Origin: Escallonia rubra
Lineage: Eukaryota > Streptophyta > Magnoliopsida > Escalloniales > Escalloniaceae
Direction of reading: 5' to 3'
Assembly (NCBI GenBank): GCA_033065855.1
Contig: JAVXUO010002326.1
Span: 1,178,001 to 1,242,000 of the forward strand
DNA length: 64,000 nt
Each line of letters opens with the position of its first letter. Position 1 is the first letter of the stretch. The position numbers and the translations under genes are program-made. This document shows positions 1-64,000 of this stretch, piece by piece. The notes under the pieces are model-generated. The model saw nothing but the letters and a program-made list of their open reading frames with translations, ran no database searches and was not told the DNA's origin.

Positions 1-590
1 TCCCAGTCGGCCACCCTCCATCCGTCGCCGCCACTAAAGTACCCTAACCTCAAAGAACCCAACACACGTCTTCACGGAAAACAATCAAAGGTTAGACCGG
101 AATCTGGCCGCCGCCCCACGTGCACCAATGCACGGTGGGGCAGCCATGGTGGCTTTGACTTACTAGTTAAGTAAGTCAAAGCCACAAAGCACCAAGCTGC
201 CAGGGCCCACGTGCTGCTGCACTCCCGTTAAAAGCAAAAATGCGGCCCGCAGTCCCGCACCCCACCCCAATCCCCTCCGTTCCCGCGCGTAGCACAAGGC
301 GCGTGTACTAAGAGCCCCACCGCTTTTCGCTGCCCCGCAATTTCCTTTCGCACCCCACTATTTCCCGAAATTCGCGATAACACCCTGAACAGGACAGCAA
401 GGCAAGAGAGAGAGAAATAAGTATCTCTGCTGCCCCCCAAAAACTCTTCTCCTCTCTTCAATTACCCTTCTCCTCTCTCGCTCTCTCTCTCTCTCTCTCT
501 CACTCTGTATCGCGATTTTCACATCGCACAGAGGGTTCTTTCTGTGAGTTGCGGAGTCCCCCGTCCTTCGATTCATCTACGTCTTGGTTT
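1..590 (+). promoter_or_regulatory. Promoter and 5' UTR region of the eIF5-mimic gene
   Basis: This stretch lies immediately upstream of the start codon at 591. It holds two G-box cores (CACGTG at 117-122 and 208-213), a perfect 16-bp inverted repeat with a 5-nt loop (149-164 and 170-185), and a pyrimidine-rich CT microsatellite at about 473-502. CT-rich tracts are common in plant 5' UTRs. I see no TATA box that I would trust. The transcription start is not determinable from sequence alone. Promoter role is inferred from position. Confidence 0.6.
149..185. repeat. Perfect inverted repeat with two W-box cores
   Basis: The arms at 149-164 and 170-185 are exact reverse complements (16 bp), separated by 5 nt. 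Each arm carries a TTGAC core, the W-box recognised by WRKY factors, in opposite orientations. It could be a dimeric protein-binding site or the tip of an old small transposon. Only the symmetry is directly seen. Confidence 0.75.
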
Positions 591-3500
591 ATGAGGTACA
601 TGATAAACCCTAATCTTCAAGATCTAAGTTTTCTTTGTTATGCAATATATATCGCAGATCTGTTCTTCTTAGCCCAAGATTTCAATTTCCCGTTCTGATT
701 TTTGGGTTTTTGCTTATTTATTTCTTCATAATCGTGTGTTGTTTGATTGTATGTTAATCTATTCTTCAGATTTAAGATTAATCGATGATAAGTTCGAGTA
801 ATTTACAATTATGCGTGTTCCTTTTCTTTAACTAATTTTTTGACATTAAGATTGAACAAAGCAACGTGCTTTTTATTTAGTTTTTCATTATTTAAAGCAT
901 TAGTTGAGATCTAATTAAATCTGTGTTTTTATATTTTATGCAGCTCGAAGGAGAAACCCACTCTCGGGTAAGTCTTGTGTACCTCTATTCTTTCAGTTGG
1001 CTTCTGAAATAGGGGTTTGTGTATTGCATTTGTTACTTTTCTTTGAATTTAAGTGGGTTTTGTTCTGTCGTCACATATCACGCCAGTTTTCTGAAATCGA
1101 ATTCATCTGATTTCGCATATCAAACGTAGTGAATTTAGTGATGCACGATGAACATATATTTTTCTGCTTCTGTGATCATTTTTTCGGGTTTGTGACTTTG
1201 TGTATTTATCAGGTAACTTAAAAGCACATCCTTTTTTTCCGCCCTACGTTGAACTTAATATACTATGATTATCAGTTCTCACCAATAGTGAATACTCTTC
1301 ATCTTATTCTCTTACAGTTTTATGTATACCCTTTTGAGAATGCCGTGGAATTATAAGAGAAGAAAATATCACATGGTTGTACTTTTGTGGCTACTGATTA
1401 CCAATAAACTTAATGGTGCCAAATGATATTATTGTGATAATTATGTTTCTGCGGCGTAAAGTTAAAAAAAATAAAAATAAATGTAGCTTTGGTCTAGAAA
1501 AACTTTTTCTACCCTTTTTGTGTTCACACTTGAGAGCACTTCGTCCTTAGTGTCGCTAGTTGTTTTTTGTCGGCAATGTTTTGCCAATATAGAAACAAGA
1601 TGTATGCAGCATAGAGCATAATAAGCATAGATTCCATGGCACATCAAAACAGTGGCAGAGAAAATCTTGATAGGAAAATCGTGCAATGAATATGAGAAGA
1701 ATTTTCTAGAGAAACCAATTGTGTCTCTTTGCTCATATACGTGTTAAGCAATTTAGATGTATTATCGTTACTATTGGCGAAGCACGTCATAGGGAATCCT
1801 AGCTTTGGGTCTTGTGTGCCTTGCCTACCCCACATGCAGGTTGTACGTACTGCATGCATATGCGGCTTGGAGAAACAATGATATTTGGAACATATTAAAG
1901 AGAGTTTTGATTTTGTTGGAAATCGTGCTTAGTAGCACGAACATAGACGTCGCTTCTGACACTGACACTGCCAGGGACACCGCAATTTCCAAAAATAACA
2001 AAATTTTGACACCGCATGACGCCGCTAAATATTTGTATGCATATATCATGTATGCCCATGTTTATGCAAGTTTCAAGCACATTCCGCCCTCATGAAAAAA
2101 GTGAAAACCATAAAATAAAGTCATACATGAAATCAAGTTACTGTACAATAGTACGGTAGTGGAAAAGAGAAACGGCTTTCATCTATTCTATCCACCAAGA
2201 CTTGATTAACGTTAATTGCCTCATCACGTTTATTGTCATCAGACCTCCATCATCAACCTCTTCCCTGCTGACGTTTATCAATCAAGAGATTTGTCTTCTA
2301 CGTTAGATTGTTTCGTCGAATAGGCATAAGTCGATTGGAATCTACAACGGGGTTTGCGTCTTCTGATTCATAATACAACTCTAACTTTCCCTAACATTCC
2401 ATCACGACCCTCAATTTAAGATTAAAATTTGCAGTCTTGCCCCGTTGGCATCTAACTTCTGCATAAGGTGACTTCTGCCTGAGATGTCCGACATGGTGTC
2501 CATAACAGTGTCTGATAAATAAAAATGAATAGAAAATACGGACACCGCCGAGAGGTGTCGGACACGTGTCCGAGGGGTGTCGGTAGGTGTCGGACACGAT
2601 AGCTTGACCCAAGAGAGGTGTCCGTGCTTCCTAGAAATTGGAGATGCTGAGTGGAGTATTTGTAATTGACATTCCTGCCACGGATTACTAAACAGTGTGA
2701 TTTTAATTAGTTATAGTTAGTATAACTAACAATACGTATGGTGGAACTAAGATTCCATTCGATGAATGTGCTTGATTCTTATGAGACTCTGCTATGTGAA
2801 ACAGCTAGTTAAGTTGTAAAGTGGTTCCTTATACACACGCACATAGATAGCTTTTAAATCTGCATGCTTACCTGTGTACCAAGATCTGGACTTAAAATTC
2901 TTGTCAACCCGACGGCTTCTTATGCTTATTTTTGTGATGTTGTCTGTTGGAAGAGACATATTTAGATGGTATATTGGTGTTGCTATGTCTTTATTTTGTA
3001 TAATAACATGTACCTGTTAGATGCTTGAAAATAGATACTGTTTGTAGCATTTTGTTGGCTTCCTGGTTACTCTTTGTGTTTTTGTTTTAACACTTCAATA
3101 CCTATTTTTTACCGTACTGAGCCTGGTTATCTTTACATGGTCTGTTTGCAAATGCAGTGGTACGCGGATTAAGACCCGCAAACGGAATATTGCAGCGCCC
3201 CTGGACCCTGCAGCTTTTGCGGATGCAGTGGTCCAGATCTATCTGGATAATGCTGGTGATCTGGTAATATCTATCTCTAATCTTCGCTATGCCAGTTCGT
3301 CCGTGTTTCTGCATTTTGCTTAATCTTTCCCTTTCTCTTTTGTGCTTTGTGTGAGATGGGAAAGGGTGTTAGGCAGGAAGGAATTTGGCGTAACGATACA
3401 TCTAATATTAACTAAACATCTTTGCAATGTTCAGGAACTTATCGCTAAGAGCATTGAATCTGCAGAGCTGAACTTCTCCAGATACGGTGACACTTTCTTT

Positions 3501-6500
3501 GAGGCAAGTACTTTGGTATTGCTTGTTTCTCCCATGAGTTAGTTGATTGGTACCTGATTGGATATATACTAATCAGTGTCTCCCATGAAGATCCTGTTGT
3601 ACCTTCAATTAGAACTTTCAACTTCAATTTTTAAACATAATGTAGCAAGTTTTATGCCGTTATTGCAGAGTCTATGCATAATCTTCATTCTTTTCCAAAA
3701 TAATACCTAACTTATTCTGTGGTACGTTGGTGGGTGGAGTTCTATTCTTCCCTAAATATGTGCGTGTACAGATTTTAATCAGGTCTATCCTTCCTATGTG
3801 CAATTTTTTCCCCCTTATTCCTCCTTTCCAATATTTTTGTTAGGTTTCACTACAGGTGTGTTGGCAGCGGTAGTTGGCACCACATACAAAGATGCAACCT
3901 ATCTATGCATATCTATTATTCTTATGTATTTTGGTGCTGGGCCTCACCTTATTTGCAATATTACTACAGGTTGCCTTTACAGGAGGGCGGACACAACCTG
4001 GCACAACTAAACCTGATGAGGGGGAGCGCCACCCTTACTCAATAATAGACTGCGAGCCTAAACGAGAAGCCATTTTGCCATCTGTGATTTATATACAGAA
4101 GATATTGCGTCGAAGGCCTTTTCTCATTAAGAATCTTGAAAATGTTACCCGTAGATTCCTGCAGTCCTTGGAGCTTTTCGAGGAAAATGAGAGAAAGAAG
4201 CTGGCTATTTTCACGGCACTTGCATTTTCCCAGAAGCTGTCAGGTCTGCCACCAGAGACCGTGTTCCAGCCGCTGCTCAAGGATAATCTTGTTGGCAAAG
4301 GGATAGTTCTTTCATTCATAACAGATTTCTTCAAAGAATACTTGATTGATAACAGCCTTGATGATTTGATTGCGATTCTGAAGCGGGGTAAAATGGAGGA
4401 AAATCTTCTTGATTTCTTCCCATCTGCAAAGCGGTCTGCTGAAGCTTTTTCTGAGCACTTCACGTAAGTGTTGCTTTTCAGCTATTGATTGAAACCTAGT
4501 TAGAGGTTCTACCTTGAGATATTACTAGTTATTGTTGCACACATGGCCCGTAATGGAAAAATGAAGTTAGCAATATTAGGCCCCGTACGCTTACCATATT
4601 TGTTTTCTGTTTTCATTTTCTGTTTTCATTTTCACGATTTTCATATTCAGTTTGAAAACATGTTCCTGTACTTTTATCATTTTCACAAAAAAAATTTTAG
4701 CTATTTTTTCTTATGTTGGGTTAAGTTTGAGTGAAAAACAGCTGAAAACACCTAAAAGGTGTTTTCAGTTTTTTGTTACTATTTGAGTAATTTTATCCAA
4801 AACGAAAACAGAAAATGGTAAAAGTACGCAAAAAAAGAATCTTTTTCATCATCATTGCTAAAAACAGAAAACGAATATGGTAAACGTACGGGGCCTAAAG
4901 TTTTTTTGTTATCAAGTATGAATTTCAAATTTTAGGAACCAGACATATTAGGTTACTTAGTATTTAAATATTGTGTTTTGTGTTACTTTTAAAATTGGTT
5001 TTTCGATGATAAGTGTCATTGTTCTAGGTAGGTAGTTATGTAACACCAAAAGTGGTATTACACCAAAAGAGGGTCTTCCCTTGTTATGAACTGTGGAAAT
5101 ATACTAGAAGCAGTCATCCTCAGAGACAGTACAGTCTAAAGTACCAAAGAAGCTGTGAGCTTGAAAAGTTCTTGAAAAAGTTCACCAGCCTCTCTCTCTC
5201 TATGCAAGTTGTGGAATATTGTTTGGTCTACCATTTCTAAAATGAATGTACTTATTATAGGATACTTGACTTTGAGAAAAGTTAACCACCAGGAGTAACT
5301 AAGCTCAGTGCATAGTCGGTAGGCACCGTAATGGTGTCAAGTGTTGAAGCACTCAAGTTTTGTGATGTGGATTTTCTTCGCTATTTCGAGTTACTATAGC
5401 TTGTCTTTTCATGGGGCTAACACTTACCTGTTGAAATGATTGTGTATCAGCAAAGCTGGGATTGTGCCATTGGTCGAGTATTTTGAGAAGAAGATATTTG
5501 AGGTGAAGCTGAAGGAAATGAAAACTGCATTGACTACCCAAATAGCAGAGGAAACTGATATATCTGAAGTCATAGAAACTGTGAAGCAACATGTTAAAGA
5601 TGCTAAATTACCAGACGTTGAGGTTGTTCGGATTCTGTGGGATGTTATGATGGATGCTGTTCAGTGGTCTGGGAAAAATCAGCAGCAGAATGCTAATGCT
5701 GCTCTACGTCAGGTATCATCGCGATTTGCAACTTTACTTCTTCACCTGAAACTTGTACTATAAAAAGCTCTATCACTATTTGCACTTTGTTTCGCTAAAA
5801 TCATGCCATCATTGCTAGACAATGCCCCAGCCACGCCCAAGCCAACCCCCCCTCGCAGTGCCCAAGCTGCTCGCTTGAGGCCCCTGCTTATAGTACCATT
5901 AGGAGGAAAAACCAAGTTGTCAGTAGTAGACGTCACCTTGTTCGAGGAGTCATAGTGCCCTTTTTTTTTGAAGGGCAAACTTTTGTGATGAGATATCACT
6001 CCCAAATGAAAGATAATAATGTAAGGGAGGTACTGAAAAAAGTTTGGGAATTTTTGGACATGTATGCTATTTTTTTCGAATTTCCAAAGAAAAAATCATC
6101 AAAAAATACAAAAAAAATCATAAATCACAGAATAAAAGGGAGAAAAATCTGAAACTTTGGGGAATATTTTAGTTTCATATGAGGAACACCCAGGAATCAA
6201 AAAATCACAAATGGCACGAGGGAATAATTTTGTGAGAAAATGCATGGTGGAATTAAAAATACCGAATATTAGAAAAAATAGGAAAAAGGCATAAAGATGG
6301 GGTTTGCAATATGGAGATGGGTATTTTGGAGTGAGGAGGTTCAAAAGTGGTTGTTCGGTTGAACGTTTGAGATATATGTGGGATACATGTAAGCCGTCAC
6401 CGGTGCGGTGCACTGCACAGTCCCGACGGGGGTGCCGTGTCGCGCTGGCCACCGCTCGTGCGTTTTTCCACAAACTTCGCGGATGCGTTGCACTATCGTA

Positions 6501-9357
6501 AGCATTTGAAAAGCAACAAGCGGGGCACTTGTTGTTGTGCCGGGCGGGCGATGTAGCCTCGAAGTGCGTTTTCTAGCACGCGCCTAGGGCATGTGCGACG
6601 CGTTGGCCTTGCTTGGCCGTGGCTAGCCTTGGCCGAGAAAATGGTGCGAGAATTTTAGCCACGGGCAAGGCCAAGCCACGCCCATGCCAAGGCCGTGGCT
6701 GCCTTGGCCGAGAAAATGGGGCGGGGGATCTCGATGCTGCGAGAATTTTAGCCACGGGCTAGGCCAAGCCACGCCCATGACTAGGCCGTGGCTGCCTTGG
6801 CCGAGAAAATGGGGCGGGGGAACCTCAATGCTGCGAGGCTTTTAGCAGGGTAGTTTCTTATTGCCTATCTAGATGATTAAATGCTGATTGTTTCATGGGA
6901 CGAGTATGCTTCTAGGATGAGGGTGCCTGTTAAGGTGCTCGATTCCTTCAGTTCTTTAACTTGGTTTTTCTTCTTTTCTTTCTAATCATACTTTGTTCTA
7001 GACATTTTCATAAGTTGCTTGGCTTATATAGTTCTGCATTTTCCTTTTAAACACGGTTAGCGAGGGTTGAACATATTTCATTAAGACATCAGCTATAGTA
7101 GTGCACCCACAGCAAGGTTGAAAGAAGTACTAACAAAGGTTTACAGAATGCAGCATTCGTTTTATCCCAGAAATAGGATCATTGGAAGAACACAGTAGAA
7201 TGGGTGGTAAAATCAGCCGTGCGGGTGCAGAGGGGGGTTGTTAATTATTGCTTTGTGTTATGGTAGAGATATGCCTCCAAATAAATTTTGGGTCTTCCTT
7301 TTTAGCAAGCAGTTGTTGTACATGATATCCTGAAGCGAGGAACCAACAGTTGTGTTGTGTTCTTTGTTCTCTTAATGTACCGCTTTGGATGTATTTGGTG
7401 TTTTCATAGCATATAGTTTATTGGCTTCTAGCTTGGAGCTTTGCATGCCTTTTTCTCTCATAAATGTTGAGTACTTCTCATAGGTTCCGCTTTCCTTTTA
7501 TCTTTAACTGCATTATTAGGTTTTATCTGCACTCTGGATAGATTTATTTAGGTTGTGCTTTCCATCCTTGTCACGAGATTTAGCTCTGGCTATTGTTATT
7601 TTTATACTTGTAGCCCTAAGGGGAAAGAAGGCAAGTTACCAGCGGAAAGATGAGTGATTGAGATATTTAAAAAAATATTTTTGTGTACAGACCCTATTGG
7701 CAGGGACTGTTACCTGTGATAAGTAGACTTTTGTTCAAATAATTCCAAGAGCAAGTCAGACCTGAAAAGTGTTTCCTCTGCTACGGGAGGAGGGTAAGGC
7801 TGCTTGGCGGGGGCCTCATGCTGGTTAGCCCTTAGAAGTAGCAATCTCTTGCAGAATATGTTATCTAATAATATCTAAGATTCCTAAAAATTATCAACTT
7901 CTAGCAGAATGCTAGAATCCACCATTTCCTGCCGTGTTGGGTGTCTATTTACATGTATTGTCCTTATGTTCCTTTAAGCAGTCACAGTATGCATTGCTTA
8001 CATGAATGCTTCAGAAATAAAAAGCCGCTTTCCCATTTTATCCACAAAAAGAGATGGTAATTTATTATCCCCACTATTGCTTCAAAGTTCAAATGCTTTT
8101 CAATATGATGTATTACTCTGTATACCAACAGGTGTACATCTTATGGAACTTTAGACTTGGTGACTTTGTCCCATTGGCAATTAACGTTTGTACCGATACA
8201 TCAGAAAATAGGCACTGGCATTCTTATATATTTTGCTTGCCACCCCATAGCTATATTAGGACTAGTATGGGAAGGAATTGTACAAAAGCCAAGATAAACC
8301 ATATGTAATCTTTACTTAAAAGTGGTCTGCCTCTTGAAGGAGGGAGCCCGTGGCTAGTACGGGAAGGAATGGTACAAAAGCCAAGAGAAACCATATGTAA
8401 CCTTTACTTAAGTGGTCTGACTGTCGAAGGTCGAAGGAGGGAGCCCGTTCATCATGCTGCCTGTGTTGAAACTGTTTAAAATAAGAAATGCATGCCGTTA
8501 TGTATCTTAGGTTGATTAGAACGTCTTTTTTGGTCCAGGTGAAAACATGGGCAGAATTATTGAATTCCTTCTGCACCAGTGGAAAGCTTGAGTTGGAACT
8601 CCTGTACAAAGTCCAGGTCCAGTGCTATGAAGATACTAAGCTCATGAAGTTGTTCCCTGAATTTGTGAGGTCTTTATACGACCAGGATGTGCTTGCAGAA
8701 GATACCGTTCTTCACTGGTTTCGTAAAGGAACAAACCCCAAGGGCAGGTACACAAGTTTGTTTCTGTTAATGTTACTGTAACTATATGGATTTCAATAGC
8801 ACTCTAACATGACATTGCAGCTGTATCATGCAAATTGCCCAGTTACAAAAAAGAAATCCAGCTTTTTTCTGCCACTTTTGATATTTTTCGGCCCCCTCAA
8901 AAGTGTAACGGTATTAGACAACCAGATCCAAGTCAATCTTTGGCATGGTTTTGTTGAATCATTTGTGGAATTAACCTATTTCAGGAGGTTGCAGTTTTGA
9001 AAGATCAATTAGAGAAATCTGTTTTATGTGAAAATGGGACCTAGAGAAAGGAAGGATGGGCTTCCACCCTTCCGTTCTCCCCCAAAAGAAAATCCAAAAA
9101 GAGAAATATACGGTGAAGCCATCATTTCTGGAAATCAATTGCATTCCAACATTTTCTTCTTCTTCTTCTTCTCTGTATATGTGTGCTCGCATGTTCTTGT
9201 TCCCTTGGTTACTTTTAGTATACAGAACCAAAAGCATTAGTAATTTCAATTTACTGGGCTTTTACTGACTGCAATTTCTCAACGCTGCAGGCAAAGCTTT
9301 GTGAAGGCTTTGGAACCCTTTGTTAAATGGCTCGAGGAGGCAGAAGAAGAGGAATGA
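591..9357 (+). CDS. eIF5-mimic protein (BZW / W2-domain translation regulator), 8 exons
   Basis: Coding exons are 591-595, 944-967, 3158-3263, 3435-3503, 3970-4463, 5451-5712, 8539-8747 and 9291-9357. Together they give 1,236 nt, or 411 aa, the same length as I recall for the Arabidopsis orthologue At5g36230. The product starts MSSKEKPTLGGTRIKTRKRN and ends in an acidic EEAEEEE tail. The N-terminal part is the MIF4G-like helical-repeat region, and the C-terminal part (around TWAELLNSFC to the end) is the W2 domain with its aromatic/acidic boxes. In animals such eIF5-mimic proteins bind eIF2 and eIF3 and compete with eIF5, adjusting start-codon selection; that role is inferred here. It is cytosolic, with no signal peptide. 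The first coding exon is only ATGAG, the second is 24 nt, and intron 4 has a GC donor at 3504. All joins keep frame, so the gene looks functional. Confidence 0.93.
2470..2625. repeat. GTGTCGGACAC-rich repeat remnant in intron 2
   Basis: Within intron 2 (968-3157) there are several direct and inverted copies of a core close to GTGTCGGACAC, densest at 2540-2600. The concentration of this near-palindromic unit suggests a degraded transposon or satellite fragment. I cannot define ends. The rest of this 2.2-kb intron shows no gene. Confidence 0.4.
3504..3969 (+). other. GC-AG intron (intron 4 of the eIF5-mimic gene)
   Basis: The exon ends TTC TTT GAG and is followed directly by GCAAGT; the next exon begins after ACAG at 3969. 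The junction yields ...FFE|VAFTGGRTQ..., matching the conserved protein. No GT alternative in this position keeps that peptide. AG|GCAAGT is the usual consensus of the minor class of U2 introns with a GC donor. Confidence 0.85.
4579..4895. mobile_element. MITE with ~36-bp terminal inverted repeats, TA-flanked
   Basis: The left end starts GGCCCCGTACGCTTACCATA and the right end is its reverse complement with a few changes (the match continues into a GTTTTCTGTTTT block). It is bounded by TA on both sides (4577-4578 and 4896-4897). The interior (317 bp in total) is AT-rich and has no coding potential. It sits in intron 5 of the eIF5-mimic gene. Size, TIRs and TA flanks fit a small non-autonomous DNA transposon; the superfamily (mariner- or Harbinger-like) is uncertain. 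Confidence 0.75.
6540..6850. repeat. GC-rich tandem repeats inside intron 6
   Basis: About three imperfect units of roughly 75-97 bp contain GCCTTGGCCGAGAAAATGG, followed by an element with AGGCCAAGCCACGCCCATG and a GGCCGTGGCT stretch. They lie in the 2.8-kb intron 6 (5713-8538), whose flanking sequence is AT-rich, so this is probably an inserted block. A related GC-rich patch occurs at 5815-5890. Short ORFs here are artefacts of the repeat. Confidence 0.7.
8261..8446 (+). repeat. Tandem duplication of ~90 bp just before exon 7
   Basis: The segment 8261-8350 is repeated at 8354-8446, both running from CTAGTA.GGGAAGGAAT to GGAGGGAGCCCG with scattered substitutions and a small internal repeat of TCGAAGG in the second copy. 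It lies in intron 6, about 90 bp upstream of the exon 7 acceptor, so it lengthens the 3' part of the intron without touching coding sequence. Confidence 0.8.
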
Positions 9358-10708
9358 ATAATGGCCGTGTTATGGAATTGATCTGGTCCTACTAGTCATC
9401 TCTTTCTGAGATTTACTCGTAACAGTATCTGTTTCTTCAAAAAGTTGTCCAAATAATACCTTTGCGTTGATTGTTGATGATATGGTCGAATGCTATTGAT
9501 TGTTCGTCATTTTCAATAATCTGTTTTATGATTCTGTGCGCGTGCGTGCGTGTGTGCATGCTGTCGGGCCCCTCTTATCATGTGCTTTGATTTTATCTGC
9601 CATTTGAGGGGTTGAGTGATGCCGAGATATCTAGACACTTTTTTTTGCAAGTACTGTCGGTTAGCCTATTATCCCACCTATTGTCCCAAGTACTATTGAC
9701 TTGATTGTAGCATCAGAGACTTAGGAAGTGGGAATAGATATTTAACAAGATCAAGCAAGTGGTTGGGTCTATGCTTCTGATGTCCAAGCACCCTGCCTTC
9801 TCGTTGAGCTATGGCCATTAGGTCAGTTACCTAGGGATATGTGGAGGTGAAGTTTGCTTTCAAGGGAAAATAAGTAAAGCTGCTGTGTGTTATGCTTAAG
9901 CCAGTAGGGATTAGGGGGAACACGATAAGGCAACCTCACACCCATTAAATTTGTACTGCTACATTTTCTGAGTGGATCCACATTCCTCTAACATAACTGT
10001 CAGCCATGAAGCTCTCGTTATAGCTACGAGTTTTGCGAATTAGCTTGGTCCATGCGATTTGAAACCTGGACAGTCAGGCCGTAGGCTGAAATAGATTTTC
10101 TCTCTTGCGATTCTTATGCTGATACATTGCGTCAAACAAGAAGGTACGAACGGGGGTTGCACACGGTACAGCCTCCTTAGCAGTGATCGTGAGACAAAAA
10201 ATGGGGTAAAGCCTAATACCTAATCTCAGCCTACAAACCAGAGAGATTCACAATATGACAATCTGCGAAACTCTCGGCATAGCCTTAAATCGCATTCGAG
10301 ACCATACATGTCTAAAACAAGAACCAGCAGCGCAAGTTCATTGCCGATATACCTGCCACGAGTTTTACACCGACTTTCCACCCCAATAGCCTGTGTTTCC
10401 ATTGAAATGGGCCCTTCGATTAACCTTGAAAGTGCCTTACCAGTTCACCGCATCTGACACCATAACTAAGCACGTGTTATGTTTGTGGTAACATATGGGC
10501 AATACAGAAAGATACTTCCATCTCCTTCAATGGGAAGGCTACCTAACAAGCTCTCGACAAACCGAAAATTCGTAATAAATTCTTTTTCTCGAAAAGAACC
10601 CTTGAGTTTATAATTCCATTCTGAATCTCTATCCAAGTGCACACAGGAATATTCTCCTAACAATTGGTATCTAGAACGTGATATTTGCATGATACATTCT
10701 TGGCCATA
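9358..10708. other. Intergenic region between two convergent genes
   Basis: This holds the 3' UTR of the eIF5-mimic gene (9358 to perhaps 9550, with AATAAT-type signals near 9449 and a GT-rich tract at 9538-9560) and the 3' flank of the PPR gene on the other strand. No other gene, RNA or element is recognisable. Confidence 0.6.
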
Positions 10709-12487
10709 TCAAGTGCGCTGAGATGGAGCATTCTCCAGCTCAATTCTACTAAAACCATAGCTCTTCCTAAATCCTCTTACTTTCATTTTTCTTCTTACAT
10801 CTTCCACACCAACCCAATCACCAGATTCGGCATAAACCATACTCAACAAGGTATGGTTAGCAGCATTTTCAGGTTCTAATGTAATAAGTCGATGTGCCAG
10901 CATCTCTGCAACTTCCAGTCTTCCGTGAAGCTTACAAGCTGAAACCAAAGAGCTCCAAATTCTCATGCTTGGTTTCATGGGCATTGTGGTCACCATAAGA
11001 CTAGCATCTTCAAGCTTCCCTGCCCTCCCGAGAAGATCAATTAGGCAAGCGTAATGCTCCATGGTTAGTGATAGGTTCTCATTTTCCACTGCCACATGAA
11101 AGATTGTCTGTCCCTCTTCTACGCGGCCAGAATGGTTGCAAGCAGATAAAACGGCAAGATATGTGATGCCGTCAGCCTCTATCCCTCTTTCTTGCATCAC
11201 ATAAAATAGTTGCAAAGCTTCCTCCGCACATCCATGAAGACCATATGCACCAATGAGAGAGCTCCATGTAATTGAATCCTTCACGGGCATTTCTTGAAAA
11301 GTTTGATGTGAACCCCCGAGGAAACCACACTTGGAGTACATATTTATGATCGAATTTCCAATCGACAATTCAAAAATCATACCCGATTTCAAGGCAAAGC
11401 CATGAGCTCCACGTCCATGATCTATTGATGATAGATTGGTACAGGCAGAAATTACTGCCAATAATGTTACAAAGTTTGGTGAAACTCCCTGTTTCTGCAT
11501 TTGACCAAAAAGCCTCACCGACTCCTTAGGACCATCTAGACTTTGAGCAAAGTTTGTTATCATTGAACTCCACATCACAACATCTTTTGTTGTTGCTAAC
11601 TCAAATATTAGCTTGGCAAAATGCACAGTATTCTCTTGTTTGCCATACAAGTCGATGAGAGCCGATGAGAAACGCATATCAGAATAAAACCCATGCCGAA
11701 AAGCATACGCATGAATCTCTTTCCCCTGCTTGGCAAAACCTACCTCCGCACAAGCTGGTAAAACTTCAATACAAGTCACTCTATTTGGCTTGACCCCTTC
11801 CAGTTGCATTTCTAGAAAGCAATCAAATGCTATCTTATAATCATAAGCAGCAACACATCCCGAAATCATGGCTGTCCATGAAACCTCATTTTTCTCCTCC
11901 ATTCTGTCAAAGACGCGAAAAGCCACCAACGAATCTTGACACCTCCAGTACATGTCAACCAACGCCGTTGACAGGAATACCGAGTTCTCAATCCTTCCGT
12001 CGACAATAAGCAGAGCATGAATTGCTCTTCCTAGTCTAAAGTTTCCGGCCTGGACGCACGCCGAAAGCACGCTAGCAATCAACTCCGGCTTGGGTACAAA
12101 ACCACACACATACATCTCCCTAAACATTTCCAGCGACTTTACGTAATACCCATTTTGGATATAGCAGTTTATCATGGAGTTCCACGAGATGCTGTCTCGC
12201 TGAAGCATTGCATTGAACACCTGGCGTGCAAGTTGGGTCTCTTGAAACTTTGCATACATGGAGATGATAGAATTGGATATGGTGGACTCCAATCCAGACC
12301 CAGATTTGAGAACATTGCAATGGAGCTGAAGACCCAGAAAGCGATGGGTTGGAGCATGAGAGCAGGCTTTAATGACTGAGGGAAGAATGGAGGTGGAGGT
12401 TGCATGGAGATGGAGTTGGTTTTTGTAGAGTGCAAGGGCTTGGTCATATAGTCCTCTTAAGACCAAATCCTTGACTTGCTGGTGCAT
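10709..12487 (-). CDS. PLS-class pentatricopeptide repeat protein, At4g31070-like
   Basis: This is a single-exon frame of 592 codons plus stop. PPR proteins bind organellar RNA one base per repeat and act in editing, splicing or stability of mitochondrial or plastid transcripts. The protein is a run of P, L and S motifs, visible as repeated patterns such as NSIISMYAKF, DSISWNSMINCY, STALVDMYWRC, NEVSWTAMISGC, NSIINMYSKCG and DSITWSSLIGAYGLHG. It ends with an E-type extension (HYACLIDLLGRAGKLEDA, IWSSLVSACKLHG) and no DYW domain. Overall order resembles the Arabidopsis mitochondrial PPR At4g31070 as I recall it. The start was chosen because a TAA lies in frame two codons upstream. No clear transit peptide precedes the first repeat, so an upstream exon or a downstream assembly difference is possible. 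Target RNA is unknown. Confidence 0.88.
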   Translation of the reverse strand: MHQQVKDLVLRGLYDQALALYKNQLHLHATSTSILPSVIKACSHAPTHRFLGLQLHCNVLKSGSGLESTISNSIISMYAKFQETQLARQVFNAMLQRDSISWNSMINCYIQNGYYVKSLEMFREMYVCGFVPKPELIASVLSACVQAGNFRLGRAIHALLIVDGRIENSVFLSTALVDMYWRCQDSLVAFRVFDRMEEKNEVSWTAMISGCVAAYDYKIAFDCFLEMQLEGVKPNRVTCIEVLPACAEVGFAKQGKEIHAYAFRHGFYSDMRFSSALIDLYGKQENTVHFAKLIFELATTKDVVMWSSMITNFAQSLDGPKESVRLFGQMQKQGVSPNFVTLLAVISACTNLSSIDHGRGAHGFALKSGMIFELSIGNSIINMYSKCGFLGGSHQTFQEMPVKDSITWSSLIGAYGLHGCAEEALQLFYVMQERGIEADGITYLAVLSACNHSGRVEEGQTIFHVAVENENLSLTMEHYACLIDLLGRAGKLEDASLMVTTMPMKPSMRIWSSLVSACKLHGRLEVAEMLAHRLITLEPENAANHTLLSMVYAESGDWVGVEDVRRKMKVRGFRKSYGFSRIELENAPSQRT

Positions 12488-13129
12488 GTTTTAGTCATGA
12501 CCCAGTTTCTTGGGGGCTGTTTGGTTTAAACATTTCATCGAAGTCGGATGAGGGGGAAAATGGTGTTAGGTTTCTTAGCTCATTGAGACCTAAGTCAGTT
12601 CACACGTAGAGATGACCATGGCACAATATTTGGCTTCAGGAGAGAAAATTAAGTAGATACTACATATTTTTTTAGTCCATGAGATGACACTTTGAGCGAA
12701 GTAATATCCAAAATTGTGTAGGACGGAGAGGTATTGGGTAGCTTGTCCAATCGGAATCATAATAAGCTTGAGAAGAAAGTTTGGACGTGGAAGTGAAGAA
12801 AACTATCTTGGGCATGATAGTTTAGAATGCCCTTGGGCATGACAGTTTCATTCTAATTGACAGTTCTGTGTTAAGTAGTATTGATGAATTGAGACCATTA
12901 TGTTTGTTGTTGATGTATTGAACCAACCAAGAGACTCAAAGGAAGATGGGTGTTGTTGATAAATCAAACCAACAAGCAATGGTTTAGTCGGCAGATGCAA
13001 TGAGACAGAGGGCGATAGCCGGAAGAGAGAGAGTCACCGTGTACACTGACATATGAATTCACAGGTAAACTGGAGAATGACTTGCAATTTGACCCATTTC
13101 TTAAAGGAAAAAATTTGACGGCTACCTGG
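12488..13129. other. Upstream region of the PPR gene, no gene seen
   Basis: AT-rich intergenic DNA. It should include the promoter of the minus-strand PPR gene, but I see no convincing TATA box. There is one short direct repeat (GTTGTTGAT followed by an AACCAAC stretch) at about 12906 and 12952. Confidence 0.4.
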
Positions 13130-13332
13130 TCGGTCGGAGGAATCTTCCTCCTACCCCTTATATAGTGACAATCAATCGTCTCTAAATATATCTAGTGACT
13201 TTTATTTAGCGACGCTAAAAAAGTGCCGCTAATAATTGTCGATGAAAGTGTTCGAAAAAAAGCCACTAGAAATATTTAGCGACTATTAATTGTTACTATA
13301 CACGGGGTTGGAGGAAGATTCCTACAACCCGA
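13130..13332. mobile_element. MITE with ~28-bp inverted ends (AGGAATCTTCCTCC)
   Basis: The left end (13130-13157) contains AGGAATCTTCCTCCTACCCC and the right end (13303-13332) is the reverse complement with two or three mismatches. The ~200-bp element has internal TTTAGCGAC-type motifs and no coding potential. Size and terminal symmetry support a non-autonomous DNA transposon. I could not establish a clean target site duplication. Confidence 0.65.
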
Positions 13333-13960
13333 GTAGGAGCCAAAATTTATTCTTTCTTAAATTCCACGCCAAGCCAAATGTGTGCAATATTTTTGGGTTA
13401 GAGGGAGCACCAATGTTGGAAGAAATTCTCACATCACCTCATATTTAGGGGTGAATTGCACTCACCACCCTGTGGTTCTAATTTTGACGGTTAACACCAA
13501 AATCTTGATTATCAGCATTAAATGACGGTCAAGATAGCCTTTAACCACACGTTTGTTACTTTTTAGGGACAAAATGATCTCTTTGCCCGTTAAATCCTAG
13601 TCATCTCCATATGACACCAATTATACACACAAATACCCTCCACGTCATTTCACTCCAAAACATCTACAATTCTCTCCCATATCCATCCAAAGGTTACATG
13701 TGTATATAAAAACATACATGCCGGCAGGCGGCCACACACATACACATTATAGCTGCACTCATGTGAAGAATATATCACCTAGAGCTCCAAAAAGTGAAAG
13801 ACGAAGCTACGGGTATAATTTTACGAGCGATTTCTAGGTCACATCAATTTGATTTTTTTTAATTTATAATTATGATCTTTTTGTGATTTCGAGATTTTTG
13901 AGATGCGGGGTTAGATCGTGGGGAGTTTATGACATAAACTGAAATTAGGGCTTTGAATTT
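13333..13960. other. Intergenic DNA without a recognisable gene
   Basis: AT-rich sequence. Around 13441-13530 there is a stretch (GGGGTGAATTGCACTCACCA and following) that resembles the ends of common plant dispersed elements, but I found no partner inverted end. Nothing else can be supported. Confidence 0.35.
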
Positions 13961-13980
13961 AGAGTTTAAGCTTGTGGAGA

Positions 13981-14420
13981 TGAGTTTAGTAGCATTTCGA
14001 ACAATCAATTGGAAAAATGTCATATCTGCTATTATGGACCTTCTTGCATAAAATGTGCTTGGATGGTGGACATCCCTAGAAAGAGGTTTTTTGGATGTGC
14101 CAATTATGAGGTAATTTAATTACTTTCCTCTTTCAGTTGATGAGTTAAATTTGAATTTATTATGTTGTGTTTGTAGGAAATGTCTTGTCGGTACTTTGAC
14201 CCAGAAGTATGTGAAAGAGGAAAGGAGTTTGGAAAGAAGATCTTAAAGCAAAATGCTGAAATTCGTGGCATGATTATGGAGAAAAAAGAATGATTGAAGA
14301 CTTGAAGAAAAAGAATGACAGTTTTGGTGCACATAATTAAGGAGCTGGCTAAGAAGAATAAGACATATGCTAAAGCAGTTGAACATTTGAGGAAGAAGAT
14401 TAGGGTGGCCAAAAAAGGGG
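13981..14420 (+). pseudogene. GRF-type zinc-finger gene remnant
   Basis: A two-exon frame reads ...EKCHICYYGPSCIKCAWM, then PRKRFFGCANYE up to 14110, a 66-bp GT-AG intron (14111-14176), then EMSCRYFDPEVCERGKE. The spacing C-x2-C ... RFFGC.NY ... C.YF.....C matches zf-GRF, a small zinc-binding fold found in nucleic-acid enzymes and in a large plant family of short proteins. After it comes a lysine-rich, probably coiled-coil stretch (KELAKKNKTYAKAVEHLRKK), as in that family, but two in-frame TGA codons (the first near 14290) separate it from the zinc finger. No good start codon is seen. Together this argues for a decayed copy; I cannot exclude an unusual functional gene with another splice form. 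Confidence 0.6.
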
Positions 14421-14869
14421 AAAAAAAAAAAACTAAAGGAGGCCAATAATAATGGCAAAATGATCACCAATAAGTTGGTGATTGTTTTACTAGTATCGAA
14501 TATTATTGTGTGGATGTGTTGCATATTGGAGGTTCCAACGTGTTAACGTTTGAATGTAATGCATAAAATGTTTCTTTCTTCTCTGTGTCCAAGTGTGAAT
14601 TACATGAAAATGTCTGCACATTATAAACTAATCAATACAACAAAAAAGTTTTCTCTCTATCAATTCTCTCTCATTACTCATTCTTCCCTACTCATCATCA
14701 TATACTTTCCCCTTTAACCCACTTGTTCTAGCCATTTCACATCAGAACATCCATTCATCTCTGACAATTATGGCTTCAATTAATGCAATTACAGCATTAA
14801 GGAATCTTAGGTAAGCATTCAATTCTTACCTGGCCATCTTCTCGCACAACTGAACGGATTAACTTAGCT

Positions 14870-16885
14870 ATGAACTCATCGGACTCAGCTTTTGCTTCTC
14901 CGCCTCTTCCACCGCCCAACCCCCAGTCACCTCCTCCACCAAATCACCCAGTTCTAAATCCTCCCAACTTACCCAATGGAATAGCCACCCGTCACGGCCC
15001 TCTTATTCAAGTGGATGAAGCTGCAGTGATGGTGGAACGTCAGGGAACCACTCGTATTCTTGTTGGCTTCATTTATGATATCAAATCTTTTCGGGAATCA
15101 CAGATGCAATTGATCATAGACAACAACTGGAATTTATTTGGAGAAGTTCGGGTTGAAAAACTACCAAAAATTTATCTGTTTCATTTTAACTTCGCTTATG
15201 AAACTCACCTAGTTCTGACTAATGGCCCTTGGTCCATTTAAGGAACATTACTTATTCGACCATGGACTCCTCATATGATATATGCGACTATCACTTTTCC
15301 AACAGCCGATATTTGGGTCCGAATCTCCAATATTCCCAGTGATTGCTACACGCAAAATCTTGCCCATCTCATTGGAAGTTTCATAGGTGAAGTGCTCCAG
15401 CTAGATTGGTCTCCAACCCGTACCAAGTACAAGGACTACTTCAAGCTTTAGGTTTGTATCAATGTGCGAACACCTATTCTCGCGGGCATCTTTATGTATC
15501 TCCTAAACCAACAGACTACATGGTTATCCTGTGCTTATGAAAAAATCTTTCGCATCTGTTACAAATGTGGATGTATTGGACACACTATGGAATCTTGTAA
15601 CAATACAGATTAAGCAATCCACAGAGATTTTGGAGAACAAACTCACTGTCTTCACGGTCTTCACCCTCACCCAACTATGTTTGAACTTAATCAGCCGAAA
15701 AATGGAACTTCACTCCGAGTTCTCCCAAATTCAGACTTTAACCGAACATCATAGCTTGAATCGATTGAAACTCCTTATGGTTCAGAGCTTCACTACGTGT
15801 ATTCTTCCTTCTCCCCTCCGGTCTCACCATTATCGTCCCTAGATGGAAGTTTGTTCTCAGCTTCAGAAGGTTCAATTGTCGATATCCCGATCTCACCAAA
15901 TGTTGCTCCAATTTCTCCGGATATACCATCCCCATTTATTGATCCTCAAACCAACGTTCCTATGTCGGAATTCACACCATCCGTTGAAGATATGGATGAA
16001 GATCATGGGATTCTCTTTCCCAGTACATGGTTTGTTTCCAAGTCTAATTCGGACCAAGTGGTCCCCACTCCCATATCTGTCTCTTGCCCTCCAAGTTTGG
16101 ATGGACTCCCCCCCCAAGAGCCAGGACTTTCACACTTGCTCTCCAAGTTTGGTGTAGAATGGGCCCAATTCCACAGAGACACTTTTCACCAACTTATCCA
16201 AGCTGTGGGGTTACCCACCAACCTGTTTTCCAAATCTCCAATCAGTTCCCCAAATCTGAACACTTCCAGTTACATTCCTCCATCAACATCTCAGGTCCTT
16301 TATCCTCTTCTACCTCAGACTCACAACATGCACTGTCCGGGGAAAGAACCTATGGATGTTTAAGCACCAACCCCTCATTCTCCGCCCCATAATCCAAAGG
16401 AAACACCAAAACTTATGGCTGCCACTGTCAATGCCAATCACAGCCAATCTCAATTCACTAGGCCCCAGGCTAATTCGATTGGCCGCATCTTAGATCATTT
16501 TCTCAGGTATGGAGGTGCCACTATCTGCAAACACTCCTCATTAATTATATTACTATCAGATTTAATCAAGGACGCTGCTTTTGAACCTCTGGCAATAACT
16601 TCTATTGAAGATCACAATGAACCTCTGGTGTCAACTCCTATGAAAGATCATAAAATTCAGTCTTCAATCATTCCTGAACTTACTATTACTGCAGGCACTC
16701 ATTTTTATGCTCTGACTTATGGTGAAGCATTCCCGAAAGACATGGTAGATGTTCCAAATACCAATTCTCAGCTCATGGTAGGGACAAACACAAAAAATAT
16801 GGACTACTACAATTCTGATCCCAGCTCGGACTCTATATCATCTTTTTCCTTCGAAGCATTCTCTGGATTCAACTGGATCAACTGA
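14870..16885 (+). pseudogene. DUF4283 + zinc-knuckle protein, LINE ORF1-like relic
   Basis: One reading frame runs 2,016 nt with no frameshift but five internal stops (at 15239, 15449, 15611, 15752 and 16361), ending at 16883. The N-terminal part is proline-rich. It is followed by a DUF4283 domain (VGFIYDIKSFRE..., PKIYLFHFNFAYETHLVLTN, GPWSI, LIRPWTPHM, WVRISNIPSDCY) and a C-x2-C-x4-H-x4-C zinc knuckle at 15557-15598 (CYKCGCIGHTMESC). The C-terminal ~400 codons are low-complexity, rich in Ser and Pro. DUF4283 plus this knuckle is typical of ORF1 proteins of plant L1-type retrotransposons, which bind the element RNA. No endonuclease or reverse transcriptase follows, so this is an inactive fragment. 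Confidence 0.75.
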
Positions 16886-18130
16886 GGTCCAACATCCCAT
16901 CAAGAAAATTCATATCATTGGGCCAACACCGCCACTAGGTTCTATTTCTCATTACTCTAATTTTCAAAAGATTATACTCTTTATAGTCTGGACTCATATT
17001 TGCTCATTACTGTCAATCTCTTGCATGACTATTCCCTATATTTGCCATCATTGTAAAACAAAAAGACCTCCCAATTTTGAGTTCTTCTGGTCAGAGAAGT
17101 ATTGTAAAAGATATCGTAGCTCCCAGTTTATCAAACCAGAAACTACTCATTCTGTCCCAAATCCAAAGCATCATACACCCTTAAGTAAATCTCTGTCGCA
17201 ATTCCTTTCACACGAGGGCAACAGCTCATTCAACAAGCCTGACAGTGAACCTGCTAGATTTAGAAACCCCATCTCTATCAACTCATGCCTCCCTACCTTC
17301 TTTGGTTTGACTACAGTTTTTCCATTTAACTCATGCCTCCCTACCTTCCTTCACCCAATAAGAGGGTACCACTATTCAGAGTGGCAGTATGCCGCCGTCG
17401 AGAAAGGGAATTACTCCATGACCGGCACCAGTTACTTCAAAATCGAGTGCCTCTCCCCTTTCTGCTACCGTGAACAGGTAACAACTGATGATGAACCCTT
17501 CACCTCTTTCCCTATTCTATTCCCAAGTTCTCAATTGAACCTTCAAATATCTCGTCAACAACAATATGAGAGTATTGATAAGTTGTGGTCAAAGGTTGAA
17601 TGGATCTTGAACAACTGTATTGACTTCCCATCTCACGCTAGATCTACAATGTTATCTCTTCTTGGGTGGTTCTTGGAGTTGCACGACTCTGTTGGATCTA
17701 TTCATTTTGGCTAGAACTTGCAGGGGATGGTGGAGAGTCGAAGGTTTGTTGGTGAATTGGTAGTAGAGTGGCTGGGTATTTTGATTCCTTTTGTGTTGTT
17801 TAGAGCTATTAAACAGTACAAGACTTTCAAAATTTCTTTAAGGGATAAAACTTGGGATTTGTGGTTAGAAACATTCAAAATTCAAAGTCATCTGAGATAT
17901 CTAAAAATGAACGACATTTATGGGATAATCTTGAGGTTAGAAGCATTTTACAATCACCTGCATCTGAGGTTAGAAGCATTTTACAATCACCTGCATCTGA
18001 GGTTAGAAGCATTTTACAATCACGTATATATGATATCCAAAAGAGACGACAAACAATTGGAATTTCTGCACCTAACATCATCATTGCTTACACATGATTC
18101 TTGTGAACTTGTTGATTTGAGTACATAACA
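16886..18130 (+). other. Unassigned sequence with an unrecognised 229-codon frame and a tandem repeat
   Basis: An open frame of 229 codons spans 17025-17714 and another (136 codons) 17718-18128. Neither shows a family I recognise. The first has scattered Cys and His residues near its start (CHHCKTKRP). They follow the DUF4283 relic and may be a continuation of the same mobile element or a host fragment. Base composition does not separate them from the flanks. I would not call either a gene without expression data. Confidence 0.3.
17933..18023 (+). repeat. 33-bp tandem repeat, 2.8 copies
   Basis: The unit begins GAGGTTAGAAGCATTTTACA and is 33 bp. Copies at 17933-17965 and 17966-17998 are exact, with a 25-bp partial copy to 18023. 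Because 33 is a multiple of three, open frames through it repeat an 11-residue peptide (EVRSILQSPAS in one frame, LRLEAFYNHLH in another). It looks like a recent slippage or unequal-exchange product. Confidence 0.9.
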
Positions 18131-18444
18131 AAATTAGACTTCACATTCCACAAATCTGAAAGACAAGCGACAGACATATCCTCGCACTAAAGGGAAACGA
18201 GTTATAAACCCGAATGGATAGTGTCACCGCTGCACTAGAGCTCTATATTTGCAACGAGACGTATAAAAGTATGATAAAAATGTCAACGCTAATAGCGAAA
18301 AGTCGTTTTGAATTACGGTTGACCAGAGAAGATCACACGAAAACTCATGCACCAAAACTAATAATCATTGCTAAAGCAACATTCATGTGAACTCATTGAC
18401 TAGCTAGTGCACACGTCAAACTAGGTTTCAGATTCCCAAAGTTA

Positions 18445-18545
18445 AACTAACAGGGACTACCCTAACCAAATTAACGTCTAACAGGGACTACCCTAACCCG
18501 AATTAAGGTCTAACAGGGACTAAACCCTAACCAAGTTAAGGTCTT
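18445..18545 (+). repeat. ~32-bp tandem repeat, three imperfect copies
   Basis: Three imperfect copies of TAACAGGGACTACCCTAACC followed by an AATTAAGGTC-like tail occur in a row. The flanks (18130-18445 and 18546-19040) are AT-rich with no gene visible. Confidence 0.75.
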
Positions 18546-19044
18546 TATTTTCCTCCAGGGGGTGGGATTTCAAGTCATGATTTAGTTGTAGGTGATGATT
18601 GCTGAACCGAACATGCAACCACCTGCGCCCACTTCTTTATCTTCGTCTTCACCACCTTCGGATCATCACTAAAGAATTGGGTTTTCAAATTGGTAATTAA
18701 AGTATCAAACCGAGTAAAATTAAATCAAAGGATTTGAGTGCCTGAATGGTGTTGATGCTGATCAAATTGGTATAATAATTGCATATGGAAAATTATGTTT
18801 TGACATATATAGACGTACATATAAGAAGCAGTTATATCAGTGCAAATGGACATTAAAGTAATTAAACCCATTAAAAACTAAATTAAAAAATTAAGAGCCT
18901 GAATCGTGCTGATTTTTATCAACCATATTTGGCATATAGACAGATTTACACATAAGTATCTCGATCTCGGTCCCCCGACAACGTGCTCGTAACTGAGAAG
19001 GGACAGGCAGTGGAGTGAAGTGAGCCATGAGAACCCCCATGCCA

Positions 19045-19895
19045 TTGCTACTTGAACTAATAGAACCCCCTAATTGAACTAATAGAACCCCCTAATTGAA
19101 CCCTAAATTGAACTAATTGAACCCTAATTAAATCTTAAATTGAAGTAATTGAACCCTAATTAAACCCTAAATTGAATGCCCTAATCGAATCGAACCCTAA
19201 ATTAAATTAATTAAAACCCTAATTGAACCCTAAATTGAATGCCCTAATCCAATCGAACCCTTAATTGAACTAATTGAACCCCCTAATTGAACCCTAAATT
19301 GAATGCCCCAATTCAACTGAACCCTAAATTGAACTAATAGAACCCCCTAATTGAACCCTAAATTGAGGTAATTGAATCCTAATTAAACCCTAAATTGAAT
19401 GCCTTAATCGAATCGAACCCTAATTTAAACTAATTGAACCCTAAATTGAATGCCCTACTCCAACCAAACCTTAAATTGAACTTATTCAACCCCCTAATTG
19501 AACCCTAAATTGAATGCCCCAATTCAACAGACCACTGCATTGAAGTAATTAAACCATAATTGAACCCTAATTTGAAGTAATTGAACCCTAATTAAACCCT
19601 AAATTGAATGCCCTAATCGAATCGAGCCCTAAATTAAACTAATTGAACCCCTAATTGAACCCTAAATTGAATGCCCTAATCCAATCGAACCCTAAATTGA
19701 ATGCCCTAATCCAATCGAACCGTAAATTCAACTAATTGAACCCTAAATTGAATGCTCCAATTTAACCGAACCCTAAATTGAACTAATAGAACCCCCTAAT
19801 TGAACCCTAAATTGAAGTAACTGAACCCCCTAATTGAACCCTAAATTAATTGCCCTAATCGAATCGAACCCCAAATTGAAATAATTCAAGCGCAT
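19045..19895 (+). repeat. Satellite rich in TTGAACCCTAAA
   Basis: About 850 bp consist of short units around AATTGAACCCTAAA with variants (CCCTAATTGAACC, ATTGAATGCCCTAATC), arranged in a longer, imperfect higher-order pattern of roughly 100-150 bp. Nearly every unit includes the heptamer CCCTAAA or CCCTAAT; CCCTAAA is the Arabidopsis-type telomere repeat unit, but here it is separated by other bases and is not a head-to-tail telomere array. It directly precedes the CACTA transposase relic and may be internal to that element. Confidence 0.85.
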
Positions 19896-20975
19896 CGGAT
19901 ATGTGCAAACTGGTCGGGATGCCGCTGCGAGGGAGTCCATATGGAAGGAGTGGCTGGTACGGTGACGTATTTTTTTTCTAAGATAGTATTTGTTTAATTA
20001 GAGTTTGTTTTCTGTAGTTAATTTGTGTTATTGAATGTCTTACATGAGGGGTTCACGTTTGACTCACCTGATCAGCAGGCACTGGGGCAGCATGCCTTCT
20101 TTGCTTACATCGGCAAGAATTACCGCCAATGGCTCCACGACGCACGGGACTGGGCGAAGAAGATGCTGCCCGAGGGTGCCCCAATGACGGAGATGACGAT
20201 ATATCCCCCACATTGGATATCTCCGACTGTATGGGGGGAGATGATAGATCGGTGGGCTGCGGATCCAGGCTGGGACGCATAGAGTAAGAGTGGGGCCGAG
20301 ACCAGACAGAACAGAGATCCGACGCACACGGGGGGGTCGGTGCCACACGACATCGTCCGACACATGAATGCGGTCGAGCACCCGGATCTGGAGGAGGATG
20401 AGGTCGTAGCTTTGACGTATAGTCAGACGCACGTGCGGAATAAGGACAAGGACGAGGCGCACCGGGCGGACGACTATATTTCAGATATTGCCCTGCGGAT
20501 CGATGTGAGTCAATTTGTTTAAGTTGTTAATTTTTTGTCTTTCTATCCTCAATGTCTGTTGCGTTAATTAATGCCCTAACATATATTTAAATCACTGTTT
20601 TTGCAGGCCTCGTATGAACAGCTTAGAGGGTCCGAGCAGCAGTCCGAACATCCATCATCGTCCACTAGTACGGGTGCGAGTACTGGGGCGTTGAAGCGAC
20701 GACTGGATATGCCGGAAGTCGTCAATCGGCCGAAAGGCCGCATATGCGGCCTGCCTAGCACGACTGCTCGTGCCATGATAGGAGCGTCCTCACCCCCCGC
20801 TGCCCCTCCACAGATACCGGCTCCTCAGCATCCGTTGGACGAGGAGAAGATCCAGCGCATTGCTACAGTGGTGTTGAGGATGATCAGGGAGCAGGATCAG
20901 CAGGGTACCGCTGCTGGACATGCCGAGCCGGCCCCGGATCAGCAGGATCCAGATCCGGGACTCGGCAACCCCTGA
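19896..20975 (+). pseudogene. CACTA (En/Spm) TNP1-type transposase relic (Transposase_24)
   Basis: The readable part begins near 20050 (EGFTFDSPDQQALGQHAFFA), continues through PPHWISPTVWGEMIDRWAAD, an in-frame TAG at 20280-20282, and then SKSGAETRQNRDPTHTGGSV. An intron is likely at 20505-20606 (donor GTGAGT, acceptor TTGCAG), giving ...LRID|ASYEQLRG... to the stop at 20973. The W-rich segment, the NR...HTGGS motif and the downstream acidic region are hallmarks of the plant Ptta/En/Spm (Transposase_24) protein, thought to bind element DNA. The stop codon and the missing N-terminal exons make it non-functional. The 3' part is Pro/Gln-rich. Confidence 0.75.
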
Positions 20976-21194
20976 TGAGCCCCCTCTCGTGCCCGGTCCC
21001 AGCTTGTCCCCCCCGCCCGGCTTGTACTCTTCTCCCCTCCATTAACTGGCTGTATCTGGTTCCTGGCTTGTACATAATGAGTATTTTTTATGATTGATTA
21101 TATATATTTCTTTGTGTATTGATTATTGTGCGTTGTTGTAGAGAAATGAAAATTTTATTACAGGTCTGGGTAATAGAAAAATAAAAATATATTT

Positions 21195-21514
21195 TAATTT
21201 TTTTTGACTTTTAGCGACGGATTAATTCTGTCGCTAAAAGTGTTCCTACTATCAGTTTTTTAGCGACGGAATATTCTGTCACTAAAACATTTATTCCGTC
21301 GCTAATTTCACAAAATAGAAAATAAATTAAAATACTTAAAATATAATTAGCGACGGATATTCCGTCGCAAAAAGTAAAATATTAAACGACGGATTTGAAA
21401 ATTCTGTCGCCAAATTTTTAGTAACGGGCTTTTATACGAGGAACTTTTAGCGACGGAGTTTAGGCTTTTAGCGACGGATTTTCCCGTCGCTAAAAGCCTT
21501 TTTTCTTGTAGTGT
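21195..21514. mobile_element. 3' terminal region of a CACTA transposon
   Basis: The sequence carries at least seven direct and inverted copies of TAGCGACGGA / TCCGTCGCTAA between 21210 and 21500, then ends TTTTTTCTTGTAGTG at 21514. The reverse complement, CACTACAAGAAAAAA, is the canonical plant CACTA terminus, and arrays of a short subterminal motif are typical transposase-binding regions. It closes the element that contains the TNP1-type relic upstream. I did not find the matching 5' CACTA end, so the element may be truncated on the left. Confidence 0.8.
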
Positions 21515-21822
21515 CTCAAGACTTTTTCAAGTCTTTTTTCTTTCTTTAGTTTAGAGGCTTTTGTTTCGATAGGAGGCTTGAAAACATTCGTGTAAACATT
21601 TGCAATCAATCGAAAGCTCTCTTGTCTTTTATGGGCGCGCAATCTTTCTACTTTCTACGTTTCGTCTTCATTTTTCATTTTCGGAAAAGTTCCCAGGCCC
21701 TAGGGGTAAAAAAGATCCCACACTTATAATCGATTGTGCTGCCGGTACACAAATCGATTGTGAGTTTGCCCAGCAGCGCAAACACTCTCTCATAAAAAAC
21801 CCTCGCGCAGAGCGTTACACAT

Positions 21823-21831
21823 AAACCCTAA
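21823..21831 (+). promoter_or_regulatory. Telo-box in the leader of the MSL gene
   Basis: AAACCCTAA lies 61 bp upstream of the MSL start codon. Telo-boxes are recurrent in promoters and leaders of plant genes for growth and translation. Presence is certain, function here is not shown. Confidence 0.45.
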
Positions 21832-21891
21832 ACCTAAAACTTGCATTCCCTGCACTGCTTTAAATTCTTTTGCGCAATATCAAAGATTTTG

Positions 21892-24800
21892 ATGGCCTTT
21901 TTCAAGAAATCCTTCAAGTCTAACGGTTCGTACAAGATTCCTGCTGAAACCCACGAACACATACCAATACTCTCCGATCCCAACGGCAATAGTCGCCCGG
22001 TGAGAACATCGTCGTTAGATCCTGACGATGTTGTTATCAAGATTGAAGGTGAAGATTCGCCGCCGTCAAAGCTTATTGGTCGTTTCGCGAAGCAGCAGGA
22101 GGAGGGCAATGGCGAGATGTCGTTTGATGCCGATTTCGAGATGGGCGACTTTCGTGATTTCCATAACCCTAAGGATTTTGTTTCGAAACCTCAGGCTCCG
22201 AGTAGTATGAATGGCGGACGTGATAAACACGACAATAACGCTGATGCTTCCATCGGTGACGATGAAGGTGAAATCCAAGAACAAAAAGATAATAGCAGGT
22301 TCCCATACATGTCTCCTGCTTCTGAAGGGAACAACGGTTCTGGTGAGAAGTCAACAGAATTACTGCTTTGTTTGTATGCTTTTGTAATGGTTGTGCTACA
22401 CATTCTTGATCAACTGTTTGCCGGTTTGTTAGATTCTTGTTTGCTTGATAAGGTTGATCCATTAATGTGACTGGTCGTAGGCCATCTTTTGTTTTTTGCT
22501 ATATATGTATGGGCTTTGTTTCCTTGTAAAGACAACTGATGTATTATGCTTCTTGTAAAAGGCACAATAACCATGCTACTTCTCTGAGAGTTCGAATGCC
22601 GCCATTTGGCCTGGATTAGATGAACTCAATTTGGTATGTGCCTTCATGGTTTTCTTTTTCTGGGATAATAATGAATGTTTATGGTTTGAACTTGCTTGCA
22701 TTTGCCTTTCCTTAATATCATGCTAGACCTGCATTGCATCCAACATTGGAGGTAGGTTTTTGTGGTGCTAAGTTCCACTCCAGAGTTTCCATTACAGAAT
22801 ATGCATTTTCTTATACACTTCACAACCTCTTCACCTAAGTTTCTCACCGTGTTGCACTAGCCGCTTTTATATTTATTCTTGATGATCTAATGCAACTGTT
22901 TGGCATGCTGCGGTTTATTTATTCGGTTAATATTCTCTACTTAGCCATATTTGAATGATACTCGCTACTTAACCATCTTCAAATGACAGGATTTAGGAGA
23001 GAAACTATTCTGTCAAGGTCGAAAACCAAGTCCAGATTAGAGGACCCAGTAGAAATGACGGATAGGAGGTCAGGAAGAATGGGAATTTCGAATCAGAACA
23101 AGTCTGGGACGTTAGCTAAATCAGGACAGGTAGATGAAGAAGATGATTTCTTGCTAGAGGAAGATATTCCCGACAACTATAAGAATATCGAGAATCTTAA
23201 TGCCTTGACATTGATTCAATGGGTCAGCCTGGCTTTTATCGTGATCGCTTTGGTGTGTACACTTTCAATATCTAAGTGGATGGAAAAAGATTTACGCGGA
23301 CTTGAGATGTGGAAATGGGAGGTCTTGGTTCTTGTTCTGATATGTGGCTGGCTGGTGTCTGGTTGGGGGGTTAGAGTAGTTGTTTTTTGTATCGAGCGAA
23401 ACTTTGTTTTGCGCAAGAAGGTTCTTTATTTTGTGTATGGGGTGAGGAACGCTGTTCAGAATTGCATTTGGCTGGGCCTTGTTTTGCTTGCCTGGCATTT
23501 GATGTTTCACAAGGAGGTTGAAGGTAGCATTAAGTTCCTCAGAAATGTGGACAGCATAATGTTGTGTATGTTGGTGAGTACATTGCTATGGCTAGGTAAG
23601 ACCCTCTTGGTTAAGGTCCTAGCCTCGTCATTCCACGTTAGCACTTTCTTTGACCGCATTCAGGAATCATTGTTTAACCAATATGTGATTGAAACGCTAT
23701 CTGGCCCGCCTTTGATCGAAGCACGCAAGAATAGAGAAGAAGAGGCCAAGACCATGGCCGAGGTTTCCAACTTTGAAAGTGCAGGGAGTAAAGTGTCAGC
23801 TGAAATCAAAGCAACTACCTTAGAATTCACCAAGAGTCCGAGGGTGAGAGCAGCTAGAGTAACAAGCACCCGGAACTCTGGAGCACTGACTTCCAAGAAA
23901 CAAGATGATGGGATACCAATTGACCACTTGCAAAAGCTAAATCCCAAAAATATTTCTGCCTGGAACATGAAGAGGTGGATGAATGTAGTTCGCCATGGAG
24001 TCATGTCTACCCTGGATGAGCAGATACTAGATTCAGCACACGAGGATGATTCCACAAGGCATATTAGAAGTGAATTTGAGGCGAAAGTTGCAGCTAGGAA
24101 GATATTCCGGAATGTAGCCAAGGCAGACTCGAAGTAAATTTTCATGCATTTTGCCTTTAAAATACATTTTCCCTATACATTCACATTTCCCTGTCATCCT
24201 CTTGTTTTTCCAGTCTGGTTGTATATAATATTAATTCTGGTAAACCAACGCATTCAGATATTAGTAGTACAAGCAAATGCTACTTTTAGAGGAAACTATA
24301 AAGTATTGTAAATGAATTTTGCAGCAATTTCACACCTCGTAAATACCAATTGTTGATTGTCCCCAAATACTTGGTTCTTCGTTGCCATATTTTGCTAGAG
24401 GATTTCTTAGTTTCTAAATTTTGTTTCTAGTCATCATGGTTTCCTTGTCCAACCATACACTTCATACAGTCATGAGTTATATTGATCATATACATCTGAT
24501 AGGTTCATATATCTGGAAGACCTCTTGCGGTACTTGGAGGAAAAAGAGGCATTGAAGACCATGAGTCTCTTGGAAGGATCATCTGAATGTGAACAAATCA
24601 ACAAGTCATCCCTGAAGAACTGGGTGGTAAGGCTCTTGGGATTATTATTGATTTTGAGTATTTCACGTAAAAACGCATGCTCTCTCTCCCCCCTCCCCAG
24701 CCCTGACATATTGGTGGGTGATGACTTTCGTAATTGTAACATCCTGCAATATATATTGTTTGACGATTTAATACACTTGATTCTCGTAGGTCAAAGCTTT

Positions 24801-25886
24801 TAGTGAACGAAGGGCACTTGCCTTGACATTGAACGATACAAAAACCGCTGTAAAAAAGCTTCATAAGATGGTGAACGTGTTAGTTTCCATTGTCGCTGTG
24901 GTTATATGCCTCGGCATACTAGGTGTCCAAACGAGGAAAATACTACCTTTTATCACCTCTCAGTTCCTCGTCGTGGCATTTATCTTCGGAAACACTCTGA
25001 AGACATTATTTGAAGCGATAATCTTCTTATTCGTGATGCATCCGTTTGATGTGGGTGATCGGTGTGAAATAGATGGAGTTCAGGTACCTAAACACGTTCT
25101 TGTAACTTTGACTTATGTTTTACGTTATAATATATTACTTGTATATTGAACCTGATCCAGCGTTTTACTAATTTTCAGATGATTGTGGAAGAGATGAGTA
25201 TTTTGACTACAACCTTTCTGAGATATGACAGCCAAAAGATCATGTTTCCAAATAGTACTCTTGCAACAAAGCCCATCAGTAATTACAATCGTAGTCCGGA
25301 TATGGGTGACTCAATTGATTTCTTTGTCCATATTGCAACTCCAGAAGAGAAGGTTTCTATCATAAAAGAAAGAATAACAAGGTATTTGTGTCTGAAACAT
25401 CTTGCCTTTTCTATTCTGCTGCATTTGTTGTTGGTATCAATTACCCTCATGTGCTCAAAGTAACTATACCTGTCAAATAAATTTTGCATGCACTGCATAT
25501 ACCAATCTACAGTTTTGCATCTGCTACAAGTTTTAATCCGAATCAAGAAATGGTCTCACATGATAAAATTAAGCCTAGGTATTTAACGTTGTTGCATCTG
25601 CAGTTACATCGAGAGCAAGAATGATCACTGGCATCCAGCTCCAACGATTGTGGTGATGAACTTCGTGGGGCTAAACATACTGAAGATGTCTCTGTGGCCG
25701 AAGCATAGAATGAACCACCAAGACATGGGAGAGAAATTTGCAAGGAGGACCCTTCTGATAGAAGAGATAGTCAAAATCTTTAAAGAACTCGACTTTGAAT
25801 ATCATTTGCGCCCCATTGACATCCATGTTCGTTCCCTCCCTCCTATGGAATCCTCCCAGTTGGCCTCCTCCTGGACAATCTGCTGA
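21892..25886 (+). CDS. MscS-like mechanosensitive ion channel (MSL10 group), 6 exons
   Basis: Exons are 21892-22342, 22990-24133, 24503-24626, 24790-25083, 25179-25381 and 25604-25886, giving 2,499 nt (832 aa). MSL proteins of this group are plasma-membrane channels opened by membrane tension and conducting mainly anions. The cytosolic N-terminus is acidic and basic in patches and starts MAFFKKSFKSNGSYK. Six membrane segments are visible: LTLIQWVSLAFIVIALVC; WKWEVLVLVLICGWLVSGW; YFVYGVRNAVQNCIWLGLVL; SIMLCMLVSTLLWLGKTLLV; VNVLVSIVAVVICLGILGV; and the pore helix FLVVAFIFGNTLKTLFEAII. After the pore comes the MscS beta-domain start (MHPFDVGDRCEIDGVQ) and the C-terminal mixed domain ending SSQLASSWTIC. 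The start at 21892 is preferred over an in-frame ATG at 21841, as the protein there matches the family. All splice joins keep frame. The gene appears intact and is the source of the broken copy downstream. Confidence 0.93.
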
Positions 25887-26800
25887 ACAAGTATGAAACA
25901 AAGTTTGGAAAAGATTTCATTAAGTTGGACGTCGCTCGATTACGTACACATAAGAGGCGTTAAATTTTCTAGGTTCTAATTCAACTCCCATTTCAGTATA
26001 AAAGTTTGGAAAGGTTTCCAAACCATTGTCAAGATTTGGGACTTTGCTTTACATTTCTAGTGAGGTTTGTATCCCATACTATACTAAAGTGTTACTCATC
26101 GCTCACTCTCCACAGTATAAAATAGCTCATAGGTTTACTGCTAACGGTTTGCATCTCTCTCCCCGCACAATATTCCCAGTTTATAGCTAATAGTAGTAGT
26201 TATTTCTTGCATGAAGGAGAGAGTGTTACCGCGACTCTCTTTTGTAGCTAGTACATTGATTTAGGGACATTGTTATGTTCATGATTTTGTATACCCGTAT
26301 GACATGTTTTATACATAACCAATATGCCGTTGCTTCCGTCATTTTCTTAGCCGCGATGCAAGACAAGGATGGAGGAAAGGAATTGAGCATATCTCCAAGG
26401 AGTTCGAGATGGGTTCGTATTCTACTGGAAATGCTATAAAAGCAGGGCTAGGTTTGTACTCTCACATTAGGAGCTTTTCCATCCCATCTAGGAGAGGATT
26501 CAGATTTATGAGAGTAGAAGACCTAGCACACCATTAACATGGTCGAAGGTGGCAAATCAACATCGATATAGTCATATTTTACAATCACGTTAGATCACTT
26601 GTATTTGTTTATGTAAATATTCTAACACAATAAACTCTACACCATTAGTAGAAGAAGATAAACTTCTGTGATTCCATAAAAAAGCCCTAACAATGGGGCC
26701 AAGGAATCGGAAAAACTTATGTGATTCAATAAGCACTCTTGTTTTTGTTTTTTTTTTGTTTCTGTTGATTTTGGGATCACTAATCACGATATATATATAT
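25887..26800 (+). other. 3' flank of the MSL gene, shared with the pseudogene copy
   Basis: This contains the 3' UTR and downstream DNA. Much of it is repeated at 30740-31640 downstream of the MSL pseudogene (for example the blocks AAAGTTTGGAAAGGTTTCCA, ATGACATGTTTTATACATAA and the stretch near CAATGGGGCCAAGGAATC), so the duplicated unit extends at least ~0.9 kb past the stop codon. No other gene is seen. Confidence 0.7.
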
Positions 26801-26802
26801 AG

Positions 26803-27060
26803 TTCTAATAGAATGATAAAATTTGTTAAATGCAACAATTTTAAAAAATACTTACTTTTGTTTACACAGAATGCTAACTTATTTTTTAAGCAAATTCAGC
26901 TGCATAAAATTTTCAGTTTTACAAGTTTAGCACTGTTTAAAATGATAACCCCACAAATAGAGAACAAAATTTGGTCCTTATGTGTATATAATGGGTCGCC
27001 TTCTTTTCAACATTCTGAAGTACTGATAGACACAAACATCTTTGTGCCATTAGCGATAAC
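26803..27060 (+). repeat. Dispersed repeat, copy A (inverted copy at 35515-35790)
   Basis: About 260 bp here are matched in reverse complement at 35515-35790, including AAATTCAGCTGCATAAAATT, the block with AATGATAACCCCACAAATAG and the segment with AACATTCTGAAGTACTGATA. There is no coding content. The two copies lie on either side of the MSL pseudogene and the Pack-CACTA element. Confidence 0.75.
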
Positions 27061-27118
27061 CCCACAAATAGCGAAATGTTTAAAATGATAACCCCACAAA
27101 TAGCGAAATGTTTTTTTT

Positions 27119-28293
27119 TTTACTAAACAGACGGGTATGTAATGTATAATATCACGTTGACGAAATAGGAGTTACTATAATGGTAAATCATCAAAATAGG
27201 ACTAAGTATTGACTCCTATCGCCCTGATTTTACTCATTATTAGCTTATCGAGGGAATCATTAGCTCATGAAAAAAGGAAATTGTACTTTATCAAGAACCG
27301 AATTTGCTATAAACCTAAGAAATAGAGAGCTTTCAGTTGGAAATGAGCTAGCAGAACAAATTGTGAACTGGGAACTTTATATAGAATGGTATACAACCTT
27401 TAAATTTTAATCTAAACGACATTAGTAAGATTAAATCTGTGCGTAACTTCACCAAAGAAAACCGGAATACAAACCTTAGGTAGCGTTTAAAACCACTTCT
27501 AGTTTTGATTTTCTGTTTCCAAAAAAATAAAAATAAAAACAAATGGGTGTTTGATTACTTAGTTTTTATTTTGAGTTTTTTCTCTGGTAGTGGTTTGCGG
27601 TGGCGGTGGTGGGGCATGGCGATGGACGACGGCAATGGCTGCCGGTGGATGGTGGCGGTGGGAGGGGTTGGTGGTGGTGGTCTCAAAATAAAAACCAAAA
27701 CTGAAAACCCAAAACTCATAAATGAGAGTTTTCTAAAACATACCTGTTTTAAAAACTGAAAAAAAAAACAAAAATTGTGTGCCAAACGCGATTTTTTCTC
27801 CAGTTTACAAAATTGAAAAACGAAAACGTTTTAAAACAGAGCCTCTCCTATAGCTTGCTTGCGCCTTCAGTTGAGCGTGAATTTTACTGTTCTGTGAGTT
27901 TCATTGAATTTTCTCCAATTGATTTTTAATTTTTTTTTGATGGATCTAGTATATGAAGATGTTGTCTCTCGTCAAATTTACTCTAACTTAGACTTGTCAA
28001 GCCACACTCGTCCACTCTATGGTTCCTACATGTGTCCAATTTGACGTTTACAAAATAATAAATCCAACTTACCAAATTTGGATAAAGTTAAAAGGAGAAA
28101 ATTCAAAAGAACAAATGCAGTATCATTCAGATGGTTGTGGACTTTGTTCTTTGCCCAATGATTGTTAGAAGCCAGATATCTTGACCTTACCAGTCATCAC
28201 CCGTTACATGTCCCGAGCTGGCATGTGGCTCACAGACCTCCAGAATAAGGAGCAAAGGCAAATACATCGTTTGAGAGATTGGGGTTTCTATCC
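27119..28293 (+). repeat. Duplicate of the quinone oxidoreductase upstream region
   Basis: This segment is collinear with 41750-42440, the DNA just upstream of the quinone oxidoreductase gene, with high similarity (for example TACTATAATGGTAAATCA, AGGACTAAGTATTGACTCCT, GACTTGTCAAGCCACACTCG, ATGTCCCGAGCTGGCATGTG). It contains an extra insert at about 27477-27845. The homology ends at about 28293, around 115 bp short of the TATA-like sequence of the gene, and within a few bases MSL exon 2 homology begins. Confidence 0.8.
27477..27845. mobile_element. Probable MITE inserted in the duplicated upstream region
   Basis: This block is absent from the homologous region near 42060. It begins GGTAGCGTTTAAAACCACTT and ends with TTTTAAAACAGAGCC, loosely inverted; the interior has a GGTGGCGGTGGTGG core between A/T-rich arms containing TTTGATTTTC and GAAAACG. 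A related arrangement (GTGG-rich core, AAAATTGAAAACTTGAAAA arm, GTGCCAAGCAACG) occurs at about 57060-57690. Ends and target duplication are approximate. Confidence 0.5.
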
Positions 28294-30506
28294 TGGAATA
28301 CTACCCTGGATGAATAGATACTGGATTTAGCACACGAGGATGATTCCACAAGGCAGATTAGAAGTGAATTTGAGGCGAAAGTTGCAGCTAGGAAGATATT
28401 CCGGAATGTAGCCAAGGCAGACTCCAAGTAAATTTTCATGCATTTTTCCTTCAAAATATACCTTTTCCCTCTACATTCACATTTTCCATATCATCCTCTT
28501 GTTTTTCCAGTCTGGTTGTTTATAAAATTTATTCTACTCTAAGGTAAACCAACGCATTCAGATGTTAGTAGTACAAGCAAATGCTACTTTTAGAGGAAAC
28601 TAAGCTATTGTAAAAGAATATTGCAGCAATTGCTCACCTCTCCTGAGCATTTTTTTTCTTTGGCAAATGCGCAATATAATTTTCCAAAGTTGCCAATTCA
28701 TTACTGAGGCTAAGTACCAACTGTTGATTGTCCCCCAAATACTTGGTTCTTCGTTTCCATAAAATATTCTTCCATAAGATTTCTTAATTTCCAAATTTTG
28801 TTTCTAGTCATCATGGTTTCTTTGTCCAACCATACACTTCATATGCTTCTGGCAAGTTCATCTGTATTGAAGACCTCAAGCAGTTCTTGCAGGAAAAAGA
28901 GGCATTGAAGACCATGAGTCTCTTGGAAGGATCATCTGAATGTGAAAAAATCAGCAAGTCATCCCTAAAGAACTGGGTGGTAAGGCTCTAGGGATTATTG
29001 ATTTTGAGTATTTTCACATAAAAACGCTTGCTCTTTCTCCCCCTCTCCTCCTCCTCACACACGCACCCCCACGCCCCGCCCCTGCGTTGACATCTTGGTG
29101 ATGACTTTCGTAATTTTAACATCCTGCAACATTTATTGTTTGGATTTAGTATACTTGATTCTCGTAGGTCAAAACTTTTAGTGAACGAAGGGCGCTTGCA
29201 TTGGCATTGAACGATACAAAAAACGCTGTAAAAAAGCTTCATAAGATGGTGAATGTGTTAGTTTCCATTATCACTGTGGTTATATGCCTCGACATACTAG
29301 GTGTCCAAACGAGGAAAATACTACCTTTTATCAGCTCTCAGTTCCTCGTCGTGGCATTTATCTTTGGAAACACTCTGAAGACCATATTTGAAGCGATAAT
29401 CTTCTTATTCGTGATGCATCCATTTGATGTGGGTGATCGGTGTGAAATAGATGGTGTTCAGGTACCTAAACACGTTCTTGTAACTTTGACTTATGTGTCA
29501 TGTTATTATATGTTACTCGTATATTGAACCTGATCCTGCGTTTTACTAATTTTTTAGATGATTGTGGAAGAGATGAGTATTTTGACTACAACCTTTCTGA
29601 GATACGACAGCGAAAATATCACTTTTCCAAATAGTACTCTTGCAACAATCAAGATTGCTTGAGTGCCTTGGCCAAATGAAGCTTCGGCTATTTATACTAG
29701 TCCACCTCTCAACGGACGGTGGAGATGCATTTCATCATACGGTTCGTATTCCGTCTTTAGAAGTTTTTAAGTATTTACAAGATTTTCTATCATTCTAGAA
29801 CTTTCTCTAGAGCTATCTCTTATGTACAAGAAGAGTATAAAATATTCTGGAGACCTTGTCCATTCATCGCCTCGTAAGCGTCCATTAGGCGCCCATCGGT
29901 AATTACAATCGTATTCCGGATATGTGTGACTCAGTTGATTTCTATGTCCATACTGTAACTCCACAAGAGAAGATTTCTATCATAAAGGAAAGAATAACAA
30001 GGTATTTATGTATGAAATATCTTGCCTTTTCTGTTCTGCTGCATTTGTTGTTGGTATCAAACACCCTCATGTGCTCAAAGTCGCTATACCTGTCATATAA
30101 ATTTTGCATGCACTGCATATACCAATCTACAATTTTGCATCTGCTACAAGATTTAATCCGAATCAAGAAATGGTCCCACATGATAAAATTAAGCCTAGGT
30201 ATCTAACGTTGTTGCATCTGCGGTTACATTGAGAGCAAGAAGGATCACTGGCATCCAGCTCCAACGATTGTGGTGATGAACTTGGTGGGGCTAAACATGC
30301 TGAAGATGTCTCTATGGCCGAAGCATAGAATGGACCACCAAGACATGGGAGAGAAATTTGCAAGAAGGACCCTTCTGATAGAAGAGATGGTTAAAATCTT
30401 TAAAGAACTTGACATTGAATATAGTTTGCGCCCCATAGACATCAATGTTCGTTCCCTCCCTGCTATGGAATCCTCCCAGTTGGCCTCCTCCTGGACAATC
30501 TGCTAA
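28294..30506 (+). pseudogene. 5'-truncated MSL channel pseudogene (tandem copy)
   Basis: The copy starts inside exon 2 of the MSL gene and has exon equivalents at 28301-28427, 28857-28979, 29168-29461, 29558-30001 (interrupted) and 30224-30506. Many breaks are visible: a TAG replaces a CAG codon shortly after the junction (LDE*ILD, near 28314); all sequence for the first four membrane segments is missing; about 240 bp of unrelated sequence (29649-29890) is inserted in exon 5; the acceptor of the last intron is CGG rather than CAG (30221-30223); and exon 3 has lost its first base at the acceptor. The pore-helix exon is still open and well conserved. It could be transcribed from the upstream duplicate but cannot make a channel. 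Confidence 0.9.
29649..29890 (+). mobile_element. Unidentified ~240-bp insertion in pseudo-exon 5
   Basis: Compared with the intact gene, the sequence between TGCAACAA and GCCCATC is replaced by about 240 bp with no coding potential. It includes a TATTTATACTAG stretch and a TCTAGAACTTTCTCTAGA near-palindrome. I see no clean target duplication; it may be a retroelement LTR fragment or other filler. Confidence 0.55.
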
Positions 30507-32704
30507 ACAAGTATGGAAAGGTCAAATTTTATACTGTAGCAAGTTAATATGCATCTCTTCTCCCCCCTCCTTTAATGGTTTTTTCATCTTCCTACTAGGT
30601 GTTTTCAATTATCCAATTTAGGCAGCTCAGTGTTCATGTGTATTTTGGTAAATTGTAGAAATTGTTTTTCAACGAAAAAAGCGTTTTCCTTGCTACACCG
30701 ATGCTAGCATGTCCTGTCGTCTTTAAATGTGTATAGAAGATTTCATCAAGTTGGACGTCACTCGATTAAACATAAGAGGCATTAGATTTGCTAGGTTCTA
30801 ATTCAACTCCCATTTCAGCATAAAAGTTTGGAAAGGTTTCCAAACCATTTTCAAGTTTTTGGACTTTGCTTTACATTTCTAGTGAGGTTTGTACCCCATG
30901 CTATACTAAAGTGTTACTCTCTCTCTCTCTCTTTCTCTATCTCTCTCTCTCTCTCTAAAGTATAAATTAGCTAATAGGCTTACTGCTAATGGTTTGCAAC
31001 TCTCTCCACGTGCAATCTCGGTTTATAGCTAATAGTAGTTATTTCTTGCATGAAGAAGAGAGTGTTACCGCGCGACCCTCTCTTTTATAGCTAGTAGATT
31101 GATTTAGGGACATTGTTAAGTTCAAGATTTTGTATACCCGTATGACATGTTTTGTACATAACCAATATGCCATTGCTTCGTCTTTTTCTTAGCCGCGATG
31201 CAAGACAAGGATGGAGGAAAGTGATTGATCATATCTCCTAGGAGTTCGAAATGGTTTCGTGTTCTACTAGAAATGCTATAAAAGCAGGGTTAGGTTTGTA
31301 CTCTCACATTATGAGCTTTTCCATCCGATCTAGGAGAACATTCAGATTTACGAGAATAGAAGACCTAGCTGACCATTGACATGGTCGAAGGTGGCAAATC
31401 AACATATATTCAGTCATGTTTTATAATCACGTTAGATCACTTGTATTTGTTTATGTAAATATTCTAACACAATAAACTCTACACCATTAGTTGGAGATGG
31501 AACCGTGATTCCATAAAAAAGGCCCTAACAATGGGGTCAAAGAATCAGAAAAACTTCTGTGATTCAATAAGCTCTCTTGTTTTGTTTTGTTTTGTTTTTT
31601 TGTTTGTTTCTCTTGATTTTGAGATGACTCAATCACGATCTAGTTGAAGTTTTTCTGCGGTTTGTTAAAATTAAAAACTTGTCCCTTAACTGTGCTGGAA
31701 GTTGAGAAGGTTACTCGATAAAAGCAAGCAAACTCCTAACTTTCCAGAGAGTTCCTATAAAATATATATCACACTATACCATAATAATTATTATGCTAAG
31801 TTGACTAAGAATTTATATCGAAGCAAGAAATACGAATTGTGCATTATTCCTTTTATAGTAAAGAGTAGTTAGTTTAAAGCTAACGTCACTACACTACACC
31901 AAAACTGGCCTATGATGACAAGAAGGCCTACGGTATAAAAGGAACCGTAGGTACAAGTTATGTATGCCTACGGTTCATATTGCACCGTGGCTATTCGTGC
32001 TGCTTCAGTTTGGAAGAACAGTCACATGGTCTATCTCTCTCTCTCTCTCTATCTCTCTCTCTGAGACTTGCCCAGTTGCCAAATACTCTCACCCACTCCC
32101 AGACAGGCAGACGGCATCACTCACCGGCGACGGGCGACGGGCGACAGAGACACACAGACACGGACACGGCAGGGGCTCCTCGAGTTGACTCTTTTTGGCA
32201 GAGCTCAGTTCAGATCTGGAACGAACAAGACAACGAGGGGATGACTTCACCGGTGGACTCGACTACCGAGGTCCGACTCCGTCTTCAAATTCAGATCTAG
32301 GACAACAATCGAAGAAGAAGCAGTGACCGGTGAAGGCGAGAACTCCACCGGCCAATAACCCTCCCCGGTGACGACGTGTTGATGAACGGTGACCTTAAAA
32401 GAAGCAGTGACGGCAGACTGATCAACGAGTGTCGACGGCGAGGCGAGGACTCTGGCGGCGGCGACTCGTTGACGACTGGTGCGGCAATAGTGCACCTTCC
32501 CCTGTCAGTCGAAATTTTTCTGGTTTCTCTCATTTCCCATGTCTGCGGCAACAGTGCACTTCCGATCTCCTTTTCAGCCTAATTAAGCCACTCCACATGT
32601 AACAATTCTCATTCAATTTCCAATTCCAATTTCAATTTACACTTTCTTCTTGTTCTTTCTGCGAATTTGTCCCGGTCTCTCTCTCTATTCGTGCTCTTGC
32701 AATC

Positions 32705-32956
32705 TTAGGCCAAGTTTCTACTAGGTCTTATACCTTTGCTAACCAGTAGTGGTGATGGCCAAGGTGGGTCGTCTGCTGCTACTGGCCAAAGCGACGATGA
32801 GCTCTCCACAAACCATATATAGCGAGCCATCCACTGCTCATGCTTCTCATGCATGGCTGCCTCGGGGAGAGAGCGAGATGTAGCGTGAGAAGCTAAGGTT
32901 ACCAAGATGAAGAGCATTGCAAAGCAGATGCACTGGTATTGGTTCTTGGAAGCCAT
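32705..32956 (-). pseudogene. Captured 5' piece of a papain-like cysteine protease gene
   Basis: The minus-strand frame begins MASKNQYQCICFAMLFILVT, a signal peptide, followed by LASHATSRSLPEAAMHEKHE and QWMARY, the start of the I29 inhibitor prodomain of SAG12-like cysteine proteases (HEQWMARYGRVY in the family). Similarity stops after MARY; the remaining residues to the stop at 32705 are unrelated, so the capture ends mid-exon. Upstream on the same strand there is a TATATAAAG-like box near 33033-33042, suggesting the promoter and leader came along. The open frame is 83 codons and could give a short secreted chimeric peptide; that is speculation. Confidence 0.8.
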
Positions 32957-33840
32957 GGTGGTAGTACTAGCAGATTAACTGATGAGTTGCAATGTTTGGT
33001 GGTATACGTACTTCAGCACTAATGTTGAGCTTTATATAGAAACTTTTTGTTTGTCTTTGAAAGAAATGATTTCTAACGTGCCTGATAAAATGCTTTGAGT
33101 CAAACATGTGCGATGATAGTGTAATTTGAAAGATGAGGTCTTGCTCTTTTCTACTTGTTTCTTTAAGTATAGACAGGTTCTCTGTCTTGTATTGAACTGG
33201 ATGTTCCTTTTGGCTGCAATTGCTTTCACCGTAGCTGTTCATTCATCCATGCATGCTGAGTGGCAAAGTCAGAGTAATGGAGGTTTAACGTTCATGATAC
33301 CAAAAAAATACAACAATAAGTGTTTGTAATGGCACGGAAAGTAAGCATGATAGCTACAACTGGGAAGAATAAACATGGAGAGCGAGTTATTGCCTCAAGA
33401 ATGAAAATTCATTTAGGCACGCTGAACATTCATTTAGTCTTTGAGGCACCTTGAACGTTCATTTTTCTATTTGTCTTTTTTCTTTTTGTTTCTAATCTTC
33501 TTCTAACGCAAAAGGGTCGTTCAATTGGTGGAGTAACAATTTCTGAGTGGTCAGTATCCTCACTAAATTCAAAGAATATGGAGTTTCTTTGAAATGTTGA
33601 AAGTTATGTGTTGCTTCAATGAGACACGGCAATGCGATGAAAATCTCCTTAGAAAACAAGGGATGAAGCCTTTGTACATCTGACCCTTGCTTGACCTTGC
33701 AATGCCGACAAGGTCATGTGGAGCAACCATTCACTTTCAGTTTCTGTACTTGAAACTGAAAATGCTCAGAATGTGTCATAACTCCTCTGATCACTGAATT
33801 GTTAGTAAAACCAACTACGCTTGCAAATTACTATTGAATC

Positions 33841-34050
33841 CTAATCATGATTGGGCAGAATATTGTGGTTCAGTCCCTCATGAATGTTATTCTTAGGGGA
33901 AGGGTTGCTTCTCTTTATCTTTTCCAAGGTCCCCGTGGGACTGGAAAGACATCAACTGCAAGAGTATTAGCTGCTGCTTTGAATTGTCTTGCCAGCAACA
34001 AAACTAAGCCTTGTGGGGTTTGTAGGGAATGTTCTGAGTCATTTTAGTGT
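33841..34050 (+). pseudogene. Captured STICHEL/DnaX-like ATPase fragment
   Basis: The frame reads IGQNIVVQSLMNVILRGRVA, then SLYLFQGPRGTGKTSTARVL and AAALNCLASNKTKPCGVCREC. It contains an intact Walker A motif (GPRGTGKTS) and the first cysteines of the zinc module typical of DNA polymerase III gamma/tau-like proteins. In plants the STICHEL family, involved in trichome branching, has this sequence. Only about 65 codons of a protein well over 1,000 residues are present, ending at TAG 34045-34047, so it is a captured fragment. Confidence 0.82.
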
Positions 34051-34857
34051 ACAGGGTTGCACCCCTGGCGCTTTCTTAGGAATAATTTTAGTAAATTATC
34101 AAAAAAATTGAAGTCTGAATTTGGAAGCTTAATTCATTCTTAACAAATCAATTGTCTATGAAATCTCGTAAAGCAATGTTGGTTTTCTGGTTTAAGTTTG
34201 CAGTCTCTTTTATGTATGGTTGATGTTATTCTTGCATTAGACGATTATTCTTCTCTTTCGTTAACTAGATGGTGGGCATATCATAGCTCTCAATTCAAGA
34301 GTTGATTAAGTTAGAATATTGTATACTGCGGGATCATGCTAAGTTGTTATAGAAGGTGCAAACAGGGTGCAACCTCTGTTCAACTTGATTATGAGGCAAT
34401 GCATGCAGATTGAATCCCAAGCATCCTTTCACTATTGCGTGGAGTGTGATTTGTCATTAATTGCTTCGCCAATATGGGGGTTAGATTGAATCCCAAGCAT
34501 CATTTTAGTGTACAGTGGTAGCATGGAAATGATTTTCGAAATATTTTTTTTTGACAAATAATGAGCTATGCCTACGGTAGTCGTAGGCATAGGTTGGGAA
34601 TAAAAATAAGAATACAGCTATGCCTACGGTAGTACCGTAGGCATAGCTGGGAATAAGTGGGTTTATACGAATTCGGCATAGGTATATAGGCTACGGTATA
34701 ACCGTAGGCATAACCTTCAACTCCGTAGGCATAGATCTAGGGCATCGCCACTTCTGGCTACGATATAGTACCGTAGGGATAGGCTATGCCTACGGGACAT
34801 GGCACCTATACCTACGGTACTGTACCGTAGGTATAGGCTGGTTTTCTTGTAGTGCTA

Positions 34858-35514
34858 GTAACTTTTAGAGAACTTTGAGTTATTTGCACTAATTATAGTT
34901 AAATCGAAAGACACTTTTAGGAATATATATTAGTTTCATGTATGCTCAATTTAATGGATAATTTTAAATCGTTCATTGTTTTCAAACAAGTGGAAAATTG
35001 TTTGAATCGAGAAATTGGTTGGGAAACAAGCAAGCTCCTTTGTCGCAGATTGTTTAGAAATAGGTATTTCTTAAGTGAAAAGATGCTTTTACAATACACA
35101 TGGTACTAAGAGTATGACATGCTAGTTCCATGATAAGCACGTGCGGGTGCATGATTTAGGCACCATTGCGAATAGCGTTATTATTTTTTAAAAAATATTT
35201 TTATTTCAAAAAAATCTCTTTACTTAAAATATGTGATTTTTCATTTAATTAATTTCTAGTTTATTTTCAAATAAATTCTAACACTTACATTTGCATATAT
35301 AACTGTTCTACTTGTGTTTCCCACATAGGGGTGTTTCTTCCAAAAACATCTTTTCAACTTTTATAAATTTATGGTAGTTCTATACTTCTCAGAGTACTTG
35401 CAATTTTCGCACTTTTACATTCTCAAAAAATTCTACGAGTGTATCATCAACAAACTCATTTTAGGGTAAGGACAATTAAAATATTTCGTTTTCCTCTAAT
35501 TTCCCACAAATCCT
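34858..35514. other. AT-rich intergenic DNA, no gene seen
   Basis: No coding region, RNA or transposon end is recognisable in this stretch. Confidence 0.5.
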
Positions 35515-35790
35515 CTAATGGCACAAAGATGCTCGTGTCTATCGGTACTTCAGGATGTTGAAAAGAAGGCGGCCTACTTATCACTTAACATTCATCCTAT
35601 ACATTATAGGACCAAATTTAGTTTTCTATTTGTGGGGTTATCGTCTTAAACATCGCTAAACTTGTAAAATTGAAAATTTTATGCAACTGAATTTTTAGCA
35701 CTAAAAAATAAGTTAGCATTTTGTGTAAACAAAAGAAGGTGTTTCTGAAAATTATTGCATTTAACAAATTTATCCATCCTATTAGAACCC
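35515..35790 (-). repeat. Dispersed repeat, copy B (inverted relative to 26803-27060)
   Basis: This is the reverse complement of copy A, for example TTTGTGGGGTTATCGTCTTA here against TGATAACCCCACAAATAG there. It is followed by a run of C and short (CA) and (TA) tracts at 35788-35830. Confidence 0.75.
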
Positions 35791-35983
35791 CCCCCCCCCA
35801 CACACATATATATATATAATATATATATATAGTACAATTTCATATTGCCAAAAATGTGTTAGTGGTGGTGGTGGTGGGACAGTGGGGATGGAGTAAAATT
35901 AGTAGTGGTGGCCGAATAAAAGGAATTGACGGGCCCCCACAAGCGGTGGAGCATATGGAAAAAGAAACCTTTATTGGTTCTAC

Positions 35984-36597
35984 ACATAGTTATAAATATC
36001 GTACTGGTACCGACCGGTACGTACCGCTTTTACCTTTTACTGGTACGGTATCTATTACATTTTTGTACCAGTTAAAATATTGCTTTGTACCGGTTGTACC
36101 AGCCGAGAACTACTTTAGAGTGTGTTTTGTACCGGTCCCTTAAAAAATGTAAAAAATGACAAATTTGTTAGAAATTTAATAAATTGATCATATAAAGACT
36201 AAATAGAAAAATACTGTAAGTTCTATTATACCAATCAAAGTCTTTGTAGCCTATTGCTCATAATATTCATTGTAATTTGTAAAATCTTTCCTAATAAGTT
36301 TTCAATCTTCACTTAGCTTTGATGTACTTCAATTTGAAAGCTTTGATCATATTCTTTCATCCACATGATGTACTGCTTTACATATGCGCGCGCACACACA
36401 CCTATAAAAACAGATTATTCTTGAACCCAAAGACATTATTATTGAACAAACAACTTATTCTAACCTAAGAATTTACGGATGAGATCGTCGAAAATTGTGA
36501 GATAAACAACTTATTTGGGAACCAATAGTTTATTTGAAAACTAAGGTAATTCAAGCTGTATAGGACAAACACTTTATTCTAGAGGAGTTCTGAGTAA

Positions 36598-36647
<50 letters not shown>

Positions 36648-36780
36648 AGTTCGTCAATGAATGAATATTACATATGTATAATATTGATGAAGATTTTGAG
36701 ACGGTACCGGTACCGGTACCGATAAGTACCATTTTACAGAAAAAACGGAACGTACTCCGGTAAGATATTCATAACTATGG
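35984..36780. mobile_element. Small inverted-repeat element rich in GGTACCGGTACC
   Basis: The left end CATAGTTATAAATATCG and the right end (reverse complement CCATAGTTATGAATATC) match over 16-17 bp with one mismatch. Both ends continue into GTACCGGTACC-type palindromes (36000-36075 and 36700-36735). The middle is non-coding and includes a (TA)n microsatellite at about 36600-36643. Probably a non-autonomous DNA transposon; target duplication not established. Confidence 0.6.
36600..36643. repeat. (TA)n microsatellite
   Basis: About 22 uninterrupted TA dinucleotides. Such tracts vary in length between individuals and are error-prone in assemblies. Confidence 0.9.
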
Positions 36781-37020
36781 TTATACCTCCTATTTTTATG
36801 AAGAGAAAAAGCAAATGACAAGGCCAGGGCAATAAAATATGAAAAATAGGTGTTGATAATGGTGGTGGTAATGCTTCGTGAATATGTGGTGTTGGTAAAT
36901 GTGGTGATGGCGACACGTGGCAATATGGCAGTCATGGTGGCGGTTGTAGTCCGGTGGATATGGGGATAGTTTTGGTGGATATGTAAGAGGTGGTTTGGCG
37001 GCGATCATGTGGTGGAGGTG

Positions 37021-40000
37021 TAGAGGTGTCAAACGGGCCGGGCGGCCCGCGGGCTGGCCCGACCCGGCCCGGTTCTGGCCCGGGCTGGCCCGGCCCCGTG
37101 GATGAACAGTAGCGGCCCGCACACATAGGGCCTGGGGCCTGGGCCTGGACCAGGCCTGAAGAATCTGGAAAAACGGCCCGGCCCGGCCCGGCCCGGATTT
37201 GGCCCGGGCTTGGCCCGGTTTTCTGGCCCGGTCTGCGGCCCGGATTTTGGCCCGGTTTTGGCCCGGTTTGGCCCCACATTTTTTGAATCTTTTGCTTTTC
37301 CCCCCCTTTCTTCTCCCCCTTTTCCAAACTTCCACTTTTACCCCCCCAACAGCTATATAACGGCTAGTTTGGGGGGTATTTTAGTCTAACCTATATTTTT
37401 CAACTCCTTTACACTCTTACCCTCCCCAACAACTATAAACGGATAGTTTGTAGGGGTATTTTGGTCTTTTGTGAAGTTTCTAAAATCTATAAATTCACAC
37501 CACTTCTCTCTAATTTTTCACACCAATCTTCTTACTCTCTTATTATTCTCACAACAAGCTTTGCTACTATTTTCCTCTCCAATTACTACTCTTGCTAATT
37601 ACTACTAGTATTTACTAATTAGTACTCTTGTTTATTAATTACTAGTCTTGCTAAATTCTTTTTAATTACTAACTCTCTAATATTTGTTACTCGTTCATTC
37701 TTTTAATTGTTATTTCTTATTACTACTCTTATACTTGTGTATTTAGTTACTCTTACAAATTTTAGCGTGAAATATGGCTGGAATATTGAAGAAAATGAGG
37801 CGTGTAACGTCATCACGAAAGAAATCATCATCATCGCAAGTACCACCACCAGCAGAAGCGCCAGCGCCACGGCCATCACAAACACCAATCCAAGCACCAA
37901 CACAACCATTCGTTCGTGGACGAATGAGTACAGGCTCTATGATAGATACTCAAGCCAATTGGGAGTTCAATCAAAACATTCCAGATTTTGAATACACACC
38001 TGATGAAGACCCCCCGCATTATAGTCAAGGACGCAGCTCGGTTGGGGAAGCTACTACTCAGTGGCATAATCTCAACCCTATGCCTGGTCATGATGAAGAA
38101 GGGCCGAGCAATGCCTCCGATAACGTGCCAGAAGTCCAGAAGGGGAAAAAGAAGAAAGCCGAGTGTTGGAATCATTTTGACGTAGTTACGGTGGACGACA
38201 CCAGAAAAGCTCAATGTAAGTACTGTCTTAAATTATTTTCGACTGGTAGTGGTAATGGACATCTTAACAGGCATTACCCTCAGTGTGCACCTCGACAAGG
38301 CCACGTCGAACCTACCCAAACGCAGTTATCTTTTGACGGTAAGTTATTTGTTTATAATCAGCGAGAGCAAAGAGACGGTCTCGCTGAATTTGTTATTCAT
38401 GATGAACAACCTTGTTCTTTTGCCGATAATCCTAAGTACTCTAGATATATGAACACATACGTCCAACCTTTGTACAAAAAGGTTACTAGAAACACAACTA
38501 GATCCGATGCACTCCGACAGTACAAGGCTGCTAAAGGACGCCTTATCGATTATTTCGATAAATTTGACGGTAAAGTTAGTCTTACTTCTGATATTTGGCA
38601 ATCTCCTTATACTTTTGTTAGTTATTCTTGTGTGACCGCTCATTGGATTGATGCAGATTGGGTTATGCACAAGAGAATCATCGCTTTCGAGCACTTCCCT
38701 TATCCGCACGATGGAATGAACATTGCTACTCTTATATTAAAAGCATGCAACACATTTAAAATTAAGGATAAGATTATGAGTGTTAGTTTTGATAATGCTT
38801 CTAATAATAAAGCTGCTGTTGCAGCTTTAAAGGAAACGCTTCAACCTGTACTTCATGGTGAAGTATTTCATGTTCGTTGTGTTTGTCACATTATTAATTT
38901 AATTGTTCAAGATGGTTTAGCTGCTGCAGGAGATATTCTGCTCAAACTGAGGGGTATGACAGCGTATGTTAATGGCTCGAGTTTGAGAACACAACAATTT
39001 AAAACGTTGTGTGTTCAATATAATATGCCTCGCAGGAGAGCAGTTACAGATGTGGTCCACAAGTGGAACTCTACATACCACATGCTTTTACACATTCTGG
39101 CATACCGAGAAGTCTACACGCATTTTCTACTAACCCAGTTCCCAGCCGGCTTGCCAACTCAAGAGGAATGGCAGATGGCCACATACCTAGCTGAATTTTT
39201 GGAGGTATTCTACACGTCTACCAATTTATTGTCTGGTACGTACTATCCCACCTCTCCTCTCGCTGTAATAGAAATTCTGAAGATGGCTACAATGTTAACA
39301 AAATGGAGATATATAGGACCCTTTAGGGAAATAGTACAAGTGATGGATCAAAAATTTAATAAATATTGGAGTAAACTGCCTGCTATTTTTACTGTGGCTA
39401 CTTGTTTAGATCCTAGGTTAAAGTTGCATGGCGTGAACGCCTAGATACATGAGATATCGAAATTAATGCACTACACAGCAGAGGACACAACCTTGCTCAC
39501 AGCAAAAGTGATCACAGCAAAAGTGAGCAAGAGGTTTGAGGACTTGTTCAACCTCTATCGTAATTCTGCTGACGTGCGCGGGCGAGCTACATCATCATCC
39601 ACTGCTGAGAGGTATTATGCGCCATACCTTCAAGGCTTTGAACATCTAGTAGCAAGACAACTACCAGGTGAAGGTACTTCTAATTCGGGAGGTTCGTATA
39701 ATTTTTCCTCTTTTAATGAGATTGGTGTATATTCAAATACTGATCATTATTCTGATTTATCAAGGCAAGAACATGTTAATTTTAATTTGTTAAATTTTTG
39801 GAAACAAAATCAAAACATGTATAAAACTTTATCCCAAATTGCACGGGATGTACTGCCAGTGCAAGCCTCCACGGTTGCTTCAGAGTCGGCATTTTCAGCA
39901 AGCGGGAGGGTTTTGGATGACAGGAGGAGTCGTCTTAACCCCGAGTCGCTCGAGCTATGTGTATGTTGGAAGGATTATCTTGATGCGAATTACCGCGAGC

Positions 40001-40789
40001 AAGATAAACCGATTGATGATAGGAAGAGCAGTGACTCGGATATTGAAATACTTCCGGATGATTAGGTAATTTGTTTTTATTTTCCTCTTTTGATCCTTTT
40101 GGTTGACGTTGCAGATTTCTTGATCTTTGATTGCTGATATTTTGGATAGACATGCATTATTATTTTGATTGTTAAAGTTTTAAGAATAAATTTTTTCACA
40201 AAATATACTTTTTTTCCATATATATAAAATAATTTTTTACAAGCAAGATATATATTTTTTCGTATATATAAAAAAATAGGTAACTTCGCCTGTTTGTTTA
40301 CAAGCAGCCGGTCCCAAGCCCGGATAAAAGGAGGAGGGCCTATGAACACATTTATTATTTTTCTATATAAATTGTTATGTGTTAAGATTTTATTAATAAA
40401 GCTCACCAAGAAGAGTATGAAAATGTTTAACATATAATAAAAAAATATAATGGCTAACAAATATTATTATTATATACATACATACATATGTATATTACTT
40501 ATAATGAAATAAAAGGATAAAGATTAGGTTCGTTAAATTGTGAATATTGCCTAGAGGCTAGAGATGGAATTTAAAATTGAATAACAAGAAAAAAAAATTT
40601 TGGGCCTGGGCCCGGCCCTAGATATTGGGCCTAGGGCCAGGGCCTGGACTGGGCCTAGGTTTCCCTTCGGCAGGCCCGGCCTGGCCCGGCCCGGTTGGCA
40701 GCCCCACTGGCCCGGCCCCGGCCCGGCCCGACAGCAGGCCCGATGGGCTTGGGCTGGGCCGGCGCAAGCCCGGCCCTTTGACATCTCTA
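37021..40789 (+). mobile_element. hAT transposon, copy 1, with TIRs and 8-bp target duplication
   Basis: Ends are TAGAGGTGTCAAACGGGC at 37021 and, reverse-complemented, TAGAGATGTCAAAGGGC at 40789. The 8-bp direct repeat TGGAGGTG flanks it exactly (37013-37020 and 40790-40797), the hAT signature. Subterminal regions are dense in GGCCCGG / CCGGGCC words (37029-37275 and 40608-40778), a probable transposase-binding zone. The element is 3,769 bp and holds one transposase gene. It sits within a GTGG-rich repeat. Structurally complete, but its transposase carries a stop codon. Confidence 0.95.
37774..40065 (+). pseudogene. hAT transposase with BED zinc finger, copy 1, one nonsense codon
   Basis: The frame from ATG 37774 to TAG 40063-40065 has 764 codons and a single internal stop, TAG at 39442-39444 (codon 557), where copy 2 has TCG. 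Domains in order: a basic, Ser/Pro-rich N-terminus; a BED zinc finger (ECWNHFDVV..., C-x2-C at QCKYC, GHLNRHYPQC); the RNase H-like catalytic region (SLTSDIWQSPYTFVSYSCVT, SVSFDNASNNKAAV, HVRCVCHIINLIVQDGL); and, after the stop, the C-terminal hAT dimerisation domain (LLNFWKQNQNMYKTLSQIAR, ASTVASESAFSASGRVLDDR). A 15-bp tandem duplication (GTGATCACAGCAAAA) sits at about 39509-39523. The protein would bind the element ends and cut and join DNA. Read-through could in principle give a full product. Confidence 0.92.
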
Positions 40790-40959
40790 TGGAGGTGGCC
40801 GTGTCCCTATGGTGGCGATAGTGTTTGTGGTGGCCTTGGTGGTTGTGCTGGCAGGGGCTAATTAAGCCATGATAATTGTGGTAGTGGCGGCAAATGCGAC
40901 ATTGTCAACGTGTTGGCGCTCTAGTGTGGTGGAGCCGTGGAGGTGGTATTGCGAGAAAA

Positions 40960-42250
40960 TTGACTCTACATGACGACATCATGATGGTAATTATTTTTCT
41001 CACGTAAAATTTGATTCAACATAATTTGACTATTTAACGTAGAATTAAGTGAAAATATTACGTTAGTCTATCATAACTTAGAATTTTGGTCTATGCTTGG
41101 GAGGAATTAATGTTTCAAGTGAAAGAAGGTTAAGCGTTATCAAATGCACTAATTGATATCATTGAAGATTTTAAATTGGAAGTACTTAATTACGTTATCA
41201 AACACGTTTTAATTCTTGCCCCATGGAAACCATTGATGGAGACGTAAAACTTCATGGACGCTTGTCATAAGGAAAATCTATCTTCACAGTTGAAATTCTT
41301 GTCCGTTGGCAGTAGAAGTGTAATATGTTGTCTCAAACGCACTTCTTAGCGGCAAAATTTAGGTGCGGACAAGCATTTATCGAGGGTGTGAAAATGGAAA
41401 TCCTTGATCGTAATTAAAAACATCTTGAAATCTGTTAGCTTGATAAATGTGAAAGTAAAAGACCAAACAACAAATACTTTCCGATGCGAGATTAAAACTC
41501 TTCATATTTTATTCGATAATATTATTCCACTGGTACCATCAATATCATATTCTATATCAATCTGCCAGATTAGCAGCCTTAAAGACAAAAGTTTGTTGCC
41601 AAAATAAAGTCTAGCAACAATTTTCGTCGCTAAAACACATGTAACAACGATTTTTTAATTTATTACAACATAGATGTTGTACAACAAAAGATCCTTGAAT
41701 ATGAAAGATTAACAAAGAATCCTTCAATTTGTCTCCATAAAGCCAAATTTTTATTTTTTACTAAACAGAAATGTATGTAATGTATAATATCATATTGGCG
41801 AAAATACTTGTTACTATAATGGTAAATCAGCAAATTAGGACTAAGTATTGACTCCTGCCGCCCTGATTTTACTGATTATTAGCTTATCCAGGGAATCATT
41901 AATAGCTCATGAAAGAAAAGAAATTGTACTTTATCAAGAAAACCAAATTTGCGATGAACCTAAGAAATGGAGAGCTTTGAGTTGGAAATGAGCTAGCAGA
42001 ACAAATGTGAACTGGGGAACTTTATATGGAATGGTACAACCTTGAAATTTTAATCTAAACGGGACATTAACTATTGTCGCCACCAAAGTAAACGTACGGG
42101 CCGGGGCCTTAGCCTCTTCTATAGCTTGCTTGCGCCATATATATGTTGACTTGTCAAGCCACACTCGTCCACCCTATGATTCTTACCTGCATCCAATTCG
42201 ACGTTTACATCATAATAATAAAATCCAACTTACCAAATTTGGATAAAGTT
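40960..42250. other. Upstream region of the quinone oxidoreductase gene
   Basis: No gene is seen. From about 41750 the sequence matches the copy at 27119-28293. At 41590-41660 short GTCGCTAAAA and AACAACGATT words resemble CACTA-type subterminal repeats but no terminus is present. Confidence 0.5.
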
Positions 42251-42555
42251 TAAAGGAGAAAATTCAAAAGAACAGATGCAGAATCATTCAGATGGCTGTG
42301 GAATTGTCACAAGCCAAATATCTTGACCTTACCGGTCATCACCCATTACGTGTCCCGAGCTGGCATGTGGCTCACGGACCTCCGGAATACGGAGCAAAGG
42401 CAAATACGTCGTTTGACAGATTGGGGTTTCTATCTCTGAAATCTACATCCAGAAATCCCATTTCGGGTCCCAATTCATTTGCAAAGACAAAGACGGAATT
42501 GTCTAAATGGATTAACGTAGACTTTTGCCCATTAGTTTCGGCCTTCTGCAACAAC

Positions 42556-42562
42556 TATAAAT
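42556..42562 (+). promoter_or_regulatory. TATA-like box of the quinone oxidoreductase gene
   Basis: TATAAAT lies 115 bp upstream of the ATG at 42671, a plausible distance for a short 5' UTR. Inferred from position only. Confidence 0.45.
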
Positions 42563-42670
42563 TGCCCATTTATACAAGTTTGAAAGCATTCACTCACTGT
42601 CCACAACCGAAAACCCAAAATAACCAACAAGAAGTAATAGCACGTACTGCCTACATAAGCAGAATCAACA

Positions 42671-44999
42671 ATGGTGAAAGCCATTCGGGTGAATGAACTC
42701 GGCGGCCCTGAGGTGGGTTTTAGTTTTATAATATGTTTCATGAGTCATGCCCATGCATGTGTACATGCCTTTAGTCGATATCTAATAACGCGATAGTCTA
42801 TCTATTTCGTGGCAAAGTCGTAGGTTGAGCCTCGGGATAATTGGGGTAAGGGGACTTCAATCGCCGTAGCAAAAGAAGGAACATAGATTACGGGGTATAC
42901 AACATTTCATGCGGCAGCTAGCTAGGCCTGAGTTTTGCAACAAAACAAAAATGCTTTCTCCTATCTTAGATTCTGTAGCACTTGGTTTTGTCATTCTGAT
43001 CAAGTGTTCCGAATGAGTTGTACACCTGCTCGTGAGATTTGTAAACTCTTCTAAAGCCACAGCTGATCCGATGTACTTTGAAAAGCATATGAATTTCATA
43101 AGTTTTGTACAATTTTGGATGAGCTTTAGGGCGCCCGTTGATATATTTTTCTTTCAACTGTACGAATTCACAAAATCAGGTCCTGAAATGGGAGGATGTG
43201 GGGGTAGGAGATCCGAAGGATGGGGAGATCAGGATAAAACACAAGGCTATCGGGCTTAACTTCCTTGATACATATTACCGCAAGGGACACCAAGCCGTAA
43301 ACGAACCCATCGTTCCCTTCACACCAGGTTCGTCGTAATGATTCTCACTCTTTCCTGAAAGAAAAATGGTTTTTGTAGCTGTGAGAACACTTGAGGGCAA
43401 GCTTTGGTGTAACAGTGAATCTGTGTTTTAACTTGCAGGTGAAGAGGGCGTTGGGGTGGTGACTGCCGTGGGTCCTGGAGTAACAGAAAGGAAAGTTGGA
43501 GAGCTCGTTGGATATGCTTGTTATCCAATGGGCTCATATGCAGAAGAGCGTATCCTTCCGGCAAATAAAGTGGTGCCTATTCCGCCTTCTGTTGATCCTG
43601 TAGTAGCAGCATCAATCCTGCTTAAGGGAATGACAGCTCAATACCTAGTCCATCGGTGCTTTAAGGTATGTGGGATTGGTTTTCTTAAACATCAATCGGA
43701 CAACTTAATTAGGTACCTCTAAGGATCACAGGGATTCACTCTGGTTTAATTAGGACGAACTAATAAGATCCTTGTGGGGCAATCTTTCCTGACAAATATC
43801 GAGATACTTGTAAAAGAAATTAGGATGTACTACCTCCTTTCCAAAATCTGAGTCCCGGTTAGAAAATTCTTAGGTTTTAATGTCCGCGTATGAACATAAT
43901 CTTACTCGATCATTATCTTTATCAATGTGAGTGATATTTATTTTAAGAAAGCGATTGATATTTTGGAGGAGTATCACTTGGATTGTGCCGTTTGGCCAAA
44001 AAGTGCCTTCGTATCATCTAGTCCATTTGGGCATATCAAGCCGAACGTTGTTAAGGGTTTTGTGGAAAGTACTTAGTCGAATCCTTGATTGAACATCTGA
44101 AGGAAGCTGCCTTTATTACAGGTTCAACCAGGACACACAGTACTAGTACATGCGGCTGCAGGTGGAACTGGATCTCTTTTGTGCCAGTGGGCGAATGCCC
44201 TTGGTGCCACCGTAATTGGAACCGTCTCTACCAAAGAGAAGGCAGCACACGCCAAAGAAGATGGATGTCACCATGTCATAATATACAAGGAAGAGGACTT
44301 TGTCGCTCGTGTCAATGATATAACCTCAGGCAAAGGGGTTGAAGTTGTCTATGACTCTGTTGGAAAAGACACCATTCAGGTAATGGATGTCCTTTTAATC
44401 TTATCATCAACTGCACAAATTGAAAAGCTGAAAATCAACCTCAGTAATAGGATAGTTTCAATTTGTAATATGATGTCAAGTCACATCCAAAACTAGCTAG
44501 ATCTCTTACAGAGATTTGGCACAAGTTTACTCGTAGGTTTGAGCCACGACAAATTTTATATCACTTTCAGCAACACCTGGGTGCCACCTTTAGTTGTGGA
44601 ATTTTCAGAAATTGCTCCAACCAAGAGCAAGAAGCATTTGAAGCTCAACCCTTGAGCTGGATTAGTTACTGATCACGAAACCGTTGTGTACAGGGATCCC
44701 TGGCATGCTTAAAAGTTCGCGGATATCTGGTCAGTTTTGGAGAGGCGTCTGGTTCGCCAGATCCTGTACCTTTGTCTGCGCTTGGAGCGAAATCCCTATT
44801 CTTGACAAGGTCTTCTTTCTTTCAATACACTGCAACAAGGGAAGAGTTGGTGGAAACTGCTGCAGATGTATTTGCTAGTCTTGCATCGGGTGTCCTGCGC
44901 GTTCGCGTCAATCGTACCTACCCTTTATCGCAAGCAGCACAAGCGCATGCCGACCTTGAGAACCGGAAAACAACAGGATCCGTCGTGCTGATACCATAG
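42671..44999 (+). CDS. NADPH:quinone oxidoreductase, zeta-crystallin-like, 5 exons
   Basis: Exons are 42671-42712, 43180-43327, 43439-43665, 44122-44379 and 44694-44999, giving 981 nt (326 aa), the usual length of this medium-chain dehydrogenase/reductase family. The enzyme transfers an electron or hydride from NADPH to quinones or reactive carbonyls. The N-terminal GroES-like domain starts MVKAIRVNELGGPEVLKWED and includes GLNFLDTYYRKG and the EEGVGVV motif. The Rossmann part has VLVHAAAGGTGSLLCQWANA, the NADP-binding AxxGGxG region, and later VVYDSVGKDT and GYLVSFGEASG. No zinc-binding cysteine set is present, as expected for the zinc-free quinone oxidoreductases. No transit peptide, so probably cytosolic. 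Poly(A) signals (AATAAA repeats) lie at about 45157-45170. The gene looks intact; it stands between two hAT copies. Confidence 0.93.
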
Positions 45000-45847
45000 A
45001 TGGCATCAAGCAGTGAATTCCATCTTCTCAATTGTTTTGTATATGACTTTCTTGGTTTGTACTGGGATGGCATTTTCGTGGTGAGGAACTCAAAGCGTGC
45101 ACGAGTAGTGAGTTGAATATGTATTGTATCGTTGTGGAGAAAACATTTGATTATTAAATAAATAAATAAATTCCTACGCAGTTGTTTTTGGGTTAATTGT
45201 CATACTGCTCGTGAACATAAGCATAAACACAATTTACAATTCCCTGGGTTACTCAAAAACTGAAAGGAGATAAAGAAGTTTGCTTAGCAATACTTATTAG
45301 TTTAGAAGACCACCCTTTTTTTTTTTTTTAGTTAAACATGAAAATTTTCATATCATTGTCTTCTTGGTTATACGAGTAGTTAAGTTACTTTCTAAGAAGA
45401 GTATGCATAAAAGTTAACTAATAACCCCCATATCGAAACTGAATTAATAAATACGAGTCTTTGAACCTATTCCTTAATTGCAATAAGACCACGTTTGAAC
45501 AGTTGTCTAAAGCAGATTCAACAATATTGAACTAGAATTGTTTGGCTGTCTAGCAAGGGAAAGAACAGACTGCATTTCGCTTTTGATCTTTTGAACTTGT
45601 AACTAACAAATCTAGAAAGCTAAATTTCGCTTAAAAACAATACAAGTAACATGAAATAAAACTCGCCTTGATGGATCTAAATAACAAAAACTTAATATCA
45701 ATATCAATTTGTTGCACTTTTTTTTGTACACGAGCCAAGTCTACTCTATAGCCCCTCAAAAGTAGTCAAAACAGAAACTAGCTCCTTTGCCCAACGCTCA
45801 GAACTTGGAGGTAACTCCAAAGGCCCACTCTCTCGGAGATAGCTAGG
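45000..45847. other. 3' flank of the quinone oxidoreductase gene
   Basis: 3' UTR followed by AT-rich intergenic DNA up to the second hAT element. Nothing else recognisable. Confidence 0.5.
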
Positions 45848-46543
45848 TAGAGGTGTCAAACGGGCCGGGCGGCCCGTGGGCTGGCCCGACCCGGCCTAGT
45901 TCTGGCCCGGGCTGGCCCGGCCCCGTGGATGAACAGTAGCGGCCAGCGTGCAGAGGGCCTGGGCCTGGACCAGGCCTTCAAAATCTGGAAAACGGCCCGG
46001 CCCGGCCCGCTCTGCGGCCCAGTTATTTGGCCCGATTTTGGCCCCACTTTTTTGAATCTTTTGCTTTTCCCCCCCTTTCTTCCACCCATTTTCCAAACTT
46101 CCACTTTTACCCCCCCCAACAGCTATATAACGGCTAGTTTGGGGGGTATTTTAGTCTAACCTATATTTTTCAACTCCTTTACACTCTTACCCTCCCCAAC
46201 AACTATAAACGGATAGTTTGTAGGGGTATTTTGGTCTTTTGTGAAATTTCTAAAATCTATAAATTCACACCATTTCTCTCTAATTTTTCACACCAATCTT
46301 CTTACTCTCTTCTTACTCTCACAACAAGCTTTGCTACTATTTTCCTCTCCAATTACTACTCTTGCTAATTACTACTAGTATTTACTAATTAGTATTCTTG
46401 TTTATTAATTACTAGTCTTGCTAAATTCTTGTTAATTACTAACTCTTTTATATTTGTTACTTGTTCATTCGTTTAATTGTTATTTCTTATTACTACTCTT
46501 ATACTTGTGTATTTAGTTACTCTTACAAAGTTTAGCGTGAAAT

Positions 46544-48818
46544 ATGTCTGGATTATTGAAGAAAATTAGGCGTGCATCGTCATCACGAAAAACATCATCA
46601 TCATCGCAAGCACCACCTGGCACAAGCGCCAGCGCCACGGCCATCACAAACACCAATCGAAGCACCAACACAACCATTCTTTTCTTGACGAATGAGTACA
46701 GGCTCTATGATAGATACCCAAGCCAATTGGGAGTTCAATCAAAACATTCCAGATTTTGAATACACGCCTGATGAAGACCCCCCGCATTATAGTCAAGGAC
46801 GCAGCTCGGTTGGCGAAGCTACTACTCAGTGGCATAATCTCAACCCTATGCCTGGTCATGATGAAGAAGGGCCGAGCAATGCCTCCGATAACGTGCCAGA
46901 AGTCCAAAAGGGGAAAAAGAAGAAAGCCGAGTGTTGGAATCATTTCGACGTAGTTACGGTGGACGACATCCGAAAAGCTCGATGTAAGTACTGTCTTAAA
47001 TTATTTTCGACTGGTAGTGGTAATGGACATCTTAACAGGTATTACCCTCAGTGTGCACCTCGACAAGGCCACGTCGAACCTACCCAAACGCAGTTATCTT
47101 TTGACGGTAAGTTATTTGTTTATAATCAGCGAGAGCAAAGAGACGGTCTCGCTGAATTTGTTATTCATGATGAACAAGCCTTTTCTTTTGCCGATAATCC
47201 TAAGCACTCTAGATATATGAACACATACGTTAAAAAAAAAAAAAAAAAGGTTCATAGAAACACAACTAGATCCGATGCACTCCGACAGTACAAGGCTGCT
47301 AAAGCACGCCTTATCGATTATTTCGATAAATTTGACGGTAAAGTTAGTCTTACTTCTGATATTTGGCAATCTCCTTATACTTTTGTTAGTTATTCTTGTG
47401 TGACCGCTCATTGGATTGATGCAGATTGGGTTATGCACAAGAGAATCATCGCTTTCGAGCACTTCCCTTATCCGCACGATGGAATGAACATTGCTATTCT
47501 TATATTAAAAGCATGCACCACATTTAAAATTAAGGATAAGATTATGAGTGTTAGTTTTGATAATGCTTCTAATAATAAAGCTGTTGTTGCAGCTTTAAAG
47601 GAGACGCTTCAACCTGTACTTCATGGTGAATTATTTCATGTTCGCTGTGTTTGTCACATTATTAATTTAATTGGTCAAGATGGTTTAGCTGTTGCAGGAG
47701 ATATTCTGCTCAAAATGAGGGGTATGACAGCGTATGTTAATGGCTCGAGTTTGAGAACACAACAATTTAAAACGTTGTGTGTTCAATATAATATGCCTTA
47801 TAGGAGAGAAGTTATAGATGTTGTCTACAGGTGGAACTCTACATACCACATGCTTTTACACATCCTGGCATACCGAGAAGTCTATACGCATTTTCTACTA
47901 ACCCAGTTCCCAGCCGGCTTGCCAACTCAAGAGGAATGGCAGATGGCCACATACCTAGCTGAATTTTTGGAGGTATTCTACACGTCTACCAATTTATTGT
48001 CTGGTACGTACTATCCCACATCTCCTCTCGCTGTAATAGAAATTTTGAAGATGGCTACAATGTTAACAAAATAGAGATATATAGGACCCTTTAGGGAAAT
48101 AGTACAAGTGATGGATCAAAAATTTAATAAATATTGGAGTAAACTGCCTGCTATTTTTACTGTGGCTACTTGTTTAGATCCTAGGTTAAAGTTGCATGGC
48201 GTGAACGCCTCGATACAAGAGATATCGAAATTAATGCGCTACACAGCAGAGGACACAACCTTGCTCACAGCAAACGTGAGCAAGAGGTTTGAGGACTTGT
48301 TCAACCTCTATCGTAATTCTGCTGACGTGCACGGGCGAGCTACATCATCATCCACTGCTGAGAGGTATTATGCGCCATACCTTCAGGGCTTTGAACATCT
48401 AGTAGCAAGACAACTACCAGGTGAAGGTACTTCTAATTCGGGAGGTTCGTATACTTTTTCCTCTTTTAATGAGATTGGTGTATATTCAAATACTGATCAT
48501 TATTCTGATTTATCAAGGCAAGAACAGGTTAATTTTAATTTGTTAAATTTTTGGAAACAAAATCAAAACATGTATAAAACTTTATCCCAAATTGCACGGG
48601 ATGTACTGCCAGTGCAAGCCTCCACGGTTGCTTCAGAGTCGGCATTTTCAGCAAGCGGGAGAGTTTTGGATGACAGGAGGAGTCGTCTTAACCCCGAGTC
48701 GCTCGAGCTATGTGTATGTTGGAAGGATTATCTTGATGCGAAATACCGCGAGCAAGATAAACCGATTGATGATAGGAAGAGCAGTGACTCGGATATTGAA
48801 GTACTTCCGGATGATTAG
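46544..48818 (+). pseudogene. hAT transposase, copy 2, frameshift, nonsense and altered zinc finger
   Basis: The start codon at 46544 matches copy 1, but a net 2-bp loss near 46610-46622 shifts the frame, so the long frame is open from 46692. TGG of copy 1 (39304) is TAG here (48072-48074), splitting off the C-terminal dimerisation domain (frame resumes to 48818). In the BED finger the sequence is GHLNRYYPQC instead of GHLNRHYPQC, changing a likely zinc-ligand His to Tyr. At 47231-47248, 18 bases that encode QPLYK-type residues in copy 1 are replaced by T plus 17 A, giving a lysine run. Everything else is nearly identical to copy 1. Confidence 0.92.
47231..47248 (+). repeat. Poly(A) run replacing coding sequence in hAT copy 2
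   Basis: Where copy 1 has a mixed 18-base segment (CCAACCTTTGTACAAAAA), copy 2 has T followed by 17 A with no change of length, and the next few bases also differ (GGTTCATAG against GGTTACTAG). Confidence 0.85.
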
Positions 48819-49502
48819 GTAATTTGTTTTTATTTTCCTCTTTTGATCCTTTTGGTTGACTGACGTTGCAGATTTCTTGATCTTTGATTGCTGATATTTT
48901 GGATAGACATGCATTATTATTTTGATTGTTAGAGTTTTAAGAATAAATTTTTTCACAAAATATACTTTTTTTCCATATATATAAAATAAATTTTTACAAG
49001 CAAGATATATATTTTTTCGTATATATAAAAAAATAGGTAACTTCGCCTGTTTGTTTACAAGCAGCCGGTCCCAAGCCCGGATAAAAGAAGGAGGGCCTAT
49101 GAACACATTTATTATTTTTCTATATAAATTGTTATGTGTTAAGATTTTATTAATAAAGCTCACCAAGAAGAGTATGAAAATGTTTAACATATAATAAAAA
49201 ATATAATGGCTAACAAATAAATATGTATATACATACATACATATGTATATTACTTATAATGAAATAAAAGGATAAAGATTCGGTTCGTTAAATTGTGAAT
49301 ATCGCCGAGAGATGAAATTTAAAATTGAATAACAAGGAAAAAAAAAACAAAAGGGCCCGGGCCCGGCCCTAGATATTGGGCCTAGGGCCAGGGCCTGGAC
49401 TGGGCCTAGGTTTGCCTTCGGCAGGCCCGGCCCGGCCCGATTGGCAGCCTCACTGGCCCGGCCCCACAGCAGGCCCGATGGGCTTGGGCTTGGGCTAAGG
49501 CC

Positions 49503-50790
49503 TGAAAGACACAGCACAATCACCAACAGCTGCAAATTCCAGCAAAACCCCTAAGACCGGAAGATCAGGCATCTAAGATGGATCATCACGTACAGTTGGT
49601 CCATAGCACCACACAAAGTGCCCCCCCACAAGCCTCGAGGCAGAGAACTAAAGAAAAGGACTGAAACTAAACTGAACAAGCGGCTGAAAACTAATCTAAA
49701 AGAAAAACTAAACCCATGGATCATTATATCGAGCATCTCAATCAAACTTGTGATCGAAAGCACCCTGAATACAGCCCAAGACATTAACTTTCCACGCACA
49801 AAAGAAACTAGTCATTGGCGCCAGCTTCAAAGGCCAGAGGATGGTTGATGGCAGTGGCTGGCGTGGCTGTGTCGATGGCACTGAAGAGAAGAAGGCGAGT
49901 AGGCGGCGGCGGAGGGCAGACAAAAGAAACTAGTCATTGGTGATCTTTTTTTACTCCTACAACACCACCTTTAAAAAGATGAACATGCCACACCATTAGT
50001 TGGTCAGTCAAGTCTAATGGCGCTCAATGCACCGATACAAGAAAGAATTTGCTTCAATTGAGACCTACTCTTGGCAACGAATGATTTCTGAAACTTATTC
50101 TTTGGCCTTAATATGATAATTGTCGGCATACTTTGTTCGTTCACATGCAGATCAAACCTTTATTTATGAAATTGATCGAGGACCTAAGTAAATCCTTATG
50201 ATTCTGATCAAGGCGTAGTCGGATGTGGCTATCAAATTATTCAATAAGCTTTCAACTTCCTGAAGTGATTAGATCGTGACGCCAACCAAAGTCACGCCCC
50301 CCAAAATGAAAGTCACGACTGTAATCAAAGTTCCTAAAATACCGCCATAATTATGGTAAAATCGTGTATAAACAGAGCAACTAAATCCTTTAAAATAAAA
50401 CGACTCCATAAGACAACAATCTAAAACAATCAATTCTCTTAACAATCTCTTAGAAAATAGTTTAGTAAACGCAACGGCTAAAACAACTTATACAAAGTCA
50501 ATTCAAATTACTCACATCCCGGTAAAGTTCTCAAAATAAGACTATAAAGTTTAATTAACTAAAGAAAACTCTCAAAACTCCAACGTTGTCACAATGATCC
50601 TTAGTCACTCCTTTGACCCACGGCTAGGGGCAAGGTTGAGTAAAAGGGTGAGCTCGAATAATCCAGTATGGTACCAAAAATGACAGAATATCAAAGCAAA
50701 GCTAATAGGAATTGAACAACAATACTCGATGGTAATGAGCAACCATATCTTATTATCAAATACCGAAGCAAACATAATTAATCATTCGAC
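49503..50790. other. Intergenic DNA with a short direct repeat
   Basis: No gene recognisable. The 20-bp word ACAAAAGAAACTAGTCATTG occurs at about 49798 and again at about 49920, spaced ~122 bp. The latter part (50280-50790) contains several GTCACG words and nothing assignable. Confidence 0.45.
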
Positions 50791-50792
50791 CC

Positions 50793-50813
50793 TAACACAC
50801 ACACACACACGTA

Positions 50814-50854
<41 letters not shown>

Positions 50855-50855
50855 T
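50793..50855. repeat. Compound (AC)n-(TG)n-(TA)n microsatellite
   Basis: ACACACAC runs into GTATGTGTGTGT and then TATATATA. The AC and TG parts form an inverted repeat that could fold as a hairpin. Confidence 0.85.
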
Positions 50856-51985
50856 ATGCCAGAACGCAATAACAACAAAATACAGAATGACTATATTCGT
50901 CATAAGACACAAACGTTGAACCAAACGTACAAACATCAAAGGTGTACTCCCGGTAGCGTGCTAGGAGTCCACTAATCGCTAGCATAACATACCAATGTCC
51001 AAAGGATCCTCTCAAATTGAGAGTTGTTCAAACATAGTCATTACTAGTCATAAATTACCGAGCACAATAATATAAATTTAATAAGATTAAAAGTACTTAC
51101 AATTGTAGAATTTAAAAGAAAGGTGCACATGTACTCTGGAACAATAAAAAATAAAATTGGCTTAAAATCCAGCAGCAACTTCAAATGGCAAAATATGAGG
51201 TTTAAAACCTTAGGTGAGGCAATAGACTAGAACAAGTCATATGCCAATTGACGTGTGAACAGTACCCTGGTAGAGAAATTCTTGGAATGGATATTTTTTG
51301 GTTGGTATTCAAACTAGTGATAAAGAAGATAAGTGTGGACCAAGAATTCAAACCATGTTTCATTGATTAAAGAGAAGGACCATACTTTTCCCTGAAAAAG
51401 ACCTTTCTCTCTCTAACATAAAATTCTCCCACTTCTCTCTAGAAACATACCCCACCGATGTCTCCTACCGCCATCCCACCATGCGTAAGCGCGTGGGGCG
51501 ACCGCCGATCTCTGGCGTCTTTCTTTTGTAGATCTACTCCTCGTGTTAGTATATTTTTCATTTTTTGTGAGGATATCATCACGCTCGGCCGACGACAGAG
51601 AGGATGGTTGAAGGCCATGTCTGGATGTCCGGCGCCGTCTCTCCATGCCTATGTGCTCTGAATCCGTCTCCGATCTTGTCGGATCTTGTCAGATTTCGTA
51701 GATCCATGCGATCTATTAAATGTGCTCAATCTCTCTGATCTCCGATCAACAATAATCTGTGCAAAAGTGTTTCGTTCTGAACAGCCATGTGGAAGATGTG
51801 GAAGGGGCCTCATCAACATCGGGGGTCATATCTTCTACTACTGATGGCCAAAATCCTTGCTGGCGGTGGCCAGAATACCGAACGGAGTCAGGTCAAGTTA
51901 TTGGCAGAGGTCCTCATTTACTGCGTTTCTTCTTACTGTGATGCCTTTCTTTGTAAACTAAACCATAGTCGCTCTTCACCCTTAT
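50856..51985. other. Intergenic DNA, no gene assigned
   Basis: A short GC-richer patch at 51440-51660 carries overlapping frames of 60-77 codons on both strands, none recognisable. Otherwise AT-rich and featureless. Confidence 0.4.
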
Positions 51986-52669
51986 TTTTACTACGGGTTA
52001 ATTACAAAACTGTCCCCTGAGGTTTACACGTTTTTGCACTTTGCCCCCTGTGTTTACAACTTTTGCAATACTGTCCCCCGAGGTTGACAAAACCATTGCA
52101 AACAGCTCCAAAATTGGACGTCCGTCCAATTTTGGGCGTTAAGTCGTCATGTGCACAGCACATGCCATTTTGGCATGGGCAAATTCGTAATTTTCATACC
52201 CATCTTCCCCACTCATCTCTTTCTCTGTTCATCTCTCTCTGCATCTCTTTCTCTGTTCATCTCTGCTACCAAAAGCACCACCAAGCTGCTCCACAACTGC
52301 TACCATCATTTTCACAACCCAAAACCCACTACACATATATACCTGCAAGCACACACACGACTCACACATTCTCACAAACCCACTACCTCGTGGCATAGCT
52401 GTTCCAACTTCCCTCAGCCATTTTCACCCCGCCAGCCACCTTACACTGTAAGTCTATTGTCGCCGGCAACCCCTCCCTCACCTCACCCCGCTGACAGCTC
52501 CCTCCCGCTGCAAAAAATGGTCTGAGGACAAAGGATAAGCAATGGTACACTTTGCTCCACAGTCTACATTTAGTTCCATTCTACGGCTGATTATCTTGCA
52601 ACTCGACTGATTTTTCTCAGTCTACATTATTCCCAAATGCACCATTGACGTTCAAATCCAAGCCATGAA

Positions 52670-53372
52670 TTAAGAACAACCTCCTGGCCCGAACCCTAGC
52701 TTGCCACCTGCAACATCGTACACCACGTTCAACGTCTTCTGCTGCACATTTCCGAAAATGCCTACAGCGGACGCATCGCTGTTTCCAGCAAAGGCTAAGC
52801 ATACCTGGGAAGCGCTACTTGCATAAAGGATTCCCGAGAAGGCAAGGTCAACCTGGACGTTGCCATTAAAGAGGAAACTTATCTTCGGAATACTAACAGT
52901 GGTGTATTTGCTGAGATCGTAACAAGTGTCCAGTATAGAAAGGGCAGGCGCCGTCGGGTACTTGGTCATTTGTTGCCGGAAAGCTGCTCGCAGCGCACTG
53001 TAAGCCGCAGGAGGAAGCCGAGTTATGACTGTTCCTGAGTCAATAATCGTGCCAGAATTCAAGAAAACAGTAGGGCTAATCGATAATTTAGTTCCCCCGA
53101 CGATTATAGCAGTAACGTCGATGAAGTAAAAGGACTGGCCTTGAGAGTTTGACAGCGGTGTGAATGCCACACTACTGGGAACCCCACTCTTTTCGAAGGT
53201 CAAGTAGCCAGTTTTGCTTGAAGTTGAAGGCAGGCAGTAGGAAAAGAACTGACCATACTTTTGAGCCGTTTGAGATACAATGGAGAGCTTGTCGCGGCCG
53301 AGCCCGAGTAACCCGGCAGTGCTGCCGAAGAGGCCACGGTTGTTCTGGCCACAACCAAAGAAGAAATTGTCA
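52670..53372 (-). pseudogene. Captured C-terminal half of a nepenthesin-type aspartyl protease
   Basis: On the minus strand the readable frame begins around 53370 with FFFGCGQNNRGLFGSTAGLL and GLGRDKLSIVSQT, continues as YCLPSTSSKTGYLTFEKSGV and FYFIDVTAIIVGGTKLS, and includes the second catalytic motif region GTIIDSGTVITRLPP (DSGT), then CYDLSKY, and ends IFGNVQQKTLNVVYDVAGGK LGFGPGGCS at a stop codon. These are diagnostic of plant AED1/CDR1-like aspartyl proteases (A1B). The half with the first catalytic Asp (DTGS/DTGSD) is missing, so no active enzyme can result. The frame itself is open from the join to the natural stop, so capture was of a contiguous, possibly intronless, segment. Confidence 0.88.
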
Positions 53373-53373
53373 G

Positions 53374-53448
53374 CGGGGTGGGGTGAGGGAGGGGCTACCA
53401 GTGGGGTGGGGTGAGGGAGGGGCTACCAGCGGGGTGGGGTGAGGGACA
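53374..53448. repeat. G-rich tandem repeat, ~29 bp unit
   Basis: About 2.5 copies of GCGGGGTGGGGTGAGGGAGG plus a short CTACCA tail. One strand is strongly G-rich, with runs of three to five G, and could form a quadruplex. Confidence 0.8.
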
Positions 53449-53689
53449 GAGAAAGAGATGAGTGGGGAAGATGGGTATGAAAATTACGAATTTGTCCATG
53501 CCAAAATGGCATGTGCTCTGCACATGACGACTTAACGCCCAAAATTGGACGGACGTCCAATTTTGGAGCTGTTTGCAATGGTTTTGTCAACCTCGGAGGA
53601 CAATATTGTAAAAGTTGTAAACACAGGGGGCAAAGTGCAAAAACGTGTAAACCTCAGGGGACAGTTTTGTAATTAACCCTTTTACTATT

Positions 53690-54480
53690 TGTCTCTGATG
53701 AGGGCTTTTGGCGTTTTGGAGAAAGTTTAGATCAACTGCAAGGGGTTTGATGGTAGAGGTTCTTAGTGCTTTGGGTCTCTCTCTAGTTAGATTTGTTGTA
53801 GTATGTTAGTCGTTGTGCCTTTAGGAGGGGGGTGGGGAGGGATAGGACCCTGGGGGTTTGGAAATTTAGGGGAGGGGGTGCTTGAAATCTTTGATGTAAT
53901 GTGTTATCCCTTGTTGTGTGCTTGTTCGTAATTTTTTCTTTTTAGGCGGCGGTTTATTGGAAGTGGCAAAAGCTGATTATGGAAGTTGCAATTAGGAATG
54001 ACCCAGGGTATTATGCTGGAATTACATAGGATGAGTTTACTTAATCTCATGCGGTAGGCCAAAGAGTTATCGATGTCTCCTATTAATTGTAATAATTGCT
54101 TTGGATCCACCAATATCCAGTGTTTTGTGCACCTTTAGGTTTTGGCAGGTTATTTTAAGTCAAGCTAAAGTGTAGGATATACTCTACTTTAACTTAATTA
54201 TAATGTGTCTGAGACCTAATAGGGTAACTTGTTGTTAGTTTGACCTTTGTAGTCATTTTTCAAATAAGAGTCACGGGAATGTCCTGACCTAAGTTTAGTG
54301 TTTGGCCTTTGGGCAACGATGTAACTTTTATTATGAATGCAATTCTCTTATTACCAACAAAAAAAAAAAGACAAGGACCATAAAGCTTTGGGTGTGTGTG
54401 AAACCATTGTGGTTTTTTTGTTTGTAGTTTTGAAAAAATGGTAACCAAAACCGATTTTTGTTTTCAGTTTTTACAAAAAG
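53690..54480. other. Intergenic DNA, no gene seen
   Basis: G-rich tract at 53825-53880, then AT-rich sequence. Nothing assignable. Confidence 0.45.
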
Positions 54481-54489
54481 AGGTGTTCC

Positions 54490-56757
54490 CAACCTACTCT
54501 GGTCGCACCCATAGGCCCACTGGAGATTCTATTTTGTACGACACGTCCGCACAAGCAACAGTCAATATTCAACGCTTCTAACCGGTCAAAACATGCATGC
54601 TCAAGTCACGTGCGCTTCTCACTTTTGTTACGTTACTTCGTCATTAAGAAACTCATTTTAGCGCGACTCCTCATCACGCTGCGACCGTCGCATGTCGCAC
54701 ATCAGCGTGCCTTGGCACTTGCCCAAGGAGGTTAGCCTTGGCCTTCCCCTTCAGGTAGTCCTCGGCCTTGGCCTTCCCCTTGGGGTCGGCCTCGGCCTTC
54801 CCTTGGGGTTGGCCTTGGCCTCCCCCTAAACGTTGGCCTTGGCCTTCCCCCAAGGGTTGGCTTTTGGCCTCCTCCCTTAACACATTCACTACTCTTCAAA
54901 GGACCATGTATTATCCGCGACGCTCGTCGCCCGGGCACCATCTCTGTGACACTCGTCGTCCATCGCCCGGGCACCGTCTCCATGACGCTCGTCGCCCGGG
55001 CTCCATTTCCTCGAGACCCGTCGTTGGCGCACGCGCGCCGTCTTCGCGACCCCCATCGCCCACGCCCGCACGTCGACTCCATAACACTTGTCGCCCGGAC
55101 ACTATCTCCGCGACATTCGTCGTCCATCACCCGGGCACCGTCTCCGCGACCCCCGTCGTGCGTCGCCCGAGCACCATCTCAGCGATGCTCGTCGTTCGTC
55201 GCCCTGGCCCCATCTCCATAACGACCGTCGCCCAGGTGCTCCATCGCTCGTGCCCGCACCGACTCCGCGACGCTTGTCGCCCGTCGCCCGGACACCATCT
55301 CCGCGATGCTTGTCGTCCGTCACCCGGGCGCCGTCTCCTCAACCCCCGTCGCCCGGGCACCATCTCTGTGACGCTCGTCACCCATCGCCTGTGAGCCGTC
55401 TCCGCGACCCCCGTCGCCTGCGCGCCGCACTCCAACACTCCGCCATGCCCATGCGCCGTGCCACTAACACAGTCATGCCCCGTGGCTCTTTGTCACGCTA
55501 CCATGCTCTTTGCATTGGTCAATCCTTTCACCACACCGTGCACACCATGCACACCTTGCCTTGGTCGTGGAACATGCTTCGACCCACTCTCTAGAGTGTG
55601 CAGCATCCCGCAGGGATAGGCGACTTCTCGGGGATACTATCTCTGCCATGGAGCTTTTTAACTCCCATTTCGCCAAGTAGACGGCTCATCCGGGATGCTA
55701 CCTTGACGCTCTCCGAGTGCTCCGGCACAAGGACTCACCCGCGGGGATAGATGACTCCTCCGAGACATTATCTCTACCGGGGAGCTTTTCAACCCCCATT
55801 CCGCCAGGTAGACAGCTCATCTGGGATGCTACATCGGCCCGTCAGGTAGACGGCTCCTCCGGGATGCTATCTTGACGCGTTCCGAGTGCTTCGGCACAAG
55901 GACTCACCCACGGGGATGACTCCTACAGGACACTATCTCCGCCAGGGTGTTCTGGTATGAAGACTCCCCTTCTGCTAGGTAGACGGCTCCTCTAGAATGC
56001 TACCTCGGCCTGCGAAATAGGCTACTCCTCCAGGACACTATCTCCGCTAGGGTGACTGCGTGACTGGCCTACGTGTTCTGGCACTGTGGGCTTCATCAGC
56101 ACCCATACGGGCTATGACCCTCGGGTCACTCCGAGACGGGAGAAAGTCTCCGGAGGGCATCGCGCCTAGTCTGCCTGGCAGTTGAGCGTCGGGTCTTCCC
56201 CCCCACTGCCAGGCCTGTGGGACCTGCAAGGGCTTGGATTGGTGGCTATATCAAGGGGGTTCTCTGGCCACAGCGAAGTTGTGGGAGCCAGTCTTCCCAG
56301 ACAGACGGAGTGACGCTGTACGGGACAGGCCGGGTGATTATGCGATTCGACAGTTCGTCGAGCACCGGCTGTTGTGGACCCCTCGGTGACGTGTCACTCA
56401 CGGGGAGCACCACGTGTCGGCTGATAACATCATCATTTCAACCTCTATAAATAGGGGTCTTGAGAATTTATTCAGGAGGCTTGAACATTTTCACTTTCTC
56501 ACTCTAGAATTCTAGAGAGAGAAACATACAGGATCTTGACTCTGGACCTAAGCATCGGACTGTGACTGTCGTCGTGTATTCACCCTGCGCCACTGCCCTC
56601 GCAGCACTGCCACCTTCAGGCTTTGTCTGGGAAGCCCTTGGTCTCTGCCCTTGCTCCACCCTTACTGTGTCCTACATCAGCACACTTGGCATCTGACTCA
56701 GACTGCATTCCTTGTGGCACCTCCACTTTGACTGCGAACCCACTTTCCTTGGCATCA
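54490..56757 (+). repeat. Left arm of a large inverted repeat, LTR-like, with TATA box
   Basis: From about 54840 to 56757 this is matched in reverse complement by 62203-64000; the outer partner lies beyond the window. It contains low-complexity GGCCTTGGCCTTCCCC units (54725-54870), a CGTCGCCCGGGCACC minisatellite (54905-55435), modules of ~60-110 bp with GTAGACGGCTC and GGCACAAGGACTCACCC (55605-56050), and then a promoter-like end: TATAAATA at 56446-56453 followed by a CTCTAGAATTCTAGAGAGAG palindrome. At the inner edge TTGGCATCAAGAGGC is reminiscent of an initiator-tRNA primer-binding site. An LTR identity is plausible but arms in inverted order are not a normal LTR element. Confidence 0.65.
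56446..56453 (+). promoter_or_regulatory. TATA box in the left inverted arm, reading right
   Basis: CCTCTATAAATAGGGG is a strong plant-type TATA context. The same box occurs in the opposite arm at 62503-62510 reading left, so both point into the 5.4-kb interior. Confidence 0.6.
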
Positions 56758-58614
56758 AGAGGCAAGTGTTTGATTGATAGTTTTTTGTTTTGAGCTTTTT
56801 TATTTATTTATTTTCGTATATTCTCCTTCTCATATTTCTTTTTGCATCTAATGTCTTCACCACCAACTTAAACTGTCAAACTCACAATACCACCGCCCAT
56901 TGCCACACTAAAAACTAATTAACTGTCAGCTGACCTTCACCACCGCTGGCTACAACTTGGCTTTCGTCGCAACCGACAAAAACTAGGCCTCTGTAGTTAG
57001 ATCCAACATTATGGACCCTTAAAACTCCAGATCTCATGGTGGTAAAGTGGCGCCGGGCATATGAACTTGACGGTTGATCATGGTGGTGGTAGTGGCGAAA
57101 AAAATCATGGTGGCGACGATGGATATGAATAATTGATGGTCGTGGAACGAGAGAAATCAATGGTGGTGGCCTTGATATTTGCACAGCGATGGTGGGTTTA
57201 AATTAGGTGGCGCTAGTGGTTTTAATAACCGCCGATGGTGGTGTTCGTGTGTGGTGTGAGGGAGGGGAGGATGGTAACAACCTGCGGTACTGTGTGTTTA
57301 TGGTGGGGTAGGGAGGAGGGATGGTGGCACATGGTTGTCCTAACAGAAGACGGTGCTGTTGTGGGTTTGGGGGTGGTGGGGTGGGTAAGGTGGCTGTATG
57401 AAGGGGGTAGGTAGGGGCGGGGTTAGGAGGTGAATGGTGGCAGTGTTGGAAGAAATGGATTTTGTTAAAAGTGGCTCATGTATTGCTTCTAACAGAGTTT
57501 GAAGGTTGGATCTTAAAATAAAATCCAAAATTGAAAACTTGAAAATGGAGTTTTCAAAAGCAACCTTATTCTGAAAACTGGTTTATAAAACTAAAGGAAA
57601 AAAAAACAAAAACTACGTGCCAAGCAACGATACTTTTTTCAGGTTTGAAATTGAACAAAAAACTGAAAAAAAAATTAGTTTCAAACACTACCAAAGTAAG
57701 TTAGCTATGGAATTGTAGAAACAGAAAGCACAACTAGCCAGTAAGAGGCGTGAGTAGTGGAAAATAGTACAACACTACAATTCTCCGGCAATAGTAAAAA
57801 GGCTGCGGTAACAGTATACCTCCGGCAATTTACGATAATGCGAAGGATGATGAACAATTGGGTTATTCAACATATATTCTAGATCCCAACAAAAATAAAT
57901 CCCTTACCACAACAAAAATTAGAAATCACATACCTTATACGAGCAACTCGGCAAACTCTAAATACCCCCAAGTTACGCCACACGACTTATACCAAAATTC
58001 CCAACCAAAAGCATGCCTTGGGGCTGAAATGAAGAAGAAAATTGAAAGGGGCGGCAAGAGGAATGAGAGGGACATCTGGAAGAAGAAGAACTTTTTAAAT
58101 CATACCCTAATTGACAAATTACGCAAACACCCCCAAACTTAAGCCACTTATTCAAATCGCACAAAAACTTTTTTAATATTACGAAAATGCCAGAAACTTA
58201 TTTATTTGTTAGCTTTTTATCTATTTAAAGCAATAACATACCATAACTAAAAATGGGGTACTACAATGTATATTCGATTTATTTTCACATGCTTATGATC
58301 CTATGTAATGGTGAAACGGTTCATCCCTGGACACCAAACAATTCTTCCCAGGATAAGCTTTTGCCATTGAAAGTTGACTAATTTTTTACTTAGATTTTCA
58401 TCTTAGGCTTTTTTCAATAATGTATTTGCAGTGATTATAGTTCTATTACTTGAGATTATTGTTACCGTGGTATAGATTGTCATACCATGCAATCGAAAAG
58501 CAGGATATTCTTCTTTTTGATCGAGCAACAAAGGACAATTGCAACAGTTTTTTTACTACCTTTAATGATTTCAGCAATCAGGATGGGCTCAAATAAACTT
58601 CGCCATATGTGAAC
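56758..58614. other. Interior DNA between the inverted arms, GTGG-rich repeat then AT-rich
   Basis: At about 57060-57690 a GGTGGTGG-rich core followed by AAAATTGAAAACTTGAAAA resembles the probable MITE at 27477-27845. At 57773 CACTACAATTCTCCGGCAAT looks like a DNA-transposon tip without a partner. No gene. Confidence 0.4.
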
Positions 58615-59250
58615 TCCTATTCTCTAGAAACACCCCAAGAACCATCTGCTTGTTCTTCTGACAGTCCTCAAGAACCTTTGCCACAAGTTAGTTTGACAAG
58701 TACTTAGGCACCCCTTTGACCCAATGCCGTTCAACAAATGAATATTTCACTTATCTCATGGATCAAACCCAAAATAAATTGTCTACTTGGAAATGTAATT
58801 CTTTGTCCTTTGTGGGCCGAACTACTCTGGTAAAGGCTGTTCTGAATTCCATCCCTATTTATCGTATGCAAAATTACATGCTTCAAACTGCCATTTATTA
58901 CCAATTGGATACATTAAGTAAAAACTTCCTTTGGGGTCACCCGTGTACGGGACAATAAATGGCATGCCTAAAGTTGGGATACTGTTATGCACTATAAAGT
59001 TGAAGAGGGACTTGGTATACGTCTAAAAAGAAATTGCTAGGCGACAATCATGAATCTCGTCTGGCTGCTTTAGGAACAACCTCACTTTCTTTGGACAAAA
59101 ATTAACAAGGATAAAAATCACCCAATGAAACCATCTAGAATGCCAGGCCCAAGTACAACGACTTAATATTTTGGAAATAGATCCTCAAAGCACTTGATGC
59201 ACTAACCAAATTCACATGTTGGCGAGTTGTCAGCAAGTTGATGTTGTAGT
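58615..59250 (+). pseudogene. LINE (L1-type) reverse transcriptase C-terminal fragment
   Basis: Translated pieces read FSRNTPRTICLFF, KYLGTPLTQCRSTNEYFTYL, NKLSTWKCNSLSFVGRTTLV, KAVLNSIPIYRMQNYMLQT and KNFLWGH, then, across stops, KVEEGLGIRLK and ILKALDALTKFTCWRVV. The KYLG.PL block, the wK...LS.aGR..LiKaVl..iP.Y.mq...lP pattern and GLGIR are typical of the thumb and connection region of plant LINE reverse transcriptases. Several stops and frameshifts make it a relic, with no endonuclease or RNase H recognisable. Confidence 0.82.
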
Positions 59251-60084
59251 CCAATGTCTTGCTCCCACTATCACGACCTCCAAGACTCTCAATCATCTCT
59301 CACGACTGTGATCTTAGAGATCAAAAAATTGGTCCCAAGTCTTAACTTCATAACTCTTTGTCTCTCAAGGCCTCTGAGCTCCCCAATTGTGCCCGCCCAA
59401 ACTCTAAGCTTGGGCCCTGCTGATTGATCTAGCTTTGAACTTGTGCTAGTTTTGGACACTACTCGGGTCCTAGTATCCTAACCACTGCCGTCTTGGACCT
59501 CCGAACTCTAGGTAGTAGGATTCACGACACCTTTCCTTACGATGTCTGGCATGTTGTCCATAACCACTATCATTATATACCTCTATTGGCCAAATGCTAT
59601 AGCAATTCCCCTTGGCACCGCCCCACCCTGCCCTACCTTTACTCGGAGTACCTCGGAGATGCATGATTCTATTGAGATGGAACCTAATGCCAACATGGTT
59701 GTCCGGCACCAGAACATTAGTTATGCCCCTGACTTGCTTCAGTTGGCTCTTTCTTACGGTTAAGGGGCTCATCTGACGCTACTCCTGTGCAAACCACACC
59801 CTAAGGAACTGCCAACCACCACCAACCTTTTTTTACAAATGTCATCTTCCTAATGCCTCAGGTCTCCATGTCTAGAGGCTCAGGCGTCAGGATCATCCCC
59901 ACTAGACAACAAAACACACTATTGTCTACTTTGTATGTCACCAAGCATGATCTGGACACCATTAGCCATCATCTCAAGGAACCATCCATGTATCACTCCT
60001 CATCTAAACTGTTTGATCATGCTCCTTACTTTGGCAACCTTATTACTAAGCCTTACCATGTAAAGTACAAGTAGCCAGTCCTTA

Positions 60085-60420
60085 CCTTCGTTCAACAGTA
60101 GAGAAGGCTCCTTAAAGCACTACGGGGAGGATGACACTTTAAAACTATGAGAATTTCATAAGTCCCTAACTGGCTGTGCCTATGTTTGGTACTACCAAAT
60201 CCCTGAGGGTAACATCCACTCCTAGTTTTACATGGTCCACATCTTCCTTGACAAGTTTCACTGTGAAACAAAGCGTCTTTAACATTGTCGGAATCTGCCA
60301 AAACCCCAGGGAGGACCTCAATGCCTATGTCAATGTTTTCACCTCAAGTTCTCAAAGTGCATTGACTTTAGCAAGGATAAAACCCTTATACCAATATGCA
60401 TCAAGAGCATGAGAGACATC
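60085..60420 (+). pseudogene. Ty3/gypsy gag (Retrotrans_gag) relic
   Basis: Across two frames the sequence reads GEDDTLKL, KSLTGCAYVWYYQIPEGNIH, FYMVHIFLDKFHCETK, then FNIVGICQNPREDLNAYVNV. This follows the Retrotrans_gag pattern F..SLTG.A..WY..LP..SI..W..m...F...F......i..L..i.Q...E.l..Y..RF. Stops and at least one frameshift separate the parts. Flanking sequence (59260-60085 and 60420-61180) is probably the rest of the same element but too decayed to assign. Confidence 0.65.
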
Positions 60421-62202
60421 TTCTGGGTATACCTTAAAACCTCCAACTCAGATCTTGGGGTCATCTCAAGGAAGTTGTATGATGCGTATATGACTCGGTC
60501 GGCCAGTCAACGACCTCAAAACCCCAAGCTCAGGATGCCCTGATTGCTACTGGCCAGTGATAATAAAAACAAAGTGTCAGTCCCAGGGAGGGGATGGGCA
60601 CCCTAACAAGAGAAGGCAAGCAACACATGCTCCGGATTACCCATGCGTCTTGAACAGATTCAAAGATCTTCTAAAGGATAGGATCAAGGACAAGTCTGTA
60701 AGATTTACCTTTCATTTTATCAATGCTGAACCTACCCAAAAGGACTTAGTCAAGCCCAACTAGTGCCCTTATTATAGAACTGTTGACATGCCCTTAAAAA
60801 CCATATGTACCTCATCTTCGCCTTTACTAGGAATACTGCATACAGAGAAATAAAACCATGGAAAATCAAAGACTTGCAACCTACCTGCTCAAGCCCTGGT
60901 TGGCTTTGATGCACTTACACTTGTATTTTTTTTATTCTGTAAGTTTCCATGTACTCACCCCCAGTCGGTGCAAAGGCATGTTGCCTACATATGTTACTAA
61001 TGCAAAGTTTTCATCTTCTAACTTAGAATACCTTTCAAGTTACAATTTATTCATGCACCAGCCTCGAGTGTACACCTTGCTCCGTCAGAGGCTCTCCCCC
61101 CTCCCAATTAATCGACACTTTCAGGATCCTAAAGCGGGCCAGGATTTTCAACCTCACCTTAGCTTTAGATATTGACTTGGGAGGTAGTGCGCGTGGTGAC
61201 TCAGGCCACGCTACGAAGTCTTAGCTTTTTTTGCCGACGTTTATCCCGACATATGCGATGCTCCTATCAAGCATGCACACGACATGTCTCAACGCCCAAC
61301 GAGGGCCAATTGGCTGAGCAACCCACTTGGCCTTTTCTCGCCTCTGTACCTTGACTCAACCTTATCTTCGGTGTTGTCTTGCTACCACGGCCTCGGCACT
61401 AGCTACCCCCTTTGACTTTACCATGTTAGAGTCTTCTCATCGACACCTCAGCTCGACCTCCCAAGGTCTCTCCCTCAACCTAACCTTGACTAGATAATTC
61501 CTAGCACGAGATAACCAGACTGCTTGAAGCTTTGTTGCTGCGACATTTGCAGTAAATTATATCTTATTATATGGTATTATTGTTAAGCCATCTTTTGCTC
61601 GTCTCTTGCTGTGCAAACCTTATAAACGTTGCCACTTTTTCTTCTATGGACACTATTCTACACTGTAGAATCAATTTTCTTGCAATTCGCATTTCTAATT
61701 TCACCTTTTCTTGCTTTATTTTTTGGGTTTAGAACTCTATGATCGTGAGAATGGTCGGTGAGTGACTGACTTACTTTCTCTCTTTTTCATACATGTATAA
61801 TCTCTTTGTAAGTCTCATCACAAAACAAGTAACTCTTTGCTCTCATTACTACTCACATGCCTTGCTTCCTCTGTTCTTTGTTGGTTTCCTTTCTCTATTT
61901 GCATTTCTTAAAGAGCCGTAACACCTCACTATGGTGCACATGTGCGCATTTGAAATGGATTTTTTCGAAACAAAAAGCAAAGGGTTCTTTTACATGTGTT
62001 CTTTTGTTACCAAGATATGTGTGTGTCGATAACTGTTTGAGTTCAACATTCTTGCAACTTTGGGTTTTAGTACTATATATTCAGCAAGAGAAAAAAATTA
62101 CGAAGCTTTTCATGCAAGTGAAATTTTTTGTGTAAGCAACAAGTTTTGATGGATGCGCTCTTAAGGGGGATTTCATGGTTTGTCGGTGGTAAAAACCCTT
62201 TG
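60421..62202. other. Decayed retroelement and AT-rich interior DNA
   Basis: Short frames are present but none is recognisable. The part up to about 61450 is coding-like in composition and may be gag or pol debris of the gypsy element; from 61550 it is AT-rich. Confidence 0.4.
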
Positions 62203-64000
62203 ATGCCAAGGAAAGTGGGTTCACAGTCGACGTGGAGGTGCCACAAGGAATGTAGTCCGAGTCAAATGCAAAGTATGTTGATGAGGGACACAGCAAGGGT
62301 GAAGCAAGGGCAGAGACCAAGGGCTTCCCAGACAGAGCCTGAGGGTGGCAGTGCTGCAAGGGCGATGTCGCGGGGTGAATACATGACGACAGTCACATTC
62401 CGATGCCTAGGTCCAGAGTCAAGGTCCTGTATGTTTCTCTCTTTAGAATTCTAGAGTGAGAAAGTGAAAATGTTTAAGTCCCAAATGAATTCTCAAGACC
62501 CCTATTTATAGAGGTTGAGATGATGATGTCATCAGTCGACATGTGGCACTCCCGGGAGTGACACGTCACGGAGGGGTCCACAGATGTCGGTGCTCCACGA
62601 ACTGTCAGATCGTATATTCACCCAGCCTGATCCTCACAATGTCGCTCTGTCTGTCTGAAAAGACTGGCTCTCACAGCGTCGGTATGGCCAGAGAATCCCC
62701 TTGATCTAGCCACCAATCCAAGGCCCTTGTAGAGTCCCACAGGCCTGGCAGCGGTGGGGAAGACCCGACGCCCAACTGTCAGGCGGACTAGGAGCGATGC
62801 CTTCCAAAGACCTGTTCCCGTCTCGGAGTGACCCGGGGGTCACAGTCCCTAGGGGTGCTGATGAAGCCCCTGGTTCCGGATCGTGTAGGCCAGTCATGTA
62901 GACACCCTGGCGGAGATAGTGTCTCAGAGAAGTCGCCTATTTTGTAGGCTGATGTAGCATCCCGGAGGAGCCGTCTACCTGGCGGAAGGGGAGTCTTCGT
63001 GTCGGAGCACTTGGAGCTCCCTAGCAAAGATAGTGTCTTAGAGAGCGAGCCTATCCCCGCGGGTGAGTCCTTGTGTCGGAGCACTCAGAGCGCATCAAGG
63101 TAGCATCACGGAGGAGCCGTTTACCTGGCGGAAGGGGAGTTGAAAAGCTCTCTCATGGAGATAGTGTCCCGGAGGAGTCGCCTACCCCCGCGGGTAAGTC
63201 CTTGTGCCGGAGCACTCAGAGCGCGTCAATGTAGCATCCCGGAGGAGCCGTCTACCTGGCGGAAGGGGAGTTTCATGCCGGAGCACTTAGAGCTCCCTGG
63301 CATAGATAGTGTCTTGGAAGAGTCGCCTATCCCCGCAGGATGCTGCACACTCCGGAGAATGGGTCGAAGCATGTTCCACGACCAATGCAAGATGCACATG
63401 GTGTGGTGAAAGAATGGACCAACGCAAGGTGTGAGGTAGTGTGCCAATGAGCCAAGGGGCGCGATTGTATCAACGACGCGGCGAATGGGCGCGGTGGCGT
63501 GTTGGAGTGCGACGCATGGGCATCGGCGATGGGGGTCACGGAGACTGCGCCTGGGCGATGAGCGTCGCAAAGACGGTGCCCGGGTGACAAGGGTCGTAGA
63601 GTCGGCGTGCGGGGCCCAGGCAACAGGGCTCGCGGAGTCAGCACGGGTGCACTGGCGACAGGGGTCGTAAAGACTGCGTGGATGACGAGGGTCGCAGAAG
63701 ACGTCGCCCCAGCGATGAGCATCGCGGAGACAGCACCCAGAAACGAGCATCGCAGAGACGGCGCGCAGGCGATTGGCGTCGAGCGTATCAGATTCGGCGA
63801 ACAGACGCGGTCGACGGGGGTCGTGGAGACGGTGCGCGGGCGCGGACGACAGGGATCGTGGAGACGGCGCCCAGGCGACGGGCAACAAGTGTCGCGCGGA
63901 CGTGGGCGACAGGTGTTGGGAAATGATGCATGGTCCCTTGGAGAGAAATGAAGGTGTTAAGGGGGGAGGCCAAAGGCTAACCCTTGGGGGAAGGCCAATG
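62203..64000 (-). repeat. Right arm of the large inverted repeat (runs off the window)
   Basis: Reverse complement of the left arm, with the same order of parts: inner edge TTTGATGCCAAGGAAAGTGG, the TTTAGAATTCTAGAGTGAG palindrome (about 62443-62461), TATA box on the minus strand (62503-62510), the GTAGACGGCTC / GGCACAAGG modules (62890-63350) and the GTCGC minisatellite (63480-63920), ending in GGGGGAAGGCCAATG at the window edge. Differences are substitutions and module-number changes. Long open frames here are low-complexity artefacts. Confidence 0.7.

Follow-up and report, generated by a model that had tools for sequence, protein, structure and literature searches.

The element and its ends

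The window analysed here, a 64-kb stretch of DNA, contains at 31892-34854 a non-autonomous CACTA element of the Pack-CACTA type, an identity confirmed at the level of sequence. Its boundaries are as follows.

31889..31891, no strand: target site duplication CTA, left copy (inspection of the sequence)
31892..31912, + strand: left terminal inverted repeat CACTACACCAAAACTGGCCTA (terminus pattern scan)
31923..31999, + strand: left subterminal repeats, CCTACGG motifs in two orientations (motif scans)
34564..34837, + strand: right subterminal repeats, several perfect or near-perfect palindromes (motif scans)
34834..34854, − strand: right terminal inverted repeat CACTACAAGAAAACCAGCCTA (terminus pattern scan)
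34855..34857, no strand: target site duplication CTA, right copy (inspection of the sequence)

A single degenerate 21-nt pattern fitting both ends was run over the whole 64 kb with up to 3 mismatches allowed. It matched twice, at 31892-31912 (+) and 34834-34854 (−), against a chance expectation of 0.01. All 11 window matches to the subterminal motif TATGCCTACGGTA (≤2 mismatches) fell within the element (100 shuffles gave a mean of 0.78 and a maximum of 3), and exact CCTACGG/CCGTAGG sites numbered 12 inside it and 1 in the remaining window. The element thus displays the hallmarks of the CACTA superfamily, namely terminal inverted repeats beginning CACTA, a 3-bp target site duplication and short subterminal repeats in both orientations at both ends. 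The ends, CTA duplication and dense subterminal repeats proposed in a first-pass annotation of this DNA were accordingly upheld by the scan and the motif counts. No ORF of 120 aa or more occurs anywhere in the element, and Rfam at gathering scores returned 0 matches in the window. Pack-MULEs have Mutator-type ends and a duplication of roughly 9 bp; the CACTA ends and 3-bp duplications of this family place it outside that group.

Host pieces and their donors

Between these ends lie a leader belonging to the family and several stretches of host DNA.

32023..32719, + strand: GC-rich 5′ leader with a CT tract, the family's own sequence (comparison of copies)
32720..32816, + strand: captured STICHEL exon, first part, 97 bp (97.9% identity to STICHEL-like gene L049:1227-1323)
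32819..33833, − strand: 1015 bp captured from a papain-type protease gene, comprising promoter, 5′ UTR and first 46 codons (97.3% identity to C142:120023-121035)
33848..34047, + strand: second part of the captured STICHEL exon, about 200 bp, including Walker A (98.0% identity to L049:1499-1699)
34044..34467, + strand: third captured piece, 424 bp (donor C2784 plus borders; the same stretch is 478 bp in copy L020)
33032..33038, − strand: TATA-box-like sequence of the captured promoter (consensus match only; starts 82 bp upstream of the ATG at 32956)
32705..32956, − strand: chimeric ORF of 83 aa, a signal-peptide-like start and the beginning of the protease pro-region, then antisense STICHEL (ORF translation)

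The first-pass annotation had described pieces of two unrelated host genes. Host cargo was indeed found, with three donor loci rather than two (a STICHEL-like gene, a papain-type protease gene and a DUF6825 locus), all on contigs other than the window's. Host coding DNA with identified donors (STICHEL exon, protease exon) thus lies inside a non-autonomous element, as in Pack-TYPE elements.

STICHEL sequence flanks the protease block on both sides. The 63-aa Walker A stretch matched Pfam DNA_pol3_delta2 over the cut-off (E 3e-12) and NCBIfam dnaX_nterm with E 5e-25 and 88 bits, short of that model's whole-protein cut-off of 250. We take STICHEL to be the appropriate name for the Walker A gene and its captured exon. 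The second part occurs at 12 places in the genome, 11 of them element copies and one the parent, and the donor is a STICHEL-like gene on contig C2081. The profile matches and this parent gene bear out the earlier claim of a plus-strand STICHEL-type Walker A segment.

The protease block sits within the STICHEL fragment, where it replaces 175 bp. The parent, matched over 1015 bp, lies on contig C142 of the same genome and is a papain-family gene that seems intact; its identity to the block substantiates the proposed minus-strand promoter and signal-peptide exon. A second locus, C142:147776-148804, shares 94.3% identity, and three short matches to the inner part of the block lie at C2521, C344 and C306. 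The short prepro stretch alone gave no family match and no solved-structure match except a chance-level PDB hit (E 1.1); a literature text search with the protease peptide found nothing. Both parents suspected at first were therefore located in the host genome, on separate contigs, and the material searched held no ancestral locus carrying both fragments together without CACTA ends. BLAST of the stretches fetched around the STICHEL and protease donors detected neither family core nor family ends.

The third piece came to light at 34060-34467, which matches 7 genome places: 6 element copies and one donor, C2784:76881-77288. This donor locus has a DUF6825 exon (E 3e-25), and the captured stretch is probably intron. 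The C2784 stretch around it contains no exact CACTA-end motif.

The GC-rich block at 32070-32580 had been put forward as another possible capture. We rejected this, as the block is the leader common to family copies and to related subfamilies. Element positions (e) 1-737 match in a single stretch in 22 copies including the window (one ends at e736), and three copies examined from related subfamilies, each with its own CACTA end, show 86-93% conservation over e132-818. The block presumably resembles the GC-rich first exon of maize Spm.

Family copies and the probable order of capture

The element's own genome (566 Mb) holds 4 further end-to-end copies, of which one has diverged in its right part, besides many partial copies. 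At least 40 genome places match the family 5′ end (40 of 40 scored, of 189 candidates). The window, L009, L010, L011 and most of L012 differ pairwise by 1.2-2.1%, and among L012-L015 entire right-hand parts differ between copies. Nineteen copies were taken into the duplication count, and identical 3-bp target duplications flanked 12 of the 13 resolved at both ends, the other (L014) having one mismatch. The family is therefore multicopy, with common ends and a variable interior. The search for the same termini elsewhere, suggested with the first-pass annotation, thus yielded copies whose cargo differs and which have 3-bp duplications of their own; the shared ends recur on other copies, and the material searched gave no sign that the two ends came from different elements.

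No autonomous element with the family ends was identified. TNP2 (PF02992) has at least 150 matches in the genome above the Pfam cut-off (150 of 150 scored, of 2228 candidates), none of them linked to these ends. Among five reading frames taken from other members of the family, none matched Pfam above the cut-off; a Sugar_tr match in L025 (E 0.003) fell below it, with weaker matches besides.

The copies exist in different states, some of them without the later pieces, which allows the order of capture to be reconstructed. STICHEL is uninterrupted and the protease absent in L019, L021 and L022 (477 bp of STICHEL) and in L024 (878 bp). L020 has uninterrupted STICHEL together with the C2784 stretch, again without protease. 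All three pieces are present in the window and in L009-L012. No copy in a pre-STICHEL state was found among those compared. By parsimony, we infer that the STICHEL exon would have come first, the 478-bp C2784 stretch second, and the protease promoter with its 46 codons third. Recombination may alternatively have produced L020, whose 3′ end is damaged, in which case it would not be an intermediate.

Joints and the probable route of capture

Two short stretches mark one of the joints and a deletion near the right end.

33833..33847, + strand: filler between protease and STICHEL, its first base also belonging to the protease end (resembles the element's 34409-34423, e2518)
34468..34515, + strand: repair patch where a deletion occurred, made of three consecutive short templated pieces (34468-34487, 34483-34501, 34500-34515)

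The C2784 piece is entered at a shared TTAG and left at a shared TTC, with 9-10 nt of element doubled and almost nothing lost. The left protease joint, read by eye, has a 4-nt TATA duplication and nothing more. At the other protease joint, the filler matches 34409-34423 at 13 of 15 positions in the window and 14 of 15 in L009; among random window 15-mers, 13 was reached in 12 of 4000 and 14 in 0 of 4000. Random pieces matched as well as the three patch pieces in 0, 0 and 1 of 2000. The chance figures for filler and patch are lower limits, because the pieces were picked after inspection. The patch is identical in L009 and L010, has one change in L011 and is kept in L012 up to the divergence of its right part. 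In L013, e1845 is joined to e2088-2129 and then to e1994-2196. The repeat at the right STICHEL border was also read by eye; the donor carries a similar TTTTAGGGA just downstream.

Two other readings of such repeats were discarded. The stretch 34485-34515 resembled an uninterrupted pre-STICHEL site (28/30; none of 60 control positions within the element exceeded 24/30), a reading overturned by the pedigree because STICHEL is the oldest cargo; repair filling from e2516 and e2148 accounts better for its repeats. In L020 the C2784 piece is flanked by a 9-bp repeat that at first suggested a transposon target duplication. The donor locus argues against this, and the repeat would instead be element sequence that was copied a second time when the strand switched back.

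Because the joints carry microhomology and short templated fillers, we judge that their structure favours template-switching gap repair over fusion of neighbouring elements. Plain end joining can leave templated fillers too; they therefore identify the type of repair at work at the joints and do not show that the cargo itself was copied in by it. On the whole, a Pack-CACTA element probably gained three host pieces serially, by template switching in break or gap repair. Breaks or gaps inside the element would have been under repair when the new strand switched at microhomologies to other loci and then back, leaving short templated fillers at the joints. The STICHEL exon piece would thus have entered a family element, followed by the 478-bp stretch of the DUF6825 locus and then, within the STICHEL piece, by the protease promoter and first codons. 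Transposition would afterwards have multiplied the product, mobilised, we assume, by a TNP2-type transposase from another element. A bolder form of this proposal, in which fusion played no part, switching was serial, microhomology-guided and extended into earlier cargo, and the last switch created a mobile protease promoter and signal-peptide start reading antisense STICHEL at several loci, is conceivable but doubtful.

How cut-and-paste transposons take up host genes is unsettled: fusion is proposed for plant Pack-CACTA (PMC8903248) and gap filling for animals (PMC8277862). Under fusion, a host piece becomes enclosed by two family elements, whose inner ends are lost, and the whole then moves as one; this model is extended to other Pack-TYPE elements, with stepwise examples (PMC8903248). 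It predicts the internal cargo and conserved ends seen here, but joint structure makes it less likely at two of the three captures. In elements of about 2.3-2.8 kb, the flanks are almost continuous at both internal captures (175 bp missing at the protease, 9-10 bp doubled at C2784), and by a rough inference two independent pairs of deletions are unlikely to have met so closely twice. The STICHEL and protease donor stretches fetched also lack family sequence, though precise excision could leave none. We consider fusion unlikely. Recombination among cargo-bearing family members, uniting existing pieces in place of fresh genomic captures, would fit the large size of the family and the differences in whole right-hand parts in L012-L015. 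Yet all 9 placed copies of the protease block carry the left part of STICHEL, since each matches e1 continuously past e925 (the short matches at C2521, C344 and C306 fall outside this count), and STICHEL is present in all 6 element copies matched with the C2784 stretch, making this origin very improbable.

Use of the cargo by the plant is a different question. The promoter, with its TATA-like box, start codon and signal-peptide-like start, might drive a secreted chimeric peptide or antisense STICHEL RNA at several loci. Eight copies have the start codon sequence; in 5 of them the chimeric frame stays open for 83 or 81 aa, and it continues into 97 nt of antisense STICHEL. However, frameshifts shorten it in the other 3, and decay without selection accounts equally for this pattern. 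Such use seems highly improbable.

Capture by CACTA elements, thought in the first-pass annotation to be less often documented, is already known, as is stepwise capture in another superfamily; the sources consulted (PMC8903248; Tgm-Express1) document it better than assumed. Pack-CACTA elements of Arabidopsis and maize are described there as non-autonomous, with internal host gene fragments that in maize often derive from more than one locus (PMC8903248). The window element shares their CACTA ends, 3-bp duplications and internal fragments, but, to judge from its flank continuity and the scars at its joints, template switching is more likely than fusion, and one cargo lies inside an older one. 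In the PIF superfamily, maize Zm-Pack-PIF cluster 18 likewise acquired two gene pieces stepwise, called compatible with fusion; in contrast to the window element, the part of the report consulted describes no capture inside earlier cargo (PMC8903248). The consulted parts of the Pack-TYPE and CACTA literature contained no capture within a capture in a CACTA element, and literature searches on nested or stepwise capture wording and on the subterminal motif listed nothing related by title. Animal Pack-TIRs, explained by gap filling, resemble the window element in the proposed break within the element, the small internal gap and breakpoint microhomology; 56.9% of their unique cases lie within 15 kb of the parent (PMC8277862), whereas the donors of the window element lie on other contigs and its product spread to several copies. 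Soybean Tgm-Express1, a 5.7-kb CACTA element in F3H intron 2, also carries several unrelated host gene fragments (five), with chimeric transcripts demonstrated; for the window element, donors and apparent intermediates were found.

The value of the present family lies in its unusually complete pedigree. A single family of plant elements unites donors, apparent intermediates and scarred joints, so that the sequence of captures is legible and fusion and gap filling can be set against each other base by base. Its mobilised cargo extends beyond exon pieces to a promoter with a start codon.

A CACTA family with a common leader

As the first-pass annotation had described, the element (window 31892-34854, 2963 bp; e-coordinates are window positions minus 31891) is bounded by CACTA ends and a CTA duplication and has dense CCTACGG repeats in its subterminal regions, all of which were borne out, far above chance. 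No open frame of at least 120 aa was found in it; a leader, repair patches and three host pieces account for its interior. A GC-rich block (32070-32580) had been put forward as a possible further capture. Genome search matched e1-737 as a single stretch in at least 22 copies including the window (one reaching e736), and e132-818 was kept at 86-93% in three examined copies of related subfamilies, with their own CACTA end ∼100 bp upstream of it. Since the first stretch is common to 22 copies and the second occurs in related subfamilies, comparison of copies identifies this block as the family's own sequence.

The searched genome comprised 566 Mb in 3222 contigs. The best 40 of 841 candidates were scored, and copy counts are lower bounds. 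Among these 40 were three further copies with e1-2963 unbroken at ∼97% identity (contigs C231, C2295 and C1111) and a fourth (C2053) that aligned at 97% over e1-2627 and at 87% over the right end. Copies with the same termini and different cargo, a check suggested in the first-pass annotation, were found: the first 131 bp of the element matched at 40/40 scored places (best 40 of 189 candidates), and interiors differ between copies. We retrieved 18 family copies (L-numbers) and two protease loci; addition of the window gave 19 copies. Both ends were resolved in 13 of these, with identical 3-bp duplications in 12; the exception was L014 (TTC/TTT). The right end was damaged in L020 and was not found in the retrieved stretches of L018, L024, L025, L026 and L028. 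Pairwise difference was 1.2-2.1% among the window, L009, L010, L011 and most of L012.

Other interiors were common to L014/L015 and to L013/L023, which suggests that elements have exchanged parts. Among the matches listed, TNP2 transposase scored equally at 38/150 places (C3, C6, C9, C29, C33 and others), 28 of the 38 with a 761-aa open frame, which suggests a recent burst of a different CACTA family.

Host donors of the captured pieces

The two host gene pieces originally proposed, STICHEL and protease, were confirmed, but a third, from contig C2784, was also present. Searching the host genome for parent genes located the STICHEL parent at C2081 and the protease parent in a gene cluster on C142. 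The second STICHEL block occurs 12 times in the genome, in 11 element copies and at the C2081 locus, which holds a 743-aa open frame with clamp-loader (DnaX-type) domains; remaining matches to the 63-aa STICHEL piece (4 places) showed 47-57% identity. The protease block matched one C142 gene at 97.3%, a second at 94.3%, and two further genes at 82% and 81% over nearly its full length. Open frames of the best donor match a papain domain and, likewise above cut-off, an I29 pro-domain; for these matches its protein was joined at a guessed splice point. BLAST detected no family core or ends in the sequence retrieved around either the STICHEL or the protease donor. Three places (C2521:44261-44419, C344:49915-50073 and C306:427989-428142) match, at 97%, only a 154-159 bp stretch inside the protease promoter block, and may be further element derivatives or another repeat.

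Genome search found window 34060-34467 seven times, in six element copies and in C2784; the matching stretch in L020 is 478 bp. Because the donor stretch lies between a DUF6825 exon downstream (E 3e-25) and another open frame upstream, it is probably intron sequence. An exact-motif search found no CACTA-end motifs in the retrieved C2784 stretch.

An 83-aa frame begins in the captured protease start and runs on into antisense STICHEL. The start codon sequence was present in 8/9 protease-bearing copies, the block stopping before it in L018. The frame was kept (83 or 81 aa) in five of these eight and shortened in three, a state that fits decay without selection.

Order of capture and origin of the joints

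The STICHEL piece is 878 bp in L024 and 477 bp in L019, L021 and L022, with the same right border. L020 carries it with the C2784 stretch, without the protease, and all three pieces are found in the window, L009, L010, L011 and L012. In these all-three copies STICHEL is split into 97 bp and ∼200 bp on either side of the protease block, with 175 bp absent between. This split indicates that the protease promoter went into an exon already captured. Since L020 keeps the C2784 right border and the full STICHEL stretch, both absent from protease-bearing copies, parsimony favors an intermediate over a recombinant. The protease left joint recurs in L013, L014, L015 and L018, which resemble rearranged derivatives that arose later.

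At the STICHEL right border, 14 nt duplicate sequence 23 bp upstream, in both L021 and L024 (by eye); the donor's TTTTAGGGA slightly downstream is a possible alternative source for part of them. The C2784 piece enters at TTAG and returns at TTC, with 9-10 nt of element doubled and almost no loss. The protease left joint shows a 4-nt TATA duplication (by eye), and the right joint a 15-nt filler matching the element's e2518 at 13/15 positions in the window and 14/15 in L009; random window 15-mers reached 13 in 12/4000 cases and 14 in 0/4000. A deletion near the right end carries a patch that begins with 20 nt from the deleted region itself (an exact match in L021 and L019, 19/20 in the tested stretch of L020), continues with 19 nt from e2516 and 16 nt from e2148, and then gives way to native sequence; neighbouring pieces overlap briefly where the switches occur. 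Random pieces matched equally well in 0, 0 and 1 of 2000 cases, the patch pieces having been selected after inspection. In L013, e1845 is joined to e2088-2129, then e1994-2196.

Template switching in break or gap repair leaves joints of this kind. We consider gap filling by template switching, which during repair would have brought in the cargo, more likely than fusion as the capture mechanism. In the model proposed for Pack-CACTA (PMC8903248), two neighbouring insertions fuse and then move as one element. Such fusion is less likely here, as the element halves need not then match up, whereas here they meet to within 175 bp at one capture and 10 bp at the other. Gap filling is documented for animal elements in PMC8277862, where internal gaps are small (a median of 4.6% of element size) and microhomology accompanies one or both breakpoints in 67.6%; the CACTA paper PMC8978399 refers the capture mechanism to Rubin and Levy. 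The joints of the present pedigree bear on this question of mechanism.

CACTA elements with host fragments are already known from soybean (PMC1947982), grapevine (PMC2528002), Chenopodium (PMC8978399), and Arabidopsis and maize (PMC8903248; review PMC13317346), and stepwise acquisition is described for a maize PIF family (PMC8903248). What is unusual in this family is the completeness of the pedigree, together with joints that are informative on mechanism.

Other repeats in the window

Repeated features elsewhere in the window
24007-26793 and 28301-31642: ∼3 kb tandem duplication, 85-93% identity in four collinear pieces, stopping ∼250 bp left of the CACTA element
37020-40758 and 45847-49493: two copies, 93.8% identity over 3.7 kb
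51995-52228 and 53446-53679: inverted pair, 97.9% identity over 234 bp
55299-56758 and 62200-63637: inverted pair, internally repetitive, 79% identity

The 37020-40758/45847-49493 pair resembles a hAT element: the former copy contains an open frame that matched hAT-like RNase-H above cut-off, and the tested frame in the latter gave no family match. The 79% inverted pair overlaps long repeat-like open frames, and between the two arms of the 97.9% pair lies an open frame whose matches to TAXi_C and Asp (aspartyl protease) exceed the cut-off.
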